Positions 1-64,000 of a stretch of 64,000 nucleotides of DNA are shown here, in pieces; within the stretch, counting starts at the first letter, position 1, and every line of letters begins with the position of its first letter. The stretch covers positions 1,364,001-1,428,000 of the forward strand of contig NZ_CP043488.1 in the NCBI RefSeq assembly GCF_008330945.1. The letters run 5' to 3'. The translations under genes and the position numbers were made by a program. The notes under the pieces are model-generated. The model was not told where the DNA came from. It saw only the letters and a list, made by a program, of their open reading frames with translations, and searched no databases. Source of the DNA: Labrys sp. KNU-23 (GTDB lineage Bacteria > Pseudomonadota > Alphaproteobacteria > Rhizobiales > Labraceae).

Positions 1-176
1 ACGGTATCGACTGCGGTTCCGACAACGGCATTGGCATCGAGGAAGTAGAGGATCGGCCATCCCTGCGGTGGTGGCACTTCCTTCGGAATGCGCAGGAAGA
101 TGCGGTAGGGCGGCATCTGCGAAGCCGGAGCCAGATCGAAACAGATGGTGTCGGGGATGAGACCTTGTGAATTCAT
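1..176 (-). CDS. Siderophore esterase-like alpha/beta hydrolase, N-terminal part (cut by window edge)
   Basis: Only the first 58 codons lie in the window; the gene runs off the left edge. The readable N-terminus contains PYRIFLRIP followed by GWPILYFLDANAV. This is the opening beta-strand pattern of the IroE/Fes/BesA group of esterase-D-like hydrolases, which cut ferric siderophore ester backbones or release iron after uptake. The catalytic Ser-Asp-His residues are outside the window. The start ATG overlaps the fhuB stop as ATGA, so the two are probably translationally coupled. Last in-window gene of the fecI-fecR-receptor-fhuD-fhuB set, which supports a role in handling the imported siderophore. 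Family assignment is from a short fragment. Confidence 0.7.
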   Translation of the reverse strand, partial: MNSQGLIPDTICFDLAPASQMPPYRIFLRIPKEVPPPQGWPILYFLDANAVVGTAVDT

Positions 177-2176
177 GATGGTGACCTTCGTGAGAGGAGC
201 CAGATCAGGGATGGGCATCCGATCAAGGATGCCGCCAGCCCGGCCGGAATTTGGCGCGGAAAGGCGATGGTGCGGCCAAACCAATCGGCGGCGACCATGA
301 CGAGCGCTCCTATGATCGCGGCCCCCGCCAATTCCGCCAGGACGTGGCGCATGCCAAGGCGGCGTGCCAGATGCGGCGCCAACAGGCCGACAAAGGTGAG
401 TGGCCCGACGATCACGGTCGCCATGGCGGCAAGGATTGCGCTCAAGGTCAGCACGAGGATGTGGCTGTATGCGGGGTTGAGACCGAGAGCCGACGACATG
501 CCCCTGCCGAGGGGAAGGATGGTCAGCATGCGCACGGTCAGCAACAATCCGCCAAAAAGCACGATTGCAGCCCCGATGCTGGCAAGAGCAGCCGTGCCAT
601 CGACTGCGTAGGTCGAGCCCATCATCCAGTTCAACAACAGCATTGCACGCGGATCCCCGCCGGCCATCAGCACGTTGATCACGGCATCGAACATGGCGCC
701 GAAGGCGATGCCGGCAATCAACGTTCTTTCAGGGCTTGCCTTGTGGTCGAGCGCCAGGATCGCCGCCAGGGCCACGGCGGCGCCAATCGAGGCCGCGAGC
801 AACTGTGTGCCCTGCCCGACCGTGGACAGGCTGAACAGTGCGATGGCAAGACCGAAGGCTGCTCCCGCACTGACACCCAGGACCTCGGGACCGGCCATGG
901 GATTGCCCGTCAGCCGCTGGAGCAGGCACCCGGCCAGGCCGAGCATCACGCCTGCAGCCAGAGCCGCAAGCGCACGCGGCAATCGCAACGGCATCATCAT
1001 GTCGAATTCCTGTCCCAGGCTCAGATGCCATCCTTCGCCGTCCCTCCCGACCAGGACGGCCAGCAAGACGAGGACGGCCAGGAGGCCTGCCAGGCCTATC
1101 AGCAGGTACGTCATCCTGGGGGCATGCGATGATTCTACCGCCGGCGGGGATGGCGGCACCACGGGAACGCTCCTTTGTCGCAGAAGCAGGATGACGAGCA
1201 TGGGCGCGCCGAGCAGGGCCGTTACCGCGCCGGTTGGCAGGCTGAGGGCCCATAATGCATCGGCCGATTGGACGCCTTGATCCACGAGCCACAAAAGGGC
1301 GGCTCCCACGGCGCTCGACCAGATCATTTGCTGGCTCACGCGCCGTGCACCAAGGGTGCGTGCCAGCGCCGGAGCCGCAAGGCCGATGAAGCCGATGACA
1401 CCAACCGCACTGACGACATGGACGCTCACCCCGATGGAGAGCGCAAGCGCGCACAGTCTTACTGCTCCAACGGAAAGTCCGAGACTGCGTGCCTTGGCAT
1501 CGTCGACTCCCAACAATGTCAAGGGACGTACCAGCGCGGTGGCGGCCAGGGCGGCTGCAAGGAGAACGGGGGCGATCGTGCCCGCCACCGTCCAGCCCTG
1601 CTGGTTGAGCGAGCCACTGCCCCAAATGAAGAGCCCGGCGAGATATTGGGTCTTGAACAAGGTCAGCATGGCTGCGAGGGCCGCACAGAAGAGTCCTGTG
1701 ACAAGTCCTGCAAGAATGACCGAGATCGGGGCCAGGCCCCGCCGCCATGAGAGAGCCAGGACGCCTCCTGCGGCCAGCGCGCCGCCCGCCAGAGCGGGCC
1801 AGATCCGCCCGAAGGCGAACAGCCACGGGGCCCACAGCATCGTCACGCTCAGGGCAAGGCTCGCCCCGGCCTCGATGCCGAGCGTGGTCGGGGAGGCGAG
1901 CGGATTGCGCAAGGAAAGCTGGCACAGCGCGCCGGCCAAGCCCAGGGCAGCCCCGCACAGGAGGCTGACGACGAGGCGCGGCAGAAAGCTGTAGGCAAAC
2001 AGCATCTGGGAGGTGTCGGTGACGTCATGCATCGACAAGGCATCGAGCCATGCCCCCAAAGGCATGTACTCGGCCGCGCGCCACCAGCTCAAGGCTGCCG
2101 CTGCCGCAAGCAGGCTGGCGGTGAGGGTGGCAGGACCTGCCCGGCGTGCGACCTCACCCATTGGTGTTTTCGACAT
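173..2176 (-). CDS. fhuB: Ferric-siderophore ABC permease, double-length FhuB type
   Basis: Inner-membrane permease of about 667 residues made of two tandem FecCD-type halves, the arrangement of E. coli FhuB (about 660 aa) rather than single-length FecCD or BtuC. Each half has roughly ten hydrophobic segments; a GLAGALCQLSLRNPLASP motif in the first half and GLAGCLLQRLTGNPMAGPEVLG in the second mark the repeated core. It would move ferric hydroxamate or a related complex from the binding protein FhuD into the cytoplasm. The start is uncertain: TTG 2182, ATG 2176 and ATG 2161 are all in frame and overlap the end of fhuD, and none has a strong ribosome-binding site. The stop overlaps the downstream esterase start. 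The FhuC ATPase is not in the window; it may lie beyond the left edge. Confidence 0.93.
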   Translation of the reverse strand: MSKTPMGEVARRAGPATLTASLLAAAAALSWWRAAEYMPLGAWLDALSMHDVTDTSQMLFAYSFLPRLVVSLLCGAALGLAGALCQLSLRNPLASPTTLGIEAGASLALSVTMLWAPWLFAFGRIWPALAGGALAAGGVLALSWRRGLAPISVILAGLVTGLFCAALAAMLTLFKTQYLAGLFIWGSGSLNQQGWTVAGTIAPVLLAAALAATALVRPLTLLGVDDAKARSLGLSVGAVRLCALALSIGVSVHVVSAVGVIGFIGLAAPALARTLGARRVSQQMIWSSAVGAALLWLVDQGVQSADALWALSLPTGAVTALLGAPMLVILLLRQRSVPVVPPSPPAVESSHAPRMTYLLIGLAGLLAVLVLLAVLVGRDGEGWHLSLGQEFDMMMPLRLPRALAALAAGVMLGLAGCLLQRLTGNPMAGPEVLGVSAGAAFGLAIALFSLSTVGQGTQLLAASIGAAVALAAILALDHKASPERTLIAGIAFGAMFDAVINVLMAGGDPRAMLLLNWMMGSTYAVDGTAALASIGAAIVLFGGLLLTVRMLTILPLGRGMSSALGLNPAYSHILVLTLSAILAAMATVIVGPLTFVGLLAPHLARRLGMRHVLAELAGAAIIGALVMVAADWFGRTIAFPRQIPAGLAASLIGCPSLIWLLSRRSPS

Positions 2177-3089
2177 CTGCAAGATGGCTGCTCAGCAACA
2201 TGCCGAAACGCATCGCGGAAGGCAGCATTCCGAAAGCCGATGCGGCAGGCAGACGATGGATGCGCCCGGCGCGAACAAACGGCAGGCTGTTCCACACGGG
2301 ATTGGTTTCAAGGCTTTGGAGGATGCCCGGAGCGACCGGTTCGAAATAGAAAAATCGGCTTTCAGGACTGACGGCCAGATCCTCCAGCCCGATGGTGGAA
2401 AAGCCCCAATAATTGGTCGGCCGCGTCCAGCCATTGGCAAGGCCGCAGCGGTCGATCACATCCTGGAACAGGCTGCGCTGGCCGTAGATGCGCAGATGCC
2501 CCTCGTCGAGGAAATTGACGATCAGCACCGGCCTGTCAGCGGCCTTGCGCAAAAGGGAGCGCAGTTGCGCCATTGTGGCCGCACTCCTGGCAATCAGGGC
2601 CTGTGCCTGGCTGTCGCGTCCGAGCAAGGCGCCAAGCCGGCGTGTCTCCTTGATGCTCAGTTCATAGGGGTGCCCCCCCGGCGGAGCGTAGATGGAGAAG
2701 GTCTGCGTGGGGGCAAGACGCGCCATCACGGGTTCGATCGCGGCCAGGTAGGGCGTCGTGATGATGAGGTCCGGCGTAAGCCGCACCAACAGCTCGAGAT
2801 TGGGCTCTCGGTCGGTCCCCAGATCGGTGATGCCCGGGGGCAGGCGTGGTTCGACCACCCAATCGTTCCAGGCTTCGACCTGCGGCATGGCGACCGGCGT
2901 CACGCCCAGGCCGAGCAGGGTTTCGGTCAAGCCATCGTCGAGCGAAACAATGCGCGTGGGATAAGGAGCCGATTGCAAACCCGTTGGCGCTGCCGAGGCG
3001 GAACCAAGGCCAGATGCGAGCGCGGCCAGCCCGCCGGTCAGGAAGGTCCGCCGGCTGCGCGAGAGATAGGAAGCTTTGCCGGATTGCAA
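2154..3089 (-). CDS. fhuD: Ferric-siderophore periplasmic binding protein, FhuD type
   Basis: 311-residue class III (BtuF/FhuD) periplasmic binding protein. The N-terminus has SRRTFLTGGLAALASG ending in SASA, a Tat-type signal with the twin arginine. The mature part starts with PTRIVSLDDGLTETLLGLGV and contains PDLIITTPYL, both typical of this fold. It binds the ferric siderophore released by the outer-membrane receptor and docks on FhuB. It begins 4 bp after the receptor stop and overlaps fhuB, so it is cotranscribed with both. The exact ligand cannot be read from the sequence; hydroxamates are the usual FhuD ligands. Confidence 0.93.
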   Translation of the reverse strand: MQSGKASYLSRSRRTFLTGGLAALASGLGSASAAPTGLQSAPYPTRIVSLDDGLTETLLGLGVTPVAMPQVEAWNDWVVEPRLPPGITDLGTDREPNLELLVRLTPDLIITTPYLAAIEPVMARLAPTQTFSIYAPPGGHPYELSIKETRRLGALLGRDSQAQALIARSAATMAQLRSLLRKAADRPVLIVNFLDEGHLRIYGQRSLFQDVIDRCGLANGWTRPTNYWGFSTIGLEDLAVSPESRFFYFEPVAPGILQSLETNPVWNSLPFVRAGRIHRLPAASAFGMLPSAMRFGMLLSSHLADVENTNG

Positions 3090-3093
3090 GGCG

Positions 3094-5487
3094 TCACCAG
3101 CGATAGCGCAGGCTGGCCGTCATGACCCGACGCGCGCCCTGGTAGCAGAACCCGGCCTCGCAGGTGACATATTTCTTGTCGAACAGATTGCGGGCATTGG
3201 CTTGCACGTCCCAGCCCTTCAAGCCCTGCCTGATCTGCCCGAGATCATAGCTGAGCTTGGCGTCCACCAGCGCGACCGCATCGTTCTTGAAGGTGTTCGT
3301 GGCGTTGCCGTAGCTTTCCCCGATATAGCGCAGGCCCAGGCCTGCACCGAAGCCTGCCAGGGCGATATCTCCGGGAGCCTGGTAGTCGACCCAGGTCGAG
3401 AAGCTGTTGCGCGGCGTCGCCGTCGGCACCTTGCCGACGGTGCCGACGTCGCCGGTGATGGTCTTCAGATCCAGCAAGGTATAGGCGCCGCGCAGGCTGA
3501 AGCCGGCTCCGAGATTGGCCACCGCCTCCAATTCGAAGCCACGCCCGCGGATCTTGCCGCGCTGCGTCGAAACATTGTTGATGGATACGATGCCGCCATC
3601 TTGCGTGACGTCGAAGACGGAAGCGGTGAACATGCCGTCGAACCAAGACGGGGCGTATTTGACGCCGCCCTCGATCTGCCTGCCGGTGGTGGGCTTGAAG
3701 GCGACGCCATCGGCAGAACCGAGATTGGGATTGAAGGAGGTCGAATAGCTCACATAGGGGGCAAGGCCATTGTCGAACAGATAGGTCAGGCCCACGCGCC
3801 CGGTGAAGGCATTGTCGGAAGCACGCTCGATGGAATCGCCAATGCGCTCATAGGTCTTGGTCTGGACCCAGTCCTGCCGGCCGGTCAGGGTCAGGATCCA
3901 GTTGTCGTATTTGGCCTGCTCCTGCACATAGAGCCCGAGCTGGTTCTGCCTTTGGGACATGTTGGAGGTATTGAAGGGCGGATCGGTGAATGCCCCCAGC
4001 GAGGCGCCCGTGGTAAGGTCGAGATCGGGCGCCGTTCCATAGCCAAGGCCGCTGCGCAGCGTGAGATTGGAATAGTCCAGGCCCACCAGGGTCTTATGCT
4101 GGATGGGGCCGGTCGCAAAATCGGCCTGCAGCTGGTTGTCGACCGCCAGGGCCTTCAGCCTGTCATGCACATAGCCGGTGTAGCGCTTGGCGACCATCGC
4201 GTTTGCATCGATTTCGCTGATGCCGGTGAAGCGCACCTTCGTGTCGACGCCGCCATAGCGCAGCTTCTGGCGGAAGGTGAAGGTGTCGTTGAATTTGTGC
4301 TCGAACTGATATCCGATGCGATATTGCTTCTGTTCCAGGCTGTTATAATCCGGATCGCTTTGCGAATACTGGTTGGAAGGCGAACCCACCCAGGCATAAT
4401 AGGGAAAGGCCGCTGGCGTCTTGGCCTGGAGATATTCACCGAGGATGGTCAGCGTCGTCTGGTCGTTCGGCCGCCAGGTGAAGGCCGGTGCCAGGCTCGC
4501 CAGCTTGTCGTCGCCGCCGCCCAGGACGTTGGCCGTCTTGCCGTCCCTGAGGGTCCCGGTCAGGCGATAGAGCAAGGTTTGCTCGGCATCGAGCGGCCCG
4601 CCGACATCGAAATTGCCCTGGATGTGGTTCCTGTTCCCGCCTTCCAGCGCCACTTCGCCAAAGGACTTGTCGACGGGAAGCTTGGAGGTGATGTCGACCA
4701 GTCCGCCCGGCGATCCCAATCCGTAGAGAGCCGAGCTCGGGCCGCGCAGTACGGAAATATTCTCGACATTGTAGGGATCGACCTTGAAGACCGCCATATT
4801 GGCGCCCGGAAAGCGCAGCCCATCGCGATAGATCCCGTTATAGGTGACGTCGAAACCGCGAATGGAGAAGGAATCGTAACGGGAGTCGAAACCCGCGGAC
4901 TCCGTACGCACACCGGGCGTGTAGGCGACGGCCTGCGTCAACGACTGCACATTGCGATCGTTCAACTCCTTGCGGGTGAGCACCGTCACCGATTGCGGGG
5001 TCTCGATCAGGGGTGTGTTGGTCTTCGTGCCTGCAGTGCTGCGGGTGGCGACATAACCGGTGCTGCCGTCCCCGCCGCCTTGGACCACGACCGGATCGAG
5101 CTCGATGGCACCGGGGATGCTGGCCGTTCCATCCCTGATCACCGGCGCCGTGATCGTGACCGTGCTCGAATTTGTGAAGGTGTAGGATAGGCCCGTTCCG
5201 CGCAACAGGCGCGACAGCGCCTGCTCGGGCGTGGTGGAGCCGGCGATACCGGGCGACGTCTTGCCCCTGGCAATCGCCGGAAGATAGGTGATCTGCAGGC
5301 CGCTTTGACGCCCAAACGCCGTCAGGGCCTGGTTGAGCGGCCCAGTCGGAATGGAGAAACGGACCTGAGCCGCCTGCGCGCTTGCCGGGACAAGCAGCGG
5401 CACGGAGGCGATAACGCTCGAAGCCATCAGGGCGGAACCCAATACCCGGCCGGACAGGGCCACGCGAAAGCCTCGAGCCAATTCCAT
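3094..5487 (-). CDS. TonB-dependent siderophore receptor with N-terminal signalling domain
   Basis: Outer-membrane receptor of about 797 residues. After a signal peptide ending near ASAQAA there is an STN (secretin/TonB short N-terminal) domain (roughly residues 40-115), which in FecA/FpvA-type receptors contacts an anti-sigma regulator. A plug domain follows (TPQSVTVLTRKELND), then the beta-barrel, ending in the aromatic residue W typical of barrel insertion. The start was set at the ATG preceded by GAGGAGG at 7-nt spacing; an in-frame TTG lies 24 nt upstream. Together with fecI and fecR just upstream it forms a cell-surface signalling system in which the bound ferric siderophore switches on its own uptake operon. 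Ligand unknown. Confidence 0.95.
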   Translation of the reverse strand: MELARGFRVALSGRVLGSALMASSVIASVPLLVPASAQAAQVRFSIPTGPLNQALTAFGRQSGLQITYLPAIARGKTSPGIAGSTTPEQALSRLLRGTGLSYTFTNSSTVTITAPVIRDGTASIPGAIELDPVVVQGGGDGSTGYVATRSTAGTKTNTPLIETPQSVTVLTRKELNDRNVQSLTQAVAYTPGVRTESAGFDSRYDSFSIRGFDVTYNGIYRDGLRFPGANMAVFKVDPYNVENISVLRGPSSALYGLGSPGGLVDITSKLPVDKSFGEVALEGGNRNHIQGNFDVGGPLDAEQTLLYRLTGTLRDGKTANVLGGGDDKLASLAPAFTWRPNDQTTLTILGEYLQAKTPAAFPYYAWVGSPSNQYSQSDPDYNSLEQKQYRIGYQFEHKFNDTFTFRQKLRYGGVDTKVRFTGISEIDANAMVAKRYTGYVHDRLKALAVDNQLQADFATGPIQHKTLVGLDYSNLTLRSGLGYGTAPDLDLTTGASLGAFTDPPFNTSNMSQRQNQLGLYVQEQAKYDNWILTLTGRQDWVQTKTYERIGDSIERASDNAFTGRVGLTYLFDNGLAPYVSYSTSFNPNLGSADGVAFKPTTGRQIEGGVKYAPSWFDGMFTASVFDVTQDGGIVSINNVSTQRGKIRGRGFELEAVANLGAGFSLRGAYTLLDLKTITGDVGTVGKVPTATPRNSFSTWVDYQAPGDIALAGFGAGLGLRYIGESYGNATNTFKNDAVALVDAKLSYDLGQIRQGLKGWDVQANARNLFDKKYVTCEAGFCYQGARRVMTASLRYRW

Positions 5488-5602
5488 TGATAACCTCCTC
5501 GTCGACACCAAGGGGCTGCAGGGCTCGACAACCGGGTCGCGAGCCTGCCCCTTGAGTGAAGACGAATGGGGGCCGCGAAATTTCTCCCTTCTGGGAAGCT
5601 TT

Positions 5603-6565
5603 TTATGAGGACGATATTACGGTGAGGAAGGGGCCGAGCGAACGCACGCGGCCCCCGAAGGGGTGCACCACCGCTTCCAGAGCGCGCAAGGGATTGCCGG
5701 GATCGAAAACGCCGCTGATGCGGTTGGCGCCAAATTCCGTATCGGCGATCATCACGCGCCCCGGCTGCCAGCGTGCGATCCTCGCCACGACGGCCCGGAC
5801 CGGCTCGTTTTCCACCAGGATCTGGCCGCTGCGCCAGGTGCCGATCTGGCGGGCATCGCGGTTGCCGCGCATGGTAAGGCGGGTGTGTTCGTCGAAGGTC
5901 GCCCATTGCCCGGTCGCCAACCGGTTGCCATCGACGAAACCGGAACCGGGAACCGCTATCTCGACCAATCCATGCTCTACGGAAACCGACACAAGCCCGG
6001 CATCATTGCTGAGGTCGAATGCCGTACCGAGGGCTGTCGCCGCCATTTCGGACGTCATGGCCCGAAAGGGGCGGGAAGGATCCTTGGCAACTTCGAAAAA
6101 TGCCATGCCGGCCAACAAGGCAATCGATCTTTGGCGGTCGTCATAATGCAGGGCGATGGCACTGTCCGGGCCCAGCGTCGCCGTGCCGCCATCGGGAAGC
6201 GTGATGCGACGGATTTCCGCCGTTCCAGTGAGATGGTCGGCCTTGGCGCGCAGGATAAGCCCGGGCAGCGCAAGATAACCACCGGCCAGGGCCCCTGCCC
6301 CGACCACCCCGGCTGCCACGAGGCTGCGGCGGCTCACCCCCTGCCTGGAGCGCGGCTCAACCTGATGAAGAGGGGCAAGAGCCCTGCCCGTCAGGCCGTG
6401 GATTTCCGAAACTTCGAGCCACGCCTTCTCATAGGAGGGGCCCCTGGCGCGCCAACGCTTCACCATCTCCCTGGACACAGGATTGCCCGGGTCGTTTTGA
6501 AGACGGATCATGAGGTCGGCGGCCTCTTCGAACAGCCGATCTTCCTGCGGGGAAGTTTCGCTCAT
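5603..6565 (-). CDS. fecR: FecR-type anti-sigma regulator
   Basis: About 320 residues. The N-terminal cytoplasmic DUF4880 part (EEAADLMIRLQND, VKRWRARGPSYEKAWLEV) binds the ECF sigma factor. One membrane segment follows near residues 100-120. The periplasmic FecR domain contains LPDGGTATLGPDSAI, and the C-terminus has an STN-like tail (FDPGNPLRALEAVV). It relays the receptor signal to FecI. The longer in-frame opening to 6670 was rejected because the ATG at 6565 starts directly at the family N-terminus and has AGGGAA upstream. It is separated from fecI by 150 bp without a recognisable gene and from the receptor by about 115 bp. Confidence 0.92.
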   Translation of the reverse strand: MSETSPQEDRLFEEAADLMIRLQNDPGNPVSREMVKRWRARGPSYEKAWLEVSEIHGLTGRALAPLHQVEPRSRQGVSRRSLVAAGVVGAGALAGGYLALPGLILRAKADHLTGTAEIRRITLPDGGTATLGPDSAIALHYDDRQRSIALLAGMAFFEVAKDPSRPFRAMTSEMAATALGTAFDLSNDAGLVSVSVEHGLVEIAVPGSGFVDGNRLATGQWATFDEHTRLTMRGNRDARQIGTWRSGQILVENEPVRAVVARIARWQPGRVMIADTEFGANRISGVFDPGNPLRALEAVVHPFGGRVRSLGPFLTVISSS

Positions 6566-6715
6566 TGACGTTCCCTGGGGCCGGCGATCAGGCGCCAGCC
6601 AGCCACTCCTGACTACATCAATCAAACGAACGAGCGGAAACAATTTTCCGAAGGCAATGAGGCTGCTCACCGATCGCTGGGCTGGGCTTTGCGGACGGAA
6701 TGCCTTTCGCTGCGC

Positions 6716-7222
6716 CTAGACCTTCTCGTGCAACCGCGCCCGTACGTGAAGATAGGCTTCCCGGATCAAAGTCCAGGTCCTGGTCGTCGACAAGCCGAGT
6801 TCTCGAGCAATCTCGCTGATCGTCTTTTCGCCCAGACGATGCATCTGAAAGGCCTGGCGCGTGCGATCCGGCAACTCCGCCAGCGCGACCGTGACGATCG
6901 CAAGGCGTTGGCGGTCGCTGACGATGGTCTCGGGTGACGGCCTGTCGTCCGAGATCGCGACGAAGGCCTCGTCCGCGAGTTCATCCTTGAGCACCAGTCG
7001 CTCGCGACGTTGCTGGTCGATACGCAGATTGCGTGCAATGCGATGGAGCAAAGCTCGCGGATTGGCGTGGTCCACCTCGGCATGCGCTTCAGCCGAAAGC
7101 AACCTGAGAAAAGTCTCCTGCGTCAGATCGGCGGCATTTTCAGCCGTAACGCCCTTGCGTCGCAGCGTGTTGGAGACTTCCTTGGCGTGGCGCACAAACA
7201 GCACGCGGATGTCCAGCACCAT
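6716..7222 (-). CDS. fecI: ECF RNA polymerase sigma factor, FecI type
   Basis: 168 residues with sigma region 2 (AENAADLTQETFLRLL) and region 4 (ELPDRTRQAFQMHRLGEKTISEIARELGLS). This is the iron-starvation FecI subgroup: the arrangement fecI-fecR-STN receptor is diagnostic. It should direct transcription of the receptor operon downstream when the siderophore is bound. The start ATG is preceded by GGAGG at 8 nt. It is itself likely iron-repressed; an AT-rich segment upstream at about 7410-7440 is the natural place for its promoter, but no Fur/RirA/Irr box could be assigned with certainty. Confidence 0.93.
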   Translation of the reverse strand: MVLDIRVLFVRHAKEVSNTLRRKGVTAENAADLTQETFLRLLSAEAHAEVDHANPRALLHRIARNLRIDQQRRERLVLKDELADEAFVAISDDRPSPETIVSDRQRLAIVTVALAELPDRTRQAFQMHRLGEKTISEIARELGLSTTRTWTLIREAYLHVRARLHEKV

Positions 7223-8064
7223 CTAGCAGTCCTCCACGGAGCCGGAGTGCCCACCTGCGATCGGGCCATGCTGCAGGATTTGCCGGGGCACGCGCTTGCA
7301 TACGGTTAAGCAGGCTGTCCTGGATGGAAGGCGAAAGAGGCGCTGAGCTTGAGGCACGATGACTGCCGGCGTGAGGAAGCAACTCACATCCCTTTGCCAC
7401 TCTCGTAATTCTCTTGCAATAACAATAATTTATACAGATTCCAGACTGTGCGCCGAGTGTTTTGAAGAACGTTCTTCTTCAGTTCCTCTGTCTGCTTGCA
7501 GGCCACGGATCGGCCCGATGCCGCCTGCCACTCCACCGGCGCCACCGAAAGGCTTGCGAAGGCCAGCCGTTCCAACGATGCCCTGGGGGCCGCTTAGCCA
7601 CTCGGGATCAGCCGCCCCCAAGCGGCATCGACGGGCCGACGGGGATGAACTCGAAGCTCGTCAGGCCGGCTGTGGTGAGTGGCGACTTGTCCAACTCAGT
7701 CTTGGCTGCGTCCGCTGCCCCTGCCTGCATGTGGAAGTCCACGCCGAGCTTGTCCTGGCGGAACCGGAACCGCTCGATCCTGGCATCGAGGAAGAGTTGG
7801 CGTGTGGCCGGAACCTTTGGCGGACAGCTGGTGCCGATCGAGACGAACGGGCTGAGCCCCCAGGTTCCGTCAAGGTGAACGCGGCCCGGAACACGACAGG
7901 CCATGGGATATCAAATGCCGGTCTCCCCGCCTCGATCGCCGCCCTCGCGAAACAACATTTAACATAAGAAAACTTCTGATCGGCAAGAAGCCGGCCTACC
8001 GTGTCCTTGCTTCTGCTGCCCCCAGCGGAGGCCAAATCGACCGTAACCCCGCAACGTTCGGTCG
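7223..8064. other. Gene-poor stretch upstream of fecI
   Basis: No convincing gene. The part at 7405-7440 is AT-rich and on the minus strand offers TATAAATTATT-like sequence suitable as the fecI promoter. A perfect 14-bp palindrome GAAGAACGTTCTTC lies at 7464-7477. A minus-strand opening of 98 codons (7608-7904) has protein-like composition in its middle but no recognisable family, no ribosome-binding site and an in-frame stop just before its ATG. It may be a fragment of a lost gene or noise. Confidence 0.4.
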
Positions 8065-8104
8065 AAAAGGCCCGGTCGCCCCCACCAACCTCAGCGACCG
8101 GGCC
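8065..8104 (-). terminator. Intrinsic terminator of the YidB-like gene
   Basis: On the minus strand an 11-bp perfect stem GGCCCGGTCGC / GCGACCGGGCC (8094-8104 and 8069-8079) with a 14-nt loop is followed directly by TTTT. It begins 8 bp after the stop codon of the YidB-like gene. Confidence 0.85.
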
Positions 8105-8112
8105 GCTTGTCG

Positions 8113-8463
8113 TCAGGCCGTCTGGTTGCCGTGGAAGCTCGAGATTATCTGGGGCAGGTGGTCGGCAAGGAACTGGCTGGCCTGGGCCGGATCAACGCCG
8201 AATTTCTCCGCCAGCGAGGCAACCATGGGCGAACCCAGGGCCTGGGAAATCTGATCGGCAGTGACCGCCTGATTTTCTCCACTGCCAATCCATGACGAAA
8301 CCGCTTCACCCAGCCCCCCTTGCGACAGCTGATTGGTTAGGCCCTGCAAACCATCGACACCATGCTGTCCGAGAAGATCCGGCAGGTGCTGCGATACCAA
8401 TTCGGAAATCGAGCTTCCAGCCTGCCCCTGCAGCGCGCCAAGAACACTGTCAAACAAACCCAT
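8113..8463 (-). CDS. YidB family (DUF937) protein
   Basis: 116 residues, rich in Gly, Gln and Ser, starting MGLFDSVLGALQGQ and containing SWIGSGENQAVTADQISQAL and VASLAEKFGVDPAQASQFLA. These are the signature segments of the YidB/DUF937 family of small bacterial proteins. The biochemical role of the family is not established. No signal peptide or membrane segment. Monocistronic: its own intrinsic terminator follows 8 bp after the stop and there is no gene close upstream. AGGAGG-like sequence lies before the ATG (forward strand reads catggcatcctcct). Confidence 0.9.
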   Translation of the reverse strand: MGLFDSVLGALQGQAGSSISELVSQHLPDLLGQHGVDGLQGLTNQLSQGGLGEAVSSWIGSGENQAVTADQISQALGSPMVASLAEKFGVDPAQASQFLADHLPQIISSFHGNQTA

Positions 8464-8889
8464 GGCATCCTCCTGAAATCATAGTCAGTTGCGTGCGAGG
8501 GCCGGGTGAGCTTTCGTCGGCAGCGTCCTTCAGCCCGGACTTGAGGGTAACGCTAGGTAATATGATGAAGCAAGGTCCGAATGCCCAAAAAGATCGAGGG
8601 TATTTTTACACCCCCCACGGTGGGAAAAGCCCCCGTTCAGCAGGGCGATCGGCGCCTTGTGTGTTGGAGCGATCCGTGCCCGGCTTCAAGTCGACGACCC
8701 GCGCAGATGCGTTCCTGTCTGGGATCGGGATAGTGCACGGGCTGCGCAAGCGGCAGGCGAGGTATGAACCCAGCCCTGCTCCCTCCCCTGCGATTGCCGC
8801 TAGGCAGGCCGCCCAGCATCGGCCAGATTAAGCGCCTCCCGCACCCGCCGGATATATTTCCTGCAACAGTTCTCAGCCAATATAGATCA
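8464..8889. other. Intergenic region without a supported gene
   Basis: Divergent spacer between the YidB-like gene and the transferase gene. It must hold both promoters. Short openings are present on both strands but show neither recognisable families nor ribosome-binding sites. No repeat or RNA gene seen. Confidence 0.4.
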
Positions 8890-10347
8890 ATGAAAATAGC
8901 GACCATCCATGATATTTTTCGCTCCAGCACCCTCGGCATGCCGGAAGCGGATCCGGTCATTGGCCACTGGTTCTACAATAGGTTCCTCCAGATTTTGAGA
9001 CCGCTTCGAATTGAAGTCGAGCGTGTCTCAATCCTGGTGGATGGCGAACCCTCCATACTCGAGGGTCTCGCAGCACGGCATGGCTGGCCGCGGAACAAAA
9101 GTGGTTGGGCATATGTTTTTTCCCACCCCGACGCCGCCAGCGTGATCATGCCGACTCTTGAGCGGCTCCGAGCATTTGATCTGGTGCTGGGCTTCGAGAT
9201 GCCCCCCAATCTCATACGTGCGCTCCATGCCCACGGACAAAAACTGATTGATATCTCGATTGATCCCGTTCGCTTCTGCGAGGACCTGTTTCTGCGAATG
9301 CGCAGCAACGATCCCGTGCTCCAGACGCTGATTGCCGAACAATCCGTTCCATCCAGCCTGATTGTTGCCGGCGCGGCGGAACTAAGAGCTCGAATTCAGC
9401 CACTGCCTGCCCAACCGGAGGCCATCGTGTTCGCAGGACAAGTTCCCGATGACAGCAGCCTTATCGCCGGGAGCCGTATTCAAAGCGCGACCCCTTTTGC
9501 CGATCGACTGAACGAGATTGCTGCAGGACGCCAAATTCTGCTGAAGCCGCATCCCTACGCTCCTGCCAACCCCGATCTGGCAACACTGCATCACGCCTTG
9601 CCCAAAAGCCGCTTTACGCGTGACAACATCTACGCCTTGATGGCAGCTCCCTGGCTTGGGGCAGTCGTCACTCTTTCATCGAGTGTCGCGACAGAAGCTT
9701 TGTATTTCGACAAGCCCGCCATCCGGCTGATCGACCCTGACGTCGAATTTGTCGAGCCCGGTGTGATTGGCCCGTTTCAGCGCATCGATGCGAGGGCTTC
9801 GAGCGCTCCCTTCTGGGGAAAACTGCTCGATCAAGCAGGTCAAACGCAAGGTCCTGCTCCCCCGGTTGCTCCGCTGCGCCGTCTATTCGGAGCGAACTGG
9901 GGGCTTCCGCGGCCGGCGACGGTTACTGCTTCTTCGTCGCTTTCGCGCGGCGAAACAACGACGAATATCCAGCCTTATTGCGTGTTCGGCTGGAGCGGAG
10001 CGGAACCGGATGGCGTCTGGAGCGACGGCACATTGGCGGTTCTCCAGATGCCTGCCTGCAATGATGGGCTGGCATCGACACTGGTTCTGACACTCAGTGC
10101 TTTTGCACCGGATGCAGATCACCAACAGGAACTGGCGATTTCTTCAGGCTCCGTCGGCTTCATCGATAAAATTGTATTGGCAACCGCAGAAAGACGCGAA
10201 TTGCAGATCGCCCTCCCACTGGTTCCGGCAGGTTCGATGCTGGAAATTTCGATCGGCATGGACACCGCGATCAGCCCCAAGGAGCTCGGCATCAATTCGG
10301 ACGAACGCCGCCTTGGCATAAAGCTGCATCGCATGAAGATCGTTTAA
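8890..10347 (+). CDS. Capsule/glycan-type transferase, cytoplasmic
   Basis: About 485 residues when started at ATG 8890 (MKIATIHDIF); an in-frame ATG at 8764 gives 42 more residues that look non-coding. The middle contains ILLKPHPYAP and a later VVTLSSSVATEALYFDKPAIRL. This pair (K-P-H-P, then SS.ATEAL) is found in capsule polysaccharide transferases of the KpsC/KpsS kind and related surface-glycan enzymes. The last about 100 residues (from YCVFGWSGAEPDGVWSDG to ELGINSDERRLGIKL) form a separate beta-rich domain that is often attached to alphaproteobacterial glycosyltransferases. Sugar donor and acceptor are unknown. Base composition looks more AT-rich than the neighbours, and an IS3 remnant lies 120 bp downstream, so horizontal acquisition is likely. 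No strong Shine-Dalgarno. Confidence 0.75.
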   Translation: MKIATIHDIFRSSTLGMPEADPVIGHWFYNRFLQILRPLRIEVERVSILVDGEPSILEGLAARHGWPRNKSGWAYVFSHPDAASVIMPTLERLRAFDLVLGFEMPPNLIRALHAHGQKLIDISIDPVRFCEDLFLRMRSNDPVLQTLIAEQSVPSSLIVAGAAELRARIQPLPAQPEAIVFAGQVPDDSSLIAGSRIQSATPFADRLNEIAAGRQILLKPHPYAPANPDLATLHHALPKSRFTRDNIYALMAAPWLGAVVTLSSSVATEALYFDKPAIRLIDPDVEFVEPGVIGPFQRIDARASSAPFWGKLLDQAGQTQGPAPPVAPLRRLFGANWGLPRPATVTASSSLSRGETTTNIQPYCVFGWSGAEPDGVWSDGTLAVLQMPACNDGLASTLVLTLSAFAPDADHQQELAISSGSVGFIDKIVLATAERRELQIALPLVPAGSMLEISIGMDTAISPKELGINSDERRLGIKLHRMKIV

Positions 10348-10467
10348 GACCAGCTATCGAATTGCCATCCGGCAGCAATTTGAGCTTCGGCAGAGTTGGG
10401 CTGCCCCGTTTCCTTGAGCCGCGCGAGCGGGAGTTTTCTTCGATCGGGGCGGCGAACTGGTTGCCAC

Positions 10468-10536
10468 CTCGACTTTTCGCGACCGGGCAGATCGGCCGAC
10501 AACTCCCTTATCCAGTCATTCAACGGCAAGTTCCGC
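10468..10536 (+). pseudogene. Remnant of an IS3-family transposase (OrfB)
   Basis: A 23-codon stretch reads LDFSRPGRSADNSLIQSFNG followed by KFR. This matches the conserved integrase-core segment of IS3-family OrfB (typically DFSRPGKPTDNAFIESFNGRFR). Sequence on either side cannot be aligned to a transposase, and no inverted terminal repeats were recognised. It marks a former insertion between the glycan transferase gene and melA. Confidence 0.75.
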
Positions 10537-10610
10537 CGTGAAGAATCTGGCCATGGAACTTTCCTGCCTGAGGATGACAAAATTACACCATCACACACGG
10601 GACGAAGCAC

Positions 10611-11927
10611 CTAGCGATAGGTCGGCAGCAGGCTGCCATGCTCGGCAATGAGATCGTCGACCAGATGCCAGATCTGGTCCGGCGACAGTTCTGCCGAAGT
10701 ATGGGGATCCAGCAATGCGGCCTGGTAGATGGTCTCCCGCCGGCGTTCCAGGGCGGCATGCACCGTCAGTTCCTGCACATTGGTGCTCAGCCTGACCACG
10801 GCCGCGAGCTGGCGCGGCAGGGACCCGACCTTGATCGGCTGGATGCCGTTGCGGTCGACATGACAAGGCACCTCGACCACACAGTCGGCCGGCAGGTTGT
10901 CGATAAGTCCCCGGTTGCGGACATTGCCGTAGATCAGCCCGGGCTGGCCTGTCACCAGCGCATGAATGATGCCGGCCGCATATTCGTTGCTGCGGCAGAT
11001 CTCCACGGGCGCGCCACCCTCGAGCTCGGCACGCAGCTTGTTCCAGCCACCGATCTGATCCTCGCAGCGGGTGATATATTCGTCGAGGGGAATGGCATAG
11101 CGCTCGATCAGATCGTCGCGTCCGCGCTTGATGTACCAGGCCGTATACTCGGAAAAATGCTCGGAGGACTCGGTGACGAAATAGCCGAGGCGCTGCAGCA
11201 CGTCGAAGCGGACGCGATCGTCCGGCGGCACCTTGCCATCCGCCGCCAACGCCTTGAGGCGGGGATAGAGATCTTCGGTGCTGCCGTCCCGGTGGCGCTT
11301 GTTGAATTTCAGGAAGAAGGCGACATGGTTGATGCCGGCAGAGACATAGTCGATATCGGCGATGTCTTCGCCCAGGCAGCGGGCAAGATGGGCCGAGGTG
11401 TGCTGCACGCTATGACACAGCCCGACCGTGCGCAGCTCCGGCGCGATCTCGCCGATGGCCCAGCAATTGATCGCCATCGGGTTGACGTAGTTCATCAGGA
11501 GCGCATCGGGGCACAGATCCTCGATATCGCGGCAGATCTCCTCCAGGACCGGAATGGTACGAAGGCCGCGGAAGATCCCGCCGATGCCCAGCGTGTCGGC
11601 AATCGTCTGGCGCAGGCCATAGCGCTTGGGAATGTCGAAATCGACCACCGTCGCGGGTCGATAGCCCCCGACCTGCATCATCAGGATGACGAAATTCGCG
11701 CCGGCGAGCGCGACGCGCCGTTCGGTCGTGGCCTCGATGCGCACGCGCGGCAGGTCCAGCCCCTCGCAGATGCGCCGGGCGACAATCTCGGAGGTCTTCA
11801 GGCGCTCGCCGTCGATGTCGTGCAGGCTGATGACGCAGTCGGCAAACACGCTGTTGCTGAGCACGTCGCTCAAGATCGATTGGGCGAAAACCGTACTCCC
11901 GGCACCGACGAGACAGATCTTGATCAA
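10611..11927 (-). CDS. melA: Alpha-galactosidase, glycoside hydrolase family 4 (NAD and metal dependent)
   Basis: 438 residues. The N-terminal Rossmann motif VGAGSTVFA (about residues 7-15) binds NAD. DIDGERL (about 37-43) follows, then NYVNP (146-150), the metal-binding CHSVQ (171-175) and GINHVAFF with His201. The CHSVQ form is that of MelA-type alpha-galactosidases rather than the phospho-glucosidase branch. GH4 enzymes work by an oxidation-elimination cycle needing NAD and Mn. It would cleave alpha-galactosides such as melibiose in the cytoplasm. A divergent AraC regulator faces it across a 160-bp spacer. AGGATCCCCTCCC lies just before the ATG. No dedicated transporter is adjacent; the ABC operon at 13245-19062 is a possible partner. 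Confidence 0.9.
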   Translation of the reverse strand: MIKICLVGAGSTVFAQSILSDVLSNSVFADCVISLHDIDGERLKTSEIVARRICEGLDLPRVRIEATTERRVALAGANFVILMMQVGGYRPATVVDFDIPKRYGLRQTIADTLGIGGIFRGLRTIPVLEEICRDIEDLCPDALLMNYVNPMAINCWAIGEIAPELRTVGLCHSVQHTSAHLARCLGEDIADIDYVSAGINHVAFFLKFNKRHRDGSTEDLYPRLKALAADGKVPPDDRVRFDVLQRLGYFVTESSEHFSEYTAWYIKRGRDDLIERYAIPLDEYITRCEDQIGGWNKLRAELEGGAPVEICRSNEYAAGIIHALVTGQPGLIYGNVRNRGLIDNLPADCVVEVPCHVDRNGIQPIKVGSLPRQLAAVVRLSTNVQELTVHAALERRRETIYQAALLDPHTSAELSPDQIWHLVDDLIAEHGSLLPTYR

Positions 11928-12000
11928 GGGAGGGGATCCTTCCTGGTTGATGGCGTCCCCGGTGCAGACAGGACGCGTCCTGCATGCCGGTTGACTGGAA

Positions 12001-12027
12001 GGAAACGTTTATTTCATTCATGGAAAC
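12001..12027. promoter_or_regulatory. Candidate AraC-type direct repeat in the melA/araC spacer
   Basis: GGAAAC occurs at 12001-12006 and again at 12022-12027, that is 21 bp (two helical turns) apart, in the short spacer shared by the divergent melA and AraC-family genes. Direct repeats with this spacing are typical sites for AraC dimers. The arms are short, so chance is not excluded. Confidence 0.35.
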
Positions 12028-12087
12028 TGGATGTCTTCCGAGCTTCAGGTAATTTATTCCTGAATCAAAGCATCGAGTTTGCGCTCC

Positions 12088-12969
12088 ATGACGAAGCAAT
12101 CCCGAACCGTTCATGATGAGCAGGCCGATTGGCCTGACGTGTTCCGCGGCGGCTCCTTCCACGTCGAAAGCCATGTCGCCGGCGCGATGGACGCGGCGCA
12201 CTGGCACGACCATGTCGAACTCAACCTGCTCCTGGAAGGGCACATGACCTATCTCTTCCAGGGAAGGCGGGAAACCGTGGAGGCACAGCGGCTTGCGCTC
12301 TTCTGGGCTGCCATCCCGCATCGAGCGATCGAGGTGGCTCCCGGGTCGAGGCTGATCTGTCTCTATTTCCCTTTCCAGGATTTCATGGCCCTGCCCCTCG
12401 CAGGCTCGATCCGGAAAGCCGTTATGCACGGCGCCTTCCTGAGGGTGGCACAGATCGATACGACGGATGCAACCACATTCCAGCGCTGGGTCGATGAATG
12501 GCCCGGCGCCGCCCCTGCCCGGCAGCGCCTGCTCCTGGACGAGGCCTGCCTGCGCATACGTCGCCTGGCACTCGATCCGCTCGAAGCAAGCGATTCCGCC
12601 CGGCACGACGGTGGCGGCGAGCGCCGTGAAGGCCGATCTCCGTCGCTCGATCACGCGGAGCGGATGATCGAGATCATCAATCTGCGCTTTGGCGAAGAGC
12701 TCTCCATCGCCGCGATCACCGCCGAGCTCGGGATCCATCAGACCACCGCCACATCGGCGTTCCGACGGGTTCTTGGCATGTCGATCAACGAATACATCCT
12801 TCGCTTTCGCCTGAGCCAGGCTCTGCATCTGCTGGCCGACACGGACCGGCCGATCCTGGACGTGGCCTATGCCTGCGGCTTCGGCTCGGCCAGCCGGTTC
12901 TACGACGTCTTCAGGGCCCGCACCGGCGTCACGCCCCGCCAGTTCCGCAGCCAACTCTCCCCGCGCTGA
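12088..12969 (+). CDS. AraC-family transcriptional regulator (MelR-like)
   Basis: About 293 residues. The N-terminal cupin-like sensor contains AHWHDHVELNLLLEGHMTYLF and ALFWAAIPHRAIE, the pattern of MelR-like sugar regulators. The C-terminal double helix-turn-helix contains ELSIAAITAELGIHQTTATSAFRR and ILDVAYACGFGSASRFYDVFRARTGVTPRQFR. Divergent from the GH4 alpha-galactosidase gene, so it probably activates melA in response to an alpha-galactoside. The ATG at 12088 is preferred over TTG 12079; neither has a clear ribosome-binding site. Confidence 0.92.
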   Translation: MTKQSRTVHDEQADWPDVFRGGSFHVESHVAGAMDAAHWHDHVELNLLLEGHMTYLFQGRRETVEAQRLALFWAAIPHRAIEVAPGSRLICLYFPFQDFMALPLAGSIRKAVMHGAFLRVAQIDTTDATTFQRWVDEWPGAAPARQRLLLDEACLRIRRLALDPLEASDSARHDGGGERREGRSPSLDHAERMIEIINLRFGEELSIAAITAELGIHQTTATSAFRRVLGMSINEYILRFRLSQALHLLADTDRPILDVAYACGFGSASRFYDVFRARTGVTPRQFRSQLSPR

Positions 12970-13140
12970 CGGTGCGAAGCGAAGGCCGGAGCGAGCAACG
13001 GCCCCGCTATGCCTTGAATGCGCCGCAGCTGCTTTCCAACCCGTAATTGTCGGGCAAGTCCGCTTGCCGGCGACTTTTCCGAGCCGGGGCGCGAGCGCGG
13101 AAACGCCTCGAACCCGCCTTCACGATTGCCTACCGACGCT

Positions 13141-13210
13141 CAATAAAAATCATAAAAAATCATAACTATGATTGACTCTGTCGTTTTGATGACGTTGATT
13201 GATTTTATTG
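13141..13210. promoter_or_regulatory. Promoter/operator region of the DeoR sugar operon
   Basis: AT-rich segment directly upstream of the DeoR gene. It contains a perfect inverted repeat AATCAT-aact-ATGATT (13158-13173) nested inside a longer imperfect one, CAATAAAAATCA (13141-13152) against TGATTTTATTG (13200-13210). Such nested repeats next to an autoregulated DeoR gene are good operator candidates. A TTGACT -35-like element lies at 13172-13177, but no good -10 follows at the right distance. Confidence 0.5.
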
Positions 13211-13244
13211 GAGCGGGTTGTGCCCGTACCGCAGCGGGGAACGC

Positions 13245-14042
13245 ATGTCTCAGGGATCGAGCAAACTGGAACGCCTCGACGCGATCCGTGGACATCTCTA
13301 CACGCATGGTCCCTCAACGATTCAGGCTCTGGCCGACGCTGCGGGCGCTTCGCTCGCCACCATCCGCCGCGACCTCCAGATCCTCGAGGAGCAGGGCATC
13401 ATCGACCGCGCCCATGGCGGGGCCCGTATCGCGGAGGGGTCGAGTGTCGAGGTCGCCTTCAGTGCGCGCGAAGGCCGCAATCTGGCTGCCAAGCGGGCGC
13501 TCGCCGGGGCCGCCTATGAAAAACTCGCCCCGCATGCGACCATCTTCCTGGATGCCGGCACCACGGTACGCCAGCTCGCAAGGCTCCTGCGCATCAATCC
13601 GATGCCGATGACCGTATTCACCAACGGTCTTCTGGTGGCCCAGGAGCTCCTTGATGTGCCCAAGCTGCGCGTGGTCGTGATCGGCGGTCAGTTGCGCAAC
13701 GAGAATGCATCCCTGGTCGGACCGGAAGCAGAGGCGATGCTGGAGCGGCTGTGGTTCGACCAGCTCTTCCTCGGCGTCAGTGCCATCGGCCCGGATGCCA
13801 CGATCTACAGTGTCGACAGCGCCGAGGCGAGCCTGAACGCGCGCATGCTCAAGCGCGCCGAGAAGCGCTTCATCGTCACCGATTCGAGCAAATTCGGGGT
13901 GATGTCCACTTACGCCGTGGCTCCACTCGCCCCCTCGGTCAGTATCATGACCGATGCCAATCTGTCTTCGGACTGGCAAACACGGCTGCACGAGATCGGC
14001 GTGCCGCTCACGCTGGTGGACGTGCCGGCGAGCGCTTCCTGA
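13245..14042 (+). CDS. DeoR/GlpR-family transcriptional repressor
   Basis: 265 residues. The N-terminal helix-turn-helix contains STIQALADAAGASLATIRRDLQILEEQGIIDRAHGGARI, the DeoR signature including the RAHGGA end. The effector domain has DAGTTVRQLARLL and NGLLVAQELLDVPKLRVVVIGGQL, typical sugar-phosphate sensing segments. ATG 13245 was chosen because GGGGA lies 5 nt upstream; the in-frame TTG at 13218 has none. Its stop overlaps the kinase start (TGATG). It heads the operon kinase-binding protein-two permeases-SIS protein and is expected to repress it until a phosphorylated sugar accumulates. Confidence 0.92.
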   Translation: MSQGSSKLERLDAIRGHLYTHGPSTIQALADAAGASLATIRRDLQILEEQGIIDRAHGGARIAEGSSVEVAFSAREGRNLAAKRALAGAAYEKLAPHATIFLDAGTTVRQLARLLRINPMPMTVFTNGLLVAQELLDVPKLRVVVIGGQLRNENASLVGPEAEAMLERLWFDQLFLGVSAIGPDATIYSVDSAEASLNARMLKRAEKRFIVTDSSKFGVMSTYAVAPLAPSVSIMTDANLSSDWQTRLHEIGVPLTLVDVPASAS

Positions 14043-15013
14043 TGGCCGGGGTCCTCGCAATCGACGGCGGCGGCACCAAGACGATCCTGGCGACAGCGAG
14101 CCGAGACGGTGTAATCGACACTTGGCTCGAGGGGCCTGGCATCAACCCCGTCGACAATCCCGATTGGCTCGCCAGTTTCGAGGCACAGATCCAGGCCGCC
14201 GGTGCTGCAGCCCGAACCTGCGATCATGCCGTGCTGGCCTTACCAGCCTATGGCGAGATCGCAGCGGTGACGCAGTCCCAGAACCAGGCAGCCGCGTCGG
14301 CGCTGGGGCAGTCACACGCTATCCTCAACGATGTCGAGGCGGCGCATGTTGCAGCCTTTGCCGGCGGGCCAGGCGTCCTGATCCTGGCGGGGACGGGGTC
14401 GATGGCCTGGGCCCGCGACGAGCATGGCAACAGCCTGCGCGTCGGGGGCTGGGGCGATGCGTTCGGCGATGAGGGTAGTGCTTTCTGGATCGGGCGGGAG
14501 GCGATCGCCCGCCTCAGCCGGGCCCTCGACGGACGCCTCGTGGCACCCGCGCTGGTCGAAGCCCTCTTCGCCTTCCTGGGGCTCGATCGAGCCGATCCCC
14601 CGCAAGCCTTGCTGCAATGGCATGTCGAGCTGTCCCATCCCCGCTCCCAGATCGCAGCCTTGTCGGTCCTCGTCGATCGCCTGGCCGAAGCGGGCGAGGA
14701 GGTTGCCGTGGCGATCCTCGCTGAGGCCGCCGAGCATCTCGCCCGCCACGTGGAAGCGGCCTGGCGCCGTATGAAGGCGACACAGTGCCTGCCCTGGAGT
14801 CACGCCGGCGGCGTGTTTGCCAGCAAGCGCGTAATGACACAGCTCACGGCCCGTTTGGGGTGTCCACCCTTACCACCGCACCTTCCCCCGATTGGCGGCG
14901 CGCTGCTGCGCGCCGCGCAAGACCTCGACTGGCCCGTGGATCAAGCATGGATCGAGCGCCTGCGCGCCTCGATCATAGAACATGCAAGCCGCGCGAGGAA
15001 TGGCCGCACCTGA
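14042..15013 (+). CDS. BadF/BadG-type sugar kinase (N-acetylglucosamine kinase-like)
   Basis: 323 residues of the ASKHA (actin-like ATPase) fold. Phosphate-1 motif VLAIDGGGTKT at the N-terminus, LNDVEAAHVAAFAG (about 95-108), phosphate-2 ILAGTGSMAW (about 113-122), and WGDAFGDEGSAFWIGREAI after it. These are the marks of the BadF/BcrA family branch that contains eukaryotic and bacterial N-acetylglucosamine kinases. Sitting between a DeoR repressor and a sugar ABC importer with a SIS isomerase downstream, it probably phosphorylates the imported sugar, plausibly an amino sugar. The start overlaps the deoR stop by one base; the binding-protein gene follows after 23 bp. Confidence 0.85.
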   Translation: MAGVLAIDGGGTKTILATASRDGVIDTWLEGPGINPVDNPDWLASFEAQIQAAGAAARTCDHAVLALPAYGEIAAVTQSQNQAAASALGQSHAILNDVEAAHVAAFAGGPGVLILAGTGSMAWARDEHGNSLRVGGWGDAFGDEGSAFWIGREAIARLSRALDGRLVAPALVEALFAFLGLDRADPPQALLQWHVELSHPRSQIAALSVLVDRLAEAGEEVAVAILAEAAEHLARHVEAAWRRMKATQCLPWSHAGGVFASKRVMTQLTARLGCPPLPPHLPPIGGALLRAAQDLDWPVDQAWIERLRASIIEHASRARNGRT

Positions 15014-15036
15014 CCATACAAAGAGGGATCATTGAC

Positions 15037-16296
15037 ATGTTACGGCACGGATTGCATGCGTTCGTCGCATTTTCTGCCCTGATGCTGGCCCAACCCGTCT
15101 GGGCGGACGCGGCCAAGCCCCTGGCAGGGCAGAGCATCTCGGTATTGCTGCCTTCCGGTCAACGGCCGGGATTGGCGGAGGATTTCGAAAAGGAAACCGG
15201 CATTCACGTCGATCTCCAGTCGCTGTCCTGGAACGACATCCGTGCCAAGCTCGTCACGTCCCTGCTCGCGGGCAGCGCGCCGGCCGATGTCACCGAGGTG
15301 GACTGGTCGTGGACCGGCCAGTTCGGCGCAGCCGGCTGGTATACCCCGCTCGACGGCCTGCTCGACGAGGCAACCGTCAAGGACATCGCGACCAGCCCGA
15401 TCTTCCGTTATGACGGCAAGCTGATCGCCCTACCCTACAACAATGATTTCCGCGTTCTCATCGTCAACAAGGAACACTTCGACAAGGCCGGCATCACGGC
15501 CATGCCCAAGACGCTCGACGAATTGCTGGCTGCCGCGCGGACCCTCAAGGAAAAGGGTGTTTCCAAATATCCGATCGGCATTCCCCTGTCCCCTGCGGAG
15601 GGCACCTCGACCGCCTGGTATCTCCTCACCAAGGCCTTTGGCGGCGAGCTCTTCGACAAGGACTTCAAGCCCTTGTTCACCGACCCCTCCTCGGCGGGCC
15701 ACAAGGCCCTCGCCTTCGAGATCGATGCCCTCAAGCAGGGCCTGGTCGATCCCGCCGCGCCCGGCCTCATCGACATGGACGTCCACCAGCTTTTCATGGA
15801 CGGCCAGGTCAGCATGGAAATCTGCGGCGAGGTCGGCCGGCTTGCCCTCTTCAACGACGCCAGCAAATCCAAGGTCGCCGGCAAGGCCGTGGCTGCCCTC
15901 TTCCCGACCGCAAGCGGCGTGACACGCAGCCTGGGCCTGCCCGAGGCCATGGGCATTCCCGTCACCTCCCAGAAGAGGGAGGCGGCACTGGCCTTCATCA
16001 AATGGATGAGCGCCAGGGAGCAACAGCTTAAGAATTATACGGAAGCCGGCACGCTGGCGACACGCACTTCGGCGCTCGAAGACCTGAACAAGGCCGGCAA
16101 GCTCGAAAGCGGCAAGGTCCTGATCGAGCAGGCCTCCACGGCCGGCGGCCTGTTCCCGCAGGGAACGCCCATCTGGTATCCCCAGTTCAGCTCCGCCGTG
16201 TATACGGCCATAAACCAGGCTGCCAAGGGCCAGTTGAGCGTCGACGATGCGCTCAAGCAGATCGCGGATGAAACCGAGCGAGCCATGCAGCAATGA
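15037..16296 (+). CDS. Sugar ABC transporter substrate-binding protein (family 1)
   Basis: 419 residues. A signal peptide (MLRHGLHAFVAFSALML, cleaved near VWADA) is followed by a family-1 carbohydrate-binding protein: ISVLLPSGQRPGLAEDFEKETGIHVDLQSL, SAPADVTEVDWSWTGQF, DGKLIALPYNNDFRVLIVNKEHFDKAG and GKAVAALFPTA. It captures the sugar in the periplasm for the two permeases encoded next. Start chosen at the ATG that opens the signal peptide, with AGAGGG upstream; the frame stays open upstream into the kinase gene but that part is a shadow. The stop overlaps the next gene (ATGA). Confidence 0.93.
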   Translation: MLRHGLHAFVAFSALMLAQPVWADAAKPLAGQSISVLLPSGQRPGLAEDFEKETGIHVDLQSLSWNDIRAKLVTSLLAGSAPADVTEVDWSWTGQFGAAGWYTPLDGLLDEATVKDIATSPIFRYDGKLIALPYNNDFRVLIVNKEHFDKAGITAMPKTLDELLAAARTLKEKGVSKYPIGIPLSPAEGTSTAWYLLTKAFGGELFDKDFKPLFTDPSSAGHKALAFEIDALKQGLVDPAAPGLIDMDVHQLFMDGQVSMEICGEVGRLALFNDASKSKVAGKAVAALFPTASGVTRSLGLPEAMGIPVTSQKREAALAFIKWMSAREQQLKNYTEAGTLATRTSALEDLNKAGKLESGKVLIEQASTAGGLFPQGTPIWYPQFSSAVYTAINQAAKGQLSVDDALKQIADETERAMQQ

Positions 16297-17210
16297 GCGC
16301 GACTGCTCTGAGCCGGGCAGAAGCGGAGCGGGGCAGCGGCGCCAGGAACGACGCCTGGCTCGGGCTGGTGCTCGCCGCTCCGATCGTGCTGACGATGATC
16401 GGGCTGGTGATCTGGCCGGTCATCGCCACCATGTGGCAGAGCCTGCATCGGGTCGATCCGATGCAGGCGGGCACGCCCTTCGTCGGCCTGTCCAACTATA
16501 CGGCCCTGTTCACCGACAAGAACGCCCTGACGGCCTGGGCCAATACACTCTTCTATGTCGTCCTTGCGGTCGCCCTGGAGACCGTCGGCGGCGTGGCCGC
16601 AGCCGTGCTGCTCAACAGGCTGACGATCGGCCGGCGCTGGCTTCTGGCAATCGTGATCCTGCCCTGGGCCTTGCCGGGCGTGGTCAACGCGATCGTCTGG
16701 CAGTGGATCTACAATCCCAGCCATGGCCTGCTCAATGGGCTCCTCACCGCCATCGGCTTCGATTTCGACCGGCATGTCTGGTTCAACGATCGCAGCTCGG
16801 CCCTGATCCTCGTCACCATCGTGCATGTCTGGCGGACCATGCCTTTGACGGTCGTGATCGTGCTGGCGGCCCTGCAATCGATCCCCAAGGATATCTACGA
16901 GGCCGCCCGGATCGACGGCGCCAATCGCTTCCAGCTCTTTCGCATGATGACGCTGCCTCTCATTCGCAGCGGCCTGGCGATCGCCCTGGCGCAATCGACG
17001 GTCACGGCTTTCAACCTTTTCGACGAAGTGTGGATCCTGGCCGGCTCCAGCCTCGATACCCGCTCCATCCTGGTCCAGGTCTATCTGGAGGCTTTCCAGA
17101 ACCTGCGCTTTTCGCGGGGCATGGCGCTGTCGGTACTGGTCATGTTCATTTCGCTAGCCGTTTCGCTTGTCTTCGTCTCACGCGTCTATCGCGAAACCAG
17201 GCTCGATTGA
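16293..17210 (+). CDS. Sugar ABC transporter permease 1 (MalF/UgpA type)
   Basis: 305 residues with about six membrane segments. The cytoplasmic EAA loop reads IYEAARIDGANRFQLFRMMTLPLI, the contact point for the ATPase. The N-terminus WLGLVLAAPIVLTMIGLVIWPV is the usual first helix of the MalF/UgpA/LacF group. Translationally coupled to the binding protein by an ATGA overlap and followed 3 bp later by the second permease. No ATPase gene is present anywhere in the operon, so a shared MsmK/UgpC-like ATPase encoded elsewhere must energise it. Confidence 0.94.
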   Translation: MSATALSRAEAERGSGARNDAWLGLVLAAPIVLTMIGLVIWPVIATMWQSLHRVDPMQAGTPFVGLSNYTALFTDKNALTAWANTLFYVVLAVALETVGGVAAAVLLNRLTIGRRWLLAIVILPWALPGVVNAIVWQWIYNPSHGLLNGLLTAIGFDFDRHVWFNDRSSALILVTIVHVWRTMPLTVVIVLAALQSIPKDIYEAARIDGANRFQLFRMMTLPLIRSGLAIALAQSTVTAFNLFDEVWILAGSSLDTRSILVQVYLEAFQNLRFSRGMALSVLVMFISLAVSLVFVSRVYRETRLD

Positions 17211-17213
17211 CCC

Positions 17214-18071
17214 ATGCGCGCCCTCCTTTCCCGTTTCGGTCTCATGCTGGCCTGCTCCGTCCTGGTGCTGTGGTCACTGGTACCGGTCTACTGGGCTTTC
17301 GCGACAAGCCTGACGCCGACACCCGACCTCACCGCCAGCCAGGTGCACTTCTTTCCGCAGACGCTTACCTTCGATCACTATGCCAAGCTGTTCGGGATAG
17401 GCACCACCATGGCCAATGACACCATGGTCTGGCAGCAATTCCGGGCCGCGCTGGTCAACAGTATCGTCACGTCCCTCGGTGCGACCGTCCTGTGCGTCGC
17501 CCTGGCAGCGGCGGGAGGCTATGCCTTCGTGCGCTTGAACTTCCCGGGGCGCACGGTGATCTTCATCCTCGTGGTCGCCACCTTTGCGATACCGGGATAC
17601 ACGGTCCTGATCCCGCTTTATCGGATCATGACGACACTGCGCCTGGTCGATACCTATCTGGGCGTCACGCTGATCTATGTCTCGGCCTTCCTGCCGCTGT
17701 CGCTATGGCTGATGCGCAGCGTCTATCAGTCCCTGCCCCTTTCCATCGAGGAGGCGGCCCAGATCGACGGAGCGGGCCGGCTCTACATCCTGGTCAGGAT
17801 CGTGCTGCCGATGGCGGCTCCCGGCCTGGTCGCCGCCGCCATCATCACCTTCCTGGGGGCCTGGGGCCAGTTCATGGTGCCCCTGATCTTCTCGCCCACC
17901 ATGGCAACCAAGCCGCTCACCATTCTCGTCCCCGAATTCGCGACGAAGAACTTCGTCGATTACGGCCTGATCAACGCGGCCGGCTCGGTCGCGATCATCG
18001 TGCCGACGCTGATCGTCATCTTCCTCAACCGGTACCTGGTCAGCGGCCTCGTCGCCGGCGCGGTCAAGTGA
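17214..18071 (+). CDS. Sugar ABC transporter permease 2 (MalG/UgpE type)
   Basis: 285 residues, about six membrane segments, EAA loop SIEEAAQIDGAGRLYILVRIVLPMA. The N-terminal VLVLWSLVPVYWAFATSL and central VVATFAIPGYTVLIPLYRIM are typical of the MalG/UgpE/LacG partner permease. It forms a heterodimer with the preceding permease. The SIS-domain gene follows after about 37 bp. Confidence 0.94.
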   Translation: MRALLSRFGLMLACSVLVLWSLVPVYWAFATSLTPTPDLTASQVHFFPQTLTFDHYAKLFGIGTTMANDTMVWQQFRAALVNSIVTSLGATVLCVALAAAGGYAFVRLNFPGRTVIFILVVATFAIPGYTVLIPLYRIMTTLRLVDTYLGVTLIYVSAFLPLSLWLMRSVYQSLPLSIEEAAQIDGAGRLYILVRIVLPMAAPGLVAAAIITFLGAWGQFMVPLIFSPTMATKPLTILVPEFATKNFVDYGLINAAGSVAIIVPTLIVIFLNRYLVSGLVAGAVK

Positions 18072-18108
18072 CCGACCACCGAACCTATCCAACCCAGTGA
18101 GTATAGTC

Positions 18109-19062
18109 ATGAACGTCACCGAGCGTGTCATCTTCGAACAATTCCCGTTCTGGCAACAGGGCCTTGGGGCAGCGCTCCCCGCGATCGATGCGCCGATCAC
18201 CGTCATCATCGGTTGCGGCACCTCCTATAACCTTGCCGTCTCGCTTGCCGCCGTCTTCAACGCCCATGGCCGCAGGGCCATCGCCGTGCCGGGCGGCGAA
18301 TGGCTGAGGCGCCCGGAAGCCTATCTGCCCGATCCCGCCGGTGCGCATGTCATCGCGCTCTCGCGCAGCGGCGAGACCACCGAAACCGTCGCAGCCACAG
18401 CCGCCAGCCGCGCAGCCGGGCTGGTGGTGACGGCATTGACCTGCGAACGCGAGGGCGCCCTCGCGCGTGAAGCCAATCATCTCGCCTTCACGCCCACCCA
18501 TGGCGAAGAGGGGATCGTCATGACGAGTTCCGCCTCGCTGATGCTGCTGCTCGGCCTGAGGATGGCAGGCGTGGTGATCCCCTCCGCGGTACTGCAACAG
18601 GCCGAGAAACTGGCGAGAGCCCTGGACGAGCGATTGGCAGGACACCTCGCCGACCGCAGCCATTTCGTCTATCTCGGCGGCGGCGCGCAGTATGGGATCT
18701 GCCTGGAGGCTTCGCTCAAGCTTCAGGAAATGAGCCAGAGCTATACCCAAGCCTTCCATCCGCTCGAATACCGGCATGGTCCCGTCAGCCTGCTCGATGA
18801 ACGTACACTCGTCGTCATGCTCTACGATCCGCGCACCGCCCAGGAGGAGGCCCAGCTCGCGATGGAGCTGCGCGAGAAGGGTGCCCTCGTGGTGGGCCTG
18901 GGCGGACCGGGCGACATTTCTCTCGATCTCGACGTCGCCGACGAATTGCGTGGCCTGGTCTGCCTGCCCGCGCTTCAGCTCCTGGGCGAGCGTGTCGCCC
19001 AGCGCCGCAATGTCGACACGGTGGCGCCCCGACATCTCACCAAGGTAGTCAAGCTCGCATGA
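18109..19062 (+). CDS. SIS-domain sugar-phosphate isomerase/deaminase (GlmS/AgaS-like)
   Basis: About 317 residues with two SIS domains. The first has IGCGTSYNLAVSLA (near 30-45), SRSGETTETV and TSSASLMLLLGL. The second has LGGGAQYGICLEASLKLQEMS and FHPLEYRHGPVSLL. The EASLKLQEM...EYRHGP pattern is that of the isomerase half of glucosamine-6-phosphate synthase and of AgaS/FrlB-type amino-sugar enzymes. There is no glutaminase domain. As the last gene of a kinase-transporter operon it probably isomerises or deaminates the phosphorylated sugar into a glycolytic intermediate. GTG 18097 is an alternative start; neither start has a good ribosome-binding site. Confidence 0.88.
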   Translation: MNVTERVIFEQFPFWQQGLGAALPAIDAPITVIIGCGTSYNLAVSLAAVFNAHGRRAIAVPGGEWLRRPEAYLPDPAGAHVIALSRSGETTETVAATAASRAAGLVVTALTCEREGALAREANHLAFTPTHGEEGIVMTSSASLMLLLGLRMAGVVIPSAVLQQAEKLARALDERLAGHLADRSHFVYLGGGAQYGICLEASLKLQEMSQSYTQAFHPLEYRHGPVSLLDERTLVVMLYDPRTAQEEAQLAMELREKGALVVGLGGPGDISLDLDVADELRGLVCLPALQLLGERVAQRRNVDTVAPRHLTKVVKLA

Positions 19063-19288
19063 AGGAACCTGCTTTCGCCAAGCCTCTCGCCCCGCGCGCA
19101 GGCTCCTTTCAGGGGCGGGCTCGGTGTGCCCTGCCCGTTCCCTCAAGCGTTGCGCGATATCTCTGAGTGGCGAGGATTCCCAGATCCACTAGGAAGTGAT
19201 TCAACCTGGCTGCGGAGAGGGGCCGCAGGCAATGGCGCGTCCCCATTCGACGGGTCTTCGCACCCAAGCTGTTCAAACGGTCAAAGGA

Positions 19289-19714
19289 CTAGCGGCGTCG
19301 AAGCGGAAGCTTGGGCTGGGCGTTGCCGTTCTCCGAGGGTGAGGAGGGCGTAGCGATTGCGGTGACCGAAACTTTGGTCGTGCCCGCGTCGACCATGCCG
19401 ACGGCCCTGGCGGCGCCAAGGGAGAGGTCGATCATGCGGCCACGTTTGCGAGGACCGCGATCGGTGACGCGGACGACAACGCTCTTGTGGTTCCTGAGGT
19501 TGGTAACTCGTAGCTTAGTTCCGAAAGGTAGGGAACGATGGGCGGCAGTCAGTCCTGCTGGATCGAAACGTTCTCCATTCGCGGTACGATATCCCTTCAG
19601 TTCCTTGCCGTAGAAAGACGCAGTCCCCAGAGTCTCGGCATGTCCAGAGACCATGGCCATGAAGATAATGATCATGGTGAAGGTAAAAACACCGCTTATG
19701 AGGCGTACAGCCAT
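19289..19714 (-). CDS. rlpA: RlpA-like double-psi beta-barrel protein (peptidoglycan-associated)
   Basis: 141 residues. A hydrophobic N-terminus (RLISGVFTFTMIIIFMAMVSGHA) is a signal peptide, without a lipobox cysteine. The RlpA-like double-psi beta-barrel follows: GTASFYGKELKGYRTANGE, LPFGTKLRVTNLRN, VVVRVTDRGPRKRGRMIDLS, including the conserved Asp residues. RlpA proteins are lytic transglycosylases or septal peptidoglycan-binding proteins. This copy is short: no C-terminal SPOR domain. The start was taken at the ATG with AAGGA about 10 nt upstream; the longer open frame to 19921 adds a non-family extension. The 226 bp between it and the SIS gene hold no recognisable feature. Confidence 0.88.
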   Translation of the reverse strand: MAVRLISGVFTFTMIIIFMAMVSGHAETLGTASFYGKELKGYRTANGERFDPAGLTAAHRSLPFGTKLRVTNLRNHKSVVVRVTDRGPRKRGRMIDLSLGAARAVGMVDAGTTKVSVTAIATPSSPSENGNAQPKLPLRRR

Positions 19715-19983
19715 CCAGTCAAATCCTTCCGTAATTAACGATGATTTACGATAGGAATTGAATGGTTTCGATTTTATTACCTGCCGACGACGCCATGTCG
19801 CGTCGATGGTCCTTGGAAGCTGTTGACCTTCTACTGGATGGTTTGGAGCCGGAATCGTATGCCGGCGTGGTTTTCGCTCACTCCCGCTACGCCGGCGGAG
19901 CCTCGCCCAACGGCCGAACACAGCTGGACAATCGACGATCAGGTCGACCAGGGTCTATGGCAGCAGGCTCGCGGGCATCGCCT

Positions 19984-20084
19984 AAAGCGTTTTGCAATTG
20001 GACGGCACCACCGAGGGCCGCAAAGATGCGTCCGAACAAAGAGTCGGAGCAAATCAGCGTTCAGTCATGAACGCGCTTTGCTCC
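19984..20084 (+). repeat. Double-hairpin intergenic repeat, copy 1
   Basis: About 101 bp, from AAAGCGTTTTGC to GCTTTGCTCC. It aligns over its whole length with the copies at 52271-52373 (inverted) and 63355-63457. This is the most diverged copy: its first hairpin (CAATTGGACGGCACC...) is partly decayed, but the GCAAAGAYGCGTC core and the second hairpin (GGAGCAAA...GCGTTC...GAACGC...TTTGCTCC) are clear. It sits 33 bp downstream of the DUF3455 stop with the AGCAAA hairpin nearest the gene. Confidence 0.85.
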
Positions 20085-20117
20085 AGGATCGCCTCGACGT
20101 CTTCCTACAGGCCATCA

Positions 20118-20648
20118 TCAGTCTACCTTGCTGTAGAATCGATAGGTTGCAGTGTAGGGCACGCCGACTTTTGTGCCTGGCCGAACAGGCAGCGTCGTGG
20201 GAGCGACGCCGCCGCGTGTTGCGATCCGTTGCACATAGCCGACCTTGGCAAGCATGCCTGCGGCGGGATCGGCCGTAACCTTGATGAGAAGCCAGGGAAT
20301 GTCGGCGTTGGCTCGCTTGGCCGGCACGGTTGCCACGGGCGTGTCCTTGTCACGCACGATCTTGCTGCCGTCACCGGCTTCCCAGGACGGGCCCGCATAG
20401 TGATGAATGGCACCCTTGGGTGCCGCCAACTCCGCTACCGGTGCCTCCAGAACCCATTTGGGTGCCGCCCCGGCATCTGCCGTGCTCGTATAGATCTGCA
20501 CCCCCTTGGCCTTGGCGGTGAGGGCGAGCGTGTAACCGGCTGGCGGCTGTAACGCTGCCGGTACCGCCTCCGCCGCCCACAGGCCCTGAGATCCTGCGAC
20601 GAGCAGGAGTGCTGCTGCGGCGAGGGCATGGCTACCGTGCGAGATCAT
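20118..20648 (-). CDS. DUF3455 domain secreted protein
   Basis: 176 residues. The N-terminal signal peptide ALAAAALLLVAGSQGLWA is cleaved near WAAEA. The remainder matches the DUF3455 family: LQPPAGYTLALTAKAKGVQIYT, PKWVLEAPVAEL, IHHYAGPSWEAGDGSKIV and IPWLLIKVTA. Members are small periplasmic or secreted proteins of unknown function, found in bacteria and fungi. No operon partner; the double-hairpin repeat follows its stop. A promoter must lie in the 94 bp between it and the cysteine synthase stop. Confidence 0.9.
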   Translation of the reverse strand: MISHGSHALAAAALLLVAGSQGLWAAEAVPAALQPPAGYTLALTAKAKGVQIYTSTADAGAAPKWVLEAPVAELAAPKGAIHHYAGPSWEAGDGSKIVRDKDTPVATVPAKRANADIPWLLIKVTADPAAGMLAKVGYVQRIATRGGVAPTTLPVRPGTKVGVPYTATYRFYSKVD

Positions 20649-20742
20649 CTGTATCTCCTGGCTTCATGAAGACCGGCGTATATCGTAGCACCGCGCTGGT
20701 GCCCTGTGCGAACGCTTGGCCCGGAAGGACAATACCCCAGCT

Positions 20743-22242
20743 TCACGCGGCGGGCCGAGCGGCCAGCCATTTGGGAAGATAGCTCCTCCCGATCAGCGTC
20801 ATGTCACTGGCAGGCGCAAACCCGGCCTTGCCGAGAAGCGGAACGAGCCCGCCACGATCGTGCAGGTCCAGGACGTCGACCGCGCCACCTGCATGTACTC
20901 CGCCGATGAATATCTGCGGTATCGTGGCCTTGCCGGTCAGGGCGTGCAGCGCCCTGCGGATTTCGCCGCCGAGACCACCAGACTGCATCGCCACGGAATC
21001 GAGATCGACCGAACGGAACGGCACGCCCATATCCCCGAGGAAGCGGCGCACCGCCCAGCAGAACTCGCACCATTCCAACGCGAACATCACCACGGGCAGA
21101 TCGGGATTCCCGATTGCCTCGCCGAGGAAGTCGCGCGCTCGATCCGGTGCCGGTTCAGCCACCGCAGCCATGGCTGCCACTGGTTGCGGCGCAGGAACGC
21201 CAAAGCGGCACAATGGGGTCGAATTCGAGATTTCCCTCTCGGCGCTGTCCATCTCCTGCCCGATCGAATCGAACAGGGGAGTCGACAGATAACGCTCGCC
21301 CGTATCGGGAACCATGAACAAGATCCGGCTACCCTTCTGCGCCGTTTTCGCCGCTTCGAGCGCGGCCGCCAGCGTCGCACCGCCGGTGATGCCACAGAAG
21401 ATGCCCTCCTGCCGCGCAAGCTCGCGAGCCAAGCGAAGAGCCTGCGCACCACCAACGGGCTGGATGGCATCGATCAGGCCAGCACCGATGGCATCCTGGG
21501 TCAGCTGCGGGATGAAGTCTGGAGCCCATCCCTGCATCGGATGCGGCCGGAATAACGAATGGCTTTCGGCCGGGGTGCCGTCCGTCTTGTAGCGCTGCGG
21601 GAGGCCGCTCGCCAGCATCGGCGCATTTTCGGGTTCAGCCACGATGATCCGAGTTGCCGGGCTTTCGGCGCGCAGAACCCGCGCGATCCCCTTGAGGGTA
21701 CCGCCGGTGCCCGCACCCGTGACAAAGCAGTCAGGGCCGGCCCTGCCAAAGGTCAGCAGGATTTCGCGTGCCGTCGTCTGGCTGTGGATATCGGCGTTGG
21801 CCTCGTTCTCGAACTGGCGGGTCCAGAACCACCCGTGCGCCGCCGCAAGTTCACGTGCCTTCTCGACCATGCCGGTGCCCTTCTCGGAGGCGGGCGTCAA
21901 CACCACCTGTGCGCCAAGGAATCGCATGAGCTTCCGGCGCTCGACCGAGAAGCTTTCCGCCATCACGATGACCAGCGGATACCCCTTGCGCGCGCAGACC
22001 ATCGCGAGCCCAATCCCGGTATTGCCGCTCGTCGCCTCGATGACCGTCTGGCCGGGCTTCAATCTGCCATCGCGTTCGGCGGCTTCAATGACACCCAGGG
22101 CCAGCCGATCCTTGACCGAACCCAAAGGGTTGAACGCCTCCAGCTTGGCGTAAAGCTCAATCCCATCAGGCGCGAGGCGCGACAGGCGCACCACAGGGGT
22201 ATTGCCGATGGTATCGAGAATGGAATTGTACAATTTGGACAT
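20743..22242 (-). CDS. cysK: Cysteine synthase A fused to a C-terminal glutaredoxin
   Basis: 499 residues. Residues 1 to about 320 are a complete O-acetylserine sulfhydrylase: PLP lysine K44 in NPLGSVKDR, substrate loop TSGNTGIG (71-78), phosphate-binding GAGTGGTLKG (177-186) and TGERYLSTPLF at the end. A linker of about 60 residues leads to a glutaredoxin domain (about 380-490) with the dithiol motif C392-E-F-C395 and the cis-proline segment ATIPQIFIGG. The first part makes cysteine from O-acetylserine and sulfide; the second may reduce disulfides or supply reduced sulfur to it. The ATG at 22242 has GAGGAT 8 nt upstream; 26 extra in-frame codons upstream were not accepted. Last gene of an operon with EamA and DUF1127. 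Confidence 0.93.
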   Translation of the reverse strand: MSKLYNSILDTIGNTPVVRLSRLAPDGIELYAKLEAFNPLGSVKDRLALGVIEAAERDGRLKPGQTVIEATSGNTGIGLAMVCARKGYPLVIVMAESFSVERRKLMRFLGAQVVLTPASEKGTGMVEKARELAAAHGWFWTRQFENEANADIHSQTTAREILLTFGRAGPDCFVTGAGTGGTLKGIARVLRAESPATRIIVAEPENAPMLASGLPQRYKTDGTPAESHSLFRPHPMQGWAPDFIPQLTQDAIGAGLIDAIQPVGGAQALRLARELARQEGIFCGITGGATLAAALEAAKTAQKGSRILFMVPDTGERYLSTPLFDSIGQEMDSAEREISNSTPLCRFGVPAPQPVAAMAAVAEPAPDRARDFLGEAIGNPDLPVVMFALEWCEFCWAVRRFLGDMGVPFRSVDLDSVAMQSGGLGGEIRRALHALTGKATIPQIFIGGVHAGGAVDVLDLHDRGGLVPLLGKAGFAPASDMTLIGRSYLPKWLAARPAA

Positions 22243-22279
22243 TTTGAGATCCTCGTCAGGAGTTGTCGGGCAATCCGCG

Positions 22280-22501
22280 TCAGATGGGGTCGTTGATCTG
22301 CTTGAATGCGGCGACGCCATCGATCTCCAATCGATAGACGCCGATGTCGTGCAAGGCTGAATCCGGCAGCCTGTGAAATGCCCGCATCGTCCGGGCGATT
22401 GCGCTCCGGCGCTTCACTGCAGCCAAGACGGAGCCGATACAGCGGTGAAAGGTATGGCCGTGCAGCGCAGTCGGCATGCGCATGTGATCTTGGATCGTCA
22501 T
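22280..22501 (-). CDS. DUF1127 small protein (YjiS-like)
   Basis: 73 residues, basic. The C-terminal half, ARTMRAFHRLPDSALHDIGVYRLEID, matches DUF1127 (usual core L..L.d..L.DIG..R.eI), a motif abundant in small Arg-rich proteins of alphaproteobacteria, some of which act in RNA and phosphate or carbon metabolism. The ATG lies 3 bp after the EamA stop (TGA GCA ATG), so it is translationally coupled, and the cysK fusion gene follows within 40 bp. Confidence 0.82.
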   Translation of the reverse strand: MTIQDHMRMPTALHGHTFHRCIGSVLAAVKRRSAIARTMRAFHRLPDSALHDIGVYRLEIDGVAAFKQINDPI

Positions 22502-22504
22502 TGC

Positions 22505-23419
22505 TCAACGCCTATTGGATGAGGCAACGAATGCACCGCCGGAAAGCAGCACCGCGCCACACGCCTCGAATGCACTCGGAATCTCCCGCAGAACGACGGC
22601 TGCGATGAGAACCGAGAACAAAGGCACGATCGCTGCGAAAACCGAGGCTCGTGTGGCACCGAGCCGGCCGATGGCCCGGCCATAGCAGTAGAGTGCGCCA
22701 ATGGCCGAAAGCAGAGACTGATAGAGAACCTGCAGCAGCAATTCGCCCGGAGCTGCGGCAAGCAACCGGGGCAGACCGGACAGGACCAGCCAAACCGGCG
22801 TGTAGAGCACGAGGGACGCGACGCAGATGACGGCGGTCGCGGTCAGTGGCGCCAGTCCTGAGCGTTTCAGCGCGACGGTGTAGCCCGCCCACATCAGCGC
22901 TCCAGCTGCAAAGAGGCCCAGGCCGAAACCCGCGCGCCCCGCCTCCCATGTTCCGGCGGCCACGAAGGCCGCGCCCAGGAGGATGCATCCGATGCCCGCT
23001 GCCAGGCGATGCGTGACCTTCTCACGCAGGAACAGCACGGACAGGACCAGCGTGAACACCGGCAGGAGCCCGACGGTGATCGCACCGCCAAGACCGGCCG
23101 ATGTCAGCCTGACGCCGGTGCCGGCGATCAGCGCATAGGGCGCTCCAGCCCCTGCTGCCATCAACACGAGAAACCGCGGCGCAACCGCGCCTATCGTCCG
23201 CCGTTCGCGCCAGACGAGCGGCAACAACAAGAGACCGGAAATGCCGAAGCGCAGTCCGGCAAGGTCGGTAGCGGAGAGGTCGTTGACCACGCCGACGCGC
23301 GTCACGGTCCACCAGCCACTCCAGATTGCTGCTGCGCCGAGTCCCCAGAGATAGCCGCTCGTGCCCGCAACCGCATTCCTCCAATGTCTGCACCGAGGGA
23401 ACCCAAGGTCGCGCGGCAT
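22505..23419 (-). CDS. EamA-family (DMT) transporter
   Basis: About 304 residues, ten hydrophobic helices in two EamA repeats; WGLGAAAIWSGWWTVTRVGV opens the first, GLFAAGALMWAGYTVALKRSG the second, and AIVPLFSVLIAAVVLREIPSA closes it. Drug/metabolite-superfamily exporter of the inner membrane. Its operon partner is a cysteine synthase; the E. coli namesake EamA/YdeD exports O-acetylserine and cysteine, so a cysteine-pathway export role is a fair inference. Start uncertain: an in-frame ATG at 23506 would add 29 residues that do not look like this family's N-terminus. Confidence 0.85.
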   Translation of the reverse strand: MPRDLGFPRCRHWRNAVAGTSGYLWGLGAAAIWSGWWTVTRVGVVNDLSATDLAGLRFGISGLLLLPLVWRERRTIGAVAPRFLVLMAAGAGAPYALIAGTGVRLTSAGLGGAITVGLLPVFTLVLSVLFLREKVTHRLAAGIGCILLGAAFVAAGTWEAGRAGFGLGLFAAGALMWAGYTVALKRSGLAPLTATAVICVASLVLYTPVWLVLSGLPRLLAAAPGELLLQVLYQSLLSAIGALYCYGRAIGRLGATRASVFAAIVPLFSVLIAAVVLREIPSAFEACGAVLLSGGAFVASSNRR

Positions 23420-23637
23420 TAACGTTCTTACGGCTATGACAGGGCTGCCACTCGGCGGAGACAACAGACTTTGATCGTGTTCCAACAAGATAAGGCCGCC
23501 TTCCATTCGGATTTCGATTTCGCGATGTGACTGGAAATTAGCGGTGTATGCTGATGCTAGTCCTTATCAGCGGCTGATCGTTCCCTTATCATTCATGGCT
23601 TCTATGGCTGCTCTGGCCTCTGTAGAGACGAACCGTG

Positions 23638-25413
23638 ATGTTGCACCGATTTGGAGCCTTTGAGCTGGATGAAGAAGCGCGTTCCCTCGCCTTGCGGGGA
23701 GCTGCCCAAAAAATGCAGCCGCGCGTCTTCGACCTGCTGGTCTATCTCGTCCGGAACGCCGGCCGGGTGGTGCCGAAAGACGAGTTGATGGATGCCTTGT
23801 GGCCGAACCTGACCGTCACGGAAGCGTCGCTGCAACGTGCCGTCAGTCTTGCCCGCGCCGCCCTCGCCACCGGTGGGCTGGAGAGCGCGATCCGTAGCTA
23901 CGTCAGGCACGGCTATCGTTTTGCACTCGACGAGCCCGGCCTTGGCGTCGCCGTTCCTGGCTTCGATGCGAGCGAGTCCAGTCGCGCCCCGGCGATGGAG
24001 CTTGCCCGGGCGAAGGATTGGAAGGGAGCCGCAAAGGTTTTCGAAAGGCTCGACGCCGAGAAGCAGCTCTGCGCGGCCGACATCGAAGTCTGGGCACTGG
24101 CAGTGGAGTGCCAGGGCCGTCCCGCAGCAGCGATCCCCGTCCTGACCCGGGCGCTCGCCGCACATATTGCAGAGGGCAAGCCCAATCTGGCCGCGCGTGC
24201 GGCGGTGACAATCTCTAAGCTCGAATTGGAACGCTCGGCACCGGCTGCCGCCGCGGGATGGATCGAGCGCGCCGAAGCCCTTCTGGGCAACGCGGATGAC
24301 CCGCGAACGGCTGCTTATCTGCTGTGGATGAAGTCGCGGCAGGCGATTTTCGAAGGTTGTGTCAGCGACGCACTGAGCCTGGGGCTGCAGGCCCATGGTG
24401 CGGCCCATACCTGCGGCGATCCAGGCTTGATCGCCGTGACACTGGTCTATACGGGCTTCTACAACATCGCGCTTGGCCATGTGGAGCAGGGCGTGAGCCA
24501 GCAGAACCACGCAGCCGCCATCGCCTTGTCCAGCAATGTGGACCCCGTTTTCGGAAGCCTAGTCTACTGCAATATATTGTGGAGCTGCCGTACCTATCCC
24601 GACTGGTCGCGTGCCCGGCAATGGAGCGAGGGTTTCGACAGCTGGTGCAAAGCGAGCTACGCCACCGTCCCGGGAACCTGTGATCTGCACCGTGCCGAAA
24701 TCCTCGGGGCGCAACGCGATCTTACCGCTGCGCTCGCCGCAATCGACCAGGCCTTGCCGAAGCTTTCCGAGGAAGAATCCTGGTCGATCGGCGACGGCTA
24801 CCGTGTCCGGGGCGACGTCCGCGCAATGATTGGCGATCTGGACGAGGCTCGAAAGGACTACGCTGCCGCCTATGCCGTGGGTTGGGATGCCGAGCCGGGA
24901 AATGCGTTCCTGCTGGCAGAGACAGGCCTGGTGGACGCGGCGCTGGCGACGCTGGATCGTACCCTCGACGGCGCAGGCTGGTACCATATACAGCGACGCG
25001 GGATTCTGTTGGCACACAAGGCACGCGTCGCCGCAATGGGTGGCTATCGAGAGATCGCAGCCGAGGCCATCGATGAATTGGAGGCACAATCGACGCGCTG
25101 GACGCAACCTGCGGTCCATGCGTTGATCAATGAGGCGCGCTATTGGCTGGCGAGCGGCAGTGAGGCGCTGAGGTTCCTGCTGCTCGCCCGTCAACTGTGG
25201 ACCAGCGCCGGCGTCGAGTATCATGCTGCCCGCGTCCGGCTGGAGCTGGCCCGCATCCTGATTGGTGCCAACGATATCGACGCCGCCCAGATCGAGATCG
25301 CGGCAGCGGAACGCACGGCGACCCGCATCGGCTCGCGCCGGCTTCAGATGTGGGTAGGCGAGCTTCGGCCGAAGCCGGTCGCCAGGCAGCAGGCGAGCCA
25401 GTTGACGGCATGA
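23638..25413 (+). CDS. Winged-helix (OmpR/CadC-type DNA-binding) regulator with long TPR-like C-terminus
   Basis: 591 residues. The N-terminal 100 residues form a Trans_reg_C winged helix: FGAFELDEEARSLALRG, PRVFDLLVYLVRNAGRVVPKDELMDALWP, VTEASLQRAVSLARAAL, YVRHGYRFAL. No receiver domain and no transmembrane segment, unlike OmpR or CadC. The remainder (about 120-580) is alpha-helical with repeated A-rich pairs that look like degenerate tetratricopeptide repeats, suggesting a protein- or ligand-binding scaffold. Divergent from the EamA-cysK operon and followed by a DUF4242 gene, either of which may be a target. GTG 23635 directly before the ATG could also serve as start. Confidence 0.85.
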   Translation: MLHRFGAFELDEEARSLALRGAAQKMQPRVFDLLVYLVRNAGRVVPKDELMDALWPNLTVTEASLQRAVSLARAALATGGLESAIRSYVRHGYRFALDEPGLGVAVPGFDASESSRAPAMELARAKDWKGAAKVFERLDAEKQLCAADIEVWALAVECQGRPAAAIPVLTRALAAHIAEGKPNLAARAAVTISKLELERSAPAAAAGWIERAEALLGNADDPRTAAYLLWMKSRQAIFEGCVSDALSLGLQAHGAAHTCGDPGLIAVTLVYTGFYNIALGHVEQGVSQQNHAAAIALSSNVDPVFGSLVYCNILWSCRTYPDWSRARQWSEGFDSWCKASYATVPGTCDLHRAEILGAQRDLTAALAAIDQALPKLSEEESWSIGDGYRVRGDVRAMIGDLDEARKDYAAAYAVGWDAEPGNAFLLAETGLVDAALATLDRTLDGAGWYHIQRRGILLAHKARVAAMGGYREIAAEAIDELEAQSTRWTQPAVHALINEARYWLASGSEALRFLLLARQLWTSAGVEYHAARVRLELARILIGANDIDAAQIEIAAAERTATRIGSRRLQMWVGELRPKPVARQQASQLTA

Positions 25414-25579
25414 GGACAGCCAGGCAGCCGCCCACGCACGCGAATGATCATCGAAAGATCAGGCGCCGGTAAGGACGGCCGGCACCCACCTCCCTTAGTT
25501 TCCACCTCGCCACGCATGGTGCGTGACGACACAGAGACTGGCTCGGGCAATGCCTGGCCAAGTAGAGGAAACCAGGGAA

Positions 25580-25879
25580 ATGCAACTTTATGTCATCCGC
25601 CGGCCGAGCGCCTGGGCGTCGCTCGCCGAACTGGAACAGGCTGGTGCCAAGTCGGCCAAGATCGGCAATGAAGAGATGCCCGATCGCGTTCGCTGGATCC
25701 GCAGCTATGTCGTGAACGAACCGGACGGTCGCATCGGCACATTCTGCATCTACGAGGCCAAGGACGGTGCCGCCATCCGCGAGCATGCCCGCCGGGTCGG
25801 CATGCCGGGCGAGGAATTCTATCCGGTGGCAACCACGGTCATCGTGCGCCCGGACCCTGTTGAAGCCGAGGCGGTTTGA
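25580..25879 (+). CDS. DUF4242 (nickel-binding SCO4226-like) small protein
   Basis: 99 residues starting MQLYVIRRPSAWASLAELEQ. The segments VRWIRSYVVNEPDGRIGTFCIYEAKD and IREHARRVGMPGEEFYPVATTVI are those of the DUF4242 family, ferredoxin-like small proteins of which one Streptomyces member binds nickel. The start was set at the ATG with AGAGGAAACC upstream; an earlier in-frame ATG at 25523 is unlikely. It lies 166 bp downstream of the winged-helix regulator on the same strand and may be read from its own promoter. Confidence 0.88.
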   Translation: MQLYVIRRPSAWASLAELEQAGAKSAKIGNEEMPDRVRWIRSYVVNEPDGRIGTFCIYEAKDGAAIREHARRVGMPGEEFYPVATTVIVRPDPVEAEAV

Positions 25880-26340
25880 AACGCCTGCACCGAGCGGCCC
25901 AAGCGGCCGCCGGTGCATTGGCATTCCCTATCGAAGAGCGGATGAGAGATCTAAGCTTTATCCAGGCAATTACTTTATGTATTCGAAAAACAATCGAAAG
26001 AGTTATTTTTATAAAAGCGAAAACTATAAGTAATTTTCCAAAAACATATTTAGTTTATCATTATTATATTTATATATTACAACAAAAATAATCAAAAATC
26101 GGTTCATTTACCTGCGAATGGACATCCCACTGTAAAACTCCCCCGTGCAATTTTCCGTACTCATTGGGAATAAAATGCGCCCGGGCACAGTCTTTAACCT
26201 GAATGTCAACGCGAAATTCCTGATGCGCACCAGAGCTATCGACTTCGCTCCCGATCCGATGCGGTGCACGCCATCGAGGGCTGCCGGTCTCTGGCCGAAC
26301 TTCGACGGGATCCTGCTCTTTTACTCCATGGCAGGGCGCA
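25880..26340. other. AT-rich gene-less island
   Basis: The segment at about 25950-26110 is strikingly AT-rich against a high-GC background and holds runs such as TTATTATATTTATATATTACAA. No gene, ribosome-binding site or recognisable repeat was found in it. The rest (26110-26340) has several short openings without family resemblance. It may be a leftover of an inserted element or a strong promoter region for the gene at 26341. Confidence 0.5.
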
Positions 26341-26724
26341 ATGCTGTGTGAGTTGGATGGCACCTATGCCTTGGTTGCAACATCGCGGGTTGGTTGCTTG
26401 GCCGGCGTATGCGAAATCAGCGATGGCCAGCTCAACGGCACCGATTGCGAGGGCTGGCGTTTCGACGGCACGGCCGTCCTGCGAGATGGCATGGTCCACC
26501 TCGATATCATCATGGAAGGGGCCACCAATTGTGGCCGGCCGAACAACACGTTTCCGGCACCCGACAGTCAACGATTTCGGCTCAAGGAACACCTTTCGAA
26601 GCAGGAATGGCACGGCGGCAGCACAATACGGTTCGACCAGTCAGAGACTTGGCTGATCGTGCGTCGGATTGGGATGAAAGCGCACCATCACGTAGAGCCC
26701 GCAGCCATAAGAGAATTTGCGTGA
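26341..26724 (+). CDS. Hypothetical small beta-rich protein
   Basis: 127 residues. The first 60 show the alternating pattern of a small beta-barrel: LDGTYALVATSRVGCLAGVCEISDGQL, WRFDGTAVLRDGMVHLDIIMEG. This loosely recalls GrlR-like small regulators (short protein with G.Y...G...DG..G.. strands), but no family can be named. A weak ribosome-binding site (GCAGGGCG) precedes the ATG. No operon partner. Whether it is a functional gene is open; codon pattern in this frame is more gene-like than in the others. Confidence 0.5.
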   Translation: MLCELDGTYALVATSRVGCLAGVCEISDGQLNGTDCEGWRFDGTAVLRDGMVHLDIIMEGATNCGRPNNTFPAPDSQRFRLKEHLSKQEWHGGSTIRFDQSETWLIVRRIGMKAHHHVEPAAIREFA

Positions 26725-27121
26725 TCGGTAGTACCGAGGGGCATTTTCAATGGCTCTTGGTTCCGCCCGACGATCTTCGCCAAACCCCTGATTTCCCGTC
26801 GAAAATTTTCAGGCGTTCAAGGCTCGGCTGGGGCAGCATCCTCGAGACTTGGCATAAGTGGCGATTTTCTCCGCCTGAAAGGGTGGTGGTGAGGCTGCCG
26901 AGATGTCGCTTCAGAAGACTGCCGAGTGAAGTGGCGGAATATTCAGCTGCCGCTGCAATCCGAATTGCCGACTCGCGACACGTAAATTCCGGCTGATCCA
27001 GCCTATAGAAACGCAAAAAAGCGCTCTCCGGCCTAAAAGCCAGAGGGCGGGTTGTTTAGGAAGCACAACCGGGGGTATAAGATGCGCGCGCCGAAAGGCT
27101 TCTTAATTGGATGAAATCGAC
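26725..27121. other. Spacer with hairpin and cspA promoter
   Basis: No supported gene; minus-strand openings (up to 89 codons) match nothing known. An imperfect 11-bp hairpin (27022-27032 with 27039-27049, one mismatch) is flanked by an A6 run on its left and could end minus-strand or, less well, plus-strand transcription. Downstream, TTGTTT (27052-27057) and TATAAG (27076-27081) at 18-bp spacing are a plausible promoter for the cold-shock gene. Confidence 0.5.
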
Positions 27122-27331
27122 ATGAGCACTGGAACGGTCAAATGGTTCAACGAGCAAAAGGGTTACGGCTTCATTCAGCCGGATGATGGTTCCAAGGATG
27201 TGTTCGTTCACATCAGCGCTGTCGAACAGGCTGGCTTCCGTTCCCTGCAGGAAGGCCAGAAGGTCAGCTACGAAATTATCCAGGATCGTCGTTCGGGCAA
27301 GATGTCGGCAGGAAATCTGCGGGCCGAATAG
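27122..27331 (+). CDS. cspA: Cold-shock protein, CspA family
   Basis: 69 residues: a single cold-shock (OB-fold) domain. RNP1 is KGYGFIQPD and RNP2 is VFVHISAVE; the start is [14 protein letters not shown]. It binds single-stranded RNA and DNA and acts as an RNA chaperone. Typical length for the family. Monocistronic, with a candidate promoter at 27052-27081 and a short leader; the start ATG follows ATTGGATGAAATCGAC and lacks a strong ribosome-binding site. Confidence 0.97.
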
Positions 27332-27346
27332 AGCCTCTTGAACGCG

Positions 27347-27379
27347 AAAAAACGCCCCTGATCCCAAGGATCAGGGGCG
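27347..27379 (-). terminator. Intrinsic terminator between cspA and hpbD
   Basis: A perfect 12-bp stem CGCCCCTGATCC / GGATCAGGGGCG (27353-27364 and 27368-27379) with a CAA loop. On the minus strand it is followed by T6 (27352-27347). It should end transcripts of the hpbD operon running leftwards; the plus-strand side lacks a T-run, so for cspA it is at best weak. Confidence 0.85.
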
Positions 27380-27495
27380 AGCGCGCCGCCGTCGAGGTGG
27401 CGAAGCAGATGCCGCCGGAGGTTCACGACGACCCGGCGATGACGCGGCCATCCTGCGCCTGCCGCAGTTGCGTTTTGGCGAGAAGTCCCCATTCA

Positions 27496-28602
27496 CTATC
27501 CATGACTGGTGATTGGCGGGCCAAACATGCCCGGTTCGGGCCGGACACCAAGACCAGGACGCTGCGGAACGGCGATGTGTCCCTCGACGATCCTTATCGG
27601 GTTCGTGCTGTCGTAATGGCCATCAATATATTCCTGGGCTATCCAAGCCCCTTCGCAACGGCGTGGTTCGACCGTCGATGCCAGATGAGTGCAAGCGGCC
27701 GCAATGATGTCGCCGCCCCAGGCATCGTCGCAGCTGTGCGGAAGGGAACGGATTGCGCACATGTCGCGCACGGTGGTCATCTTGGAAAGACCACCCAGGC
27801 GGGTCACCTTGAAGCCGAATCCATCGGCTATGCCGGAAGAAATGGCCCGCAGCACCGCGTTCTGGTCTTCCGTGCTTTCATCGAGATAGACCGGATGGCT
27901 GATCCGGCCCTTCAGGGTGGCGACCTCTTCCATGGTATTGCATGGCTGTTCGAGCACGAAGGGGACGGACTGGCACAGATGGCTGAGCTGCATGGCGGCA
28001 GCCACGGTCATGCCGCGATTACCGTCGACGGCGATGCGCGCCTTGAAGCCGACCGCCTCCCAGACCTTGCGGACTGTCGCGACGTCCTGCTCGAGGCTGC
28101 GACCGCCGATCTTGACCTGAAGGCGGGGATAGCCTGACCTGACCTTGTCGGCGGCAATCCGCGCCGTTTCGTCCGGCTCGCCGACGATCAGGGAATAGTA
28201 GCTCTCGACGCGGTCCGTCAGCGCGCCGCCGAGCAGCGTCGAAACCGGAACGCCGAGCTGCTGGCCGAGGAGATCGAGGAAAGCGATATCGAGCGCGGCC
28301 TTGGCATAGCCGTGACCGTTCAAACGCTCATCCATGCGCTTGGCGAGCAGCCGAATGGACTGCACCTGCTGACCGATCAGGCCCGGAGCGATCTCGGCGA
28401 TCGCTGCACGAGCACCGAGGGCATGCTGGGGCTGATAGACCGGGCCGATGGGACAAGTCTCGCCCCAGCCCGCCAGCCCCTCCTCCGTCACCACTTCCAC
28501 CAGAGTACTATCGAGCGATTGAACGTCATCGCTTGCCATCCGGTAGATACCGCCCTTCACGGGCAGAAGAACTTTATGAACATTGATGGTCTTGATGCGC
28601 AT
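27496..28602 (-). CDS. hpbD: 4-hydroxyproline betaine 2-epimerase (enolase superfamily)
   Basis: 368 residues, the length of characterised HpbD. Enolase-superfamily acid/base lysines K164 (in RLQVKIGG) and K265 (in FKVTRLGG); metal ligands D193 (AVDGNRG), E218 (VLEQPC) and D241 (YLDES). The segments GWGETCPIGP, GHGYAKAALDIA, PFVLEQPCNT and LPHSCDDAWGGDIIAAACTH are those of HpbD from marine and soil alphaproteobacteria. It inverts C2 of trans-4-hydroxy-L-proline betaine to the cis-4-hydroxy-D form, and also acts on proline betaine. Start at ATG 28602; a TTG at 28614 overlaps the methyltransferase stop. Cotranscribed behind the MttB-like gene and closed by the terminator at 27347-27379. Confidence 0.92.
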   Translation of the reverse strand: MRIKTINVHKVLLPVKGGIYRMASDDVQSLDSTLVEVVTEEGLAGWGETCPIGPVYQPQHALGARAAIAEIAPGLIGQQVQSIRLLAKRMDERLNGHGYAKAALDIAFLDLLGQQLGVPVSTLLGGALTDRVESYYSLIVGEPDETARIAADKVRSGYPRLQVKIGGRSLEQDVATVRKVWEAVGFKARIAVDGNRGMTVAAAMQLSHLCQSVPFVLEQPCNTMEEVATLKGRISHPVYLDESTEDQNAVLRAISSGIADGFGFKVTRLGGLSKMTTVRDMCAIRSLPHSCDDAWGGDIIAAACTHLASTVEPRRCEGAWIAQEYIDGHYDSTNPIRIVEGHIAVPQRPGLGVRPEPGMFGPPITSHG

Positions 28603-28610
28603 TGTCGGGC

Positions 28611-30161
28611 TCAATATTCGTCGTTCAGGGCGTCAACAGCCGGAATTTCGCGGGAGCGCCGCGCGATATAATCACGCAGTTCCTCGTCTTTAGCCTGGTC
28701 CAACACCGGCTCCTGATAGTCGGCCAACAAATGCCTGGCGTGTTCGAGCGCCCGGCGGTTGATGTCCTTCTCGCCCTCGGCCTTCCACTGCTCGATCGAA
28801 TTGTTGTCGAAGAGCTTGGGGATGAAGAACGCCGTCTGGAAATTGGCCTGCGTGTGCGGATGGCCAAGATAGTGTCCGCCAGGACCGACATCGCGCACGG
28901 CCTGCAGGGCTTCCTCGAAATCGTCCCACTGGATGCCCTGGGTCATGCGATATCCCATCGCACAGACCTCGGCGTCGACCACGAACTTGGCGATCGAGCA
29001 ATGCATGCCAGCCTCGTTCCAGCCGGCCGAGTGCCAGATATAGTTGGCGCCCGACATGAGGACCGCCATCATGGTCATGGCGCTTTCATAGCCGGCCTGG
29101 GCATCGAAGACCTTGGCACCGCCAAGCAGGTTGGACGTGCGCCATGGGACATTGTAGCGCCGTGCCATCTGCCCGATCATGAAGTTCATCAGGGAGATCT
29201 CGGGTGTGCCGGCCATCGGCGCCCCCGATTGCATCGAAACCGTCGACAGATAATGCCCGTAGATCGCCGGGCATCCCTTGCGGATGACCTGGGTATAGGC
29301 CAGCGCCGAGAGCGCTTCGGCATTGAGCTGGGCGACCGCGGCAGCCGTCGACGCCGGCGTGTTCGCACCTCCCAGCACGAAGGGAGAGCACAGTACGGGC
29401 TGGTTTCGCCGGCAGAATGCCCGCATCGCGCCCAACATGACCTGGTCCCATACCAGCGGCGAGTTGCCGTTGCAGTTGCCGGTCGTCACCGCATGATTGT
29501 CCAGGAAACCAGGCCCGAACAGGATATCGCACATGTCGAGCACATCCTCGGCATTCCTGGCCGAGGTGGTCATGCCCATGAAAATCTTGTCGGAGTGCTT
29601 CATCGACGAATAGGTAATGTGGAGATGGCGGTGCGCGACCACGATGTCCATCGGCTCGACGATGTGATGCGCCGACGAATGCAGCGCCGGCATCATATGA
29701 GCCAGCTTGTGAAAGGTGCCGAGATCCCCGATCGTCGGCAGCCGCCTGACATCGTCGAGATCGCGCAGATAGGGCGCGCCGGTCATCGGCACGAAGATGG
29801 AATTGGGGCCGCCGAGTTCTACATTCTTGGCCGGATTGCGCGCATGATAGGTGATATCGGGCGGGATGGTGCCGATCAGATCCATCACCAGGCCGCGGTC
29901 GAGATGAACGCGCTCGCCTCGTACATCCGCGCCCGCCCTTTTCCAATCTTCGAGGGCGATGGGATCGCGAAACACCACCCCGATATCTTCGAGAATGGCC
30001 AGGGATGCCTGGTGGATGCGCTCGACCTGATCGGCATCCATCGGCTCGACCACGGGCAAGGCACGCTTGAGCGTGGGGAGCATGTCGACCTTGGGGGCCA
30101 TTCGGATGGCGCGGCGGGCATCACGCCCGCTCCTTCGAGTTGTGCTCTCCTGAATGGTCAC
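28611..30161 (-). CDS. MttB-superfamily (non-pyrrolysine) quaternary-amine methyltransferase
   Basis: 516 residues from the GTG at 30161, which has GGAGGCGAGC in front (an ATG eight codons upstream lacks this). The N-terminus TRRSGRDARRAIRM and the body (VHLDRGLVMDLIGTIPPDITYHARNP, GNCNGNSPLVWDQVMLGAMRAFCRRNQP, GTPEISLMNFMIGQMARRYNVPWRTS) are those of the trimethylamine methyltransferase family. There is no in-frame UAG, so this is a non-pyrrolysine member like MtgB (glycine betaine) or MtpB (proline betaine), which pass a methyl group to a corrinoid protein. No corrinoid protein gene is in the window. Upstream partner of hpbD; probable substrate is (hydroxy)proline betaine. Confidence 0.9.
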   Translation of the reverse strand: MTIQESTTRRSGRDARRAIRMAPKVDMLPTLKRALPVVEPMDADQVERIHQASLAILEDIGVVFRDPIALEDWKRAGADVRGERVHLDRGLVMDLIGTIPPDITYHARNPAKNVELGGPNSIFVPMTGAPYLRDLDDVRRLPTIGDLGTFHKLAHMMPALHSSAHHIVEPMDIVVAHRHLHITYSSMKHSDKIFMGMTTSARNAEDVLDMCDILFGPGFLDNHAVTTGNCNGNSPLVWDQVMLGAMRAFCRRNQPVLCSPFVLGGANTPASTAAAVAQLNAEALSALAYTQVIRKGCPAIYGHYLSTVSMQSGAPMAGTPEISLMNFMIGQMARRYNVPWRTSNLLGGAKVFDAQAGYESAMTMMAVLMSGANYIWHSAGWNEAGMHCSIAKFVVDAEVCAMGYRMTQGIQWDDFEEALQAVRDVGPGGHYLGHPHTQANFQTAFFIPKLFDNNSIEQWKAEGEKDINRRALEHARHLLADYQEPVLDQAKDEELRDYIARRSREIPAVDALNDEY

Positions 30162-30200
30162 GCTCGCCTCCGCTTGTCTTAACATTACTGCGGCTAAGGC

Positions 30201-30229
30201 CTTGCAGTTACAGGGACTATTGCTGCAAG
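30201..30229. promoter_or_regulatory. Inverted repeat, probable LysR-type binding site
   Basis: CTTGCAG (30201-30207) and CTGCAAG (30223-30229) form a perfect 7-bp inverted repeat spaced 15 bp apart, 40 bp upstream of the methyltransferase start and 88 bp upstream of the divergent LysR gene. The right arm also sits in a small palindrome TTGCTGCAA. This is the size and position expected for a LysR-family recognition site controlling both genes. Confidence 0.55.
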
Positions 30230-30316
30230 CTAGAGCAATGTCCTAATGCAAAAGTCTCACGCGCGTGTTGACTTAATTGCTGCCCCATTCGACCTTGGAA
30301 AGAAGCTCGGCTCAGC

Positions 30317-31234
30317 ATGGTCCGCCGCTATTACGATCTGCCCTCGCTCACCACCCTGGCGGTTTTCGAGGCCTCCGCACGGCATCTCTCGTTCAAGCTT
30401 GCCGCCCGCGAGCTCAATGTCACACCCGGTGCGGTGAGCCGGCAGATCAAGGCGATCGAGGACGAATTGGGTGTGCCGCTCTTTGCGCGCCTCGGCACCG
30501 GCGTGGCGCTGACGAGCGCGGGCGAGGATCTCTACGGGGTGCTCTCCAACAGCTTTTCGCGAGCCGCCGAGGTCGTGCGGACGATCAAGCGGGGAGATCG
30601 ATCGAGGAACGTCACCATTGCCTGCACCGACGCCTTCGCCACGATGTGGCTGGTGCCTCGCATGCGCGGCTTCTGGCAGCGCTACCCCGAGATCACCGTC
30701 GACCACCTCATCTCCGACAATCCGCGCGATTTCCGCCGGGCCGAGGTCGAGTTGCGCGTGCGCTATGGACTTGGCTCCTGGGCGGACGAAACGGCCGAAC
30801 TTCTGTTCGACGACACCATCTATCCGGTCTGCGGCCGAGGTTTTGCTGCCGAGCATCGGGATGCAACTGCCGAAACGCTGGCCGAACTGCCACTCGTTCA
30901 CGTGGATTGGGTTGATCCGGAATGGTCGGATTGGGACGAGGTCCTGCGTCGATCCAACATTCCGCACGGTCCCTTGAGAGGCCGGCGCTACGGGAAGTTC
31001 AGTGTCGCGCTTCAGGCCACCCAGGCCGACCAGGGCGTGGCCGTCGGCTGGCACCGGCTGGTGCGGTCCCTGGTCGAGAAGGGGCGGCTCACGCGCCTGA
31101 CTGACCTCGAAATTCCGGCACCGGGCGGTTATTACCTGACCTGGAACGACAACCGGGTGTTGAGCCCGGCGGCCGAAACCCTTCGTAGCTGGCTGAGAGA
31201 GATCGCCGAGAGCGAACGGCAGGCCTTCAGTTGA
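30317..31234 (+). CDS. LysR-family transcriptional regulator (GcvA-like)
   Basis: 305 residues. N-terminal helix-turn-helix: PSLTTLAVFEASARHLSFKLAARELNVTPGAVSRQIKAIEDELG, followed by LFARLGTGVALTSAGEDLY. The periplasmic-binding-like effector domain begins near residue 95 (VTIACTDAFATMWLVPRM). The closest well-known relatives are GcvA-type regulators. It lies divergent from the mttB-like/hpbD operon and beside the oxidase-dehydrogenase-lyase operon that converges on it, so it is the likely regulator of (hydroxy)proline betaine use. Confidence 0.93.
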   Translation: MVRRYYDLPSLTTLAVFEASARHLSFKLAARELNVTPGAVSRQIKAIEDELGVPLFARLGTGVALTSAGEDLYGVLSNSFSRAAEVVRTIKRGDRSRNVTIACTDAFATMWLVPRMRGFWQRYPEITVDHLISDNPRDFRRAEVELRVRYGLGSWADETAELLFDDTIYPVCGRGFAAEHRDATAETLAELPLVHVDWVDPEWSDWDEVLRRSNIPHGPLRGRRYGKFSVALQATQADQGVAVGWHRLVRSLVEKGRLTRLTDLEIPAPGGYYLTWNDNRVLSPAAETLRSWLREIAESERQAFS

Positions 31235-31281
31235 ACACGGGGACGACAGGCAGGACTCGTTTCACCCCGAGCTTTGCTCCC

Positions 31282-32604
31282 TCACATTTCCCGGCCCGCG
31301 CGCCTTTGCAGCCACCACAGCTTCGCCTTGGCGCCAAGGGACATGAACGGTTCGGGATAGAGCTTGCGAGGCGCGGCTTCCGACAGCGTCTCCTCGACCA
31401 TCGGCCCGCCGCTGCCGGCCGCCAGGTCGGCGATGAGCTTGCCATACAGCGTGCCCTTGACCGTTCCCAGTCCGTTGCAGCAGCAGGCCGAATAGATGCC
31501 CTGCCCGACCTCGCCGAACGCCGGCACGCTGTTGAGGGAAAGGCACAGATGCCCGGCCCAGCGGAACTCGGCCTGCACATCGGGCAGCATCGGGAACCGC
31601 TCGCGGAAGGAGCGGTCATGCGCCATGCCGAAGTTTTTGACCAAGTCTTCCGAAACCCGCATCGAGGGATTGTAGGTGCAGGAATTCCGCACCACGATCC
31701 GGTCTCCGAAGCGTCGGACGGTCGAGCCGAGCGGGTCGGCCGGGATGAGGCCCCAATAGTCCTCGCCGCCGAGCTGCGACATCTGTGACGAGCTCAGCTT
31801 TTGCGACATGCTCGCATAGAGGAAAATATGCATGAGGCGGCAGCGAAAAAAGCCAAAGCTCTCGACCTGCCCGTTCACCGTCATGATGATGCGGGGAGTC
31901 TCGACTTCGCCCTGCGGCGTCGACACCGTATGCGCCGGTCCGCTCTTGATCGAGACGACTGGCGAATTCTCGAAGATGTCGGCCTTCCCGGCGAGGCCGC
32001 GGGCGACACCGCGAATATAGGCTGCCGGCTGTATCATCACCGTGCCCGGCGTGAAGGTCCCTCCAGCATAGTAGGAGGTGCCGGTCACGCGGCGTAGATC
32101 GTCGGCGCCCAGTTTTTCGAACGGCTCGCCGAGGCTGGACAAATGCTGCTCGAACTCGGCCAGGACCCGCTGGCCTCGTTCCGTGGCAGCGCCATGATAT
32201 TTGCCGGCCCGAATGAAATGAGGTTCCAGCCCGTATTCCGCGGCAGCACTGGCCGCGAATTCGATCGCGGCCCGGTTCATCCGGATCTGCTTGATGTCGT
32301 GGTCGCGGCCGCCCGCGTAGTTGTCGCTCGCCAGTTCGTGCGGCAGGTCGATCATAAAGCCCGAATTACGGCCCGCGGCACCCCATCCGATCCGCTGCGC
32401 ATCGAGGACGACGATGCGGGCGCCGGGCTGCAGCTGGCTCAGGCGGCGTGCGGCTGCCATGCCGGCGAAGCCTCCGCCGATGACGACCCAATCGGCCCTG
32501 CGCCTGCCCTCCAGGACGCGCGGCGGTGGCGGTTTTGGCAGGAGTTCGTACCAGCCCGATCCGGCCTGGTCGGCCGGAGTCCTGATCGCAGTGTGGAGAG
32601 CCAT
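31282..32604 (-). CDS. FAD-dependent amine oxidoreductase (DAO family)
   Basis: 440 residues. ADP-binding motif VVIGGGFAGMAAARRL near residues 40-55 (G-x-G-x-x-G), then GWGAAGRNSGFM, the segment around the covalent or close FAD contact in the DadA/PuuB/OrdL group. The C-terminal FAD site contains NGLGTVKGTLYGKLIADL. Such enzymes oxidise secondary amines or D-amino acids to imines with oxygen or a respiratory acceptor. In the hydroxyproline betaine route this protein could remove the second N-methyl group (sarcosine-oxidase-like) or oxidise cis-4-hydroxy-D-proline to the pyrroline. Third gene of the minus-strand operon lyase-dehydrogenase-oxidase, 12 bp after the dehydrogenase stop. Confidence 0.9.
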   Translation of the reverse strand: MALHTAIRTPADQAGSGWYELLPKPPPPRVLEGRRRADWVVIGGGFAGMAAARRLSQLQPGARIVVLDAQRIGWGAAGRNSGFMIDLPHELASDNYAGGRDHDIKQIRMNRAAIEFAASAAAEYGLEPHFIRAGKYHGAATERGQRVLAEFEQHLSSLGEPFEKLGADDLRRVTGTSYYAGGTFTPGTVMIQPAAYIRGVARGLAGKADIFENSPVVSIKSGPAHTVSTPQGEVETPRIIMTVNGQVESFGFFRCRLMHIFLYASMSQKLSSSQMSQLGGEDYWGLIPADPLGSTVRRFGDRIVVRNSCTYNPSMRVSEDLVKNFGMAHDRSFRERFPMLPDVQAEFRWAGHLCLSLNSVPAFGEVGQGIYSACCCNGLGTVKGTLYGKLIADLAAGSGGPMVEETLSEAAPRKLYPEPFMSLGAKAKLWWLQRRAGREM

Positions 32605-32616
32605 GGCGAAGCCGGT

Positions 32617-34143
32617 TCAGTCGAGCGTCTTGGTCGCGCGGGGGTCGGAGATATCGGCCCAGACCGTCTTCAGCTCCGTGTACTGGTCATGGGCATGCAG
32701 GGACTTGTCGCGGCCGCCGAAGCCAGACTGCTTGAAGCCGCCGAACGGCGTGGTGATGTCACCCTCGCCATAGCAGTTGATGGTCACGGTGCCGGCACGG
32801 ATATCGCGCGCCATGCGATGCGCCTGGCCGAGATTGGCCGAGAAGACCGAGGCGGCAAGGCCATACTGGCTGTCGTTTGCGACACGTACCGCCTCATCCG
32901 CGCTCGCCACCGTGATGATCGACAGGACGGGGCCGAAGATCTCCTCCCTGGCGATCGTCATGCCCGGCTTGACGTCGTCGAAGATGGTCGGCTCGATGAA
33001 ATAGCCCTTGCCGATCTTGCAGGCCTCGCCGCCGGCGATGATTTTCGCGCCCTCGGCCTTGCCCTTCTTGATGTAGTCCATGATCGTCTGGAACTGTTCC
33101 TTCGAGACGATAGCGCCGAGCCGGTTGGCCGGATCGAGCGGATCGCCGAGCGGCCAGTCCCTCAGCTTGGCGATGATCTGCTCGACGAGCGCCTCCTTGA
33201 CCTTTTCATGCACGATGAGCCGGGAGTTGGACGAGCAGTTCTCGCCCATGTTCCAGAACACGGCCTGGGTGGCGTGCTGCGCCACGACATCGAGGCACTC
33301 GGCATCGTCCATGACGATGCAGGGGTTCTTGCCGCCGCATTCGAGCACGACGCGCTTCAGATTGCTCCTGGCCGAATATTCGAGGAATTTGCGGCCGATA
33401 TCGGTGGAGCCCGTGAACGCGACCATGTCGATATCGGGATGCAGGCCAAGCGCCTGGCCCGTCACCTCGCCGGGGCCGGGCAGGATCTGCAGGACGCCGC
33501 TCGGCAGGCCGGCCTGGTGGGCGAGCTCGGCCATGCGCAGCGCCGACATGTTGGTCTGCTCGGCCGGCTTGACGATGACGGAATTGCCGGTGGCGAGCGC
33601 CGGCCCGATCTTCCAGGCCAGCATCAGGATCGGGAAATTCCAGGGCAGCACGCAGGCGACCACGCCGAGCGGCTGGCGCACGATCATCGAGACCACGTTG
33701 TCGCCCGAAGGCGAGGTCTGGCCGTAGACCTTGTCTGCGGCCTCGGCATGCCATTCCAGGCAATGCAGGGCCTCGGGGATGTCGATCGTCTCGACGTCGA
33801 AGATCGGCTTGCCGCTCTCCAGCGTCTCGATGACGGCCAATTCGTGGGCGTTGTCGCGCAGCAGCTTGACGAAGCGCTTGAGCACGCCCTTGCGCTCGCT
33901 GGGATGGGCCCGCGACCAGGTGCCGGCCTCGAAGACTTTGCGAGCCTTCTCGACGGCCAGGTCCACGTCAGCCCTGCCGCAGCTGGCGATCCTTGCGAGG
34001 CGCTCGCCCGTGGCTGGATTGATGGAATCGAAGGTGTCCGCGGACAGGGCGGGCCGCGCCTTGCCGTCGATCACAGCATTGGTCGGCAGCGGCAGGCTCT
34101 GGGCCAGGGCCGCGTACTCATCACGCGTTAAGAGCAACGACAT
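32617..34143 (-). CDS. NAD(P)-dependent aldehyde dehydrogenase (2-oxoglutarate semialdehyde dehydrogenase candidate)
   Basis: 508 residues from ATG 34143 (a GTG lies three codons upstream). Catalytic Glu268 in VVLECGGKNP and nucleophile Cys303 in NMGENCSSNSR; cofactor loop VLPWNFPILMLAWKIGPALATGN and FTGSTDIGRK. The overall sequence resembles PuuC-type gamma-glutamyl-gamma-aminobutyraldehyde dehydrogenase. Here it overlaps the end of a DapA-family lyase gene by 23 nt and is followed by an amine oxidase, so oxidation of 2-oxoglutarate semialdehyde to 2-oxoglutarate, the last step of hydroxyproline breakdown, is the favoured role. Confidence 0.93.
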   Translation of the reverse strand: MSLLLTRDEYAALAQSLPLPTNAVIDGKARPALSADTFDSINPATGERLARIASCGRADVDLAVEKARKVFEAGTWSRAHPSERKGVLKRFVKLLRDNAHELAVIETLESGKPIFDVETIDIPEALHCLEWHAEAADKVYGQTSPSGDNVVSMIVRQPLGVVACVLPWNFPILMLAWKIGPALATGNSVIVKPAEQTNMSALRMAELAHQAGLPSGVLQILPGPGEVTGQALGLHPDIDMVAFTGSTDIGRKFLEYSARSNLKRVVLECGGKNPCIVMDDAECLDVVAQHATQAVFWNMGENCSSNSRLIVHEKVKEALVEQIIAKLRDWPLGDPLDPANRLGAIVSKEQFQTIMDYIKKGKAEGAKIIAGGEACKIGKGYFIEPTIFDDVKPGMTIAREEIFGPVLSIITVASADEAVRVANDSQYGLAASVFSANLGQAHRMARDIRAGTVTINCYGEGDITTPFGGFKQSGFGGRDKSLHAHDQYTELKTVWADISDPRATKTLD

Positions 34144-35065
34144 TCTGGGCACCCTTCTTGATGGACTTGTTGTCGATGGAAGCGATCACTGCCTTGAGGG
34201 TGCGGATAGTATTCTCAAGTTCCCGCCGCTCTTCCTCGTCCAGCCCGCGCATCGGCTTGCGCACGGGCCCCGCCGGCAAGCCCGCCAGTTCGCAGCCATA
34301 TTTGATGGCCTGGACGAATTTGCCGCCTTGCTCGAGCACACGCATCAGCGGCAGCAGGGCGGACATGATCAGCCGACCCTTGGCGAAGTCCTTTTCGACC
34401 GCGCAGGCATTGTAGAGGGCGAGATGCTCCTCGGGCAGGCAGTTGCCCGCCCCGCACACCCAGCCCGCGGCACCCCAGACGAAGAACTCCAACGCCTGGT
34501 CGTCCATGCCGCAGAACAGATCGATATGCGGATAGTCGCGCGCCAGGATGTGCAGCTGGTTCACGCTGCCGCTGGACTCCTTGATCGCGCGAAAGTTGGT
34601 GTTGCGGCCTACGCGGTCGAGGAATTCGGTGTCCATCATCGTGCCGGTGCGGCCGGGGTAGTTGTAGAGCATGATCGGCATGTCGGCAGCCCGGTCGATC
34701 GCCAATGCATGGTTGGCGAGTTCCTGCTGGGTGGGCACCGCATAATAGGGCGAGCCGACCAGGATGCCGTCATATTTCAGATCGCGGGCGATGAGCGCAT
34801 ATTCGATGCAATCCTCGGTCCGGATGGCGCCGACGCCGGCAATCAACGGCACGCGGCCATGGGCGATCTTCGCGGCGAGCTTGAGCAGACCCACCCTCTC
34901 GTCCCGTGACTGGGCATAGTACTCGCCCGTGGTTCCGCCGATGACGACGCCATGGACCCCGGCCGCGATAAGATGTTCCAGGACGGTTTCGAAGCCGGCT
35001 CGATCGATCGACCCGTCCTCTTGGAATGGCGTGACGATCGGCGGGATGACGCCTTTGAAGGACAT
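34121..35065 (-). CDS. DapA/NanA-family lyase, candidate pyrroline-4-hydroxy-2-carboxylate deaminase
   Basis: 314 residues, (beta/alpha)8 barrel of the dihydrodipicolinate synthase family. Schiff-base lysine K162 in FRAIKESSG, tyrosine Y134 in MLYNYPGR, and the GGTTGEYY loop at 43-50. The family also holds N-acetylneuraminate lyase, KDG aldolase and HypD/LhpC, which deaminates 1-pyrroline-4-hydroxy-2-carboxylate to 2-oxoglutarate semialdehyde. HypD/LhpC is preferred because hpbD, an amine oxidase and a semialdehyde-type dehydrogenase lie alongside. First gene of its operon; the divergent betaine importer starts 224 bp away. Sequence alone does not separate these activities. Confidence 0.88.
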   Translation of the reverse strand: MSFKGVIPPIVTPFQEDGSIDRAGFETVLEHLIAAGVHGVVIGGTTGEYYAQSRDERVGLLKLAAKIAHGRVPLIAGVGAIRTEDCIEYALIARDLKYDGILVGSPYYAVPTQQELANHALAIDRAADMPIMLYNYPGRTGTMMDTEFLDRVGRNTNFRAIKESSGSVNQLHILARDYPHIDLFCGMDDQALEFFVWGAAGWVCGAGNCLPEEHLALYNACAVEKDFAKGRLIMSALLPLMRVLEQGGKFVQAIKYGCELAGLPAGPVRKPMRGLDEEERRELENTIRTLKAVIASIDNKSIKKGAQNVVALNA

Positions 35066-35246
35066 GGATTAGCTCCGCTGTAGCTCACGGAAGGATTGCG
35101 AAGAGACGCTACAGAAGTCCGGGCGCTTGGACAGTCGAAATAAAGTCAATCGGCAGGCTACTTTTTTGCGCCCGCTGGTTGGAGCAAATCCATGTTACGC
35201 ATTTCTCACCTGATAAAGGTGACCTGAATAAAACTGAAAAGCTCGG

Positions 35247-35260
35247 CAATTCATGAATTG
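35247..35260. promoter_or_regulatory. Palindrome in the divergent promoter region of the betaine importer
   Basis: CAATTCATGAATTG is a perfect 14-bp palindrome 29 bp upstream of the binding-protein start. A second small hairpin TCACCT-gataa-AGGTGA lies about 35 bp further upstream (about 35208-35224). The 224-bp spacer serves both the lyase-dehydrogenase-oxidase operon and the importer operon, so this is a reasonable operator candidate for an unidentified regulator. Confidence 0.45.
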
Positions 35261-35289
35261 TCAAGCAACCATCACCAGGAGAGGACACG

Positions 35290-36207
35290 ATGTCGAAGAT
35301 GCCGAGCTTCGAGGCTTCGCGGCGGCAATTTCTGCAGTTGGGTGGTAGTGCAGCCTTGGTGGCAGCTGGGTTTTCAACAACAGCTCTTGCGGATGCTGCA
35401 CGCCCTCTAGTCTATGCTTATGCAAATTGGTCCGATGCGCTCGCAATCACCTTCATCGGAAAGAAGCTGATCGAGGACAATTTCGGTTACAAGGTCCAGC
35501 CGCTGCAGGCCGATCCGGGTGTCATCTACGCCTCGCTCCAGTCCGGCAAGGTGGATGCCTTCTCGAATTCCTACATGCAGGGCACGGGCCCGCTGAAGGG
35601 CGACTACAAGGGCGGCCAGGCGGACTATGTGAAGAAAGTCGCCAGCGCGATCGAAATCCTCGGAGTCTCCGAAGGGCCGATGACGCAGGGCCTGGCGGTG
35701 CCCGACTATGTCGAGATCAACTCGATCGAGGAACTGAACGCGCACGCCGAAAAATTCGGCGGCAGCATCGTCGGCATCGATGCGGGCTCGGGTCTGATGC
35801 AATCGGCGGACAAGACCGTGAAGGCCTATGACCTCAAGCTCAAGCTCGTGGCGGGCAGCGAAGCGGCCATGGAAGCCGCCTTCGGCCGGGCCGTCGGCCG
35901 CAAGGACTGGATCGTCGTCACCACATGGGAGCCGCTGCCGATGTGGACCCAGTACAAGATGCGCTACCTCAAAGATCCCAAGGCGACGATGATGGAAGAG
36001 CCGTTCTACTGCTTCCATGCCGTGCGCAAGGACTTCAAGGACAACTTCCCGAAGGCGCATGCATTCTTCCAGAAGTTCCACATTCCCAACGATCAGGAAG
36101 CGCTCGTCATGAGCTGGATCGACAAGGGAATGAAGCCCGAGGAAGCCGCTGCCAAGTGGATCGACGACAACAAGGGTAAGGGCCTCATCGAGCAGTGGAT
36201 CGCCTGA
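35290..36207 (+). CDS. Betaine-type ABC transporter substrate-binding protein (OpuAC/ProX family)
   Basis: 305 residues. The N-terminus SRRQFLQLGGSAALVAAG has the twin arginine of a Tat signal, cleaved near ALADAA. The mature part has the family-typical YANWSDALAITFIGKKLIEDNFGYKV, VDAFSNSYMQ and WIVVTTWEPLPMW. OpuAC-like proteins hold quaternary amines in an aromatic cage; several Trp and Tyr residues at family positions are present. Preceded by GGAGAGGACACG. First gene of an importer operon divergent from the lyase-dehydrogenase-oxidase operon, so the probable ligand is (hydroxy)proline betaine. Confidence 0.93.
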   Translation: MSKMPSFEASRRQFLQLGGSAALVAAGFSTTALADAARPLVYAYANWSDALAITFIGKKLIEDNFGYKVQPLQADPGVIYASLQSGKVDAFSNSYMQGTGPLKGDYKGGQADYVKKVASAIEILGVSEGPMTQGLAVPDYVEINSIEELNAHAEKFGGSIVGIDAGSGLMQSADKTVKAYDLKLKLVAGSEAAMEAAFGRAVGRKDWIVVTTWEPLPMWTQYKMRYLKDPKATMMEEPFYCFHAVRKDFKDNFPKAHAFFQKFHIPNDQEALVMSWIDKGMKPEEAAAKWIDDNKGKGLIEQWIA

Positions 36208-36231
36208 ATCCTGCTTCTCACTTCGCCACGA

Positions 36232-36263
36232 CGTTCGGGAGCGGATCTCTTCGTTCCTGAACG
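36232..36263 (+). repeat. Hairpin between binding-protein and ATPase genes
   Basis: CGTTCGGGAGCG (36232-36243) pairs with CGTTCCTGAACG (36252-36263) at 10 of 12 positions around an 8-nt loop. It lies 25 bp after the binding-protein stop without a following T-run. This position suits transcript stabilisation or partial attenuation that keeps the binding protein more abundant than the membrane parts. Confidence 0.5.
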
Positions 36264-36291
36264 CCATCCCATTTGACGAGGGAGGGGTTGG

Positions 36292-37416
36292 ATGGACGCC
36301 AGCAAACCGGCCATTGAAATCAAGGGACTGTACAAGCTCTACGGCCATAGCCCGCAGACAGCGTTGGACGCGCTGAGGGACGATCCGAGTGCCGCCAGCG
36401 TGCCAGGGCACTTCGTGGCTCTCCGGAACATCAATCTCTCGATCGAGCCGGGCAAGATCTGCGTGATCATGGGGCTTTCCGGCAGCGGCAAGTCCACGCT
36501 GCTGCGGTGTATCAACCGGCTCATCGATCCAACCGGCGGCCAGATCCTCATCGGCGGGCGCGAGATCACCGCCGCCGGCAAGAAGGATCTCAGGCAGATC
36601 CGTTCGAGCACGATAGGCATGGTGTTCCAGCATTTCGCGCTGCTCCCGCATATGTCCGTCGTCGACAACGTGGCTTTCGGGCTGCGCATTGCGGGCATGC
36701 CACGCAAGGAGCGGCGGGCCAAGGCGTCCAAGGCGCTGGAACTGGTCGGCCTCAAGGATCTCGACAACCGCAAGCCCTCGAGTTTGAGCGGCGGCATGCG
36801 CCAGCGTGTCGGCCTCGCCCGTGCGCTGGTGATGGACACGCCCATCCTGCTCATGGACGAACCCTTCAGCGCCCTCGATCCGCTCATCCGCGAGGAGATG
36901 CAGCAAGAACTGCTCCGCCTCCAGGCCACGCTCAACAAGACGATCGTCTTCGTCACGCATGATCCCAACGAGGCCGCGACGCTGGGCGACCGCATCGCCA
37001 TCCTCCTGAAGGGCGAAGTCGTGCAGGAGGGATCGCCGATGGACATCGTGCTGTCGCCCGCCAACGACTATGTGCGCAACTTCGTCAAGGGCATCGACGT
37101 CTTCAAGGTGCTCACCGCCGGCCAGGTCATGGAGGCGGGCACAGGCTTCCAGGCCGCCGAATGGAAGAAGCAGGATGTCGTCAATGTCGGAGCGGATGAT
37201 CTCATCGCGCCCTACCTCGATCGGCTCTCGTCGAATTCGGGGCCCCTCGCTGTTGTGCGGAACGATGGCAGCTTTGCCGGCCTGGTGACCGGCGCTTCCC
37301 TGCTCAAGGCGCTGGCGGCCAATATCTCGCTTCCAAACAGGAAGCCTCAGCCCACTGCCGTCGCCGGCACGTCGAGCGGGAAAGGCATGGCAGAGGCCAT
37401 GCAGCGAGCCGTCTGA
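36292..37416 (+). CDS. Betaine-type ABC transporter ATP-binding protein (ProV/OpuAA family)
   Basis: 374 residues. Walker A GLSGSGKST (about 62-70), Q-loop MVFQHFALLPHMS, signature LSGGMRQRVGLARAL (about 164-178), Walker B ILLMDEPFSALDP, H-loop FVTHDPNEA. Residues beyond about 290 contain a short regulatory extension in the position of the CBS domains of OpuAA/ProV (IAPYLDRLSSNSGPLAVVRNDGSFAGLV). GGAGGGGTTGG precedes the ATG. It energises the permease encoded next. Confidence 0.95.
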   Translation: MDASKPAIEIKGLYKLYGHSPQTALDALRDDPSAASVPGHFVALRNINLSIEPGKICVIMGLSGSGKSTLLRCINRLIDPTGGQILIGGREITAAGKKDLRQIRSSTIGMVFQHFALLPHMSVVDNVAFGLRIAGMPRKERRAKASKALELVGLKDLDNRKPSSLSGGMRQRVGLARALVMDTPILLMDEPFSALDPLIREEMQQELLRLQATLNKTIVFVTHDPNEAATLGDRIAILLKGEVVQEGSPMDIVLSPANDYVRNFVKGIDVFKVLTAGQVMEAGTGFQAAEWKKQDVVNVGADDLIAPYLDRLSSNSGPLAVVRNDGSFAGLVTGASLLKALAANISLPNRKPQPTAVAGTSSGKGMAEAMQRAV

Positions 37417-37452
37417 CCATCGCGCCCGGGCGCATGAACAAGGAGACGCGTG

Positions 37453-38298
37453 ATGGATTTCTCGGAATTCGCCGACTCGATCGCCACGTCGATCGACGAC
37501 TTCACCACCTATCTTTCGACGAATTACAGCTTCATCTTCGATTTCATCGGTTCGATCATCAACGGCATCAACGGCCCGCTGGCCACGGCGCTCACCAGCG
37601 TCCCGGCCTGGGTCATCATCGCCGTCGCCGTCGTTGGCGGCATTCTGCTCGGGCGGATCACGCTCGCCGTTCTCGGCGGGGTGGGCCTCACCTTCATCCT
37701 TGCCATGAACCTCTGGGCGGCGGCGATGCTGACCCTGTCCCTCGTGCTGACCGCCGCCTTCATCGCCCTGCTGATCGGCATTCCCCTCGGCATGCTCATC
37801 GCCGAGTCCAAGAAGGTCAATGCGGTCGTCGAGCCGGTCCTCGACTTCATGCAGACCATGCCGCCTTTCGTCTTGCTCGTCCCAGCGGTGTTTTTCTTCG
37901 GGGTCGGCACGGTTCCCGGTGTGATTGCCACGATCTTCTTCGCGATTCCGCTGCCGACGCGCCTCACGGCGCATGGCCTCAGGATGGTGGAAAGCGAAAT
38001 GGTGGAGGCAGGGGAGGCCTTCGGCGCGGGCCGCATGACGATCCTGTTCCTGATCAAGCTGCCGCAGGCCTTCCGCTCGATCATGGCCGGCGTCAATCAA
38101 TGCATCATGATGTCCCTGTCGATGGTCATCATCGCCTCGATGATCGGCGCGGGCGGACTGGGCGACGAGATCATCCGTTCCATCTCCCGGCTTCAGGTCG
38201 GCAAGGGCGTGGAGGCGGGCCTGGCCGTGGTGGTTCTGGCGATCGTCATCGACCGCTTCTCCAAGCGCATCAGCCAGAAGGTCGATCCGACCGCCTGA
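37453..38298 (+). CDS. Betaine-type ABC transporter permease (ProW/OpuAB family)
   Basis: 281 residues. Membrane segments flank the conserved core ALLIGIPLGMLIAESKKVNAVVEPVLDFMQTMPPFVLLVPAVFFFGVG, and the EAA-like loop is EMVEAGEAFGAGRMTILFLIKLPQA. The LDFMQTMPPFVYL-type motif is diagnostic of ProW/OpuAB. AAGGAGACGCG lies before the ATG (an in-frame GTG directly precedes it). Completes the importer with the two preceding genes. A strong hairpin follows at 38333-38370. Confidence 0.94.
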   Translation: MDFSEFADSIATSIDDFTTYLSTNYSFIFDFIGSIINGINGPLATALTSVPAWVIIAVAVVGGILLGRITLAVLGGVGLTFILAMNLWAAAMLTLSLVLTAAFIALLIGIPLGMLIAESKKVNAVVEPVLDFMQTMPPFVLLVPAVFFFGVGTVPGVIATIFFAIPLPTRLTAHGLRMVESEMVEAGEAFGAGRMTILFLIKLPQAFRSIMAGVNQCIMMSLSMVIIASMIGAGGLGDEIIRSISRLQVGKGVEAGLAVVVLAIVIDRFSKRISQKVDPTA

Positions 38299-38332
38299 GA
38301 CGACCTTCCGGCACGGGACCCATTGCGGCGGT

Positions 38333-38370
38333 GCGGCCAGACCGCGCGGGGTTCCCGCGTCTTTGGCCGC
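38333..38370 (+). terminator. Hairpin downstream of the importer operon
   Basis: Outer stem GCGGCCA / TGGCCGC (38333-38339, 38364-38370) and inner stem CGCGGG-gtt-CCCGCG (38345-38350, 38354-38359). It starts 34 bp after the permease stop. No T-run follows, so it may act as a 3' stabiliser or Rho-assisted boundary rather than a classical terminator. Confidence 0.45.
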
Positions 38371-38497
38371 GACCATGAGACCTGTGCGTCGCGCGGAGAA
38401 CTCAACCAGGACATGAGACTTTTGCAGCTCCAAGACACTGGAAACCAGCCTGGTTTGAGGGAAACTCGTCCCAATTCCAGGCACATCGTTCACGGAC

Positions 38498-39271
38498 ATG
38501 GGAATGACTGACGGGACCATCAAGACTGCAGTGATAACCGGCGCGGCCGGCGGCATCGGACGCACGATTGCCCGCAAATTCATCGGGAACGGCTTTCGCG
38601 TGGTTCTCGGCGATGCCGACGCCGACCAGCTCGCTTCGCTCTGTACGGAACTCAACGCTGGCGGCGAGGTGGCCTGGGCGGTGCCCGGGGATCTTCGAAC
38701 CAAGGCCTATTGCGAAAGCCTTGTCGACGCGGCACTCGACAAGACCGGGCGGATCGATGTCCTGGTGAACAATGCCGGCATCATCACGCGCGGCAACATC
38801 CTCGAGACCTCGGACGACGACTGGATCAGGACCTTCGACGTCAATCTCACGGCGGTCTTCTATACCTGCCGCAGGGCGATTGGGCACATGAAGGCGGCAG
38901 GCGGTGGCGCCATCGTCAACATCGCGTCCTGCTGGGGGCTCTATCCGGGTCCCGGCCATCCCGCCTATTGCACCAGCAAGGGCGCAGTCGCCACGTTGAC
39001 GAAGTGCCTGGGGCGCGACCATGCCCCCGACGGCATTCGGATCAACGCGGTATGTCCCAACGAGGTGAACACCCCGATGCTACGCACCGGCTTCATCAAG
39101 CGCGGCTTCGATCCCGACACGGCCATCGACGAGCTCAATCGCAGCGTCCCCCTCGGCCGGATCGCCGAGCCGGAGGACATCGCCGACGTGGTCTGTTTCC
39201 TGTCGTCGGATGCGGCCCGCTACATCGCGGGCACGGCCGTCGAGGTCAATGGCGCCAAGCCGGTATATTGA
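38498..39271 (+). CDS. SDR-family NAD(P)-dependent oxidoreductase 1
   Basis: 257 residues, classical short-chain dehydrogenase. Cofactor motif VITGAAGGIGRTIA near the N-terminus, DADAD after strand 2 (favouring NAD), NNAGI near 93, catalytic Ser in NIASCWG and Tyr-x-x-x-Lys in AYCTSKGA. ATG 38504 is an alternative start. It follows the betaine importer after about 200 bp and is followed 10 bp later by a second SDR. Substrate unknown; it could oxidise a hydroxylated product of the neighbouring pathway, but no sequence feature shows this. Confidence 0.9.
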   Translation: MGMTDGTIKTAVITGAAGGIGRTIARKFIGNGFRVVLGDADADQLASLCTELNAGGEVAWAVPGDLRTKAYCESLVDAALDKTGRIDVLVNNAGIITRGNILETSDDDWIRTFDVNLTAVFYTCRRAIGHMKAAGGGAIVNIASCWGLYPGPGHPAYCTSKGAVATLTKCLGRDHAPDGIRINAVCPNEVNTPMLRTGFIKRGFDPDTAIDELNRSVPLGRIAEPEDIADVVCFLSSDAARYIAGTAVEVNGAKPVY

Positions 39272-39281
39272 GAGAAGTTCC

Positions 39282-40046
39282 ATGTCGAAGAGACTTGAAG
39301 GCAAGGTTGCGATCATCACCGGCGGCGGGCGGGGCATCGGGCTGGGCATCACGCAGCGCTTTGCCGAGGAAGGTGCGCGCATCGCGATCGTGCAGCGAAA
39401 CGCGCCCCCGCCCTCGATCCTGAACGAGCGGACGGTCTTCATCCAGGCCGATCTCACCCTCCCAGACGAGATCGCCCGTGCCGTGGACCGAACCGTCGAG
39501 CGCTTCGGCGGCCTCGACATCCTGGTGAACAATGCCGGCATCATGTTCGAGAAGACCGTCGAGGAGATGTCCGAGGCAGATTGGGACCAGATGATGACGG
39601 TCAACCTCAAGGCGCCCTTCCTGCTCACCAAGAGGGCCGTGCCGCTGATGCGGTCTCGCGGCGGCGGGAGCCTGATCAATATCGGTTCGATCGAGGGGAT
39701 CGGCTCCAATCCCGGCCATCCGGCCTATTCAGCCTCGAAGGCCGGCATTCATGGCTTTACCGCTGCAGTCGCCGTGGATCACGGGCGGGACGGTATCCGC
39801 TGCAACGCGATCGCACCGGGCTGGATCAATTCGGACCTCAGCGAGATCTACCTGGAAAGCATGCCCGACAGTGCGCGGATCCGACGCGAACTCCTGGCCA
39901 TGCATCCGGCAGGCCGCCTGGGAGAGCCGCGCGACATCGGCAATCTCGCAGTATGGCTTGCCTCCGATGAGAGCACGTTTGCGACCGGACAGGTCTTTGT
40001 CATGGACGGAGGCCGCACCAAAAAGCTTCCTTTGCCGATAGGCTGA
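39282..40046 (+). CDS. SDR-family NAD(P)-dependent oxidoreductase 2
   Basis: 254 residues. Cofactor motif IITGGGRGIGLGIT, NNAGIMFEKTVEEMSEADW, catalytic Ser in NIGSIEG and Tyr-Lys in AYSASKAGIHGF. Strand 2 ends IVQRN, without the acidic residue found in the first SDR, so the cofactor preference may be NADP. GAGAGAAG precedes the ATG. Likely cotranscribed with SDR 1. The pair could catalyse linked or alternative steps; substrates are not deducible. Confidence 0.9.
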   Translation: MSKRLEGKVAIITGGGRGIGLGITQRFAEEGARIAIVQRNAPPPSILNERTVFIQADLTLPDEIARAVDRTVERFGGLDILVNNAGIMFEKTVEEMSEADWDQMMTVNLKAPFLLTKRAVPLMRSRGGGSLINIGSIEGIGSNPGHPAYSASKAGIHGFTAAVAVDHGRDGIRCNAIAPGWINSDLSEIYLESMPDSARIRRELLAMHPAGRLGEPRDIGNLAVWLASDESTFATGQVFVMDGGRTKKLPLPIG

Positions 40047-40054
40047 TTTTCATC

Positions 40055-40225
40055 CTGTTGTCGGCGGCTTGCGAGCTGCGGCGCCAACTTACGCCAGTCG
40101 AACAGCTGGTTCGGCTGGATACCGGGACGCCGAGCAACAATGCTCACCGTCTCATGCAGTTCATTGGTCTCCTGAACGATGACAGGCTTCCCGACCGTCG
40201 ACCAGCCCGATGCCGCTCGGGTCCT
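40055..40225 (-). pseudogene. Remnant of an IS3-family (IS2-like) OrfA transposase
   Basis: On the minus strand about 55 codons read ...GKPVIVQETNELHETVSIVA then RRPGIQPNQLFDWRKLAPQL. This matches the helix-turn-helix segment of IS2-type OrfA (typical: EEK..IV.ET...G.TVS.VARRHGI..NQLF.WRKL). The N-terminal part and the whole of orfB are missing. The remainder of the 450-bp spacer (40047-40496) holds nothing else recognisable except the AT-rich region with the inverted repeat before the monooxygenase gene. Confidence 0.75.
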
Positions 40226-40458
40226 CGCGTAACCGGCGGGAGATCGTGGCCGGGGATTAGGGAGCCGCTTCACACACTGATAGCGGATGCCCGCGCCATG
40301 ATCGGCCCCTTGAGTATCGGGCAGACATCGCATGACTGCCGAGCCGGCCATGTAGCGCGATGGATCGCGTTGGTGCTGCCTGATTCAGCAGGCATGCACG
40401 GTCGCTCCCACGATCCCCGCCTCGAGTTTTTATTATATAAAATCTATGGACTTTATTT

Positions 40459-40502
40459 ATTCATTCGATACTGTGGTTAGAGACGTATAACATCGAATGA
40501 AT
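40459..40502 (+). promoter_or_regulatory. Perfect 11-bp inverted repeat overlapping the monooxygenase start codon
   Basis: ATTCATTCGAT (40459-40469) and ATCGAATGAAT (40492-40502) are perfect inverted repeats with a 22-bp spacer; the right arm contains the start ATG at 40497. It lies in an AT-rich segment that includes TATATAAAATC at about 40434-40444. Either an operator for a dimer binding two sites 33 bp apart, or an RNA hairpin that hides the start codon. Confidence 0.6.
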
Positions 40503-41864
40503 GTATTTATGAGTTCCCTGCAACCAATTCCGCTGGGCATCGTGCTCTATCCCTCAGGCCACCATGTCGCAGCGTGGGCGGATCCGCGCACCCCGGCCGA
40601 TGCCGCGGTCGATCCAAGCCATTACATCCGCAGTGCGCAGCAGGCGGAAGCTGCCAAGCTCGACTTTGTCTTCGTCTCCGATCGCCTCGGCATTCCCGAT
40701 GCCGCACCGGAAGCCCTCGCCCGGGTCGATGAATGGTCTCACGGCTTCGAAGCGCTGACGCTCACTGCCGCGCTTGCGGCCGCGACGAGCCGGATCGGCC
40801 TGGTCGCAACGGCTTCCACCACCTTCACCGAGCCCTATTTCCTCGCCCGCCAGATTGCCTCGCTGGACTTGATCTCCAGGGGACGCGCCGGCTGGAACCT
40901 CGTCACCTCGTCCCTGCCGGCCGAGGCTCGCAACTTCTCATCGAGCCTGTCGTTCGATCATGCCGCCCGCTATGAACGTGCCGAGGAGTTCCTCGACGTC
41001 CTGCTCGGCCTGTGGGACAGCTGGGAGGAAGGTGCGTTCCTGCGCGATCGCGACAGCGGCTTGGTGTTTGATCCCGCAAGCCTCCATAGGCTCGACCATG
41101 ATGGCAAGTATTTTCGGTCCCGTGGTCCCCTCAACGTACCACCCTCCCCCCAGCGGCGGCCCGTGATCGTCCAGGCCGGTTCGTCCGGTCCCGGCATTCG
41201 GCTGGCTGCACGGGCCGGCGAAATCGTCTTCACGGCCCAGCCCGACCTCACCAAGGCCAAGCTTTTTCGAGCGGAAATCAAGGCGAGGGCCCGCGCCTTC
41301 GGCCGCAGCGCCGAAGACGTCCTGGTTCTGCCGGGGATCTTCCCGGTGATCGGCAGCACCCAAGCCGAGGCCCAGGAGATCTTCGAAGAGCTCCAATCCC
41401 GCATCTCTCCCCAGGTCGGCCTGTCGCTGCTGGAAACCTATCTGGGCGACGTCGATCTTTCCGGCACCGATCTCGATGGCCCGTTGCCGCCCCTGCCCGA
41501 GTCCAATTCGATCAAGAGCCGCCAAGGCCTGCTGGTCGCGCTGGCCACCCGCGAAAACCTCACGATCCGGCAGTTGATCAAGCGTGTCGCCGGCGCCCGA
41601 GGCCATTGGCAGGTCGTGGGGACCGCCCAATCCATTGCCGACCAGATGGAAGAGTGGGTGCGCGAGGGAGCTGCAGACGGTTTTGCCGTCTTGCCGCCGA
41701 CCTTCCCGCAGGGCCTCTCGGCTTTCGTCAACGAGGTCGTGCCGGAACTGCGGCGCCGCGGACGCGTGCGTGAAGACTACGCCGGCACCACCCTGCGCGA
41801 GCATCTGGGCCTGGCACGCCCCCTCTCCCGCCATAGCCCCGAAACGCTCAGGCATTCAGCCTAG
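40497..41864 (+). CDS. LLM-class flavin-dependent monooxygenase (NtaA/SnaA/DszA family)
   Basis: 455 residues, TIM-barrel bacterial-luciferase-like. PLGIVLYPSGHHVAAWADP at the start, LDFVFVSDRLG, GLVATASTTFTEPYFLARQIASLDLISRGRAGWNLVTS and RPVIVQAGSSGPGIRLAAR are the standard blocks of the nitrilotriacetate monooxygenase A / pristinamycin synthase / DszA group. These use FMNH2 from a separate reductase to oxidise N- or S-containing compounds. No flavin reductase gene is nearby. First gene of an operon with a betaine-type ABC importer and a family-3 binding protein, so it probably oxidises the imported compound. Start ATG 40497 or 40509; neither has a good ribosome-binding site. Confidence 0.9.
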   Translation: MNVFMSSLQPIPLGIVLYPSGHHVAAWADPRTPADAAVDPSHYIRSAQQAEAAKLDFVFVSDRLGIPDAAPEALARVDEWSHGFEALTLTAALAAATSRIGLVATASTTFTEPYFLARQIASLDLISRGRAGWNLVTSSLPAEARNFSSSLSFDHAARYERAEEFLDVLLGLWDSWEEGAFLRDRDSGLVFDPASLHRLDHDGKYFRSRGPLNVPPSPQRRPVIVQAGSSGPGIRLAARAGEIVFTAQPDLTKAKLFRAEIKARARAFGRSAEDVLVLPGIFPVIGSTQAEAQEIFEELQSRISPQVGLSLLETYLGDVDLSGTDLDGPLPPLPESNSIKSRQGLLVALATRENLTIRQLIKRVAGARGHWQVVGTAQSIADQMEEWVREGAADGFAVLPPTFPQGLSAFVNEVVPELRRRGRVREDYAGTTLREHLGLARPLSRHSPETLRHSA

Positions 41865-41895
41865 GCAATCCCACTCTACCAACGGAAGATCGACC

Positions 41896-42858
41896 ATGCG
41901 TAATTTCAACGTTGCCGGTTTGGCGCTATCGGCAATTCTTGTCACCGGAGCCGGGGCGCAGGCCGCCACCATCACCATCGCCGATCCTGGCTATGCGACC
42001 GCACAGGCAACGGCCTTTGTCGTGAAGGCCGTGCTGGAAGACAGGCTGGGCACGGACGTCAAGATCGTCAACGCCGCCTCCGTTCCCGTGATCTGGGAGG
42101 CCCTCGCCCGCGACACCGGCGACATCGACGTCTGGACGGATGTATGGCTGCCGAACCAGGCCGCCGCCGTCGAGCAATATGTCACCAAGGCCGGCGCGGC
42201 CAAGCTATCGCCTCTCTTCTATGCCGGCACGCAAGGCTATTGCGTGACCAAGAGCGCTGCCGAGCAGGGTGTCAAATCGGTCTATGATCTTGCCGATCCG
42301 GACAAGGCCAAGCTCTTCGATGCCAAGGGCGATGGCAAGGGCCAGATCTGGCTTGGGGCCTCCGGCTGGCTGTCGACCCAGATAGAAAAGGTTCGGGCTC
42401 GGGACTACGGCTTTGCCGACTTCTTCGACCTGGAGACGACCGACGAAGCCATAGCGACCGCTTCCCTCGACAAGGCCTCCAAGGATGGCAAGGGCTGGAT
42501 CGGTTATTGCTACGGCCCGCATCAGAATTTTGCGCGCTACGAGCTGGTCCATCTGCAGGAGCCTGCCCATGACGACAAGACCTTCACCTTTGTGAACCCG
42601 AAGGACGATCCCGCCTGGTTCGAGAAGTCCGCGGTCAAGTCGGCTTATAAGGATGCCGAGATCCATATTGCCTACAGCAAATCGGTCGCCGACCGCGCCC
42701 CGGAGGTCGCCAGGCTGCTCGAACGCGTTCAATTCGACACCCAGACGGTGAGCCAGCTCGCCTTCGAGATCGCCGTCAACAAGAAGACGCCTGACGAGGC
42801 CGCCCGCGCATGGGTGAAGGCCCATCCCGATCTCGTGGCCAAGTGGCAGGCGCCTTGA
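41896..42858 (+). CDS. Second betaine-type ABC substrate-binding protein (OpuAC family)
   Basis: 320 residues with signal peptide FNVAGLALSAILVTGAGAQAA. The mature part ITIADPGYATAQATAFVVKAVLEDRLG, VIWEALARDTGDIDVWTDVWLPNQ and KGWIGYCYGPHQ are OpuAC/ProX-type and carry several aromatic residues. It differs clearly from the binding protein at 35290 (Sec-type rather than Tat-type signal), so it is not a recent duplicate and probably binds a different quaternary amine or sulfonium compound. 31 bp after the monooxygenase; 7 bp before the ATPase gene. Confidence 0.92.
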   Translation: MRNFNVAGLALSAILVTGAGAQAATITIADPGYATAQATAFVVKAVLEDRLGTDVKIVNAASVPVIWEALARDTGDIDVWTDVWLPNQAAAVEQYVTKAGAAKLSPLFYAGTQGYCVTKSAAEQGVKSVYDLADPDKAKLFDAKGDGKGQIWLGASGWLSTQIEKVRARDYGFADFFDLETTDEAIATASLDKASKDGKGWIGYCYGPHQNFARYELVHLQEPAHDDKTFTFVNPKDDPAWFEKSAVKSAYKDAEIHIAYSKSVADRAPEVARLLERVQFDTQTVSQLAFEIAVNKKTPDEAARAWVKAHPDLVAKWQAP

Positions 42859-42865
42859 AGCGCAG

Positions 42866-43735
42866 ATGATCGAACTCAGGAACCTCTGGAAGATCTTCGC
42901 CGCGCGGCCAGAGCAAGTCCTCGCGGCCGCCCGCGAGGGCAGCGCGACGAAGGATGAACTTCGCCAGCGCTTCGATGCGGTGATCGGGGTGGCCGATGCG
43001 ACTTTCCGCATCGAGCGTGGCGAGATCTTCTGCGTCATGGGCCTGTCGGGAAGCGGCAAGTCGACGCTGGTGCGCCTGATCAACCGGCTCATCGAGCCGA
43101 CCGATGGCGACGTCCTGATCGATGGCGTCAATGTGGGCAGGCTGTCGGCCACGGACCTGCGGCAACTGCGCGCCCGTACCATCGGGATGGTGTTCCAGGC
43201 CAATGCGCTGCTGCCCCATCGCTCGGTACGGGACAATGTCGCGATGCCGCTGGAGATCCAGCATGTGGCGCGCTATGCGCGGGAGGATCGGGCCGAGGAA
43301 GCGCTTGCAAAGGTCGGCCTCGCCGGCTGGGGCGACCGCTCGGTACAGGACCTGTCCGGCGGCATGCAGCAACGCGTCGGCCTTGCCCGGGCCATCGCTG
43401 CCGATCCCGGCATTCTGCTCATGGACGAGCCGTTCAGTGCCCTTGATCCCCTCATCCGGCGCCAGTTGCAGGACGAGTTCCTCAGACTGTCGCGCGATAT
43501 CGGCAAGACCACGGTGTTCATCACGCATGACCTTCAGGAGGCCATACGGATCGGCGATCGCATCGCGATCATGCGGGACGGCGTCGTCATCCAGATCGGC
43601 ACGCCTCCCGAAATCCTGCATGAGCCGGCCAATGACTATGTCAGGGATTTCGTCGCCCATATCGCCGAGCCGCTTGCGCCGACGCCGGTAGCGGATGGGA
43701 TCCGCGAAGTTGCCGATGGGAGCGCCGCGCCATGA
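42866..43735 (+). CDS. Second betaine-type ABC ATP-binding protein
   Basis: 289 residues. Walker A GLSGSGKST (near 56-64), MVFQANALLPHRS, signature LSGGMQQRVGLARAI, Walker B ILLMDEPFSALDP, H-loop FITHDLQEA. Shorter than the ATPase at 36292: no C-terminal regulatory extension. The opening MIELRNLWKIFAARPEQVLAAAR is the usual ProV-type start. The stop overlaps the permease start (ATGA). Confidence 0.94.
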   Translation: MIELRNLWKIFAARPEQVLAAAREGSATKDELRQRFDAVIGVADATFRIERGEIFCVMGLSGSGKSTLVRLINRLIEPTDGDVLIDGVNVGRLSATDLRQLRARTIGMVFQANALLPHRSVRDNVAMPLEIQHVARYAREDRAEEALAKVGLAGWGDRSVQDLSGGMQQRVGLARAIAADPGILLMDEPFSALDPLIRRQLQDEFLRLSRDIGKTTVFITHDLQEAIRIGDRIAIMRDGVVIQIGTPPEILHEPANDYVRDFVAHIAEPLAPTPVADGIREVADGSAAP

Positions 43736-45264
43736 ACAACCGGATCACAACCGGCTCGGCTTCGACCGCCGACACCCAGCGCAGGCAGGCGATAAGAGCC
43801 TTCACCGAGCGCAACGCGGCCTATTACGAGCGCGCCTTTGCCCGTCTCGGCAGCAGCGGCCGGCTCCGGCTGACCTGGAACTGGGCCGCTGCGCTATTCG
43901 GCCCGATCTGGCTGGGCGCCCGCCGATTGTGGGGGAGCTTCTGGCCCTTCCTCCTGGCCGAACTGCTGGGCTGGATCCTGTTCGCCCAGGGCCTGGCGGG
44001 AGGGGCTGGCAGCGAAGCGGCCGCACGCGCAAAGCGCCTTGGTGAACTCGCCGCCAATCGGCTCGAGGAAGCACGCCACGCCGTGACCAACGGTGATCCC
44101 CTGGCTCAGTCGTTGCAGCAATCGGCAGCGTCCCTTGCCAAGGCAGCCGAGCAGGCGCAATCCAGCCTCGCTCAGGCCAGCGGCAAAGGCCCGATCCTGC
44201 TGGCTCTCGGCATCGGCCTGATCATTGCCATTCGCATCGGGCTCGGCCTTCTCGGCTCGAGCCTGCTGGAGCGACGTTTTCGCCGGTGGCGACGCATACC
44301 GGCTGCGCCGGCCGGCCTCAGCCTGCCGGGCGCGGCCGCGGCCGTCGTGCTGATCCTGCTCATCGCTCCCGTCACTCTCTATGCCTTCACCGCGGCCCGG
44401 ATTCCATCAGGCCTCGTCAGCGTGCCGGCCATCCCGTCCTGGCACGAGGGGACCGCCGCATGGCTCGACGCTTCGATCGCCGGCCTCAGCACAGCCATCG
44501 CGCCGCTGGCGCTCGGCATCACGCGTTCGATCAATGCCACTCTCGATCTTCTGGAAACCTGCCTCGTGCGCACCCCCTGGCCGGTAGTGATGGTGGTGAT
44601 CCTTGCACTGGCCTATCAACTGGCGGGGATACGCGTATTCGTGCTCACCGCGGTGGCCCTGGCCTATCTCGGCCTGCTCGGCTACTGGGCAAAGGCCATG
44701 GAGACGGTGGCGCTGCTCGGCACTGCCGCGTTCGTATCCGTGCTGGTCGGCCTCCCCCTCGGCGTGTGGTGTGGCTACAACGCCCGGGTGGCCAGGATCG
44801 TCCGCCCGATACTCGATTTCATGCAGACGATGCCGGCATTCGTCTATCTGATTCCCGTCATTGCCCTTTTCGGCATCGGCAAGCCGTCCGGCATCATCGC
44901 CACCGTGATCTTCGGCACGCCCCCCATCGTTCGCCTGACAACGCTGGGCATCCAAGGCGTTCCGAAAACCGTGCGCGAAGCCGCACTGGCATTCGGGGCA
45001 ACGCGCGCCTTCCTGACCTGGAAGGTCGATCTGCCGCTGGCCCTTCCCTCCATCATGATCGGCATCAACCAGACCATACTCATGTGCCTCTCCATGGTCG
45101 TCATCGCCTCGCTGATCGGGGCCAAGGGCCTTGGCGAGGATGTGCTGACATCGCTGCAATATGCAGCGCAGGGAGAGGGCATCCTGGCCGGCGTGGCGAT
45201 CCTGGCCTGCGCCATCGTGCTTGACCGTATCGTGCAAGGGCGGGCCAGCGACGGGCCGCGCTAG
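43732..45264 (+). CDS. Betaine-type ABC permease with an N-terminal DUF2628-like domain
   Basis: 510 residues, about twice the usual permease. Residues about 25-90 (ERNAAYYERAFARLG, LTWNWAAALFGPIWLGARRLW, then a hydrophobic segment) match the DUF2628 pattern of small membrane proteins. Residues about 90-145 are an Ala/Gln-rich probable coiled coil. The rest is a ProW/OpuAB permease with LGVWCGYNARVARIVRPILDFMQTMPAFVYLIPVIALFGIG and EAA-like TVREAALAFGATRAF. The frame is continuous, with no sign of frameshift, and the start overlaps the ATPase stop, so the fusion is real. It transports the quaternary amine bound by the preceding binding protein; the extra domain may add regulation or a partner contact. 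Confidence 0.9.
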   Translation: MNNRITTGSASTADTQRRQAIRAFTERNAAYYERAFARLGSSGRLRLTWNWAAALFGPIWLGARRLWGSFWPFLLAELLGWILFAQGLAGGAGSEAAARAKRLGELAANRLEEARHAVTNGDPLAQSLQQSAASLAKAAEQAQSSLAQASGKGPILLALGIGLIIAIRIGLGLLGSSLLERRFRRWRRIPAAPAGLSLPGAAAAVVLILLIAPVTLYAFTAARIPSGLVSVPAIPSWHEGTAAWLDASIAGLSTAIAPLALGITRSINATLDLLETCLVRTPWPVVMVVILALAYQLAGIRVFVLTAVALAYLGLLGYWAKAMETVALLGTAAFVSVLVGLPLGVWCGYNARVARIVRPILDFMQTMPAFVYLIPVIALFGIGKPSGIIATVIFGTPPIVRLTTLGIQGVPKTVREAALAFGATRAFLTWKVDLPLALPSIMIGINQTILMCLSMVVIASLIGAKGLGEDVLTSLQYAAQGEGILAGVAILACAIVLDRIVQGRASDGPR

Positions 45265-45358
45265 CTCCCGAAGGCAGCCGGTTTGCCGACCAGGCTCCTT
45301 GGAGCGATCCGGCGGCTTCCCGCCCTTCGTCCGGCAGGAAATTTTCGCAGAGGTGACA

Positions 45359-46288
45359 ATGCATCAATCTGTTCGAACCCTGTTCATCGCAGTTGCCGCA
45401 CTGGCGGGCGTCACCGTATCTGCGGCCCATTCCGCAGATTTCGATCTCAGCCCGGAGCAGCCGGGCCGGATCCGGGCCGAAAAGGTCGCGGAAGCCATCG
45501 CCGCCATTCCCAAGGGTTTCAGATTCGTCGCGCCCGGTACGTTCACGGTGGCCATCAGCCCGGGCGGTCCACCGCTCGCCGCTTATGCAACAGATGCAAG
45601 AACCGTCGTGGGCGCCGATCCGGACTATGCGCTGGCGATTGCCGACAGTTTGGGCCTGACGCTCGATCTTGTTCCCGTCGCCTGGGCCGACTGGCCGCTC
45701 GGCCTGGCCTCCGGCAAATATGACGCGGTGATCTCCAATGTCGGCGTGACGGAGCAGCGCAAGGAGAAATTCGATTTTTCGACCTATCGCCAGGGCCTGC
45801 ACGGCTTTTCAGTCAAGAAGGACAGCGCCATCGGCGCCATCAGGGAGCCGAAGGACGTCGCCGGCCTGAGGATCATCGTCGGCGCCGGGACCAATCAGGA
45901 ACGCATCCTGCTCAAGTGGAACGAGCTGAACGTTGCGGCGGGCTTGAAGCCTGTAGAACTGCAATATTACGACGATGATGCGGCCAGCCTGCTGGCTTTG
46001 CGCTCCGGGCGCGCCGACGTCATCGTCCAACCGCATGCGCAGCTTGTCTTCATCGCGGCCCGTGATAACGACATCAAAAGCGTCGGAACGCTCAGCGCCG
46101 GCTGGCCCGATCGCTCCGATGTGGCGATCACCACCCGCAAAGACAGTGGCTTGGCCAACGCCTTGACGATTGCCACCAATGCACTGATCGCCAACGGTTC
46201 CTATGCCCGGATTCTTCAGCGCTGGCAGCTTTCCCGCGAGGCCTTGAGCAAGTCGGAGACCAATCCTCCGGGGCTCCCCAAATTATGA
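45359..46288 (+). CDS. Amino-acid type ABC substrate-binding protein (family 3), orphan
   Basis: 309 residues. Signal peptide SVRTLFIAVAALAGVTVSAAHS; mature part with FTVAISPGGPPLAAYATD, VVGADPDYALAIADSLGLTLDLVPVAW, GLASGKYDAVISNVGVTEQRKEKFDFSTYRQG, the canonical family-3 (SBP_bac_3) sequence that binds amino acids, opines or S-compounds such as cystine. AGAGGTGA precedes the ATG. There is no permease or ATPase of the amino-acid type next to it, only the betaine-type importer upstream. It may feed another transporter or serve as a second ligand receptor for this operon. In-frame sequence upstream to 45161 is a shadow of the permease gene. Confidence 0.92.
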   Translation: MHQSVRTLFIAVAALAGVTVSAAHSADFDLSPEQPGRIRAEKVAEAIAAIPKGFRFVAPGTFTVAISPGGPPLAAYATDARTVVGADPDYALAIADSLGLTLDLVPVAWADWPLGLASGKYDAVISNVGVTEQRKEKFDFSTYRQGLHGFSVKKDSAIGAIREPKDVAGLRIIVGAGTNQERILLKWNELNVAAGLKPVELQYYDDDAASLLALRSGRADVIVQPHAQLVFIAARDNDIKSVGTLSAGWPDRSDVAITTRKDSGLANALTIATNALIANGSYARILQRWQLSREALSKSETNPPGLPKL

Positions 46289-46415
46289 CTGCGGACTGTG
46301 ACGAGGCAGCACCGCCTTTTATTAATGGAGGCTGCGTGTTCGGGGGCACGGTTCTTTCCGCTCCCTCCCGGCACTCACAACCAAAAAGTGTGATTTCAAT
46401 AAAATTCAACCCATG

Positions 46416-46451
46416 TTGACACTCCCCTGATTTCGCGTTACATTATGTAAC
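46416..46451 (+). promoter_or_regulatory. Sigma-70-type promoter with overlapping TetR operator
   Basis: TTGACA (46416-46421) and TACATT (46439-46444) stand 17 bp apart, a near-consensus promoter. GTTACATTATGTAAC (46437-46451), a perfect 7-bp inverted repeat around one base, covers the -10 element. AAGGA follows 8 nt before the TetR start codon. The arrangement predicts direct autorepression by the TetR protein encoded next. Confidence 0.8.
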
Positions 46452-46471
46452 ATAAAATCAAGGACAACGCC

Positions 46472-47068
46472 ATGTCGCCGCGAGCCTATCGCCAATCGGC
46501 GCGCGCCCACGCAGTTCAGGATACCGAGCAGCAGATCATCGACGCCTTGATCGCGCTCCTCGAAGAGCGCTGGTTCGACGAGATCACTCTCGACGACATC
46601 GCCACCACGGCCGGCACAACCCGCCAAACCGTGATACGGCGTTTCGGCAGCAAGACTGGCGTACTCAGCGCCATGGCGGCCCAGATGGATGTCTCGATCC
46701 GAGCCCAGCGTTGGAGCACGCCCGCAGAAAGCGTAGCGGACATCGTCACGCTTCTGATGGACGATTACGAACGCACCGGCGACATCCTCGTACGGACGCT
46801 CGGGCAGGAAGCACGCATTCCCGAGTTCGCTGCCGTGCTCGATCGCGGACGTAGAGGTCATCGCGAGTGGATCGAGGACATGTTCAAGGCCTGGCTCGAC
46901 AAGCTCGACGACCGGGCCCGCGAGGATCGGCTCGCGCAGTTGCTGGCCCAGACCGATGTTTGGATCTGGCATTTGCTGCGCCGGGCGCAAGGACAGTCGG
47001 CGGCGAATACACACCGGCTCATGACGCAGGCGATCGAGCGCCTGCTGCACGAGGACAGGACGAACTGA
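46472..47068 (+). CDS. TetR-family transcriptional regulator
   Basis: 198 residues. N-terminal helix-turn-helix: QIIDALIALLEERWFDEITLDDIATTAGTTRQTVIRRFGSKTGVLSAM. The C-terminal ligand domain is not recognisably specialised. It lies behind a promoter whose -10 is covered by a palindrome, so it is most likely autoregulated, and heads a two-gene unit with a UGT-type glycosyltransferase 30 bp downstream. An antimicrobial or other aglycone recognised by the regulator could be the acceptor of that transferase. Confidence 0.93.
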   Translation: MSPRAYRQSARAHAVQDTEQQIIDALIALLEERWFDEITLDDIATTAGTTRQTVIRRFGSKTGVLSAMAAQMDVSIRAQRWSTPAESVADIVTLLMDDYERTGDILVRTLGQEARIPEFAAVLDRGRRGHREWIEDMFKAWLDKLDDRAREDRLAQLLAQTDVWIWHLLRRAQGQSAANTHRLMTQAIERLLHEDRTN

Positions 47069-47098
47069 TCCGCTCTCCATCGAGAAAGGACCAATGCG

Positions 47099-48418
47099 AT
47101 GGTGAAGACGACAGATGCGTGGCCGCATCTGCGCATCCTGGCGGCCAGCTGGGAAGGCGGCGGCAATGTGCCGCCAACGCTCGCGGCCGTGCGCGCCCTC
47201 GCCAGCCGGGGCCACGACGTCCGCCTGATCGCCGATGACACGATGAGAGCGGAGGCGATCGAGGCGGGAGCTCGATTCCTGCCATGGAAGCGCGCGCCGA
47301 ACCGTCCGGGTCGCTCTTTCGAAAGCTGCTTCATACGGGATTGGGAAACCGCCGACGCCCTGGCCGGCTTCCAAAGAGGGTGCGAGCGGATCTTCGTCGG
47401 ACCCGCGCAATCCTATGCCGAGGATATTCTCGAGGCACTGGCAGCGGAGCCATGCGATATGCTTCTCGGCTCGGATCTGCTGTTCGGCAGCATGCTCGCG
47501 GGCGAAATTGCGAAGGTTCCGACCGCCCTGCTCGCAAGCAACATCTCGCTCTGGCCCCTGCCCGGCCATCCGCCCTTCGGTCCGGGCTTTCAGCCCGCCC
47601 GGTCGGCGGCGGACAGAACGCGCGACGCCGAGGTTTCGGCCATGGTCGAGCAGATATGGGACGGCTTCCTGCCTGGCCTCAACGCCGCCCGGGCTTATTT
47701 CGGCGCCGCACCGCTGGCCCATGTCCACGAACAGGCCTTAAGCGCCGGTCGTCATCTCCTTGCCACCAGCGCCGGCTTCGATTTTCCCGCCCTGAGCCTG
47801 CCGGACCATGTGCGCTATGTCGGGCCGCTTCTGGAGCCGCCGAGCTGGGCCCATGGGCGCTGGGCAAGCCAGCCGGCGCGCGAGATGCGGCCCCTCGTGC
47901 TCGTGGCGTTCAGCACCACCAATCAGGGGCAGGCCGATGTGCTCCAGCGCGTGATATCCGGTTTGGCCGGGGAACCGGTCGAGGTGGTCGTCACTCTCGG
48001 CAAAGCCCTGGAGGGTCTTCGCCTGCAATCGCCGGCGAATGTCACAATTCTTGCCAATGCAGCCCATGACGACATCCTGGCCAAAGCCCACGCCGTCGTC
48101 ACCCATGGCGGGCACGGCACGATCATGCGATCGCTGCACCATGGCGTCCCCCTCGTCATTCTTCCGATGGGACGCGATCAGAACGACAATGCCGCGCGTG
48201 TGGATTATCACGGTGCGGGCCTGCGCCTCGATCCTTCGGTACCCCCCGAAGTGCTCGCCGAAGCCGTACGGCACGTCCTTTCCGAGCCGAGCTTTGCCGA
48301 ACGGGCGTTGGCACTTGGGCGTGCTATCGCCGAGGAAGGCCCGGGACCTGCGCGGCTCGTGGCAGAAATCGAGGACTTCGCACTGAGATCTTCCCAAAGA
48401 GCCCTGTCCGCTGCCTGA
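47099..48418 (+). CDS. UGT/MGT-type glycosyltransferase (GT1, GT-B fold)
   Basis: 439 residues. N-terminal acceptor domain begins RILAASWEGGGNVPPTLAAVRALASRGHDVRLIADD. The C-terminal donor domain has VEVVVTLGKALEGL, NVTILANAAHDDILAKAHAVVTHGGHGTIMRSLHHGVPLVILPMGRDQNDNAARV, matching the GT1 donor-binding signature (HGG.GT...L..G.P....P...DQ..NA). Transfers a nucleotide-activated sugar to a small hydrophobic acceptor; such enzymes can inactivate antibiotics or modify sterols and flavonoids. GAAAGGACC precedes the ATG. Cotranscribed with the TetR gene. Acceptor unknown. Confidence 0.9.
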   Translation: MVKTTDAWPHLRILAASWEGGGNVPPTLAAVRALASRGHDVRLIADDTMRAEAIEAGARFLPWKRAPNRPGRSFESCFIRDWETADALAGFQRGCERIFVGPAQSYAEDILEALAAEPCDMLLGSDLLFGSMLAGEIAKVPTALLASNISLWPLPGHPPFGPGFQPARSAADRTRDAEVSAMVEQIWDGFLPGLNAARAYFGAAPLAHVHEQALSAGRHLLATSAGFDFPALSLPDHVRYVGPLLEPPSWAHGRWASQPAREMRPLVLVAFSTTNQGQADVLQRVISGLAGEPVEVVVTLGKALEGLRLQSPANVTILANAAHDDILAKAHAVVTHGGHGTIMRSLHHGVPLVILPMGRDQNDNAARVDYHGAGLRLDPSVPPEVLAEAVRHVLSEPSFAERALALGRAIAEEGPGPARLVAEIEDFALRSSQRALSAA

Positions 48419-48572
48419 TTGGCATCCGCTGATCGCGGCAGGACACCGACCGACACCACGTCAAACCCCTCTCCTGCCAACGTCGTTGCCTCCGCATCGG
48501 CGAACGGCGGAGCCTTATGCCAATTCGTCCCGCAGGCAAGCACCCGAACCACCATCTAACGGAACCAGAACC

Positions 48573-49217
48573 ATGAAGCGCCTTCTGACAGCATTCTTCA
48601 CTGCCCTCCTCTCCGCCGAGACCGGAAGCGCACTTGGCGCCGGAGAGCTTCCTGCCGCCTCCTCCCTGCCCAGGAATGTCGTCCAGGTCTCACCCGTTAT
48701 CACGCTCATGCTCGCACTTGCCGTCGCGCTCGGCGCATTCCCTTTTGAGGCGCACGCGCAGTCATCCATCGAGCGGGGCAAATATCTGGTGACCGTCGCA
48801 GGCTGCTCGGATTGCCACACGCCCGGAACTTTTCTTGGCCATCCAGATAGGGGCCGATATCTGGGGGGTTCGGATGTCGGCTTTGCTATCCCGGGTCTCG
48901 GCGTTTTCGCTGGCCCGAACCTGACACCCGACAAGGAGACGGGTATCGGCAATTGGAGCATTCAGCAGATCGTGACTGCGATCACGACCGGCAAGCGCCC
49001 CGACGGGCGCGGGCTTGCGCCAGTCATGCCCTTTGAAGCCTTCTCGCACCTTAGCAGTGCGGATGCCGAAGCCATTGCGGCCTATTTGAAGAGCATCAAG
49101 CCGGTCGCCAATAAGATTGCAGGGCCCTTTGGTCCCACCGAGAAGCCCAGCATCTTCGTGTTCGCCGTCATGCCCGCAGAGATCTACTCCTCGTTGCCGA
49201 AGCCTCCGACCAAATGA
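48573..49217 (+). CDS. Class I c-type cytochrome
   Basis: 214 residues. Single heme motif C-S-D-C-H in VTVAGCSDCHTPGTFLG; likely axial Met in LAPVMPFEAFSHLSSADAEAIAAYLKSI, the common C-terminal cytochrome c pattern. Acts in the periplasm as an electron carrier or as a subunit of a dehydrogenase. The N-terminus is odd: a weak hydrophobic stretch (LLTAFFTALLSAETG) is followed about 25 residues later by a proper signal peptide (SPVITLMLALAVALGAFPFEAHAQ). Either the true start is an internal codon or the first 45 residues were added by rearrangement. No partner dehydrogenase adjacent. Confidence 0.85.
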   Translation: MKRLLTAFFTALLSAETGSALGAGELPAASSLPRNVVQVSPVITLMLALAVALGAFPFEAHAQSSIERGKYLVTVAGCSDCHTPGTFLGHPDRGRYLGGSDVGFAIPGLGVFAGPNLTPDKETGIGNWSIQQIVTAITTGKRPDGRGLAPVMPFEAFSHLSSADAEAIAAYLKSIKPVANKIAGPFGPTEKPSIFVFAVMPAEIYSSLPKPPTK

Positions 49218-49266
49218 GGCAAGTTCGTGCCGAAACCTCTGAAAGATCGAGTTGGGGCAGGTACGA

Positions 49267-49431
49267 GACAAAATCACAATCATCACGAGTGGAGCGTCGG
49301 GTATCGGAGCGGCGTGCGCGGAAACGCTGGCGAGCGAGGGCACGAGGGCCATCGTCACCGATGTTGACGCGTCTCACGGCAAGGAGGCGGTCGCCGGCAT
49401 CGAAGCAGAGCGTATGGCGATCAAGCCCTGA
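49267..49431 (+). pseudogene. N-terminal fragment of a short-chain dehydrogenase
   Basis: 55 codons ending in TGA: DKITIITSGASGIGAACAET then LASEGTRAIVTDVDASHGKE. This is the cofactor-binding start of an SDR (TGASGIG-type motif; here the first Gly is replaced by Ser in TSGASGIG) up to the second strand. The catalytic Ser-Tyr-Lys half is missing and no start codon is evident. It lies between the cytochrome and the N-acetyltransferase genes. Confidence 0.8.
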
Positions 49432-49522
49432 TGAAGCTTTGACCACGCGGCGATCCGGCAGCGAGCCTCTGAAATACCGCATCCGAAACCTCAACAACGG
49501 TTCATCGAAAGGAAACCGAAGG

Positions 49523-50368
49523 ATGAAACACGTCCCTGTAAGCGAAAATGGAATGGCTCTGACGCCTGCCCAACTGGACGCCTATCTCGCCAGGATTGGG
49601 ATGGCGCGGCCGGCTTCTCTCGACGTCGACAGCCTGTCGAGGCTTCACCGCGCCCATCTCATGGCCTTCACCTGGGAGGCGCTTGATGCGTTCATGGGAT
49701 GGCCGTCCTCGATCGCCCCGGCCGCCGCCTTCGCCAAAATGGTAGAGAGCAAGCGCGGTGGCTGGTGCTACGAGATGAACGGTCTGTTCGGCGCGGCGCT
49801 CGCCGCGCTCGGTTTCCGCGTGACCCGACTGTGCGGCGGCGTCAATCGCGCAATATTGGGCGATGTCGCCATCGGCAACCACCTCACGCTGCGTGTCGAC
49901 CTCGACCGGCCATACCTGGCCGAAGTCGGATTGGCGGACGGCATCATCGAACCCGTATCGCTTGCAGTCGGGCCGATCCGCCAGCGCGACTTCGAGTTTT
50001 CGATCTTGCCGACGGACGACGGCTGGCTGCGCTTCAACAACCATGCCAATGGCCTGGCGCACAGTTTCGATTTCCGGCCCGATCACAGCGACGAGGCCGC
50101 CATAGAAGCCACGCTTGGCTGGCTGACGCAGGATCCCGGCTCGCCGTTCACAAACGCCCTGGCAATCCTGCGGCATACCGAGGATGGCTATGTCGCCCTG
50201 AAGAACGACTGCCTGAGCAGCGTGACGGCAGGCAGCGTCAGCGAACGGCGCATCATGAGCGCCGACCATCTTGCGGACACGCTCCATACGATTTTCGATC
50301 TCGATATTCCCAGGTCCGGACAAGTCTGGGACAGAATCCAGGCGGTCAGCCACGAAGCAGCCAGTTGA
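49523..50368 (+). CDS. Arylamine N-acetyltransferase with altered catalytic acid
   Basis: 281 residues, normal NAT length. Nucleophile C82 in KRGGWCYEMNGLF and catalytic His H120 in GNHLTLRVDL. The third residue of the triad, usually Asp in a DVGFG segment, is Glu134 here (YLAEVGLADG, codon GAA). The N-terminal WEALDAFMGWPSSI corresponds to the usual FENLD...G.P...L. NATs move acetyl from acetyl-CoA to arylamines or hydrazines by a ping-pong mechanism. The start was set at the ATG after GGAAACCGAAGG. A broken copy of its first third lies at about 50923-51095. Confidence 0.88.
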   Translation: MKHVPVSENGMALTPAQLDAYLARIGMARPASLDVDSLSRLHRAHLMAFTWEALDAFMGWPSSIAPAAAFAKMVESKRGGWCYEMNGLFGAALAALGFRVTRLCGGVNRAILGDVAIGNHLTLRVDLDRPYLAEVGLADGIIEPVSLAVGPIRQRDFEFSILPTDDGWLRFNNHANGLAHSFDFRPDHSDEAAIEATLGWLTQDPGSPFTNALAILRHTEDGYVALKNDCLSSVTAGSVSERRIMSADHLADTLHTIFDLDIPRSGQVWDRIQAVSHEAAS

Positions 50369-50467
50369 ACAGGTCCCCTTGCCACCCCACCGGAGCGATT
50401 GGGTGCTCGGCGGTCTGGCCGCTGCAAAATCGTAGCGACACGCTCCGAAACTTGCTCGACCTTGCGA

Positions 50468-50757
50468 TCACGGGAATTGCGCCGACAGTTTGCTGAATGC
50501 CGCCCCTGGCTGGCGCTTCCGTGGCTTGAGCGCTCTGCCGGTTCTCGCTTCCAGTTGCTCGATCACGGTTTGGCTCCGAGAGGACGGCCGGTGGTTTCCG
50601 CCAGGCGCAAGGTATCGACCGTCGCCTCGTCCTCCTCGGTGCAGGGAAGGCCGGCGAAATTGCCAAAGCAGTCGCGGACGGGGTTGAGGCCGACATAACG
50701 CACCGCATGCGGGAGATGGTTTTCGTCCGGAACCACCGAACGAGCTATGCGTGGCAT
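50468..50757 (-). pseudogene. Decayed REP-associated tyrosine transposase, copy A
   Basis: Minus strand begins MPRIARSVVP (the start of RAYT/IS200-like transposases), jumps directly to HAVRYVGLNPVR (a later conserved block), then ends ETTGRPLGAKP, after which a one-base deletion shifts the frame; the shifted frame continues W-IEQLEARTGRALKPRKR. The middle with the His-U-His catalytic region is missing. So this copy carries both an internal deletion and a frameshift. Confidence 0.82.
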
Positions 50758-50922
50758 CCGTGCAATCTACGCGGCAGGCCTATGCTAGTAAATTGTTACC
50801 GCCATTTCCACAGGATACCCGGGCTGCAGGGGGGGCCGCATCACGACGTGCATCCATATTTCGTACGATGTGCCGGACACATGGCAATTGCACCCTGAGC
50901 CCGCCTTGTTGCGCGGCGCCTC

Positions 50923-51095
50923 ACTGAAGGGAAACCGGAGGATGGCGCATGCATTTGTCGAGCAGAAGCGCAATGACCCTGCCCTTCGTCCAGTTGGACG
51001 CCTATCCCACAAGGGCCTCGCTCGGCCGGCCGGTTGCTCTCGACGTCGGCAGCCTGCCGAAGCTTCACCACGCCCATCTCATGGCCTTCCACCCC
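50923..51095 (+). pseudogene. Partial, frameshifted copy of the arylamine N-acetyltransferase gene start
   Basis: From the ribosome-binding region (GGGAAACCGGAGGATG, matching GGAAACCGAAGGATG before the intact gene) through VQLDAYPTRASLGRPVALDV and SLPKLHHAHLMAF, matching AQLDAYLARIGMARPASLDV and SLSRLHRAHLMAF of the gene at 49523. The opening ATG is in another frame than the matching part, and similarity stops after about 45 codons. No catalytic Cys. Confidence 0.8.
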
Positions 51096-51234
51096 ATCGC
51101 AAAACCCTCTACTTTCCTAGCATGGTACCGTGACGACGTGGGACGCCCCCGGTTTCGGAGAGCCGTCTGACCGCTTCGGCTTCCGCGCCGTTCCCGGATA
51201 TCATTCAACGACACGATCCATGAGGAGACGGGCG

Positions 51235-52248
51235 ATGGGCGCAACGACGCCGGACAACATCATGCAGCTTGGCATGGGCTTCTGGGCCTCCAAGGCCATG
51301 CTCAGCGCGGTCGAACTCGGGGTCTTCTCCGAGCTCGCGGCCGGGCCGGCTGACCTGCCGGCCCTGCAGGCCAGGCTGAAACTGCATGCCCGCTCGGCCC
51401 GCGACTTTCTCGATACCCTGGTAGCCCTTAAGCTGCTCGAACGCGAGGACGGCCGCTACCGCAATGCTCCCGATACGGACCTTTTCCTCGACAAGGGCAA
51501 GCCGTCCTATATCGGCGGCATCCTCGAAATGGCCAATACCCGGCTCTACGGCTTCTGGGGTTCGCTCACCGAAGCCCTGCAGACGGGGGAATTGCAGAAC
51601 GAAGGCAAGCACAGCGAGGACTTCTTCGCCGCGATCTATGCGGAGCCGGAACGATTGCGCGGCTTTCTCAAGGCCATGAGCGGCATCAGCGCCGGAGCGG
51701 CGCAGGCGATCGCGGCGAAGTTCGATTGGTCCAAATACACGACTTTCGCCGATGTGGGCGCGGCGCAGGGCATGGTGCCGGTGGTGATCGCGCGGGCCCA
51801 TCCGCATCTCCAGGCCATCGGCTTCGACCTGCCCGCCGTGCAGCCGATCTTCGAGGAGTTCGTCGCCCAGCAGGGCCTCGCCGACCGCATTCGTTTCCAG
51901 GCCGGCAGTTTCTTCGACGGCCCGATGCCGAATGCGGATGTGATCGTGATGGGGCATATCCTGCACGACTGGGATCTTGCCGAGAAGAGGATGCTGCTGG
52001 AAAAATCCTTCGCCGCGCTGCCGAAAGGCGGAGCCGTGATCGTCTACGACGCCGTCATCGACGACGAGCGCCGCAGCAACGCCTTCGGCCTGCTGATGAG
52101 TCTGAACATGCTGATCGAAACCCGCGGAGGCTTCGACTACACCGGCGCCGATTGCCAGGCCTGGATGCACGACGCCGGTTTCGTGTCCACGCGCGTCGAG
52201 CCGTTGCTGGGCCCCGATTCTATGGTAATCGGCTTCAAGCCCGAATAA
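51235..52248 (+). CDS. SAM-dependent O-methyltransferase (acetylserotonin/hydroxyneurosporene type)
   Basis: 337 residues. N-terminal winged-helix dimerisation part ([43 protein letters not shown]) then the SAM domain: [24 protein letters not shown] (motif I, with AAQG in place of GGGxG), [14 protein letters not shown], and [16 protein letters not shown] with the usual catalytic His. Family members methylate hydroxyl groups of polyketides, carotenoids or indoles. GAGGAGA lies 8 nt before the ATG. It has no biosynthetic partner, and both sides are occupied by decayed transposase genes, so it may have arrived with them. The double-hairpin repeat begins 22 bp after its stop. Confidence 0.9.
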
Positions 52249-52270
52249 TATCGGCGGTTGCCAGCTCGAC

Positions 52271-52373
52271 TAGAGCAAAGTGCGTTCGGGCGCGAACGCC
52301 CCTTTGCTCTAACTCCTTGTTCCGACGCGTCTTTGCGATTCTTGGTGATTCCACCAAATCGCAAAACGCTTTA
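52271..52373 (-). repeat. Double-hairpin intergenic repeat, copy 2
   Basis: About 103 bp; read on the minus strand it runs from AAAGCGTTTTGCGATTTGG to CTTTGCTCTA. Best-preserved copy. Hairpin 1: TTTGCGATT-TGGTG-gaat-CACCA-ag-AATCGCAAA. Hairpin 2: TAGAGCAAAG...GCGTTCG-cgcc-CGAACGC...CTTTGCTCTA. It sits 22 bp after the O-methyltransferase stop, hairpin 2 nearest the gene. Aligns end to end with the copies at 19984 and 63355. Confidence 0.9.
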
Positions 52374-52447
52374 GGAAGAGACTTTTACCGGGCCTTATGG
52401 TCATGCGGCCGTGCGGACGGCTAGAGATTGACCTGAAATTACGGAAA

Positions 52448-52600
52448 TTACAGTGACAATTTGCTCAATACCGGCTTCGGTCCGCGCTTTCGGGACTTGA
52501 GCACTCTGCCAGTTCCTGCTTCGAGTTGCTCGATCCACGACTTGGTTCAGAGTGGACGTCCTGGGGTTTCTGCCAGGCGCAAGGCTCCTGCTCGGAGGCG
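52448..52600 (-). pseudogene. C-terminal remnant of a REP-associated tyrosine transposase, copy B
   Basis: Minus strand reads LRLAETPGRPL, stop, TKSWIEQLEAGTGRVLKSRK then RGPKPVLSKLSL, stop. This is the conserved RAYT C-terminus (ETGRPLG...FI..LE...GR.L.P...GRP) interrupted by an in-frame TGA where Gly is expected. Upstream frames no longer align. It is clearly related to copy A at 50468-50757 in the overlapping part, and the two copies bracket the NAT fragment and the O-methyltransferase gene. Confidence 0.82.
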
Positions 52601-52745
52601 AGCCGACCAGTTTTCGCATCGGCGCGGCCCCGCAAATTCGGCGATCCCTTGTTGATACAAAGTGATCGCCGTCTCTTTCTCGTCGTCACGGCCCCCAGCG
52701 GTTGGCCGTGACCCGCTTTCCTGGCCGCACCATCGGTATGGGCGG

Positions 52746-53612
52746 TCAGCCGAGCACGAATCGCGAGAATTCCAGCGATCGGCGTGCATCCTCGTCCAGC
52801 TTGGCTTCGTCCGCATCGTTGCTGAGATCGCGCCAGACCTTAATGTCGTTGCCGACCTGGCCGCCCATTTTGACGAAGGGCTCCATCACGACCGCACCGC
52901 CATAGCCGATTTCGCGCAGGGCCGTCCCGATCTCGTGCCAGGGCAGACGGCCCGTGCCGGGAACGCGGCGATTGTTCTCGCCCGTATGGAAGTGGCCGAG
53001 CAGCGGCCCCGCGGTACGGATGGCCTGGGCGAAGCTGTCTTCCTCGATGTTCATATGGAACGTATCGAGCATGACCTTGACGTTGGGTTTGCCAACCTCG
53101 CGGACGAAAGCCACCCCTTCTTCGGCGGTGTTCAAAACGTGGTTCTCGAACCGGTTGAGCACTTCGAGGCACAAATTGATGCCGAGATTGCCGGCGAAGT
53201 CGGCAAGGCTCGCAATGCCTTCAACGCCTCTTGCCCAATCCCCCGCCTTGTCGACAGGCTTGGAATAGTCGATCGGCCAATAGGAATGGAGGGCGCCCCC
53301 GATGACGTGAACGTCGAGCTTGGCGAGATTGGCCAGCGTCTCCTCGAAAAAGGCCCGGCCCGCTTTCCTCACTGCCGGATCGGGAGACGACAGGTTTTTC
53401 TCGCGAGACGGGCCGATCCCCGCAGTAAGCGCGATACCATTTTCCCGTGCGGCGCGGGCAACTTCCGAGATGTGAGCCGGACTGTAGTTGTTCAGGTGAT
53501 GGGCTGCGATTTCGATCACGTCAAAACCGAGCTTAGCAACCTTCTCGACATATTTCAGGCAGTCCGCGCTCCACTCCTGTTCCCAATACGAGTAGTAAAT
53601 ACCGAACTTCAT
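52746..53612 (-). CDS. D-psicose (allulose) 3-epimerase
   Basis: 288 residues, very close to the D-psicose/D-tagatose 3-epimerase of Agrobacterium. Mn-binding and catalytic residues at the same numbers: E150 (CLEVLNRFENH), D183 and H186 (MLDTFHMNIEEDS), H209 and R215 (GHFHTGENNRRVPG), E244 (MEPFVKMGG). Interconverts D-psicose and D-fructose by C3 epimerisation. ATG 53612 starts the family N-terminus KFGIYYSYWE; an ATG 12 nt upstream is less likely. Last gene of the binding protein-ATPase-two permeases operon, so psicose or another ketohexose is the expected transport substrate. Confidence 0.95.
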   Translation of the reverse strand: MKFGIYYSYWEQEWSADCLKYVEKVAKLGFDVIEIAAHHLNNYSPAHISEVARAARENGIALTAGIGPSREKNLSSPDPAVRKAGRAFFEETLANLAKLDVHVIGGALHSYWPIDYSKPVDKAGDWARGVEGIASLADFAGNLGINLCLEVLNRFENHVLNTAEEGVAFVREVGKPNVKVMLDTFHMNIEEDSFAQAIRTAGPLLGHFHTGENNRRVPGTGRLPWHEIGTALREIGYGGAVVMEPFVKMGGQVGNDIKVWRDLSNDADEAKLDEDARRSLEFSRFVLG

Positions 53613-53723
53613 TTGTGCCTCCAAAGTGATAAAACGTGCCGTCGTCGCGCGGGATGACTGGAAAACCTTTCAGGCGCGCGAGTATTCGATGACTGGCGCG
53701 ATGAAGATCGTGGCCGCATGCAC

Positions 53724-54728
53724 TCACCGTTTCAGGAATCTGAGCCGCAAGGCACCACTCGCCCACATCGAGCGCGAGACCATGACCAGCAGCAGGAAGC
53801 CCCCCCAAAGCGCGGTCGCCAGATGCTGGTTGGCACCCAGAGAGTTCAGGCCCGAGGCGATTACCTGCAGGATGATGAGCGAGATGGCGACCGGCAATAC
53901 GCGACCGAACCCACCGTTCGGGGAAACGCCGCCGAGAAAGCAACCGAGCACCGTGATGAGCAGATAAGCCTCGCCATGCCCTACCCGCACTGAGTTGAAG
54001 CGCGCCAGCATAACGACGCCGGCAAGACCGCACATGAGGCCGGAAAGCGTGTAGATGAGCGTGAGCGAACGGCGCGTCGAGATGCCCGAATAGCGCGTGG
54101 CTTCCAGATTCGAGCCGATCATCCTCGTCGCAAAGCCGAGCCGTGTGCGCGACATCACGACATACCAGAGCAACACCGCCGCAATGAAAACGAACACCGG
54201 TGCCGGTATGCCGAGCAAAGTTCCCTGCCCGATCGCCTGGACGGCGTCGGGCGTGCCCGAAATGTCACCGCCGCGGGTCAGGAACTCGCCCAGTCCCCGC
54301 ACAAAGATCATCATCGAAAGCGACACCAGGATCGGGTGCGCCCCGGTCGTGGCGATGATCAGCCCCATGAGCCAGCCGATCGCCGATCCTGTTGCCAGCG
54401 CCGCTGCGATGCCGAGCACGATGCCGAGGGGCCCGGCGTCGACGCCTCCGAATGCGTGCAGGACTGCGGCCATGGCGAGTCCCGACAGGTTGGCGGTGAA
54501 AGTGACGGAGAGGTTGAAGCCGTTGGAGATGATCGGCATCAACATCGCGAGCGTCAGGAGCCCTAGCTCGGGTAGCTGGAAGGCAATCGAGGTGAAAGTG
54601 GTGCCGCTAAGGAAGCTTGGCGATGTCACGCCGAAGACGAGGCAGACGAGCACCAGCAGGGCAAGCAGCGCTCCGATTTCAGGATCGACGAGCCGTGTCA
54701 GGCCGCTCGTATTGGTTTGGGTGGTCAC
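53724..54728 (-). CDS. Sugar ABC permease (RbsC type), second of two
   Basis: 334 residues, about nine hydrophobic segments, BPD_transp_2 (RbsC/XylH) family: LALLVLVCLVFGVTSPSFLS, NGFNLSVTFTANLSGLAMAAV, RTRLGFATRMIGSNLEATRYSGI and LLITVLGCFLGGVSPNGGFG. The GTG start overlaps the stop of the preceding permease (GTGA) and has GGAGGATAG upstream. Acts with the permease at 54725-55726 as a heterodimer. The conserved RbsC cytoplasmic motif around GLNSLGANQHL is intact. Confidence 0.93.
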   Translation of the reverse strand: MTTQTNTSGLTRLVDPEIGALLALLVLVCLVFGVTSPSFLSGTTFTSIAFQLPELGLLTLAMLMPIISNGFNLSVTFTANLSGLAMAAVLHAFGGVDAGPLGIVLGIAAALATGSAIGWLMGLIIATTGAHPILVSLSMMIFVRGLGEFLTRGGDISGTPDAVQAIGQGTLLGIPAPVFVFIAAVLLWYVVMSRTRLGFATRMIGSNLEATRYSGISTRRSLTLIYTLSGLMCGLAGVVMLARFNSVRVGHGEAYLLITVLGCFLGGVSPNGGFGRVLPVAISLIILQVIASGLNSLGANQHLATALWGGFLLLVMVSRSMWASGALRLRFLKR

Positions 54729-55726
54729 TGAGCTATCCTCCGCGTGGGCACGCGCCAGTTTCCGATGAGCTTTCCGACGCCGTCGCTCGAAAGCGTGATG
54801 GCGATGAGGATGATCATGCCGATGATCATCTTGAAGGCATAAGGCGAGATGCCAAGCAGGTTCAGGCCGTTCTGTGTCATCGCCACCAGGATGATGCCGA
54901 GAATGACGCCGAGGATCGAGCCACGTCCGCCACCGAGCCGCGCACCGCCGAGAACGACGGCGGCGAGCACATCGAGTTCGCGGCCATAGAGGGCGGTAGG
55001 CACGACTTCCTGAGCGTAATGCGCCTGCATGAGTCCGCCGATGCCCGCCATGAGGCCGAGCCAGCCGAAGGCAAGATAGTGCATGGCGCCGAGGCTGATT
55101 CCGATGCGACGCGCGCCTTCGGTATTGTCGCCCATCGCGTAGAGCTGCCGCCCTGTGCTGGTTCGCCGAAGAAGCAGCCATGTGGCGACGACGCACAGTG
55201 CCATGACTGCAACGAGGATCGTAACCTCGGCACGACCGTCGGCTGTGTCGAGGCTGATGATCGTAATCCGGTCCGTCAGCCAGTCTGGAAGGTCGTAGAG
55301 CGAGGCGCCGCCACTGAAGAACATCAGCAGGCCGAAGAAGAGATTGTAGGTTGCGATCGTCACGACGATCGACACGATGCGGAACCGATAGATCCAAAAG
55401 GCATTGAAACAGCCAAGCGCCGTGCCAATGGCGCCTGCGAGCACGAAGCCGAGCACCCAGTTTCCGCCACCGAGCGCCTCGAGGGCGAGCGCCGTGAGAT
55501 ATTGGACGATGGAGGCAGCGACGGCGAACGAGATGTCAATGCCACCTGCGATCAGCACCACCAGCAGGCCGACGCCGAAGATGATATTGACCGAACTCGC
55601 GTTCAGAAGGTCGAACAGATTGGAAAGCGTCAGGAAGGTCGAGGTCGAGACGCTAAGGATCGCACCCATGACCAGGATCACGAGGATGAGCCAACGCTCG
55701 GTGGAGCCGATGCCAAGGCTACGCAT
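54725..55726 (-). CDS. Sugar ABC permease (RbsC type), first of two
   Basis: 333 residues. FLTLSNLFDLLNASSVNIIFGVGLLVVLIAGGIDISFAVAASIVQYL, GRQLYAMGDNTEGARRIGISL and LDVLAAVVLGGARLGGGRGSILG are typical RbsC-family blocks (the last is the ALGGTS..GG.G..-type cytoplasmic loop). ATG 55726 overlaps the end of the ATPase gene by 8 nt, so the three membrane-complex genes are tightly coupled. Upstream in-frame codons to 55921 lie inside the ATPase gene and are not used. Confidence 0.93.
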   Translation of the reverse strand: MRSLGIGSTERWLILVILVMGAILSVSTSTFLTLSNLFDLLNASSVNIIFGVGLLVVLIAGGIDISFAVAASIVQYLTALALEALGGGNWVLGFVLAGAIGTALGCFNAFWIYRFRIVSIVVTIATYNLFFGLLMFFSGGASLYDLPDWLTDRITIISLDTADGRAEVTILVAVMALCVVATWLLLRRTSTGRQLYAMGDNTEGARRIGISLGAMHYLAFGWLGLMAGIGGLMQAHYAQEVVPTALYGRELDVLAAVVLGGARLGGGRGSILGVILGIILVAMTQNGLNLLGISPYAFKMIIGMIILIAITLSSDGVGKLIGNWRVPTRRIAQ

Positions 55727-57254
55727 GGACAGCCTCCTCAATTGTATCGATTGCGGCATCCTGCGGCCGGTATTGGCCGACAATCCGGCCGTCGCGCATG
55801 TGCAGCACCACGTCCGAGTTGAAATAGACTTCCGGAATTTCGTCGGAGATGAGCAGGATAGCCATTCCCTCATCGGCAAGCTGACGCACGATCTTGAAGA
55901 TTCCGGCGCGCGCGCCGACATCGACGCCGACAGTCGGTGAGTCGAGGATCAGCAAACGGGGCTTGGTCGACAGCCATTTGGCCAGGACGACCTTTTGCTG
56001 GTTGCCGCCGGAAAGGGTTGAAATGGCGTTGTCAGGCTTGCCGATCTTGACGCCGAGATCCTTGATCCATCTGCTGACGAGCGTGTCCCTTTTCTTGAAG
56101 GACAGGAGTGGCTTCGGATCGAGCAAGGTGTCCAGGACCGAGATGACTGCGTTGTCCTCGATCGATTGCGGCTGGATCAGTCCAAGCGTCAATCTATCTT
56201 CCGAGACATAGGCGACGCCCGCATTGATGGCGTCGCGGTTGCTGGCAAAGCGGATCGGCTTGCCGTCAAGATGGATGCTTCCCTGCTCGGGCTGCGTCAT
56301 TCCAAACAGGCTCAACGCGACCTCCGTGCGGCCCGACCCGAGCCGCCCGGTCAGCCCGACGATCTCACCTTCGCGGATCGCCAGCGATACGTCTTTGTAT
56401 TCCCGCCCGCGCGACAGGCCCTTGACTTCGAGCACCGGCCGCTTGGCCGACAGGTCGCGGCGGCTGACGACATAGTCGAAGGTCTTGCCGGTCATGAGCT
56501 CGGTGAGCCGCGTCTGGGTCATGCCAGCGGTCGGAAACGTGCCAACGAGCTTGCCATCCTTGATCACCGTCACGCGACTGCAGACATCGAGCACCTCGGC
56601 GAGCCGATGGCTCACGAGTACGACGGATATACCTTCGGCGGACAGGCGCCGAATAATGTCGAGCAGCGCTTCGGTCTCGGCGTGGCTCAGAGAGGCGGTC
56701 GGCTCGTCCATGAAGACCAGCGTCGCCTTGGTTACCAGCGCTCGCGCCACCGCCACGATCTGGCGCTGGGCAATCGGCAAAGTTCGTAGTGGCGCGTCAA
56801 GATCGAGCGTGACGCCAAGGCGCTTGAGAATTCTCTCAGCGTCGGCACGCATGGCGCCATAGTTGACCAGGCGCGGACGGCCGCCGAGATTGCGCTCGAA
56901 GCCGATATTCTCCGCCACCGACATCTCGGCGAACAGAGCGAGATCCTGCCAAATGACCTGTATCCCCAGGCCGCGCGCGCCGGCGGGACTCAGGTCGGCA
57001 ATCGGACGCCCCATGAAGCTCATCACCGCCCCGGGTTCGGGCTGATAGACACCGGTAATGATCTTGATCAGCGTGCTCTTGCCGCAGCCATTCTCACCTG
57101 CGAGGCACAGGACCTCTCCCGGCATGATGTCAAAGCGGACGTCATCGAGTGCTTTGATGCCGCCAAACTGTTTGGAGACATGCTCGATTTTCAGCAAAGG
57201 AACGTCGGACGCCGCCGCCGACTCTCCCGCAGCAGTTGCATGGACATTAGCCAT
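55719..57254 (-). CDS. Sugar ABC ATPase, tandem (RbsA/MglA type)
   Basis: 511 residues with two ATPase domains. First: Walker A LAGENGCGKSTLIKI, Walker B LVFMDEPTASLS, H-loop VLVSHRLAEV. Second: degenerate Walker A GLTGRLGSGRTEVALSL (as in all RbsA-type second domains), intact signature LSGGNQQKVVLAKWL, but Walker B LLILDSPTVGVDVG with Ser where the catalytic Glu normally stands. Energises import by the two RbsC-type permeases. Start taken at ATG 57254; a GTG five codons upstream is possible. A strong hairpin separates it from the binding-protein gene. Confidence 0.94.
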   Translation of the reverse strand: MANVHATAAGESAAASDVPLLKIEHVSKQFGGIKALDDVRFDIMPGEVLCLAGENGCGKSTLIKIITGVYQPEPGAVMSFMGRPIADLSPAGARGLGIQVIWQDLALFAEMSVAENIGFERNLGGRPRLVNYGAMRADAERILKRLGVTLDLDAPLRTLPIAQRQIVAVARALVTKATLVFMDEPTASLSHAETEALLDIIRRLSAEGISVVLVSHRLAEVLDVCSRVTVIKDGKLVGTFPTAGMTQTRLTELMTGKTFDYVVSRRDLSAKRPVLEVKGLSRGREYKDVSLAIREGEIVGLTGRLGSGRTEVALSLFGMTQPEQGSIHLDGKPIRFASNRDAINAGVAYVSEDRLTLGLIQPQSIEDNAVISVLDTLLDPKPLLSFKKRDTLVSRWIKDLGVKIGKPDNAISTLSGGNQQKVVLAKWLSTKPRLLILDSPTVGVDVGARAGIFKIVRQLADEGMAILLISDEIPEVYFNSDVVLHMRDGRIVGQYRPQDAAIDTIEEAVHA

Positions 57255-57290
57255 TATCTGAAAGCTCACGGAACGAGGGCTTTATCGAGG

Positions 57291-57318
57291 GCACACCCGG
57301 CGTCGCCGCCGGGTGTGC
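57291..57318 (-). repeat. Perfect 12-bp hairpin between binding-protein and ATPase genes
   Basis: GCACACCCGGCG (57291-57302) and CGCCGGGTGTGC (57307-57318) form a perfect stem with a 4-nt loop, 25 bp after the binding-protein stop on the minus strand. No T-run follows on that strand. It fits a 3' stabiliser or partial attenuator in the operon. Confidence 0.7.
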
Positions 57319-57343
57319 ATTCCCAGGCGAGTACATCGAAGGG

Positions 57344-58381
57344 TCAAAGACCCATCTTCGCCAGATCGTCGATCGTGTCCTTGTTGAGCTCGACCAGTTC
57401 ATTCACGATGAGGTTGTGACCATCCGGATGCACGACGCCGAGACCGGGGATGTTGGTCCCATCCTTGATGGGTTCACCTTTGGCGACCATCTGGCCGAGA
57501 GTGACGAAGACCTCTCCAGCGAGGGCCGGGTTCCACATGAAACCACCGGTCAGAACACCATCATGCACGAGCTTCCGGCCTTGACCTGGTGAGAACGGGC
57601 CGAGCACCAGCACCTTGCCGTCGAGATGCTTCTCCTTCACGGCGCGTGCCGCTCCGATCGGTCCCTGGCTGCCGAATGCAAGGAATGCCTTCAGGTTCGG
57701 ATTGGCGCGGATCAGGTCAAGCGCCGTGCTGCGCGACTGATCGACGTTCTCCGCTACGCCGTAACGGTCTCCGACCACCTTCATGTCGGGCGCGTTCGCC
57801 TTGATGTAGGCAATTGCCGCATCGGCCCAAGCGTTGTGCAGCGGCACTGTGAGCGACCCGACGAACACTGCGTATTCGCCCTTGCCCCCCAGAGCTTCCA
57901 CGAGACGCTTGCCATAGGCCTCGCCGAAGCCCTGTGCGGACGCCAACTCGAAGTCATAGTCGGTGTTCTTCTGCTTCGGCGACTCGTGCGTGATGACCTT
58001 GATGCCTGCCTTGCGGGCGCGGTCCAGCACCGGCTCGAGAACTTCGGCATCGTTGGGAACGACGCCGATGACATCCACCTTCTTGGCAATCAGATCTTCG
58101 ATCGCGCGAACCTGCAGGGCCGGGTCGGCACTGGTGGGCCCAACCATAAAAGCCTCGACCCCCAGCTCGGCGGCCTTCTTCTTGATCCCGGCCTCCATGG
58201 CGTTGAACCAAGGAATGCCGCCAATTTTCACCACCACGCCGATGACGGGCTTGTCCGCGGAGGCGCGAGCGGAACCCAGCGAGCCCGGCATCAACAGGCC
58301 ACCGATGCCAAAGGCAGAGGCAGCTAGAAAGGCGCGGCGGCCTATTTTCGACGCATGAATGGAGTCGGAATGCGAAGTCAC
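57344..58381 (-). CDS. Sugar ABC substrate-binding protein (family 2, RbsB-like)
   Basis: 345 residues. The start was placed at a GTG with GGGAGGACTCTC in front; an in-frame ATG further upstream has none. The N-terminus has SKIGRRAFLAASAFGIGGLLMPGSLGSARASA, a Tat-type signal. The mature protein shows PVIGVVVKIGGIPWFNAMEAGIKKKAAELG and VRAIEDLIAKKVDVIGVVPNDAEVLEPVLDRARKAGIKVITHES, standard for ribose/galactose-type binding proteins. First gene of the psicose-epimerase operon; divergent from the LacI gene with two operator-like palindromes between. Confidence 0.94.
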   Translation of the reverse strand: MTSHSDSIHASKIGRRAFLAASAFGIGGLLMPGSLGSARASADKPVIGVVVKIGGIPWFNAMEAGIKKKAAELGVEAFMVGPTSADPALQVRAIEDLIAKKVDVIGVVPNDAEVLEPVLDRARKAGIKVITHESPKQKNTDYDFELASAQGFGEAYGKRLVEALGGKGEYAVFVGSLTVPLHNAWADAAIAYIKANAPDMKVVGDRYGVAENVDQSRSTALDLIRANPNLKAFLAFGSQGPIGAARAVKEKHLDGKVLVLGPFSPGQGRKLVHDGVLTGGFMWNPALAGEVFVTLGQMVAKGEPIKDGTNIPGLGVVHPDGHNLIVNELVELNKDTIDDLAKMGL

Positions 58382-58441
58382 GAGAGTCCTCCCTGTTTGC
58401 TTTAGCAGCCACGGCGATTGCTGTTTTCGTAGCTTCCACCA

Positions 58442-58489
58442 GCTAAATCCATTCAGCATGGATTGTCAAGACAGCTGAAAGGATTTAGC
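58442..58489. promoter_or_regulatory. Two LacI-type operator-like palindromes
   Basis: GCTAAATCCATTCAGC (58442-58457) and GCTGAAAGGATTTAGC (58474-58489) are both 16-bp partial palindromes of the LacI/GalR kind and are largely inverted copies of each other (GCTAAATCC against GGATTTAGC). They are 32 bp apart centre to centre, three helical turns, in the spacer between the binding-protein and LacI genes. Confidence 0.7.
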
Positions 58490-58539
58490 ATGCATTTTAA
58501 GAAGCAATGAACTCGATCCGCACAGCCAGCGAGGAGACG

Positions 58540-59580
58540 ATGGCGCGCTCGCCAAGCAGACGCAGATCCACCATCTATGACATCGCAGAGGCGACTCAGG
58601 CCTCCCCTTCCACTGTGAGCCTGGTACTCAACGATAGTTGGAAGCGCTATCGCATCAAGGAAGAGACCGCCAAGCGCGTGCTGAAGGCCGCCCAGGAGCT
58701 GGGCTATGCCGTCAATATGAAGGCTCGGGGCCTGCGCCTGTCGCGCTCGGGCCTTGCCGGCATGATCATTCCCCATTATCGCAACCGCTTCTTTGCCGGC
58801 CTTGCCGAAGCTTTCGAGGCGGACACGCGACAGCGTGGGCTTTGCCCTATCGTGATGAGCACGCGGCGCGACGAGGCGATCGAGGCAAGCGTCGTCGGCA
58901 CGCTGCTCTCCCAGCAGGTAGAGTTCCTGTTCATCGCCGGCGTGCGCAACACGAAACCACTCAACGAACTATGTCGGGCTGCGGGTATTCCCAGCGTCAA
59001 TCTCGACTTGCCCGGCAGCGACGCGCCTTCGGTGGTCACCGACAATTACGGCGGCGCGAAAGCTCTCACCGAAAAACTGATCGCCAAGCTGCACAAGCGC
59101 CGGATCCCTCCCCGCGACCTACTGTTTCTCGGCGGCATTTCAGGAGAGCACGCTACCGACCGCCGCATACAGGGCTTTCGTGACGCCGTAGCGGCGCATG
59201 GACAGGAAATAGCGCTTGAAGTCTCTTGCTGCGGCTATCGCCCCTCCTCGGCTCGGGAAGCCCTCGCCGCACGTTTCAAAATGCTTGGCCGCATGCCAGA
59301 CGGCGTTTTCATCAACTCGATCACTGCTTTCGAAGGGCTCGTGCAATTCTCCCTGCAGGTGCCGCGACAAGCCATGCGCCAAGTCAGCACCGTGTGTTCG
59401 GACTGGGATCCCTTCGCGGCCCATCTGCCTTTCGACGTAACGATGACGCGCCAGAATGTCGAAGCCATCATCGCAGAAGGCTACGCGCTCGTGGACAACT
59501 ATGTTCCTGGCGAGAACCCAATGGTCGTGGTGCCGCCCGAATTTGCGCCGAGCTCGGAGCAGGAAAGCAACTGGCGCTGA
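58540..59580 (+). CDS. LacI-family transcriptional regulator
   Basis: 346 residues from the ATG with GAGGAGACG in front (another in-frame ATG at 58507). N-terminal helix-turn-helix and hinge: STIYDIAEATQASPSTVSLVLNDSWKRYRIKEETAKRVLKAAQELGYAVN. The effector domain is periplasmic-binding-protein-like (GLAGMIIPHYRNRFFAGLAEAFE, SVNLDLPGSDAPSVVTDNYGGAKALTEKLIAK). It faces the sugar ABC/psicose-epimerase operon across a spacer holding two matching palindromes, so it most likely represses that operon and itself until psicose or a related sugar is present. It converges on the PfkB gene. Confidence 0.95.
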   Translation: MARSPSRRRSTIYDIAEATQASPSTVSLVLNDSWKRYRIKEETAKRVLKAAQELGYAVNMKARGLRLSRSGLAGMIIPHYRNRFFAGLAEAFEADTRQRGLCPIVMSTRRDEAIEASVVGTLLSQQVEFLFIAGVRNTKPLNELCRAAGIPSVNLDLPGSDAPSVVTDNYGGAKALTEKLIAKLHKRRIPPRDLLFLGGISGEHATDRRIQGFRDAVAAHGQEIALEVSCCGYRPSSAREALAARFKMLGRMPDGVFINSITAFEGLVQFSLQVPRQAMRQVSTVCSDWDPFAAHLPFDVTMTRQNVEAIIAEGYALVDNYVPGENPMVVVPPEFAPSSEQESNWR

Positions 59581-59718
59581 GGAAAACGGGCACGGTAGCG
59601 TCGAAGATTGGAATGGTCGGCTGCCGTCCGTTCACGATCGAGTGGTCGACGGCGATGCCGCTGCCGTTCCGAACGAAGTGTGACGTTGCCCGAGGCTACC
59701 GCCGGCCTATGGGTTCAT

Positions 59719-59737
59719 AAAGGGCCGGATTTCCGGC
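59719..59737 (-). terminator. Weak hairpin after the PfkB gene
   Basis: GCCGG-aaat-CCGGC on the minus strand (59737-59724) followed by CCTTT, 12 bp after the PfkB stop and in the convergent spacer with the LacI gene. The stem is only 5 bp, so terminator function is doubtful. Confidence 0.35.
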
Positions 59738-59748
59738 ACGCTTGCTTT

Positions 59749-60693
59749 TCAATGTTTGATCGGCACGCTGTTCATGAAGGCCAACGTGTCCTCGAACGAG
59801 TGAATGCCTGCGTCGGAGCCGAGGCCCGTCGCCACCAGTGCCGCCGATGCCTGGGCAAAGTTCAAAGCGGTCTTCAGATCCATCCTGCGATGCAGGGCCG
59901 TGATGAAACCCGCATCGAACGCATCGCCGCATCCGGTCGTGTCCACCACCTCGATCTGGAAGGCCGGCTGGCGAACGATCTCGCCGTGAGCGTCCATGAA
60001 GCACACGCCATCGCCGCCGAGCGTGAATACGCAATGTTTCACGCCGCGATCGAGGAAGAACCGGCCCGCACTCTCGATATCGGACGCGCCGGAAATCTGC
60101 CGCGCTTCCTCGATGGAGGGCATGAAATAGTCGATATAGGGAAACAGGGGCGCAATAAGATCGAGCGTGCCGTCATTGGCGCCGAGCAGGTCGAACGTTG
60201 TCGTCCGCCCGCGCGCCTTTGCCTCGGCCAGCAATTTGCGGCTCGGCTCTCCGTCGAGCCTGGCCAACAATCCGGTACCACCCAGGTGGACGATCGGCGG
60301 AGCCAGCACCGTATCAAGGGCGCTTTCGGCAACCTCGAAATGATCGGAGGCCCCTCGGGCATGGAGCGCCGGCCGGTCGCCATTGCGCCGGATATTCAAG
60401 ATGGTCGACGATGTCGGCACACCTGTCAGGCGCTGCATCTGAGCCGTATCGACGCCGAAGCGCCGAAGAGTTGCGAGAACGAAATCTGCCTTCTCGTCGT
60501 CGCCCACGGCACCGACTGCAAGGCAATTCAACCCAAGCTTTGCAAGATCCACCACCGTTCCACCGGCGGTGCCTGCCACGGTCAGCCTGATTTCGTCGAT
60601 GAACTCCACATTGCCGCCGGCTGGAATGGCATCGACCGGGCGTCCGAGCACGTCGAGAATATAAAGCCCAATGACCGACACGTCGTGAGACAT
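59749..60693 (-). CDS. PfkB-family carbohydrate kinase
   Basis: 314 residues, ribokinase fold. GGTVVDLAKLGLNCLAVGAVGDDEKADFVLATLRRFGVDT is the N-terminal PfkB signature area, and VVDTTGCGDAFDAGFITAL the C-terminal one with the catalytic Asp and anion hole. It phosphorylates a sugar with ATP in the cytoplasm. Placed at the end of the second sugar ABC operon and next to the psicose-epimerase operon, a fructokinase-type role acting on the fructose made by the epimerase is a sensible guess; ribose or another pentose is also possible. 53 bp after the permease stop. Confidence 0.92.
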   Translation of the reverse strand: MSHDVSVIGLYILDVLGRPVDAIPAGGNVEFIDEIRLTVAGTAGGTVVDLAKLGLNCLAVGAVGDDEKADFVLATLRRFGVDTAQMQRLTGVPTSSTILNIRRNGDRPALHARGASDHFEVAESALDTVLAPPIVHLGGTGLLARLDGEPSRKLLAEAKARGRTTTFDLLGANDGTLDLIAPLFPYIDYFMPSIEEARQISGASDIESAGRFFLDRGVKHCVFTLGGDGVCFMDAHGEIVRQPAFQIEVVDTTGCGDAFDAGFITALHRRMDLKTALNFAQASAALVATGLGSDAGIHSFEDTLAFMNSVPIKH

Positions 60694-60746
60694 GGAAACC
60701 TCATCAAATAAGACACATGATTGGCTGGCGGCGCTGCAGGCGCCTG

Positions 60747-61778
60747 CTAGCTACGATTGCGCAAGGCGAAAATGGTGCCCGCGATCAGGATGAAGATGCC
60801 GACGATGGCCAGCTGCAGCGTGCTTGGAATACCCACGAAGATCAGCACGTTGCTGACCAGCGTTATCAGGAGCACGCCGAGCAGCGTCCCGATCACCGAT
60901 CCGGAGCCGCCCGTGATGCGGGCGCCGCCCAGAACGACGGCCGCGATGATTTCAAGCTCCATGCCGGCCAGATCGAACGGATTGGCGAGGCGATTGCTCG
61001 AGACATGGATCACACCGGCAATGCCGGCGAGCAGCCCGGCATAGGCAAACACGAACACCCGCACGCGAAACAGATTGATGCCCAGACGTTCGGCAATCGC
61101 AGAATTACCGCCGATGGCGAAGATGGCGCGGCCCATCAGCGTGCGCTCCAGGATGTACCATGTGACGAAAGCGGCTACGGCCAGCACCAGAACGGTTGCC
61201 GGCAACACGGACACAACGCCATTCGAGGCGCGGTGGGTGAACAGCGAGGCCTTGCCGAAAGCATCCATCGCGGCCGGGATGTTCATGAACAGGGCGGTCC
61301 CGATGAAGGTCAGCAGGAAACTGCGGATGACATATTGCGTGCCGATCGTGACGATCAGCGACGGGGCCTGGAGTTTTTGCACGAGCAGCCCGTTTACGAT
61401 TCCAAAGGCCGCGCCGCCGAGGGCCGCAAGGATCAGGATGACCGTCATCGGCATGCCCGGGAACCAGTTCGTGACGACCATGGTCAGGACATACATCACG
61501 AAGGCGGCAATCGCCGTGAACGACACGTCGATGCCCCCGGACGCCAGCACGACCAGCACCCCCATCGCAAACAGCCCGCGCACCACCGACGCGCGCAATA
61601 TGTCGACGATATTGCTCATCTGGAGGAAGTCGGGATTGGCGGCGATCACGACCAAGCAGGTCGCAATCGTCAGCGCCAACGTGAAGAGCTCGGGCCGGCG
61701 CCCCATCAAGTCCCACCCGCGGAGCAGGAAGCCGCGGCGCCGGGTGTCGGCAGCGGTCGGCGATGCAATCTCGGTCAT
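60747..61778 (-). CDS. Sugar ABC permease (RbsC/RhaP type) of the second operon
   Basis: 343 residues, about nine membrane segments. FLQMSNIVDILRASVVRGLFAMGVLVVLASGGIDVSFTAIAAF, RTLMGRAIFAIGGNSAIAERLGINL and LEIIAAVVLGGARITGGSGSVIGTLLGV are RbsC-family blocks. Only one permease gene is present in this operon, so it probably works as a homodimer or pairs with a permease encoded elsewhere. The start overlaps the ATPase stop (4 nt). Confidence 0.93.
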   Translation of the reverse strand: MTEIASPTAADTRRRGFLLRGWDLMGRRPELFTLALTIATCLVVIAANPDFLQMSNIVDILRASVVRGLFAMGVLVVLASGGIDVSFTAIAAFVMYVLTMVVTNWFPGMPMTVILILAALGGAAFGIVNGLLVQKLQAPSLIVTIGTQYVIRSFLLTFIGTALFMNIPAAMDAFGKASLFTHRASNGVVSVLPATVLVLAVAAFVTWYILERTLMGRAIFAIGGNSAIAERLGINLFRVRVFVFAYAGLLAGIAGVIHVSSNRLANPFDLAGMELEIIAAVVLGGARITGGSGSVIGTLLGVLLITLVSNVLIFVGIPSTLQLAIVGIFILIAGTIFALRNRS

Positions 61779-63343
61779 TGCGCGATCTCCTTCGACGTGC
61801 CGGCCATGGATTGATAGATCGCGTCTTCAGTCAGCCCTTCGGCCTTGTGCGCGGCCACGATGCCGCCGTGGCGCATGACGAGAATGCGGTCACAATTCTG
61901 CAGAAGCTCCGGCAAATCATCGCTGATGATGATGACTGCCATGCCTTCATCGGCCAGGCGCTGGATGATCCGGAAGATCGTGTCTTTCGACCCCACATCC
62001 ACGCCGACGGTCGGCCCGTGCAGGATGAGCAGTTTCGGGTTGATGGTGAGCCACCGCCCGATGAGTACCCTTTGCTGGTTGCCGCCGGAAAGGGACTGCA
62101 CCGGAACCGCTACGTCCGGCGCGACGATCTGCAGGTCGGCGACGCTGGCTTCCGCGGTGCGACGAGCACTGCGGGAACTGACGATGCCGAGCGCATTGCG
62201 CAGACGATCCAGGATCGGCAGCGTTATGTTGTCCTGGATCGACTTTTCAAGAAACAAGCCCTCGGTAAGGCGATCCTCGGGCACATAGCCAATGCCGTTT
62301 TGTATGGCTTGCAGCGTCGATTGGGGCGCGATCGTCTTGCCGGCCAGGCGTATCTTGCCGCCAATCGCCGGCTTCACGCCGGCCAGCGCCAGAGCCAGCT
62401 CGTTGCGGCCGGAATCCAGCAACCCCGTGACGCCCAATATCTCGCCCTTTCTCACGCTCAGCGAGATGTTTCGAAAAGCCCGACCATCCTGGAGATTCTC
62501 GACCTGGAGCAGGACATCGCCAAGTTTCGGGTCGGTGCGATAGCGGGTCTCGCCGATCTCGCGACCCGTCATCCACCGGCTGAATTCAGCCTTGCTGTGA
62601 TCGGCGACATCGAGTTCGGCGACCTTCAGCCCGTCGCGCATGATGATTGCGCGGCCCCCGAGCAGTTTGCACTCGTCGAGCTTATGCGTGACGAACAAAA
62701 CCGCGACACCCTTGGCGCGCAGCCGCTCGACAACGCCCAGCAGATTTTCGACTTCCTGGCGCGTAAGGGATGTCGTCGGCTCGTCCATGATGACCAGGCG
62801 CGCTTCGGAGGCGATGGCGCGGGCAATGGCGATCAACTGGCGCGTCGCAAGCGGCAGCGTGTCCGTGCGGCGGGTGAGAAAATCGCTGTTGGTCGGAAGA
62901 TGCACTTCCGCCAGGGCCCGGCGCGCCGTTTCATGCAGCGCCGTGACGTTCAGCCTGCGGACCAGACGCCCCGACGCCTCGACGAGTTGCTCGGTAAACG
63001 CGACGTTCTCGGCAACCGAGAGGTTGGGGAGGAGCGACAGGTCCTGATAGACCGTCTCGATACCGGCCCGCAGCGCCCCGATCGCGCCCAGGTCGCCGGC
63101 CCGGCTTCCAGTCGACTGGCCGTCGATCAGAATTTTCCCCTCATCGGCAGGCTGGGCGCCGGATAGAATCTTGATCAGCGTGCTCTTGCCGCAGCCATTC
63201 TCCCCCATCAGGTGATAGATCTGCCCCGCCTGGATCGTGAGGCTGACATCCTTCAGCGCCACGACGCCGCCAAAGGACTTCCGGACGTTTCTGACCTCGA
63301 GAAACGGCGGCACAGAGTGCGGCGTGGGATCGGTCGCGTGCAT
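61775..63343 (-). CDS. Sugar ABC ATPase, tandem (RbsA type), with degenerate second Walker B
   Basis: 522 residues, two ATPase domains. First: Walker A LMGENGCGKSTLIKIL, Walker B LVIMDEPTTSLT, H-loop VLFVTHKLDEC, all intact. Second: Walker A replaced by GVTGLLDSGRNELAL (as in RbsA), signature LSGGNQQRVLIGRWL intact, Walker B reading LLILHGPTVGVDVG, so both the Mg-binding Asp and the catalytic Glu are changed (to His and Gly). Only the first site can hydrolyse ATP normally. AGGAATTTGCC precedes the ATG. Copy 3 of the double-hairpin repeat lies between it and the binding-protein gene. Confidence 0.94.
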   Translation of the reverse strand: MHATDPTPHSVPPFLEVRNVRKSFGGVVALKDVSLTIQAGQIYHLMGENGCGKSTLIKILSGAQPADEGKILIDGQSTGSRAGDLGAIGALRAGIETVYQDLSLLPNLSVAENVAFTEQLVEASGRLVRRLNVTALHETARRALAEVHLPTNSDFLTRRTDTLPLATRQLIAIARAIASEARLVIMDEPTTSLTRQEVENLLGVVERLRAKGVAVLFVTHKLDECKLLGGRAIIMRDGLKVAELDVADHSKAEFSRWMTGREIGETRYRTDPKLGDVLLQVENLQDGRAFRNISLSVRKGEILGVTGLLDSGRNELALALAGVKPAIGGKIRLAGKTIAPQSTLQAIQNGIGYVPEDRLTEGLFLEKSIQDNITLPILDRLRNALGIVSSRSARRTAEASVADLQIVAPDVAVPVQSLSGGNQQRVLIGRWLTINPKLLILHGPTVGVDVGSKDTIFRIIQRLADEGMAVIIISDDLPELLQNCDRILVMRHGGIVAAHKAEGLTEDAIYQSMAGTSKEIAQ

Positions 63344-63354
63344 GGCAAATTCCT

Positions 63355-63457
63355 ATAGCGTTTTGTGATTTGATTGAATCGCCTCAAATCGCAAAGACGC
63401 GTCGAACCAAAGAGTTAGAGCAAACAAGCGTTCACACCTGAACGCGCGTTGCTCTAA
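63355..63457 (+). repeat. Double-hairpin intergenic repeat, copy 3
   Basis: About 103 bp from TAGCGTTTTGTGATTTG to GCGTTGCTCTA. Both hairpins and the GCAAAGACGCGTCG core are conserved with copies at 19984 and 52271 (inverted). It fills most of the gap between the binding-protein gene (stop at 63529) and the ATPase gene (start 63343) of the same operon, with hairpin 2 nearest the binding-protein stop. Confidence 0.9.
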
Positions 63458-63528
63458 AACTCCCCGACGCGCCTTCCGGCGCGGGATCGATGCCCGGCGG
63501 AAGACGCATCGGCGAGCGATGCTCGTTG

Positions 63529-64000
63529 TCAGAACGGGAACTTCTTGTAGTTGGACTTGTCGACATCCACCCAGGCCTGGCCCTGCATGATGATGCCCTT
63601 GCCCGGTCCCTTGATGACGGTCATCTTTTCGTAGCCCGGCACGCCGAGATTGACCCCGTCCTTGATCTCTTCGCCCTTCAAGACCATCTCGGAGACCTTG
63701 TTCATGACGTAGCCGGCATCCTTGGGATCCCAGAAGAAGATCTGATTGACGGCGCCGCTTTCCAGATAGGGTCCGGTATCCTTGGGAAGGCCGAGGCCAT
63801 AGACGCAGACCTTGCCCTGAAGCCCGGCTTCTTCCACGGCGCGGCCAATACCGATCACGTCAATGGCAGAGGAGCCCTGGAAGCCCTTGATGTCCGGATA
63901 TTTGCGCAGGATCTCCTTGGCCTTTTCATAGGCGCGATTGGCGTCGTTGAAGGATTCGTTCTTGGCGGCAACCAGTTCCATGCCCGGATATTTCTTGGCG
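63529..64000 (-). CDS. Sugar ABC substrate-binding protein (RhaS/LsrB type), C-terminal part
   Basis: The last 156 codons of a family-2 binding protein; the 5' end is beyond the right edge. KKYPGMELVAAKNESFNDAN and KAKEILRKYPDIKGFQGSSAIDVIGIGRAVEEAGLQGKVCVYGLGLPKDTGPYLESG resemble rhamnose (RhaS) and autoinducer-2 (LsrB) binding proteins, and FFWDPKDAGYVMNKVSEMVLKGEEIKDG is the matching C-terminal lobe. First in-window gene of the operon binding protein-ATPase-permease-PfkB. The ligand is probably a pentose, deoxyhexose or ketose. Confidence 0.9.
   Translation of the reverse strand, partial: AKKYPGMELVAAKNESFNDANRAYEKAKEILRKYPDIKGFQGSSAIDVIGIGRAVEEAGLQGKVCVYGLGLPKDTGPYLESGAVNQIFFWDPKDAGYVMNKVSEMVLKGEEIKDGVNLGVPGYEKMTVIKGPGKGIIMQGQAWVDVDKSNYKKFPF

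Follow-up and report, generated by a model that had tools for sequence, protein, structure and literature searches.

An MttB-family gene of Labrys without neighbouring B12 partners: a predicted hydroxyproline-betaine demethylase probably served by remotely encoded partner proteins

Labrys sp. KNU-23 carries an MttB-like gene with no corrinoid protein or methyl acceptor encoded near it, which raises the questions of where its methyl group goes and which substrate provides it. A preliminary description of the locus had left three destinations for the methyl group: a remotely encoded corrinoid protein, a different acceptor reached directly, or a one-carbon route not yet described for the family. 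We analyzed the 64,000-nucleotide stretch of DNA that contains the gene (hereafter the window; C2:1364001-1428000), the 7.5 Mb genome, which consists of two contigs (C1 and C2), and related genomes. We consider it likely that the window MttB is the substrate arm of a three-component, B12-dependent demethylase acting on hydroxyproline betaine, with its MtgC, MtgD-like and RamA partners encoded remotely. The genes of the locus on which the argument draws are as follows.

27496..28602, minus strand: HpbD-type epimerase of the enolase superfamily (hydroxyproline/proline betaine 2-epimerase), assigned by phmmer and structure comparison
28611..30185, minus strand: mttB-like gene, predicted hydroxyproline-betaine methyltransferase, non-pyrrolysine (PF06253, 718 bits)
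30317..31234, plus strand: putative regulator of the pathway, LysR family, divergent from mttB (PF00126/PF03466)
31282..32604, minus strand: FAD-dependent oxidoreductase of the DAO family, predicted D-hydroxyproline or N-methyl-hydroxyproline oxidase (PF01266, 146 bits)
32617..34152, minus strand: aldehyde dehydrogenase, predicted 2-oxoglutarate semialdehyde dehydrogenase (PF00171, 566 bits)
34121..35065, minus strand: DHDPS-family lyase, predicted deaminase (PF00701, 217 bits)
35290..36207, plus strand: OpuAC/ChoX-like quaternary-amine binding protein of an ABC importer (PF04069, 198 bits)
36292..37416, plus strand: ABC importer ATPase of the ProV/ChoV type (TIGR01186, 343.6 bits, above the cut-off of 326.6)
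37450..38298, plus strand: ABC importer permease of the ChoW/ProW type (TIGR03416, 273.8 bits, below the cut-off of 363; PF00528)
38498..39271, plus strand: short-chain dehydrogenase, first of a conserved pair (PF13561/PF00106)
39282..40046, plus strand: short-chain dehydrogenase, second of the pair (PF13561, 209 bits)

The mttB open reading frame encodes 524 amino acids on the minus strand, from an ATG at 30185 to a stop at 28611. The extent first given for it, 28611-30161, had the correct stop, and 30161 proved to be an internal alternative start. The protein matches the Pfam MTTB profile (PF06253) with 717.7 bits (cut-off 25) over profile positions 1-500 of 500, and the solved non-pyrrolysine MttB-family structures with about 341-504 bits in a sequence search. 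An AlphaFold2 model (pLDDT 88.1, pTM 0.87) was superposed using VIA-align and has the MttB-type TIM-barrel fold, with Z scores of 49-59 to all solved members (59.3 to Sinorhizobium meliloti 4YYC, 55 to Desulfitobacterium hafniense MtgB 9YCE/2QNE, 49 to the pyrrolysine MttB of Methanosarcina) and 27 to the next family, MtmB. The window MttB is thus an ordinary, intact family member, and its closest named relative is that of Labrys sp. WJW, with 98% identity for this protein. It was also correctly described from the outset as lacking a UAG codon: the whole frame was read and holds no in-frame stop, and a leucine, within the stretch TSNLLGGAKV encoded entirely by sense codons, takes the place of the pyrrolysine of Methanosarcina MttB (residue X in the 7XCL alignment). 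Together with a TIGR02369 score of 273.8 bits, below the cut-off of 525, this led us to reject the protein as a pyrrolysine trimethylamine methyltransferase. A 526-amino-acid frame at window 28602-30182 on the plus strand lies antisense over the entire gene; it is probably not a gene, since shadow frames are common in a GC-rich genome.

Domain searches of the whole genome placed all B12-binding, pterin-binding and RACo domain matches outside of the window, and the motif DxHxxG...SxL...GG was absent from all six frames of the window. The reported lack of a nearby corrinoid protein or methyl acceptor therefore holds within the window and fails for the genome as a whole. A search for the missing pair, as the preliminary description had advised, recovered both members on C1. 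The sole MtgC-type corrinoid protein (C1:1782564-1783253) has B12-binding_2 and B12-binding domains with a DIHDIGKN motif, and its gene adjoins a DUF1638 gene. The single MtgA/MtgD-type pterin-binding methyltransferase (about 300 amino acids; C1:2004381-2005049) lies beside the single RamA-type activase (C1:2002090-2002893), which has 2Fe-2S, linker, middle and ASKHA domains. All three, with MtgC at 1.78 Mb and the MtgD-like gene at 2.00 Mb, are on the other replicon from the window mttB. The cognate corrinoid protein, tetrahydrofolate methyltransferase and RamA activase, i.e. the standard parts, are all encoded in this genome, and no undescribed one-carbon route needs to be invoked. A standard pair elsewhere, coregulated with mttB, had been named as the finding that would count against such a route; its genomic part is in place with the MtgC and MtgD-like genes on C1. 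As the genome has six MttB paralogues and a single gene each for MtgC, RamA and the MtgD-like protein, this B12 hub is probably common to all six enzymes.

Two other cobalamin proteins were considered as partners and set aside. One is MetH, present as a full-length frame of 1,259 amino acids; against it stands the dedicated MtgC, which tracks MttB. A B12-binding match at C2:228096 (a frame of 155-194 amino acids beside a 563-amino-acid frame) is without the B12-binding_2 cap and is not close to MtgC; it looks like a small mutase subunit.

The tracking was assessed in 199 Hyphomicrobiales genomes, 69 with and 130 without MttB. RamA was found in 68/69 and a close MtgC orthologue in 68/69 of the MttB genomes (both in 68), as against 9/130 and 5/130, respectively, of those without MttB (Fisher p about 6e-42 for RamA and 5e-46 for MtgC, not corrected for shared ancestry). 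The MtgC cut is clear, given that orthologues scored 344-495 bits and no member of the next class exceeded 174 bits. The sole MttB genome without the hub genes, G087, is in 1,250 contigs with a best MttB match of only 6.6e-86, which we judged to be fragmentary or a contaminant. Among genomes chosen for carrying the MttB clade of the window, MtgC (73-99% identity) and RamA were present in 30/30. The option of a remotely encoded corrinoid protein is accordingly the one that the data support. In the flanks of 80 loci from this clade (10 kb, several loci cut by contig ends), MtgC, MtgD, RamA and DUF1638 were found in 0/80; remote partners are therefore the normal state of the clade rather than an oddity of a single genome.

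Similar arrangements have been described. In Eubacterium limosum, the non-pyrrolysine MttB homologues MtpB (proline betaine), MtcB (carnitine) and MtyB (gamma-butyrobetaine) methylate one MtqC, and MtqC and MtqA/RamQ are encoded in separate clusters, remote from the three methyltransferases (PMC8604678). The likeness to our genome lies in several MttBs sharing one corrinoid protein, tetrahydrofolate methyltransferase and activase encoded apart, and the MtpB substrate is the nearest chemical relative of the predicted one. E. limosum is an anaerobic acetogen in which the pathway feeds acetogenesis, whereas the gene described here is tied to a betaine epimerase and hydroxyproline degradation. In the aerobic alphaproteobacterium Ruegeria pomeroyi, the demethylation of glycine betaine relies on MtgB, MtgC and MtgD together with RamA and DUF1638, the locus tags of the parts are widely spaced, and genomes carry up to seven PF06253 genes, for which the authors suggested more methylated substrates (PMC12478193). 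The single MtgC, pterin-binding MtgD, RamA and DUF1638 are shared with Labrys; the substrate, glycine betaine, differs from the one predicted here. For want of MetH, R. pomeroyi also uses its MtgC and MtgD to make methionine; our genome, in contrast, has a full-length MetH. That partners are usually encoded alongside, as initially supposed, is thus not the rule (PMC8604678, PMC12478193), and hub-sharing in these two organisms means that the puzzle of the orphan MttB was already answered in general terms. The B12 machinery is known, and it is the link to hydroxyproline betaine that constitutes a good testable prediction.

The genes near mttB point to the substrate by way of a betaine epimerase and hydroxyproline-degradation genes. 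The hpbD-type gene begins 8 bp past the mttB stop. By phmmer its product scores 487 bits against 4E8G/4IZG and 429 against 4H2H/2PMQ, and the next family reaches 230 bits; by structure it reaches Z 54.8, rmsd 1.6 and 56-57% identity to the HpbD structures, as against Z 49.9 and 34% identity to 4MGG, which we take to be a cis-3-hydroxyproline dehydratase. We take the Paracoccus/Pelagibaca proteins 4E8G/4IZG and 4H2H/2PMQ to be hydroxyproline-betaine 2-epimerases / proline-betaine racemases, as Zhao 2013 and Kumar 2014, both cited in PMC5144071, are said to have described them. Residues K168, K269, D197, E222 and D245 are invariant across 21 relatives; by position in the muconate-lactonising subgroup, K168/K269 are presumably the paired catalytic lysines and D197/E222/D245 the metal ligands. 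Judged by these comparisons, the gene is an HpbD orthologue, closer to HpbD than to other enolase families.

Upstream lies a second group of genes. A DAO oxidase, a DHDPS-family lyase and an aldehyde dehydrogenase are the three enzyme classes that take cis-4-hydroxy-D-proline to 2-oxoglutarate. The DAO protein, deaminase and aldehyde dehydrogenase that, with the betaine ABC transporter, flank mttB-hpbD form a predicted hydroxyproline-degradation set; all three belong to broad families whose exact activities in this locus rest on context, and a sequence search of the PDB gave no relative of the DAO protein. The PDB relatives of the OpuAC/ChoX-like protein bind glycine betaine/choline. Downstream of the importer, the short-chain dehydrogenase pair (38498-40046) is probably part of the pathway, since a similar pair directly follows HpbD in many relatives (e.g. 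loci L061, L062, L100 and L104). The LysR regulator is 73-99% identical beside mttB in close relatives (Labrys, Mesorhizobium, Ensifer). Two further features of the window were noted: at 40509-45264, a luciferase-like monooxygenase gene precedes genes for another OpuAC binding protein, an ABC ATPase and a permease, which together form a separate uptake/oxidation cluster; and, at 20743-22242, a cysteine-synthase-like frame has an apparent C-terminal glutaredoxin-like fusion, from its translation read by eye.

Across the 80 clade loci, the aldehyde dehydrogenase was near mttB in 62/80, the DAO protein in 60/80 and the DHDPS-family lyase in 57/80. HpbD was found in 38/80 (in 2 of these at only 32% identity) and was undetected nearby in 42/80, with contig ends truncating many of these 42 loci. 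A tree of 86 MttB proteins groups the window protein in a 77-row clade supported by 100% SH-aLRT and separates it from the five paralogues of its own genome, to which it has 34-43% identity. At the five paralogous loci there is neither a DAO nor a DHDPS homologue of the window kind, nor an HpbD homologue above 24% identity. Four of them (L016, L017, L019 and L020) lie beside dimethylglycine-dehydrogenase-like (DAO-GCV_T) genes, the domain pair being recognized by HMM for L017 and by likeness of sequence and length for the other three; this suggests a pairing of MttB with a tetrahydrofolate-dependent flavoenzyme for other quaternary amines. The nearest solved structure, S. meliloti 4YYC (504 bits, Z 59), is probably not an orthologue, as its 46% identity is hardly above that of the paralogues. 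D. hafniense MtgB shares fold and class of chemistry (38% identity), but has glycine betaine as its substrate and belongs to a separate lineage.

The sequences themselves establish the family memberships, the single-copy hub and its co-occurrence with MttB, the conserved gene neighbourhood, and the HpbD orthology with its invariant residues. From these we infer the substrate, the order of steps, the pairing of proteins and the choice of enzyme for the second methyl as follows. The ABC importer would take up hydroxyproline betaine (betonicine or its 2-epimer), and HpbD would invert C2 to give the D-configured cis-4-hydroxy betaine. The MttB-family protein would then use one N-methyl to methylate the cob(I)alamin of the MtgC-type protein, from which the MtgA/MtgD-type methyltransferase would pass the methyl to tetrahydrofolate, with RamA, encoded beside the latter, re-reducing oxidised cobalamin. 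A flavoenzyme would probably take off the second N-methyl; the candidates are the DAO protein of the locus and an StcD-like old-yellow-enzyme homologue (C2:1147531-1149564) that is 85% identical to a Mesorhizobium protein encoded about 7 kb from MttB and HpbD genes. The DAO protein would then oxidise the product, the DHDPS-family lyase would deaminate it, and the aldehyde dehydrogenase would complete the route to 2-oxoglutarate by a further oxidation.

This scheme shares several elements with the HpbD pathway of Pelagibaca and Paracoccus: the epimerase (an HpbD orthologue with 52-57% identity), an ABC importer for betaines, and an oxidase, a deaminase and an aldehyde dehydrogenase, with 2-oxoglutarate as the end point. 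In that pathway the first demethylation is carried out by the Rieske oxygenase HpbB1C1, whose place the MttB protein occupies here. The best reading is that predicted MttB demethylation replaces or backs up the Rieske enzyme. A Rieske homologue at C2:1143454-1144707 (L116:7455-8707) consists of two overlapping frames of 166 and 250 amino acids, and may be broken (frameshifted or split); a second, at C1:4826473, is intact and 57% identical to the Mesorhizobium one. Beside the split gene are a 348-amino-acid frame in the position of the ferredoxin reductase of relatives, a TetR-like regulator and two old-yellow-enzyme genes, one of them StcD-like. In some relatives a Rieske oxygenase adjoins MttB and HpbD, so MttB is not always the sole candidate for the first demethylase, and the two enzymes may serve as alternatives to each other, perhaps according to how much oxygen is available.

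Proline betaine (stachydrine) might instead be the substrate, with the same mechanism and remote hub and with the hydroxyproline genes in a separate route. The E. limosum homologue MtpB uses this compound (PMC8604678), a passage of PMC5144071 cites HpbD family members under two activities, hydroxyproline betaine 2-epimerase and proline betaine racemase, and the genome has the StcD-like enzyme. The most conserved neighbours of the clade are nevertheless the DHDPS-family deaminase and semialdehyde dehydrogenase, which makes this reading unlikely. We know of no role for either enzyme in proline breakdown. That the protein is a second methyltransferase for glycine betaine (or a choline- or carnitine-derived substrate), with incidental neighbours, would fit its strong similarity to MtgB (341 bits, Z 55) and the adjoining ChoXWV-like transporter; we regard it as highly improbable, as the window clade is separate from the five paralogues and has HpbD and hydroxyproline genes, whereas four paralogues have the context expected of such an enzyme.

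Direct transfer of the methyl to another acceptor would fit the finding that 0/80 relatives have a corrinoid gene within 10 kb, yet we give it hardly any credence: MtgC and RamA accompany MttB in all 30 clade genomes and, across the order, in 68/69 of the genomes with MttB, the protein retains the standard MttB fold over its whole length, and sharing of a hub has published precedents (PMC8604678, PMC12478193). With the standard set in the genome and MtgC and RamA in every clade relative tested, a different acceptor is unnecessary.

The assignment of hydroxyproline betaine to this clade was not found stated in the open-access papers searched, and a stachydrine review makes no mention of demethylases. 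On balance, we lean towards regarding this widespread alphaproteobacterial clade as the first corrinoid methyltransferase specific for hydroxyproline betaine, one that would stand in for the Rieske enzyme without needing oxygen, act on the D-epimer from HpbD and share one hub among six methyltransferases in an aerobe. An apparent orphan MttB thereby gains a testable substrate assignment for a clade found across Alphaproteobacteria. The hydroxyproline-betaine reading suggests that soil, rhizosphere and marine bacteria could remove the first methyl of hydroxyproline betaine by an oxygen-free B12 route, which would conserve the methyl as methyl-tetrahydrofolate, and it predicts that the shared-hub model of aerobic quaternary-amine use extends to a cyclic plant osmolyte.

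Follow-up and report, generated by a model that had tools for sequence, protein, structure and literature searches.

The window, meaning the whole 64,000-nucleotide stretch of the Labrys sp. KNU-23 genome analysed here, holds an arylamine N-acetyltransferase (NAT) gene. Upstream of it, in the same reading direction, lie genes for a TetR-family regulator, a macrolide-family-like glycosyltransferase (GT) and a cytochrome c-like protein, with a promoter-like site and a palindrome at their head; a broken remnant of a second NAT gene follows downstream (Table 1). NATs are textbook Cys-His-Asp enzymes. In the enzyme encoded here, the third residue of the triad is Glu134.

Table 1. Genes and sequence features at the NAT locus, in window coordinates
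Feature	Position	Strand	Basis
Sigma-70-like promoter (TTGACA-17-TACATT) preceding the operon	46416..46444	+	One promoter-like site in 46300-51200
Palindromic operator, presumed TetR site	46425..46463	.	19-nt arms (46425-46443, 46445-46463), 79% complementary; overlaps the -10 hexamer
TetR-family regulator	46472..47068	+	PF00440 E=4.2e-9; same place in relatives
Macrolide-family-like (GT1) glycosyltransferase	47099..48418	+	PF06722 E=1.3e-17; TIGR01426 E=4.6e-37, below cut-off; best solved match oleandomycin glycosyltransferase
Cytochrome c-like gene between GT and NAT	48567..49217	+	PF00034 E=7.9e-6
Arylamine N-acetyltransferase, PF00797, 281 aa, Cys82-His120-Glu134	49523..50368	+	ORF without stop, Pfam, alignments, NAT-fold model
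Codon of nucleophile Cys82 (RGGWC)	49766..49768	+	Codon read
Codon of catalytic His120 (GNH)	49880..49882	+	Codon read
Glu134 codon GAA at the catalytic Asp position	49922..49924	+	Codon read, multiple alignment
Broken remnant of a second NAT gene, comprising its leader and first ~50 codons	50926..51090	+	Similarity searches

The triad of the Labrys NAT

Pfam model PF00797 matches residues 34-263 of the protein with E=3.7e-37 and 128.8 bits against a curated cut-off of 22.8; the narrower NCBIfam model NF011621 stays below its cut-off, at 74 of 493 bits. An AlphaFold model built on 54 aligned rows adopts a confident NAT fold (mean pLDDT 92.6) and aligns with solved NATs over nearly its full length, the best match being 4b55 (Z 31.6, rmsd 2.1, 258 residues aligned). 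By sequence, the closest solved structure is Mesorhizobium loti NAT1 (4nv7/2bsz; E=1e-30, Z 31.2), which also has Cys and His in place; unlike the Labrys enzyme, it carries Asp in the triad, a PFENID motif (2bsz) and GFGG. The amide synthases RifF and GdmF share the fold as well (GdmF Z 24.0) but act in ansamycin synthesis, and a scan of nine genes of the window turned up no polyketide synthase. A search of the genome with the PF00797 profile gave one match, this NAT, and the remnant was found separately with this NAT protein as query. By its profile match, its full-length predicted fold and its Cys and His residues, the Labrys protein is a member of the PF00797 family and is predicted to acylate arylamines in an acyl-CoA-dependent manner.

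The earlier note on this DNA had described a full-length gene with Cys82 and His120 in place and with Glu134, encoded by GAA, at the position of the catalytic Asp. These points are borne out. The frame is open throughout, residues 82, 120 and 134 read C, H and E, with the Cys in its RGGxC motif, and E134 falls on the Asp of the DVGFG motif both in HMMER alignments to solved NATs and in the multiple alignment. The third triad Asp is absent, leaving a Cys-His-Glu set, and the outcome that the note had named as refuting its reading, an alignment that puts an Asp of this protein in the catalytic position instead of E134, was looked for without being found.

Distribution of Glu and Asp among relatives

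Relatives were collected by scanning 84,980 species, one genome each, with short peptide patterns that excluded position 134. The scan gave 292 relatives, of which the best 80 were kept, so that the set covers the nearer relatives only. Together with further genome-search rows and the window's NAT, these make up an alignment of 101 rows, all with Cys and His, in which the third triad residue is Glu in 53 and Asp in 48. Fifty of the Glu rows (37 GAG, 13 GAA) fall in a clade of 54 rows comprising the window and L024-L076 (53 of the best 80 of the 292 relatives), and the other four rows of this clade have Asp. The remaining three Glu rows are L008, which is identical to L076, and L078 and L079, which lie just outside the clade. 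Most Glu rows with a named family are from Rhizobiaceae (19); Burkholderiaceae account for five and Neisseriaceae and Comamonadaceae for one each, and others are from further alphaproteobacterial families. Of the named relatives, Labrys sp. WJW (Xanthobacteraceae) is nearest, at 89% identity. As this strain and 48 further clade rows share the residue, a sequencing or alignment error behind Glu134 was rejected.

A phylum-wide sample gave NAT matches in 66 of 398 genomes, the window's genome included. With the window's own match set aside, 69 of 70 matches are Cys-His-Asp, one of these 69 being a partial gene in genome G541. The odd match, L175 in the same genome, is likewise a partial gene, and its aligned 'E' sits in an unrelated upstream reading frame. 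The two partial matches of G541 (L167 and L175) lie ~29 kb apart on one contig and apparently belong to a rearranged or broken gene. Set against this sample, the 50 Glu rows among 54 exceed what chance would give: Glu is rare overall yet prevails in a clade drawn from alpha- and betaproteobacteria. The swap appears to be old and is probably functional, with activity predicted for the enzymes that carry it.

On a tree of 65 rows, built with the triad column left out, the Asp/Glu labels take five changes on the best tree, at least four of which are forced by starred branches. Three Asp rows of the clade (L031, L063 and L069) form a nested group with support 88/97, and the fourth, L035, has the Glu row L029 as its sister (97/89). 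Both residues also occur within Sphingosinicella, with Asp in L077 and L080 and Glu in L078. Each swap between Asp and Glu takes one nucleotide change. Constraining 51 Glu rows (L078 excluded) to a single clade was weakly rejected (p-AU 0.0425); because this value is weak, the first tree was already known when the group was chosen and the bootstrap is unsettled, the number of switches is approximate, and a single origin of Glu is only weakly resolved from several. All four Asp rows of the clade share the TetR-GT-NAT layout described below, and since Asp recurs in this same operon setting, Glu and Asp look interchangeable in the clade.

Near the active site, the clade has its own changes: FTWEALD in place of PFENLD, and VG[LV]A, with Leu or Val for Phe at position 137 and Ala at 138. 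The earlier note had listed the altered residues after Glu alongside the replacement of Asp. The Leu/Val at 137 is real, but it is clade-wide and present in the Asp members too, and so lies outside the Asp/Glu switch. Within the cassette branch, five positions in the range 15-274, the triad position included, split Asp from Glu rows under the filter used. Of the 15 Glu rows of this branch, 12 have Ala at position 138; the four Asp rows have Ser or Gly there.

Glu in a NAT triad is known from Bacillus cereus NAT3, (BACCR/BACCE)NAT3, which section 6 of PMC11213898 presents as an active enzyme deviating by Glu in its triad, and whose PDB entry (4dmo) names a unique Cys-His-Glu triad in its title. 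The Labrys protein resembles 4dmo in fold (Z 26.6, rmsd 2.7, 244 residues aligned) and in the Glu (LIEVGFG in 4dmo). It differs in sequence (22% identity), and 4dmo retains the Asn of PFENL and the Phe-Gly pair following Glu, both of which are changed in the Labrys clade. The near relatives of 4dmo, namely 3lnb and a Priestia NAT (the bridge to 4dmo, taken from a plasmid search at E up to 1), have Asp, as do the deeper relatives of the Labrys clade. Judged from these Asp relatives on each side, the Glu of the clade most likely arose separately from that of B. cereus NAT3. Position 53, the PFENL Asn, holds Ala, Gly or Val in all 53 Glu rows that cover it (the 54th Glu row being the partial gene L175) and Asn in 85 of 117 Asp rows, although the rows are not independent. 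That loss of this Asn is required for Glu was ruled out by 4dmo, which has Glu with the Asn kept, so the loss is at most one route to Glu.

The TetR-GT-NAT cassette and its presumed operator

A GT gene lies upstream of the NAT in 18 of the 19 rows of one sub-branch of the clade (17 loci and the window), with 81-89% identity to the window's GT, and a TetR gene precedes the GT wherever the contig extends far enough. The exception is Comamonas L051, which is without the GT. None of the 35 other clade loci has a GT beside the NAT, and neither has any of 68 phylum-sample neighbourhoods searched over 4 kb each side (tblastn, E up to 1e-6, two queries; contig ends shorten three of the neighbourhoods, and both partial matches of G541 are excluded). 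Because those 35 clade rows are without the cassette, the GT partner is not essential to the NAT. Among 27 further loci, one has the GT: L095 of Caulobacterales, in the order NAT-TetR-GT. A Priestia megaterium plasmid (L178:4990-7526) carries a MarR - NAT - macrolide-family GT trio, accompanied by SDR and MFS genes on the far side of MarR. Together with L095, this trio suggests that the pairing of NAT and GT arose more than once.

The gaps between TetR and GT run from -4 to 55 nt at 15 loci, and those between GT and NAT from -37 to 230 nt at 14 of these, outside Labrys. The cytochrome c-like gene separates GT and NAT in both Labrys genomes and in none of the other cassettes; the gap in L024 is 912 nt. 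Because this gene intervenes, co-transcription of GT and NAT in Labrys is presumptive. Cytochrome c-like genes recur near clade NATs, upstream in R. etli p42e (L135; 59% identical) and in L071 (56%). Across 16 cassettes, pairwise distances correlate between NAT and GT (r 0.47; 10 of 2000 permutations as high) and between GT and TetR (0.49; 3 of 2000), and modestly between NAT and TetR (r 0.33; 53 of 2000), so the three genes seem mostly to have travelled together.

Outside the cassette branch, the NAT has other neighbours. Among the 40 largest clusters of neighbours listed from the 6 kb to each side, these include a PNPOx/GAF region in the opposite reading direction at 22 loci; a cupin gene lies upstream of the NAT at 16 loci, a YceI gene lies downstream at 11, and a LysR gene is present at 8. 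The first three names follow the Rhizobium etli p42e annotation and LysR was read from the translation. These differences across the clade point to the NAT as a movable unit with varied partners.

The promoter-like site ahead of the TetR gene is the only one in 46300-51200, where shuffles lead to an expectation of 0.8, and terminator-like sites in the same interval are at chance level. When the upstream regions of 16 cassettes are aligned, 11 have TTGACA or TTGACG at the promoter's place. The operator pattern has a single site in the 7.5 Mb genome and none in shuffles of the window. With 0-3 mismatches, it is present in all 16 cassettes with upstream DNA (window included), a count that expresses conservation and not independent prediction, because the pattern was drawn from those same sequences. 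Among the other 63 loci it is matched only in L103, with 4 mismatches, and L095 has none. The palindrome fits an autoregulated local repressor, with TetR as the protein presumed to bind it. At L069:6040-6226, it adjoins an additional, truncated copy of TetR that lies ~1.9 kb ahead of the full gene, before which no palindrome was found, a placement hinting at insertion or duplication in that cassette.

The cassette GT resembles the antibiotic-inactivating macrolide glycosyltransferases (Mgt, OleI, Rgt) in matching their models weakly, but it scores far below the curated cut-offs (TIGR01426 128 of 260 bits, Mgt 55 of 700) and therefore does not class as macrolide-inactivating by either the NCBIfam MGT or the Mgt cut-off. 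In GT1 enzymes, a His acts as catalytic base. The presumed catalytic His of the G-H-x-N-P motif (GEGHINP in the Priestia homologue) is replaced by Asn (GGGNVPP) in all 17 cassette copies holding the region, and by Ser in the L095 GT. Given the Asn for His, the activity of the GT itself is uncertain and its chemistry may be altered.

Downstream of the NAT, the remnant matches the L029 cassette NAT at 77% over 164 nt (126 bits) and the resident NAT at 81% over 95 nt (91.5 bits). By score, cassette NATs from other genera match it better than the resident gene does, which suggests that it was left behind by a replacement or by a further cassette copy, not by a tandem duplication. It is followed by an O-methyltransferase gene (PF00891; 51130-52248); a 72% identical O-methyltransferase gene lies near the cassette of Bradyrhizobium tropiciagri L031, on the opposite strand. 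A dS of 0.31 separates the Labrys NAT from that of Neisseriaceae L025, the same as separates the two Labrys genes from each other; this points to horizontal spread, unless the L025 record is contaminated.

Proposed function and rival readings

Taking together the triad residues, the predicted fold, the deep conservation of Glu and its interchange with Asp, the operon layout, the conserved palindrome and the patchy spread, we consider it probable that the locus encodes an active Cys-His-Glu NAT within a self-regulated, inducible and horizontally spread GT and NAT conjugation (detoxification) operon; activity, TetR binding, induction, co-transcription, substrate and purpose are what we infer from these observations. 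Acetyl transfer by the NAT would follow the ping-pong course usual for such enzymes: Glu134, standing in for Asp, would orient His120 and thereby activate Cys82. As the last gene of the operon, it would stand under a TetR repressor bound to the palindrome over the promoter, from which an inducing compound would free the operator. By glycosylation and N-acetylation, GT and NAT would then render harmless an aromatic compound that bears amine and hydroxyl groups, both the shared substrate and the detoxifying purpose being suppositions. Counting against an active Glu enzyme, Kubiak in 2013 reportedly found human NAT2 to be strongly impaired by the Asp-to-Glu change.

The earlier note had raised the possibility that the gene is on the way to inactivation; Glu would then be an early step of decay. 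The near-universality of Asp in the phylum sample and the broken NAT remnant directly downstream could be taken in that sense. The decay reading is nevertheless rejected as very improbable: Glu is common to 50 clade rows from alpha- and betaproteobacteria, Cys82 and His120 are invariant, Asp and Glu swap within the same operon, and the NAT is the only PF00797 match of its genome. None of the 54 clade genes has an internal stop. The Labrys NAT differs from that of Labrys sp. WJW by dN 0.054 and dS 0.308 (dN/dS 0.17), and for clade pairs whose dS lies between 0.05 and 1.2 (1197 of 1431; pairs not independent) the ratio has a median of 0.21, which indicates purifying selection. By these measures, the NAT is not decaying. 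More credible, though still unlikely, is that the Glu enzymes have changed chemistry, such as acyl-CoA hydrolysis or another acyl group or acceptor, Glu being one element of that shift. The flanking changes at FTWEALD and at 137 and 138 accompany Glu, position 138 tends to follow the triad acid in the cassette branch, and the GT partner suggests a special substrate. The Asp members, however, keep the same operon and are separated from the Glu rows at only the five positions noted above, so Glu alone defines no different function, and the Glu-bearing B. cereus NAT3 is described in PMC11213898 as active in tests with arylamines. A shifted substrate, the note's other suggestion, is plausible from the GT partner and the changes flanking the active site; Glu by itself is no evidence for it.

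A further reading, which we hold to be rather less likely than changed chemistry, is that the cassette makes a small natural product and does not destroy a foreign one. Macrolide-family glycosyltransferases serve synthesis and resistance alike. NATs are also noted in biosynthetic clusters in PMC11213898. However, no scaffold-building gene recurs with the cassette in the 40 largest of the listed clusters of genes within 6 kb to each side. The clusters common to cassette loci fall on TetR, GT, NAT or overlapping frames, with most neighbours unannotated.

No description of the clade or the cassette was found among the matches listed from open-licence literature on Glu and triad NATs, Rhizobium NATs, NAT-GT-TetR operons and Labrys. 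Beyond the conjugation operon itself, we suggest tentatively, as a possibility short of even odds, that TetR-GT-NAT may be a previously undescribed proteobacterial mobile 'phase II' conjugation module with its own operator, directed against a single class of amino-aromatic compounds, either natural products or pollutants, and that its NAT lineage exchanged Asp for Glu as catalytic acid in the distant past and continues to alternate between them. The known Glu version, in the parts of the literature examined, is one bacillus enzyme; the present lineage is large, apparently healthy and seems to have arisen separately. Its regulator, operator and GT suggest a substrate and an inducer, both open to direct search. 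If the proposal is true, the NAT lineage would provide a natural test bed for Asp/Glu exchange in a cysteine triad. Because the Asp members share their operon with the Glu lineage, matched natural pairs are at hand for testing how far the triad tolerates either acid.
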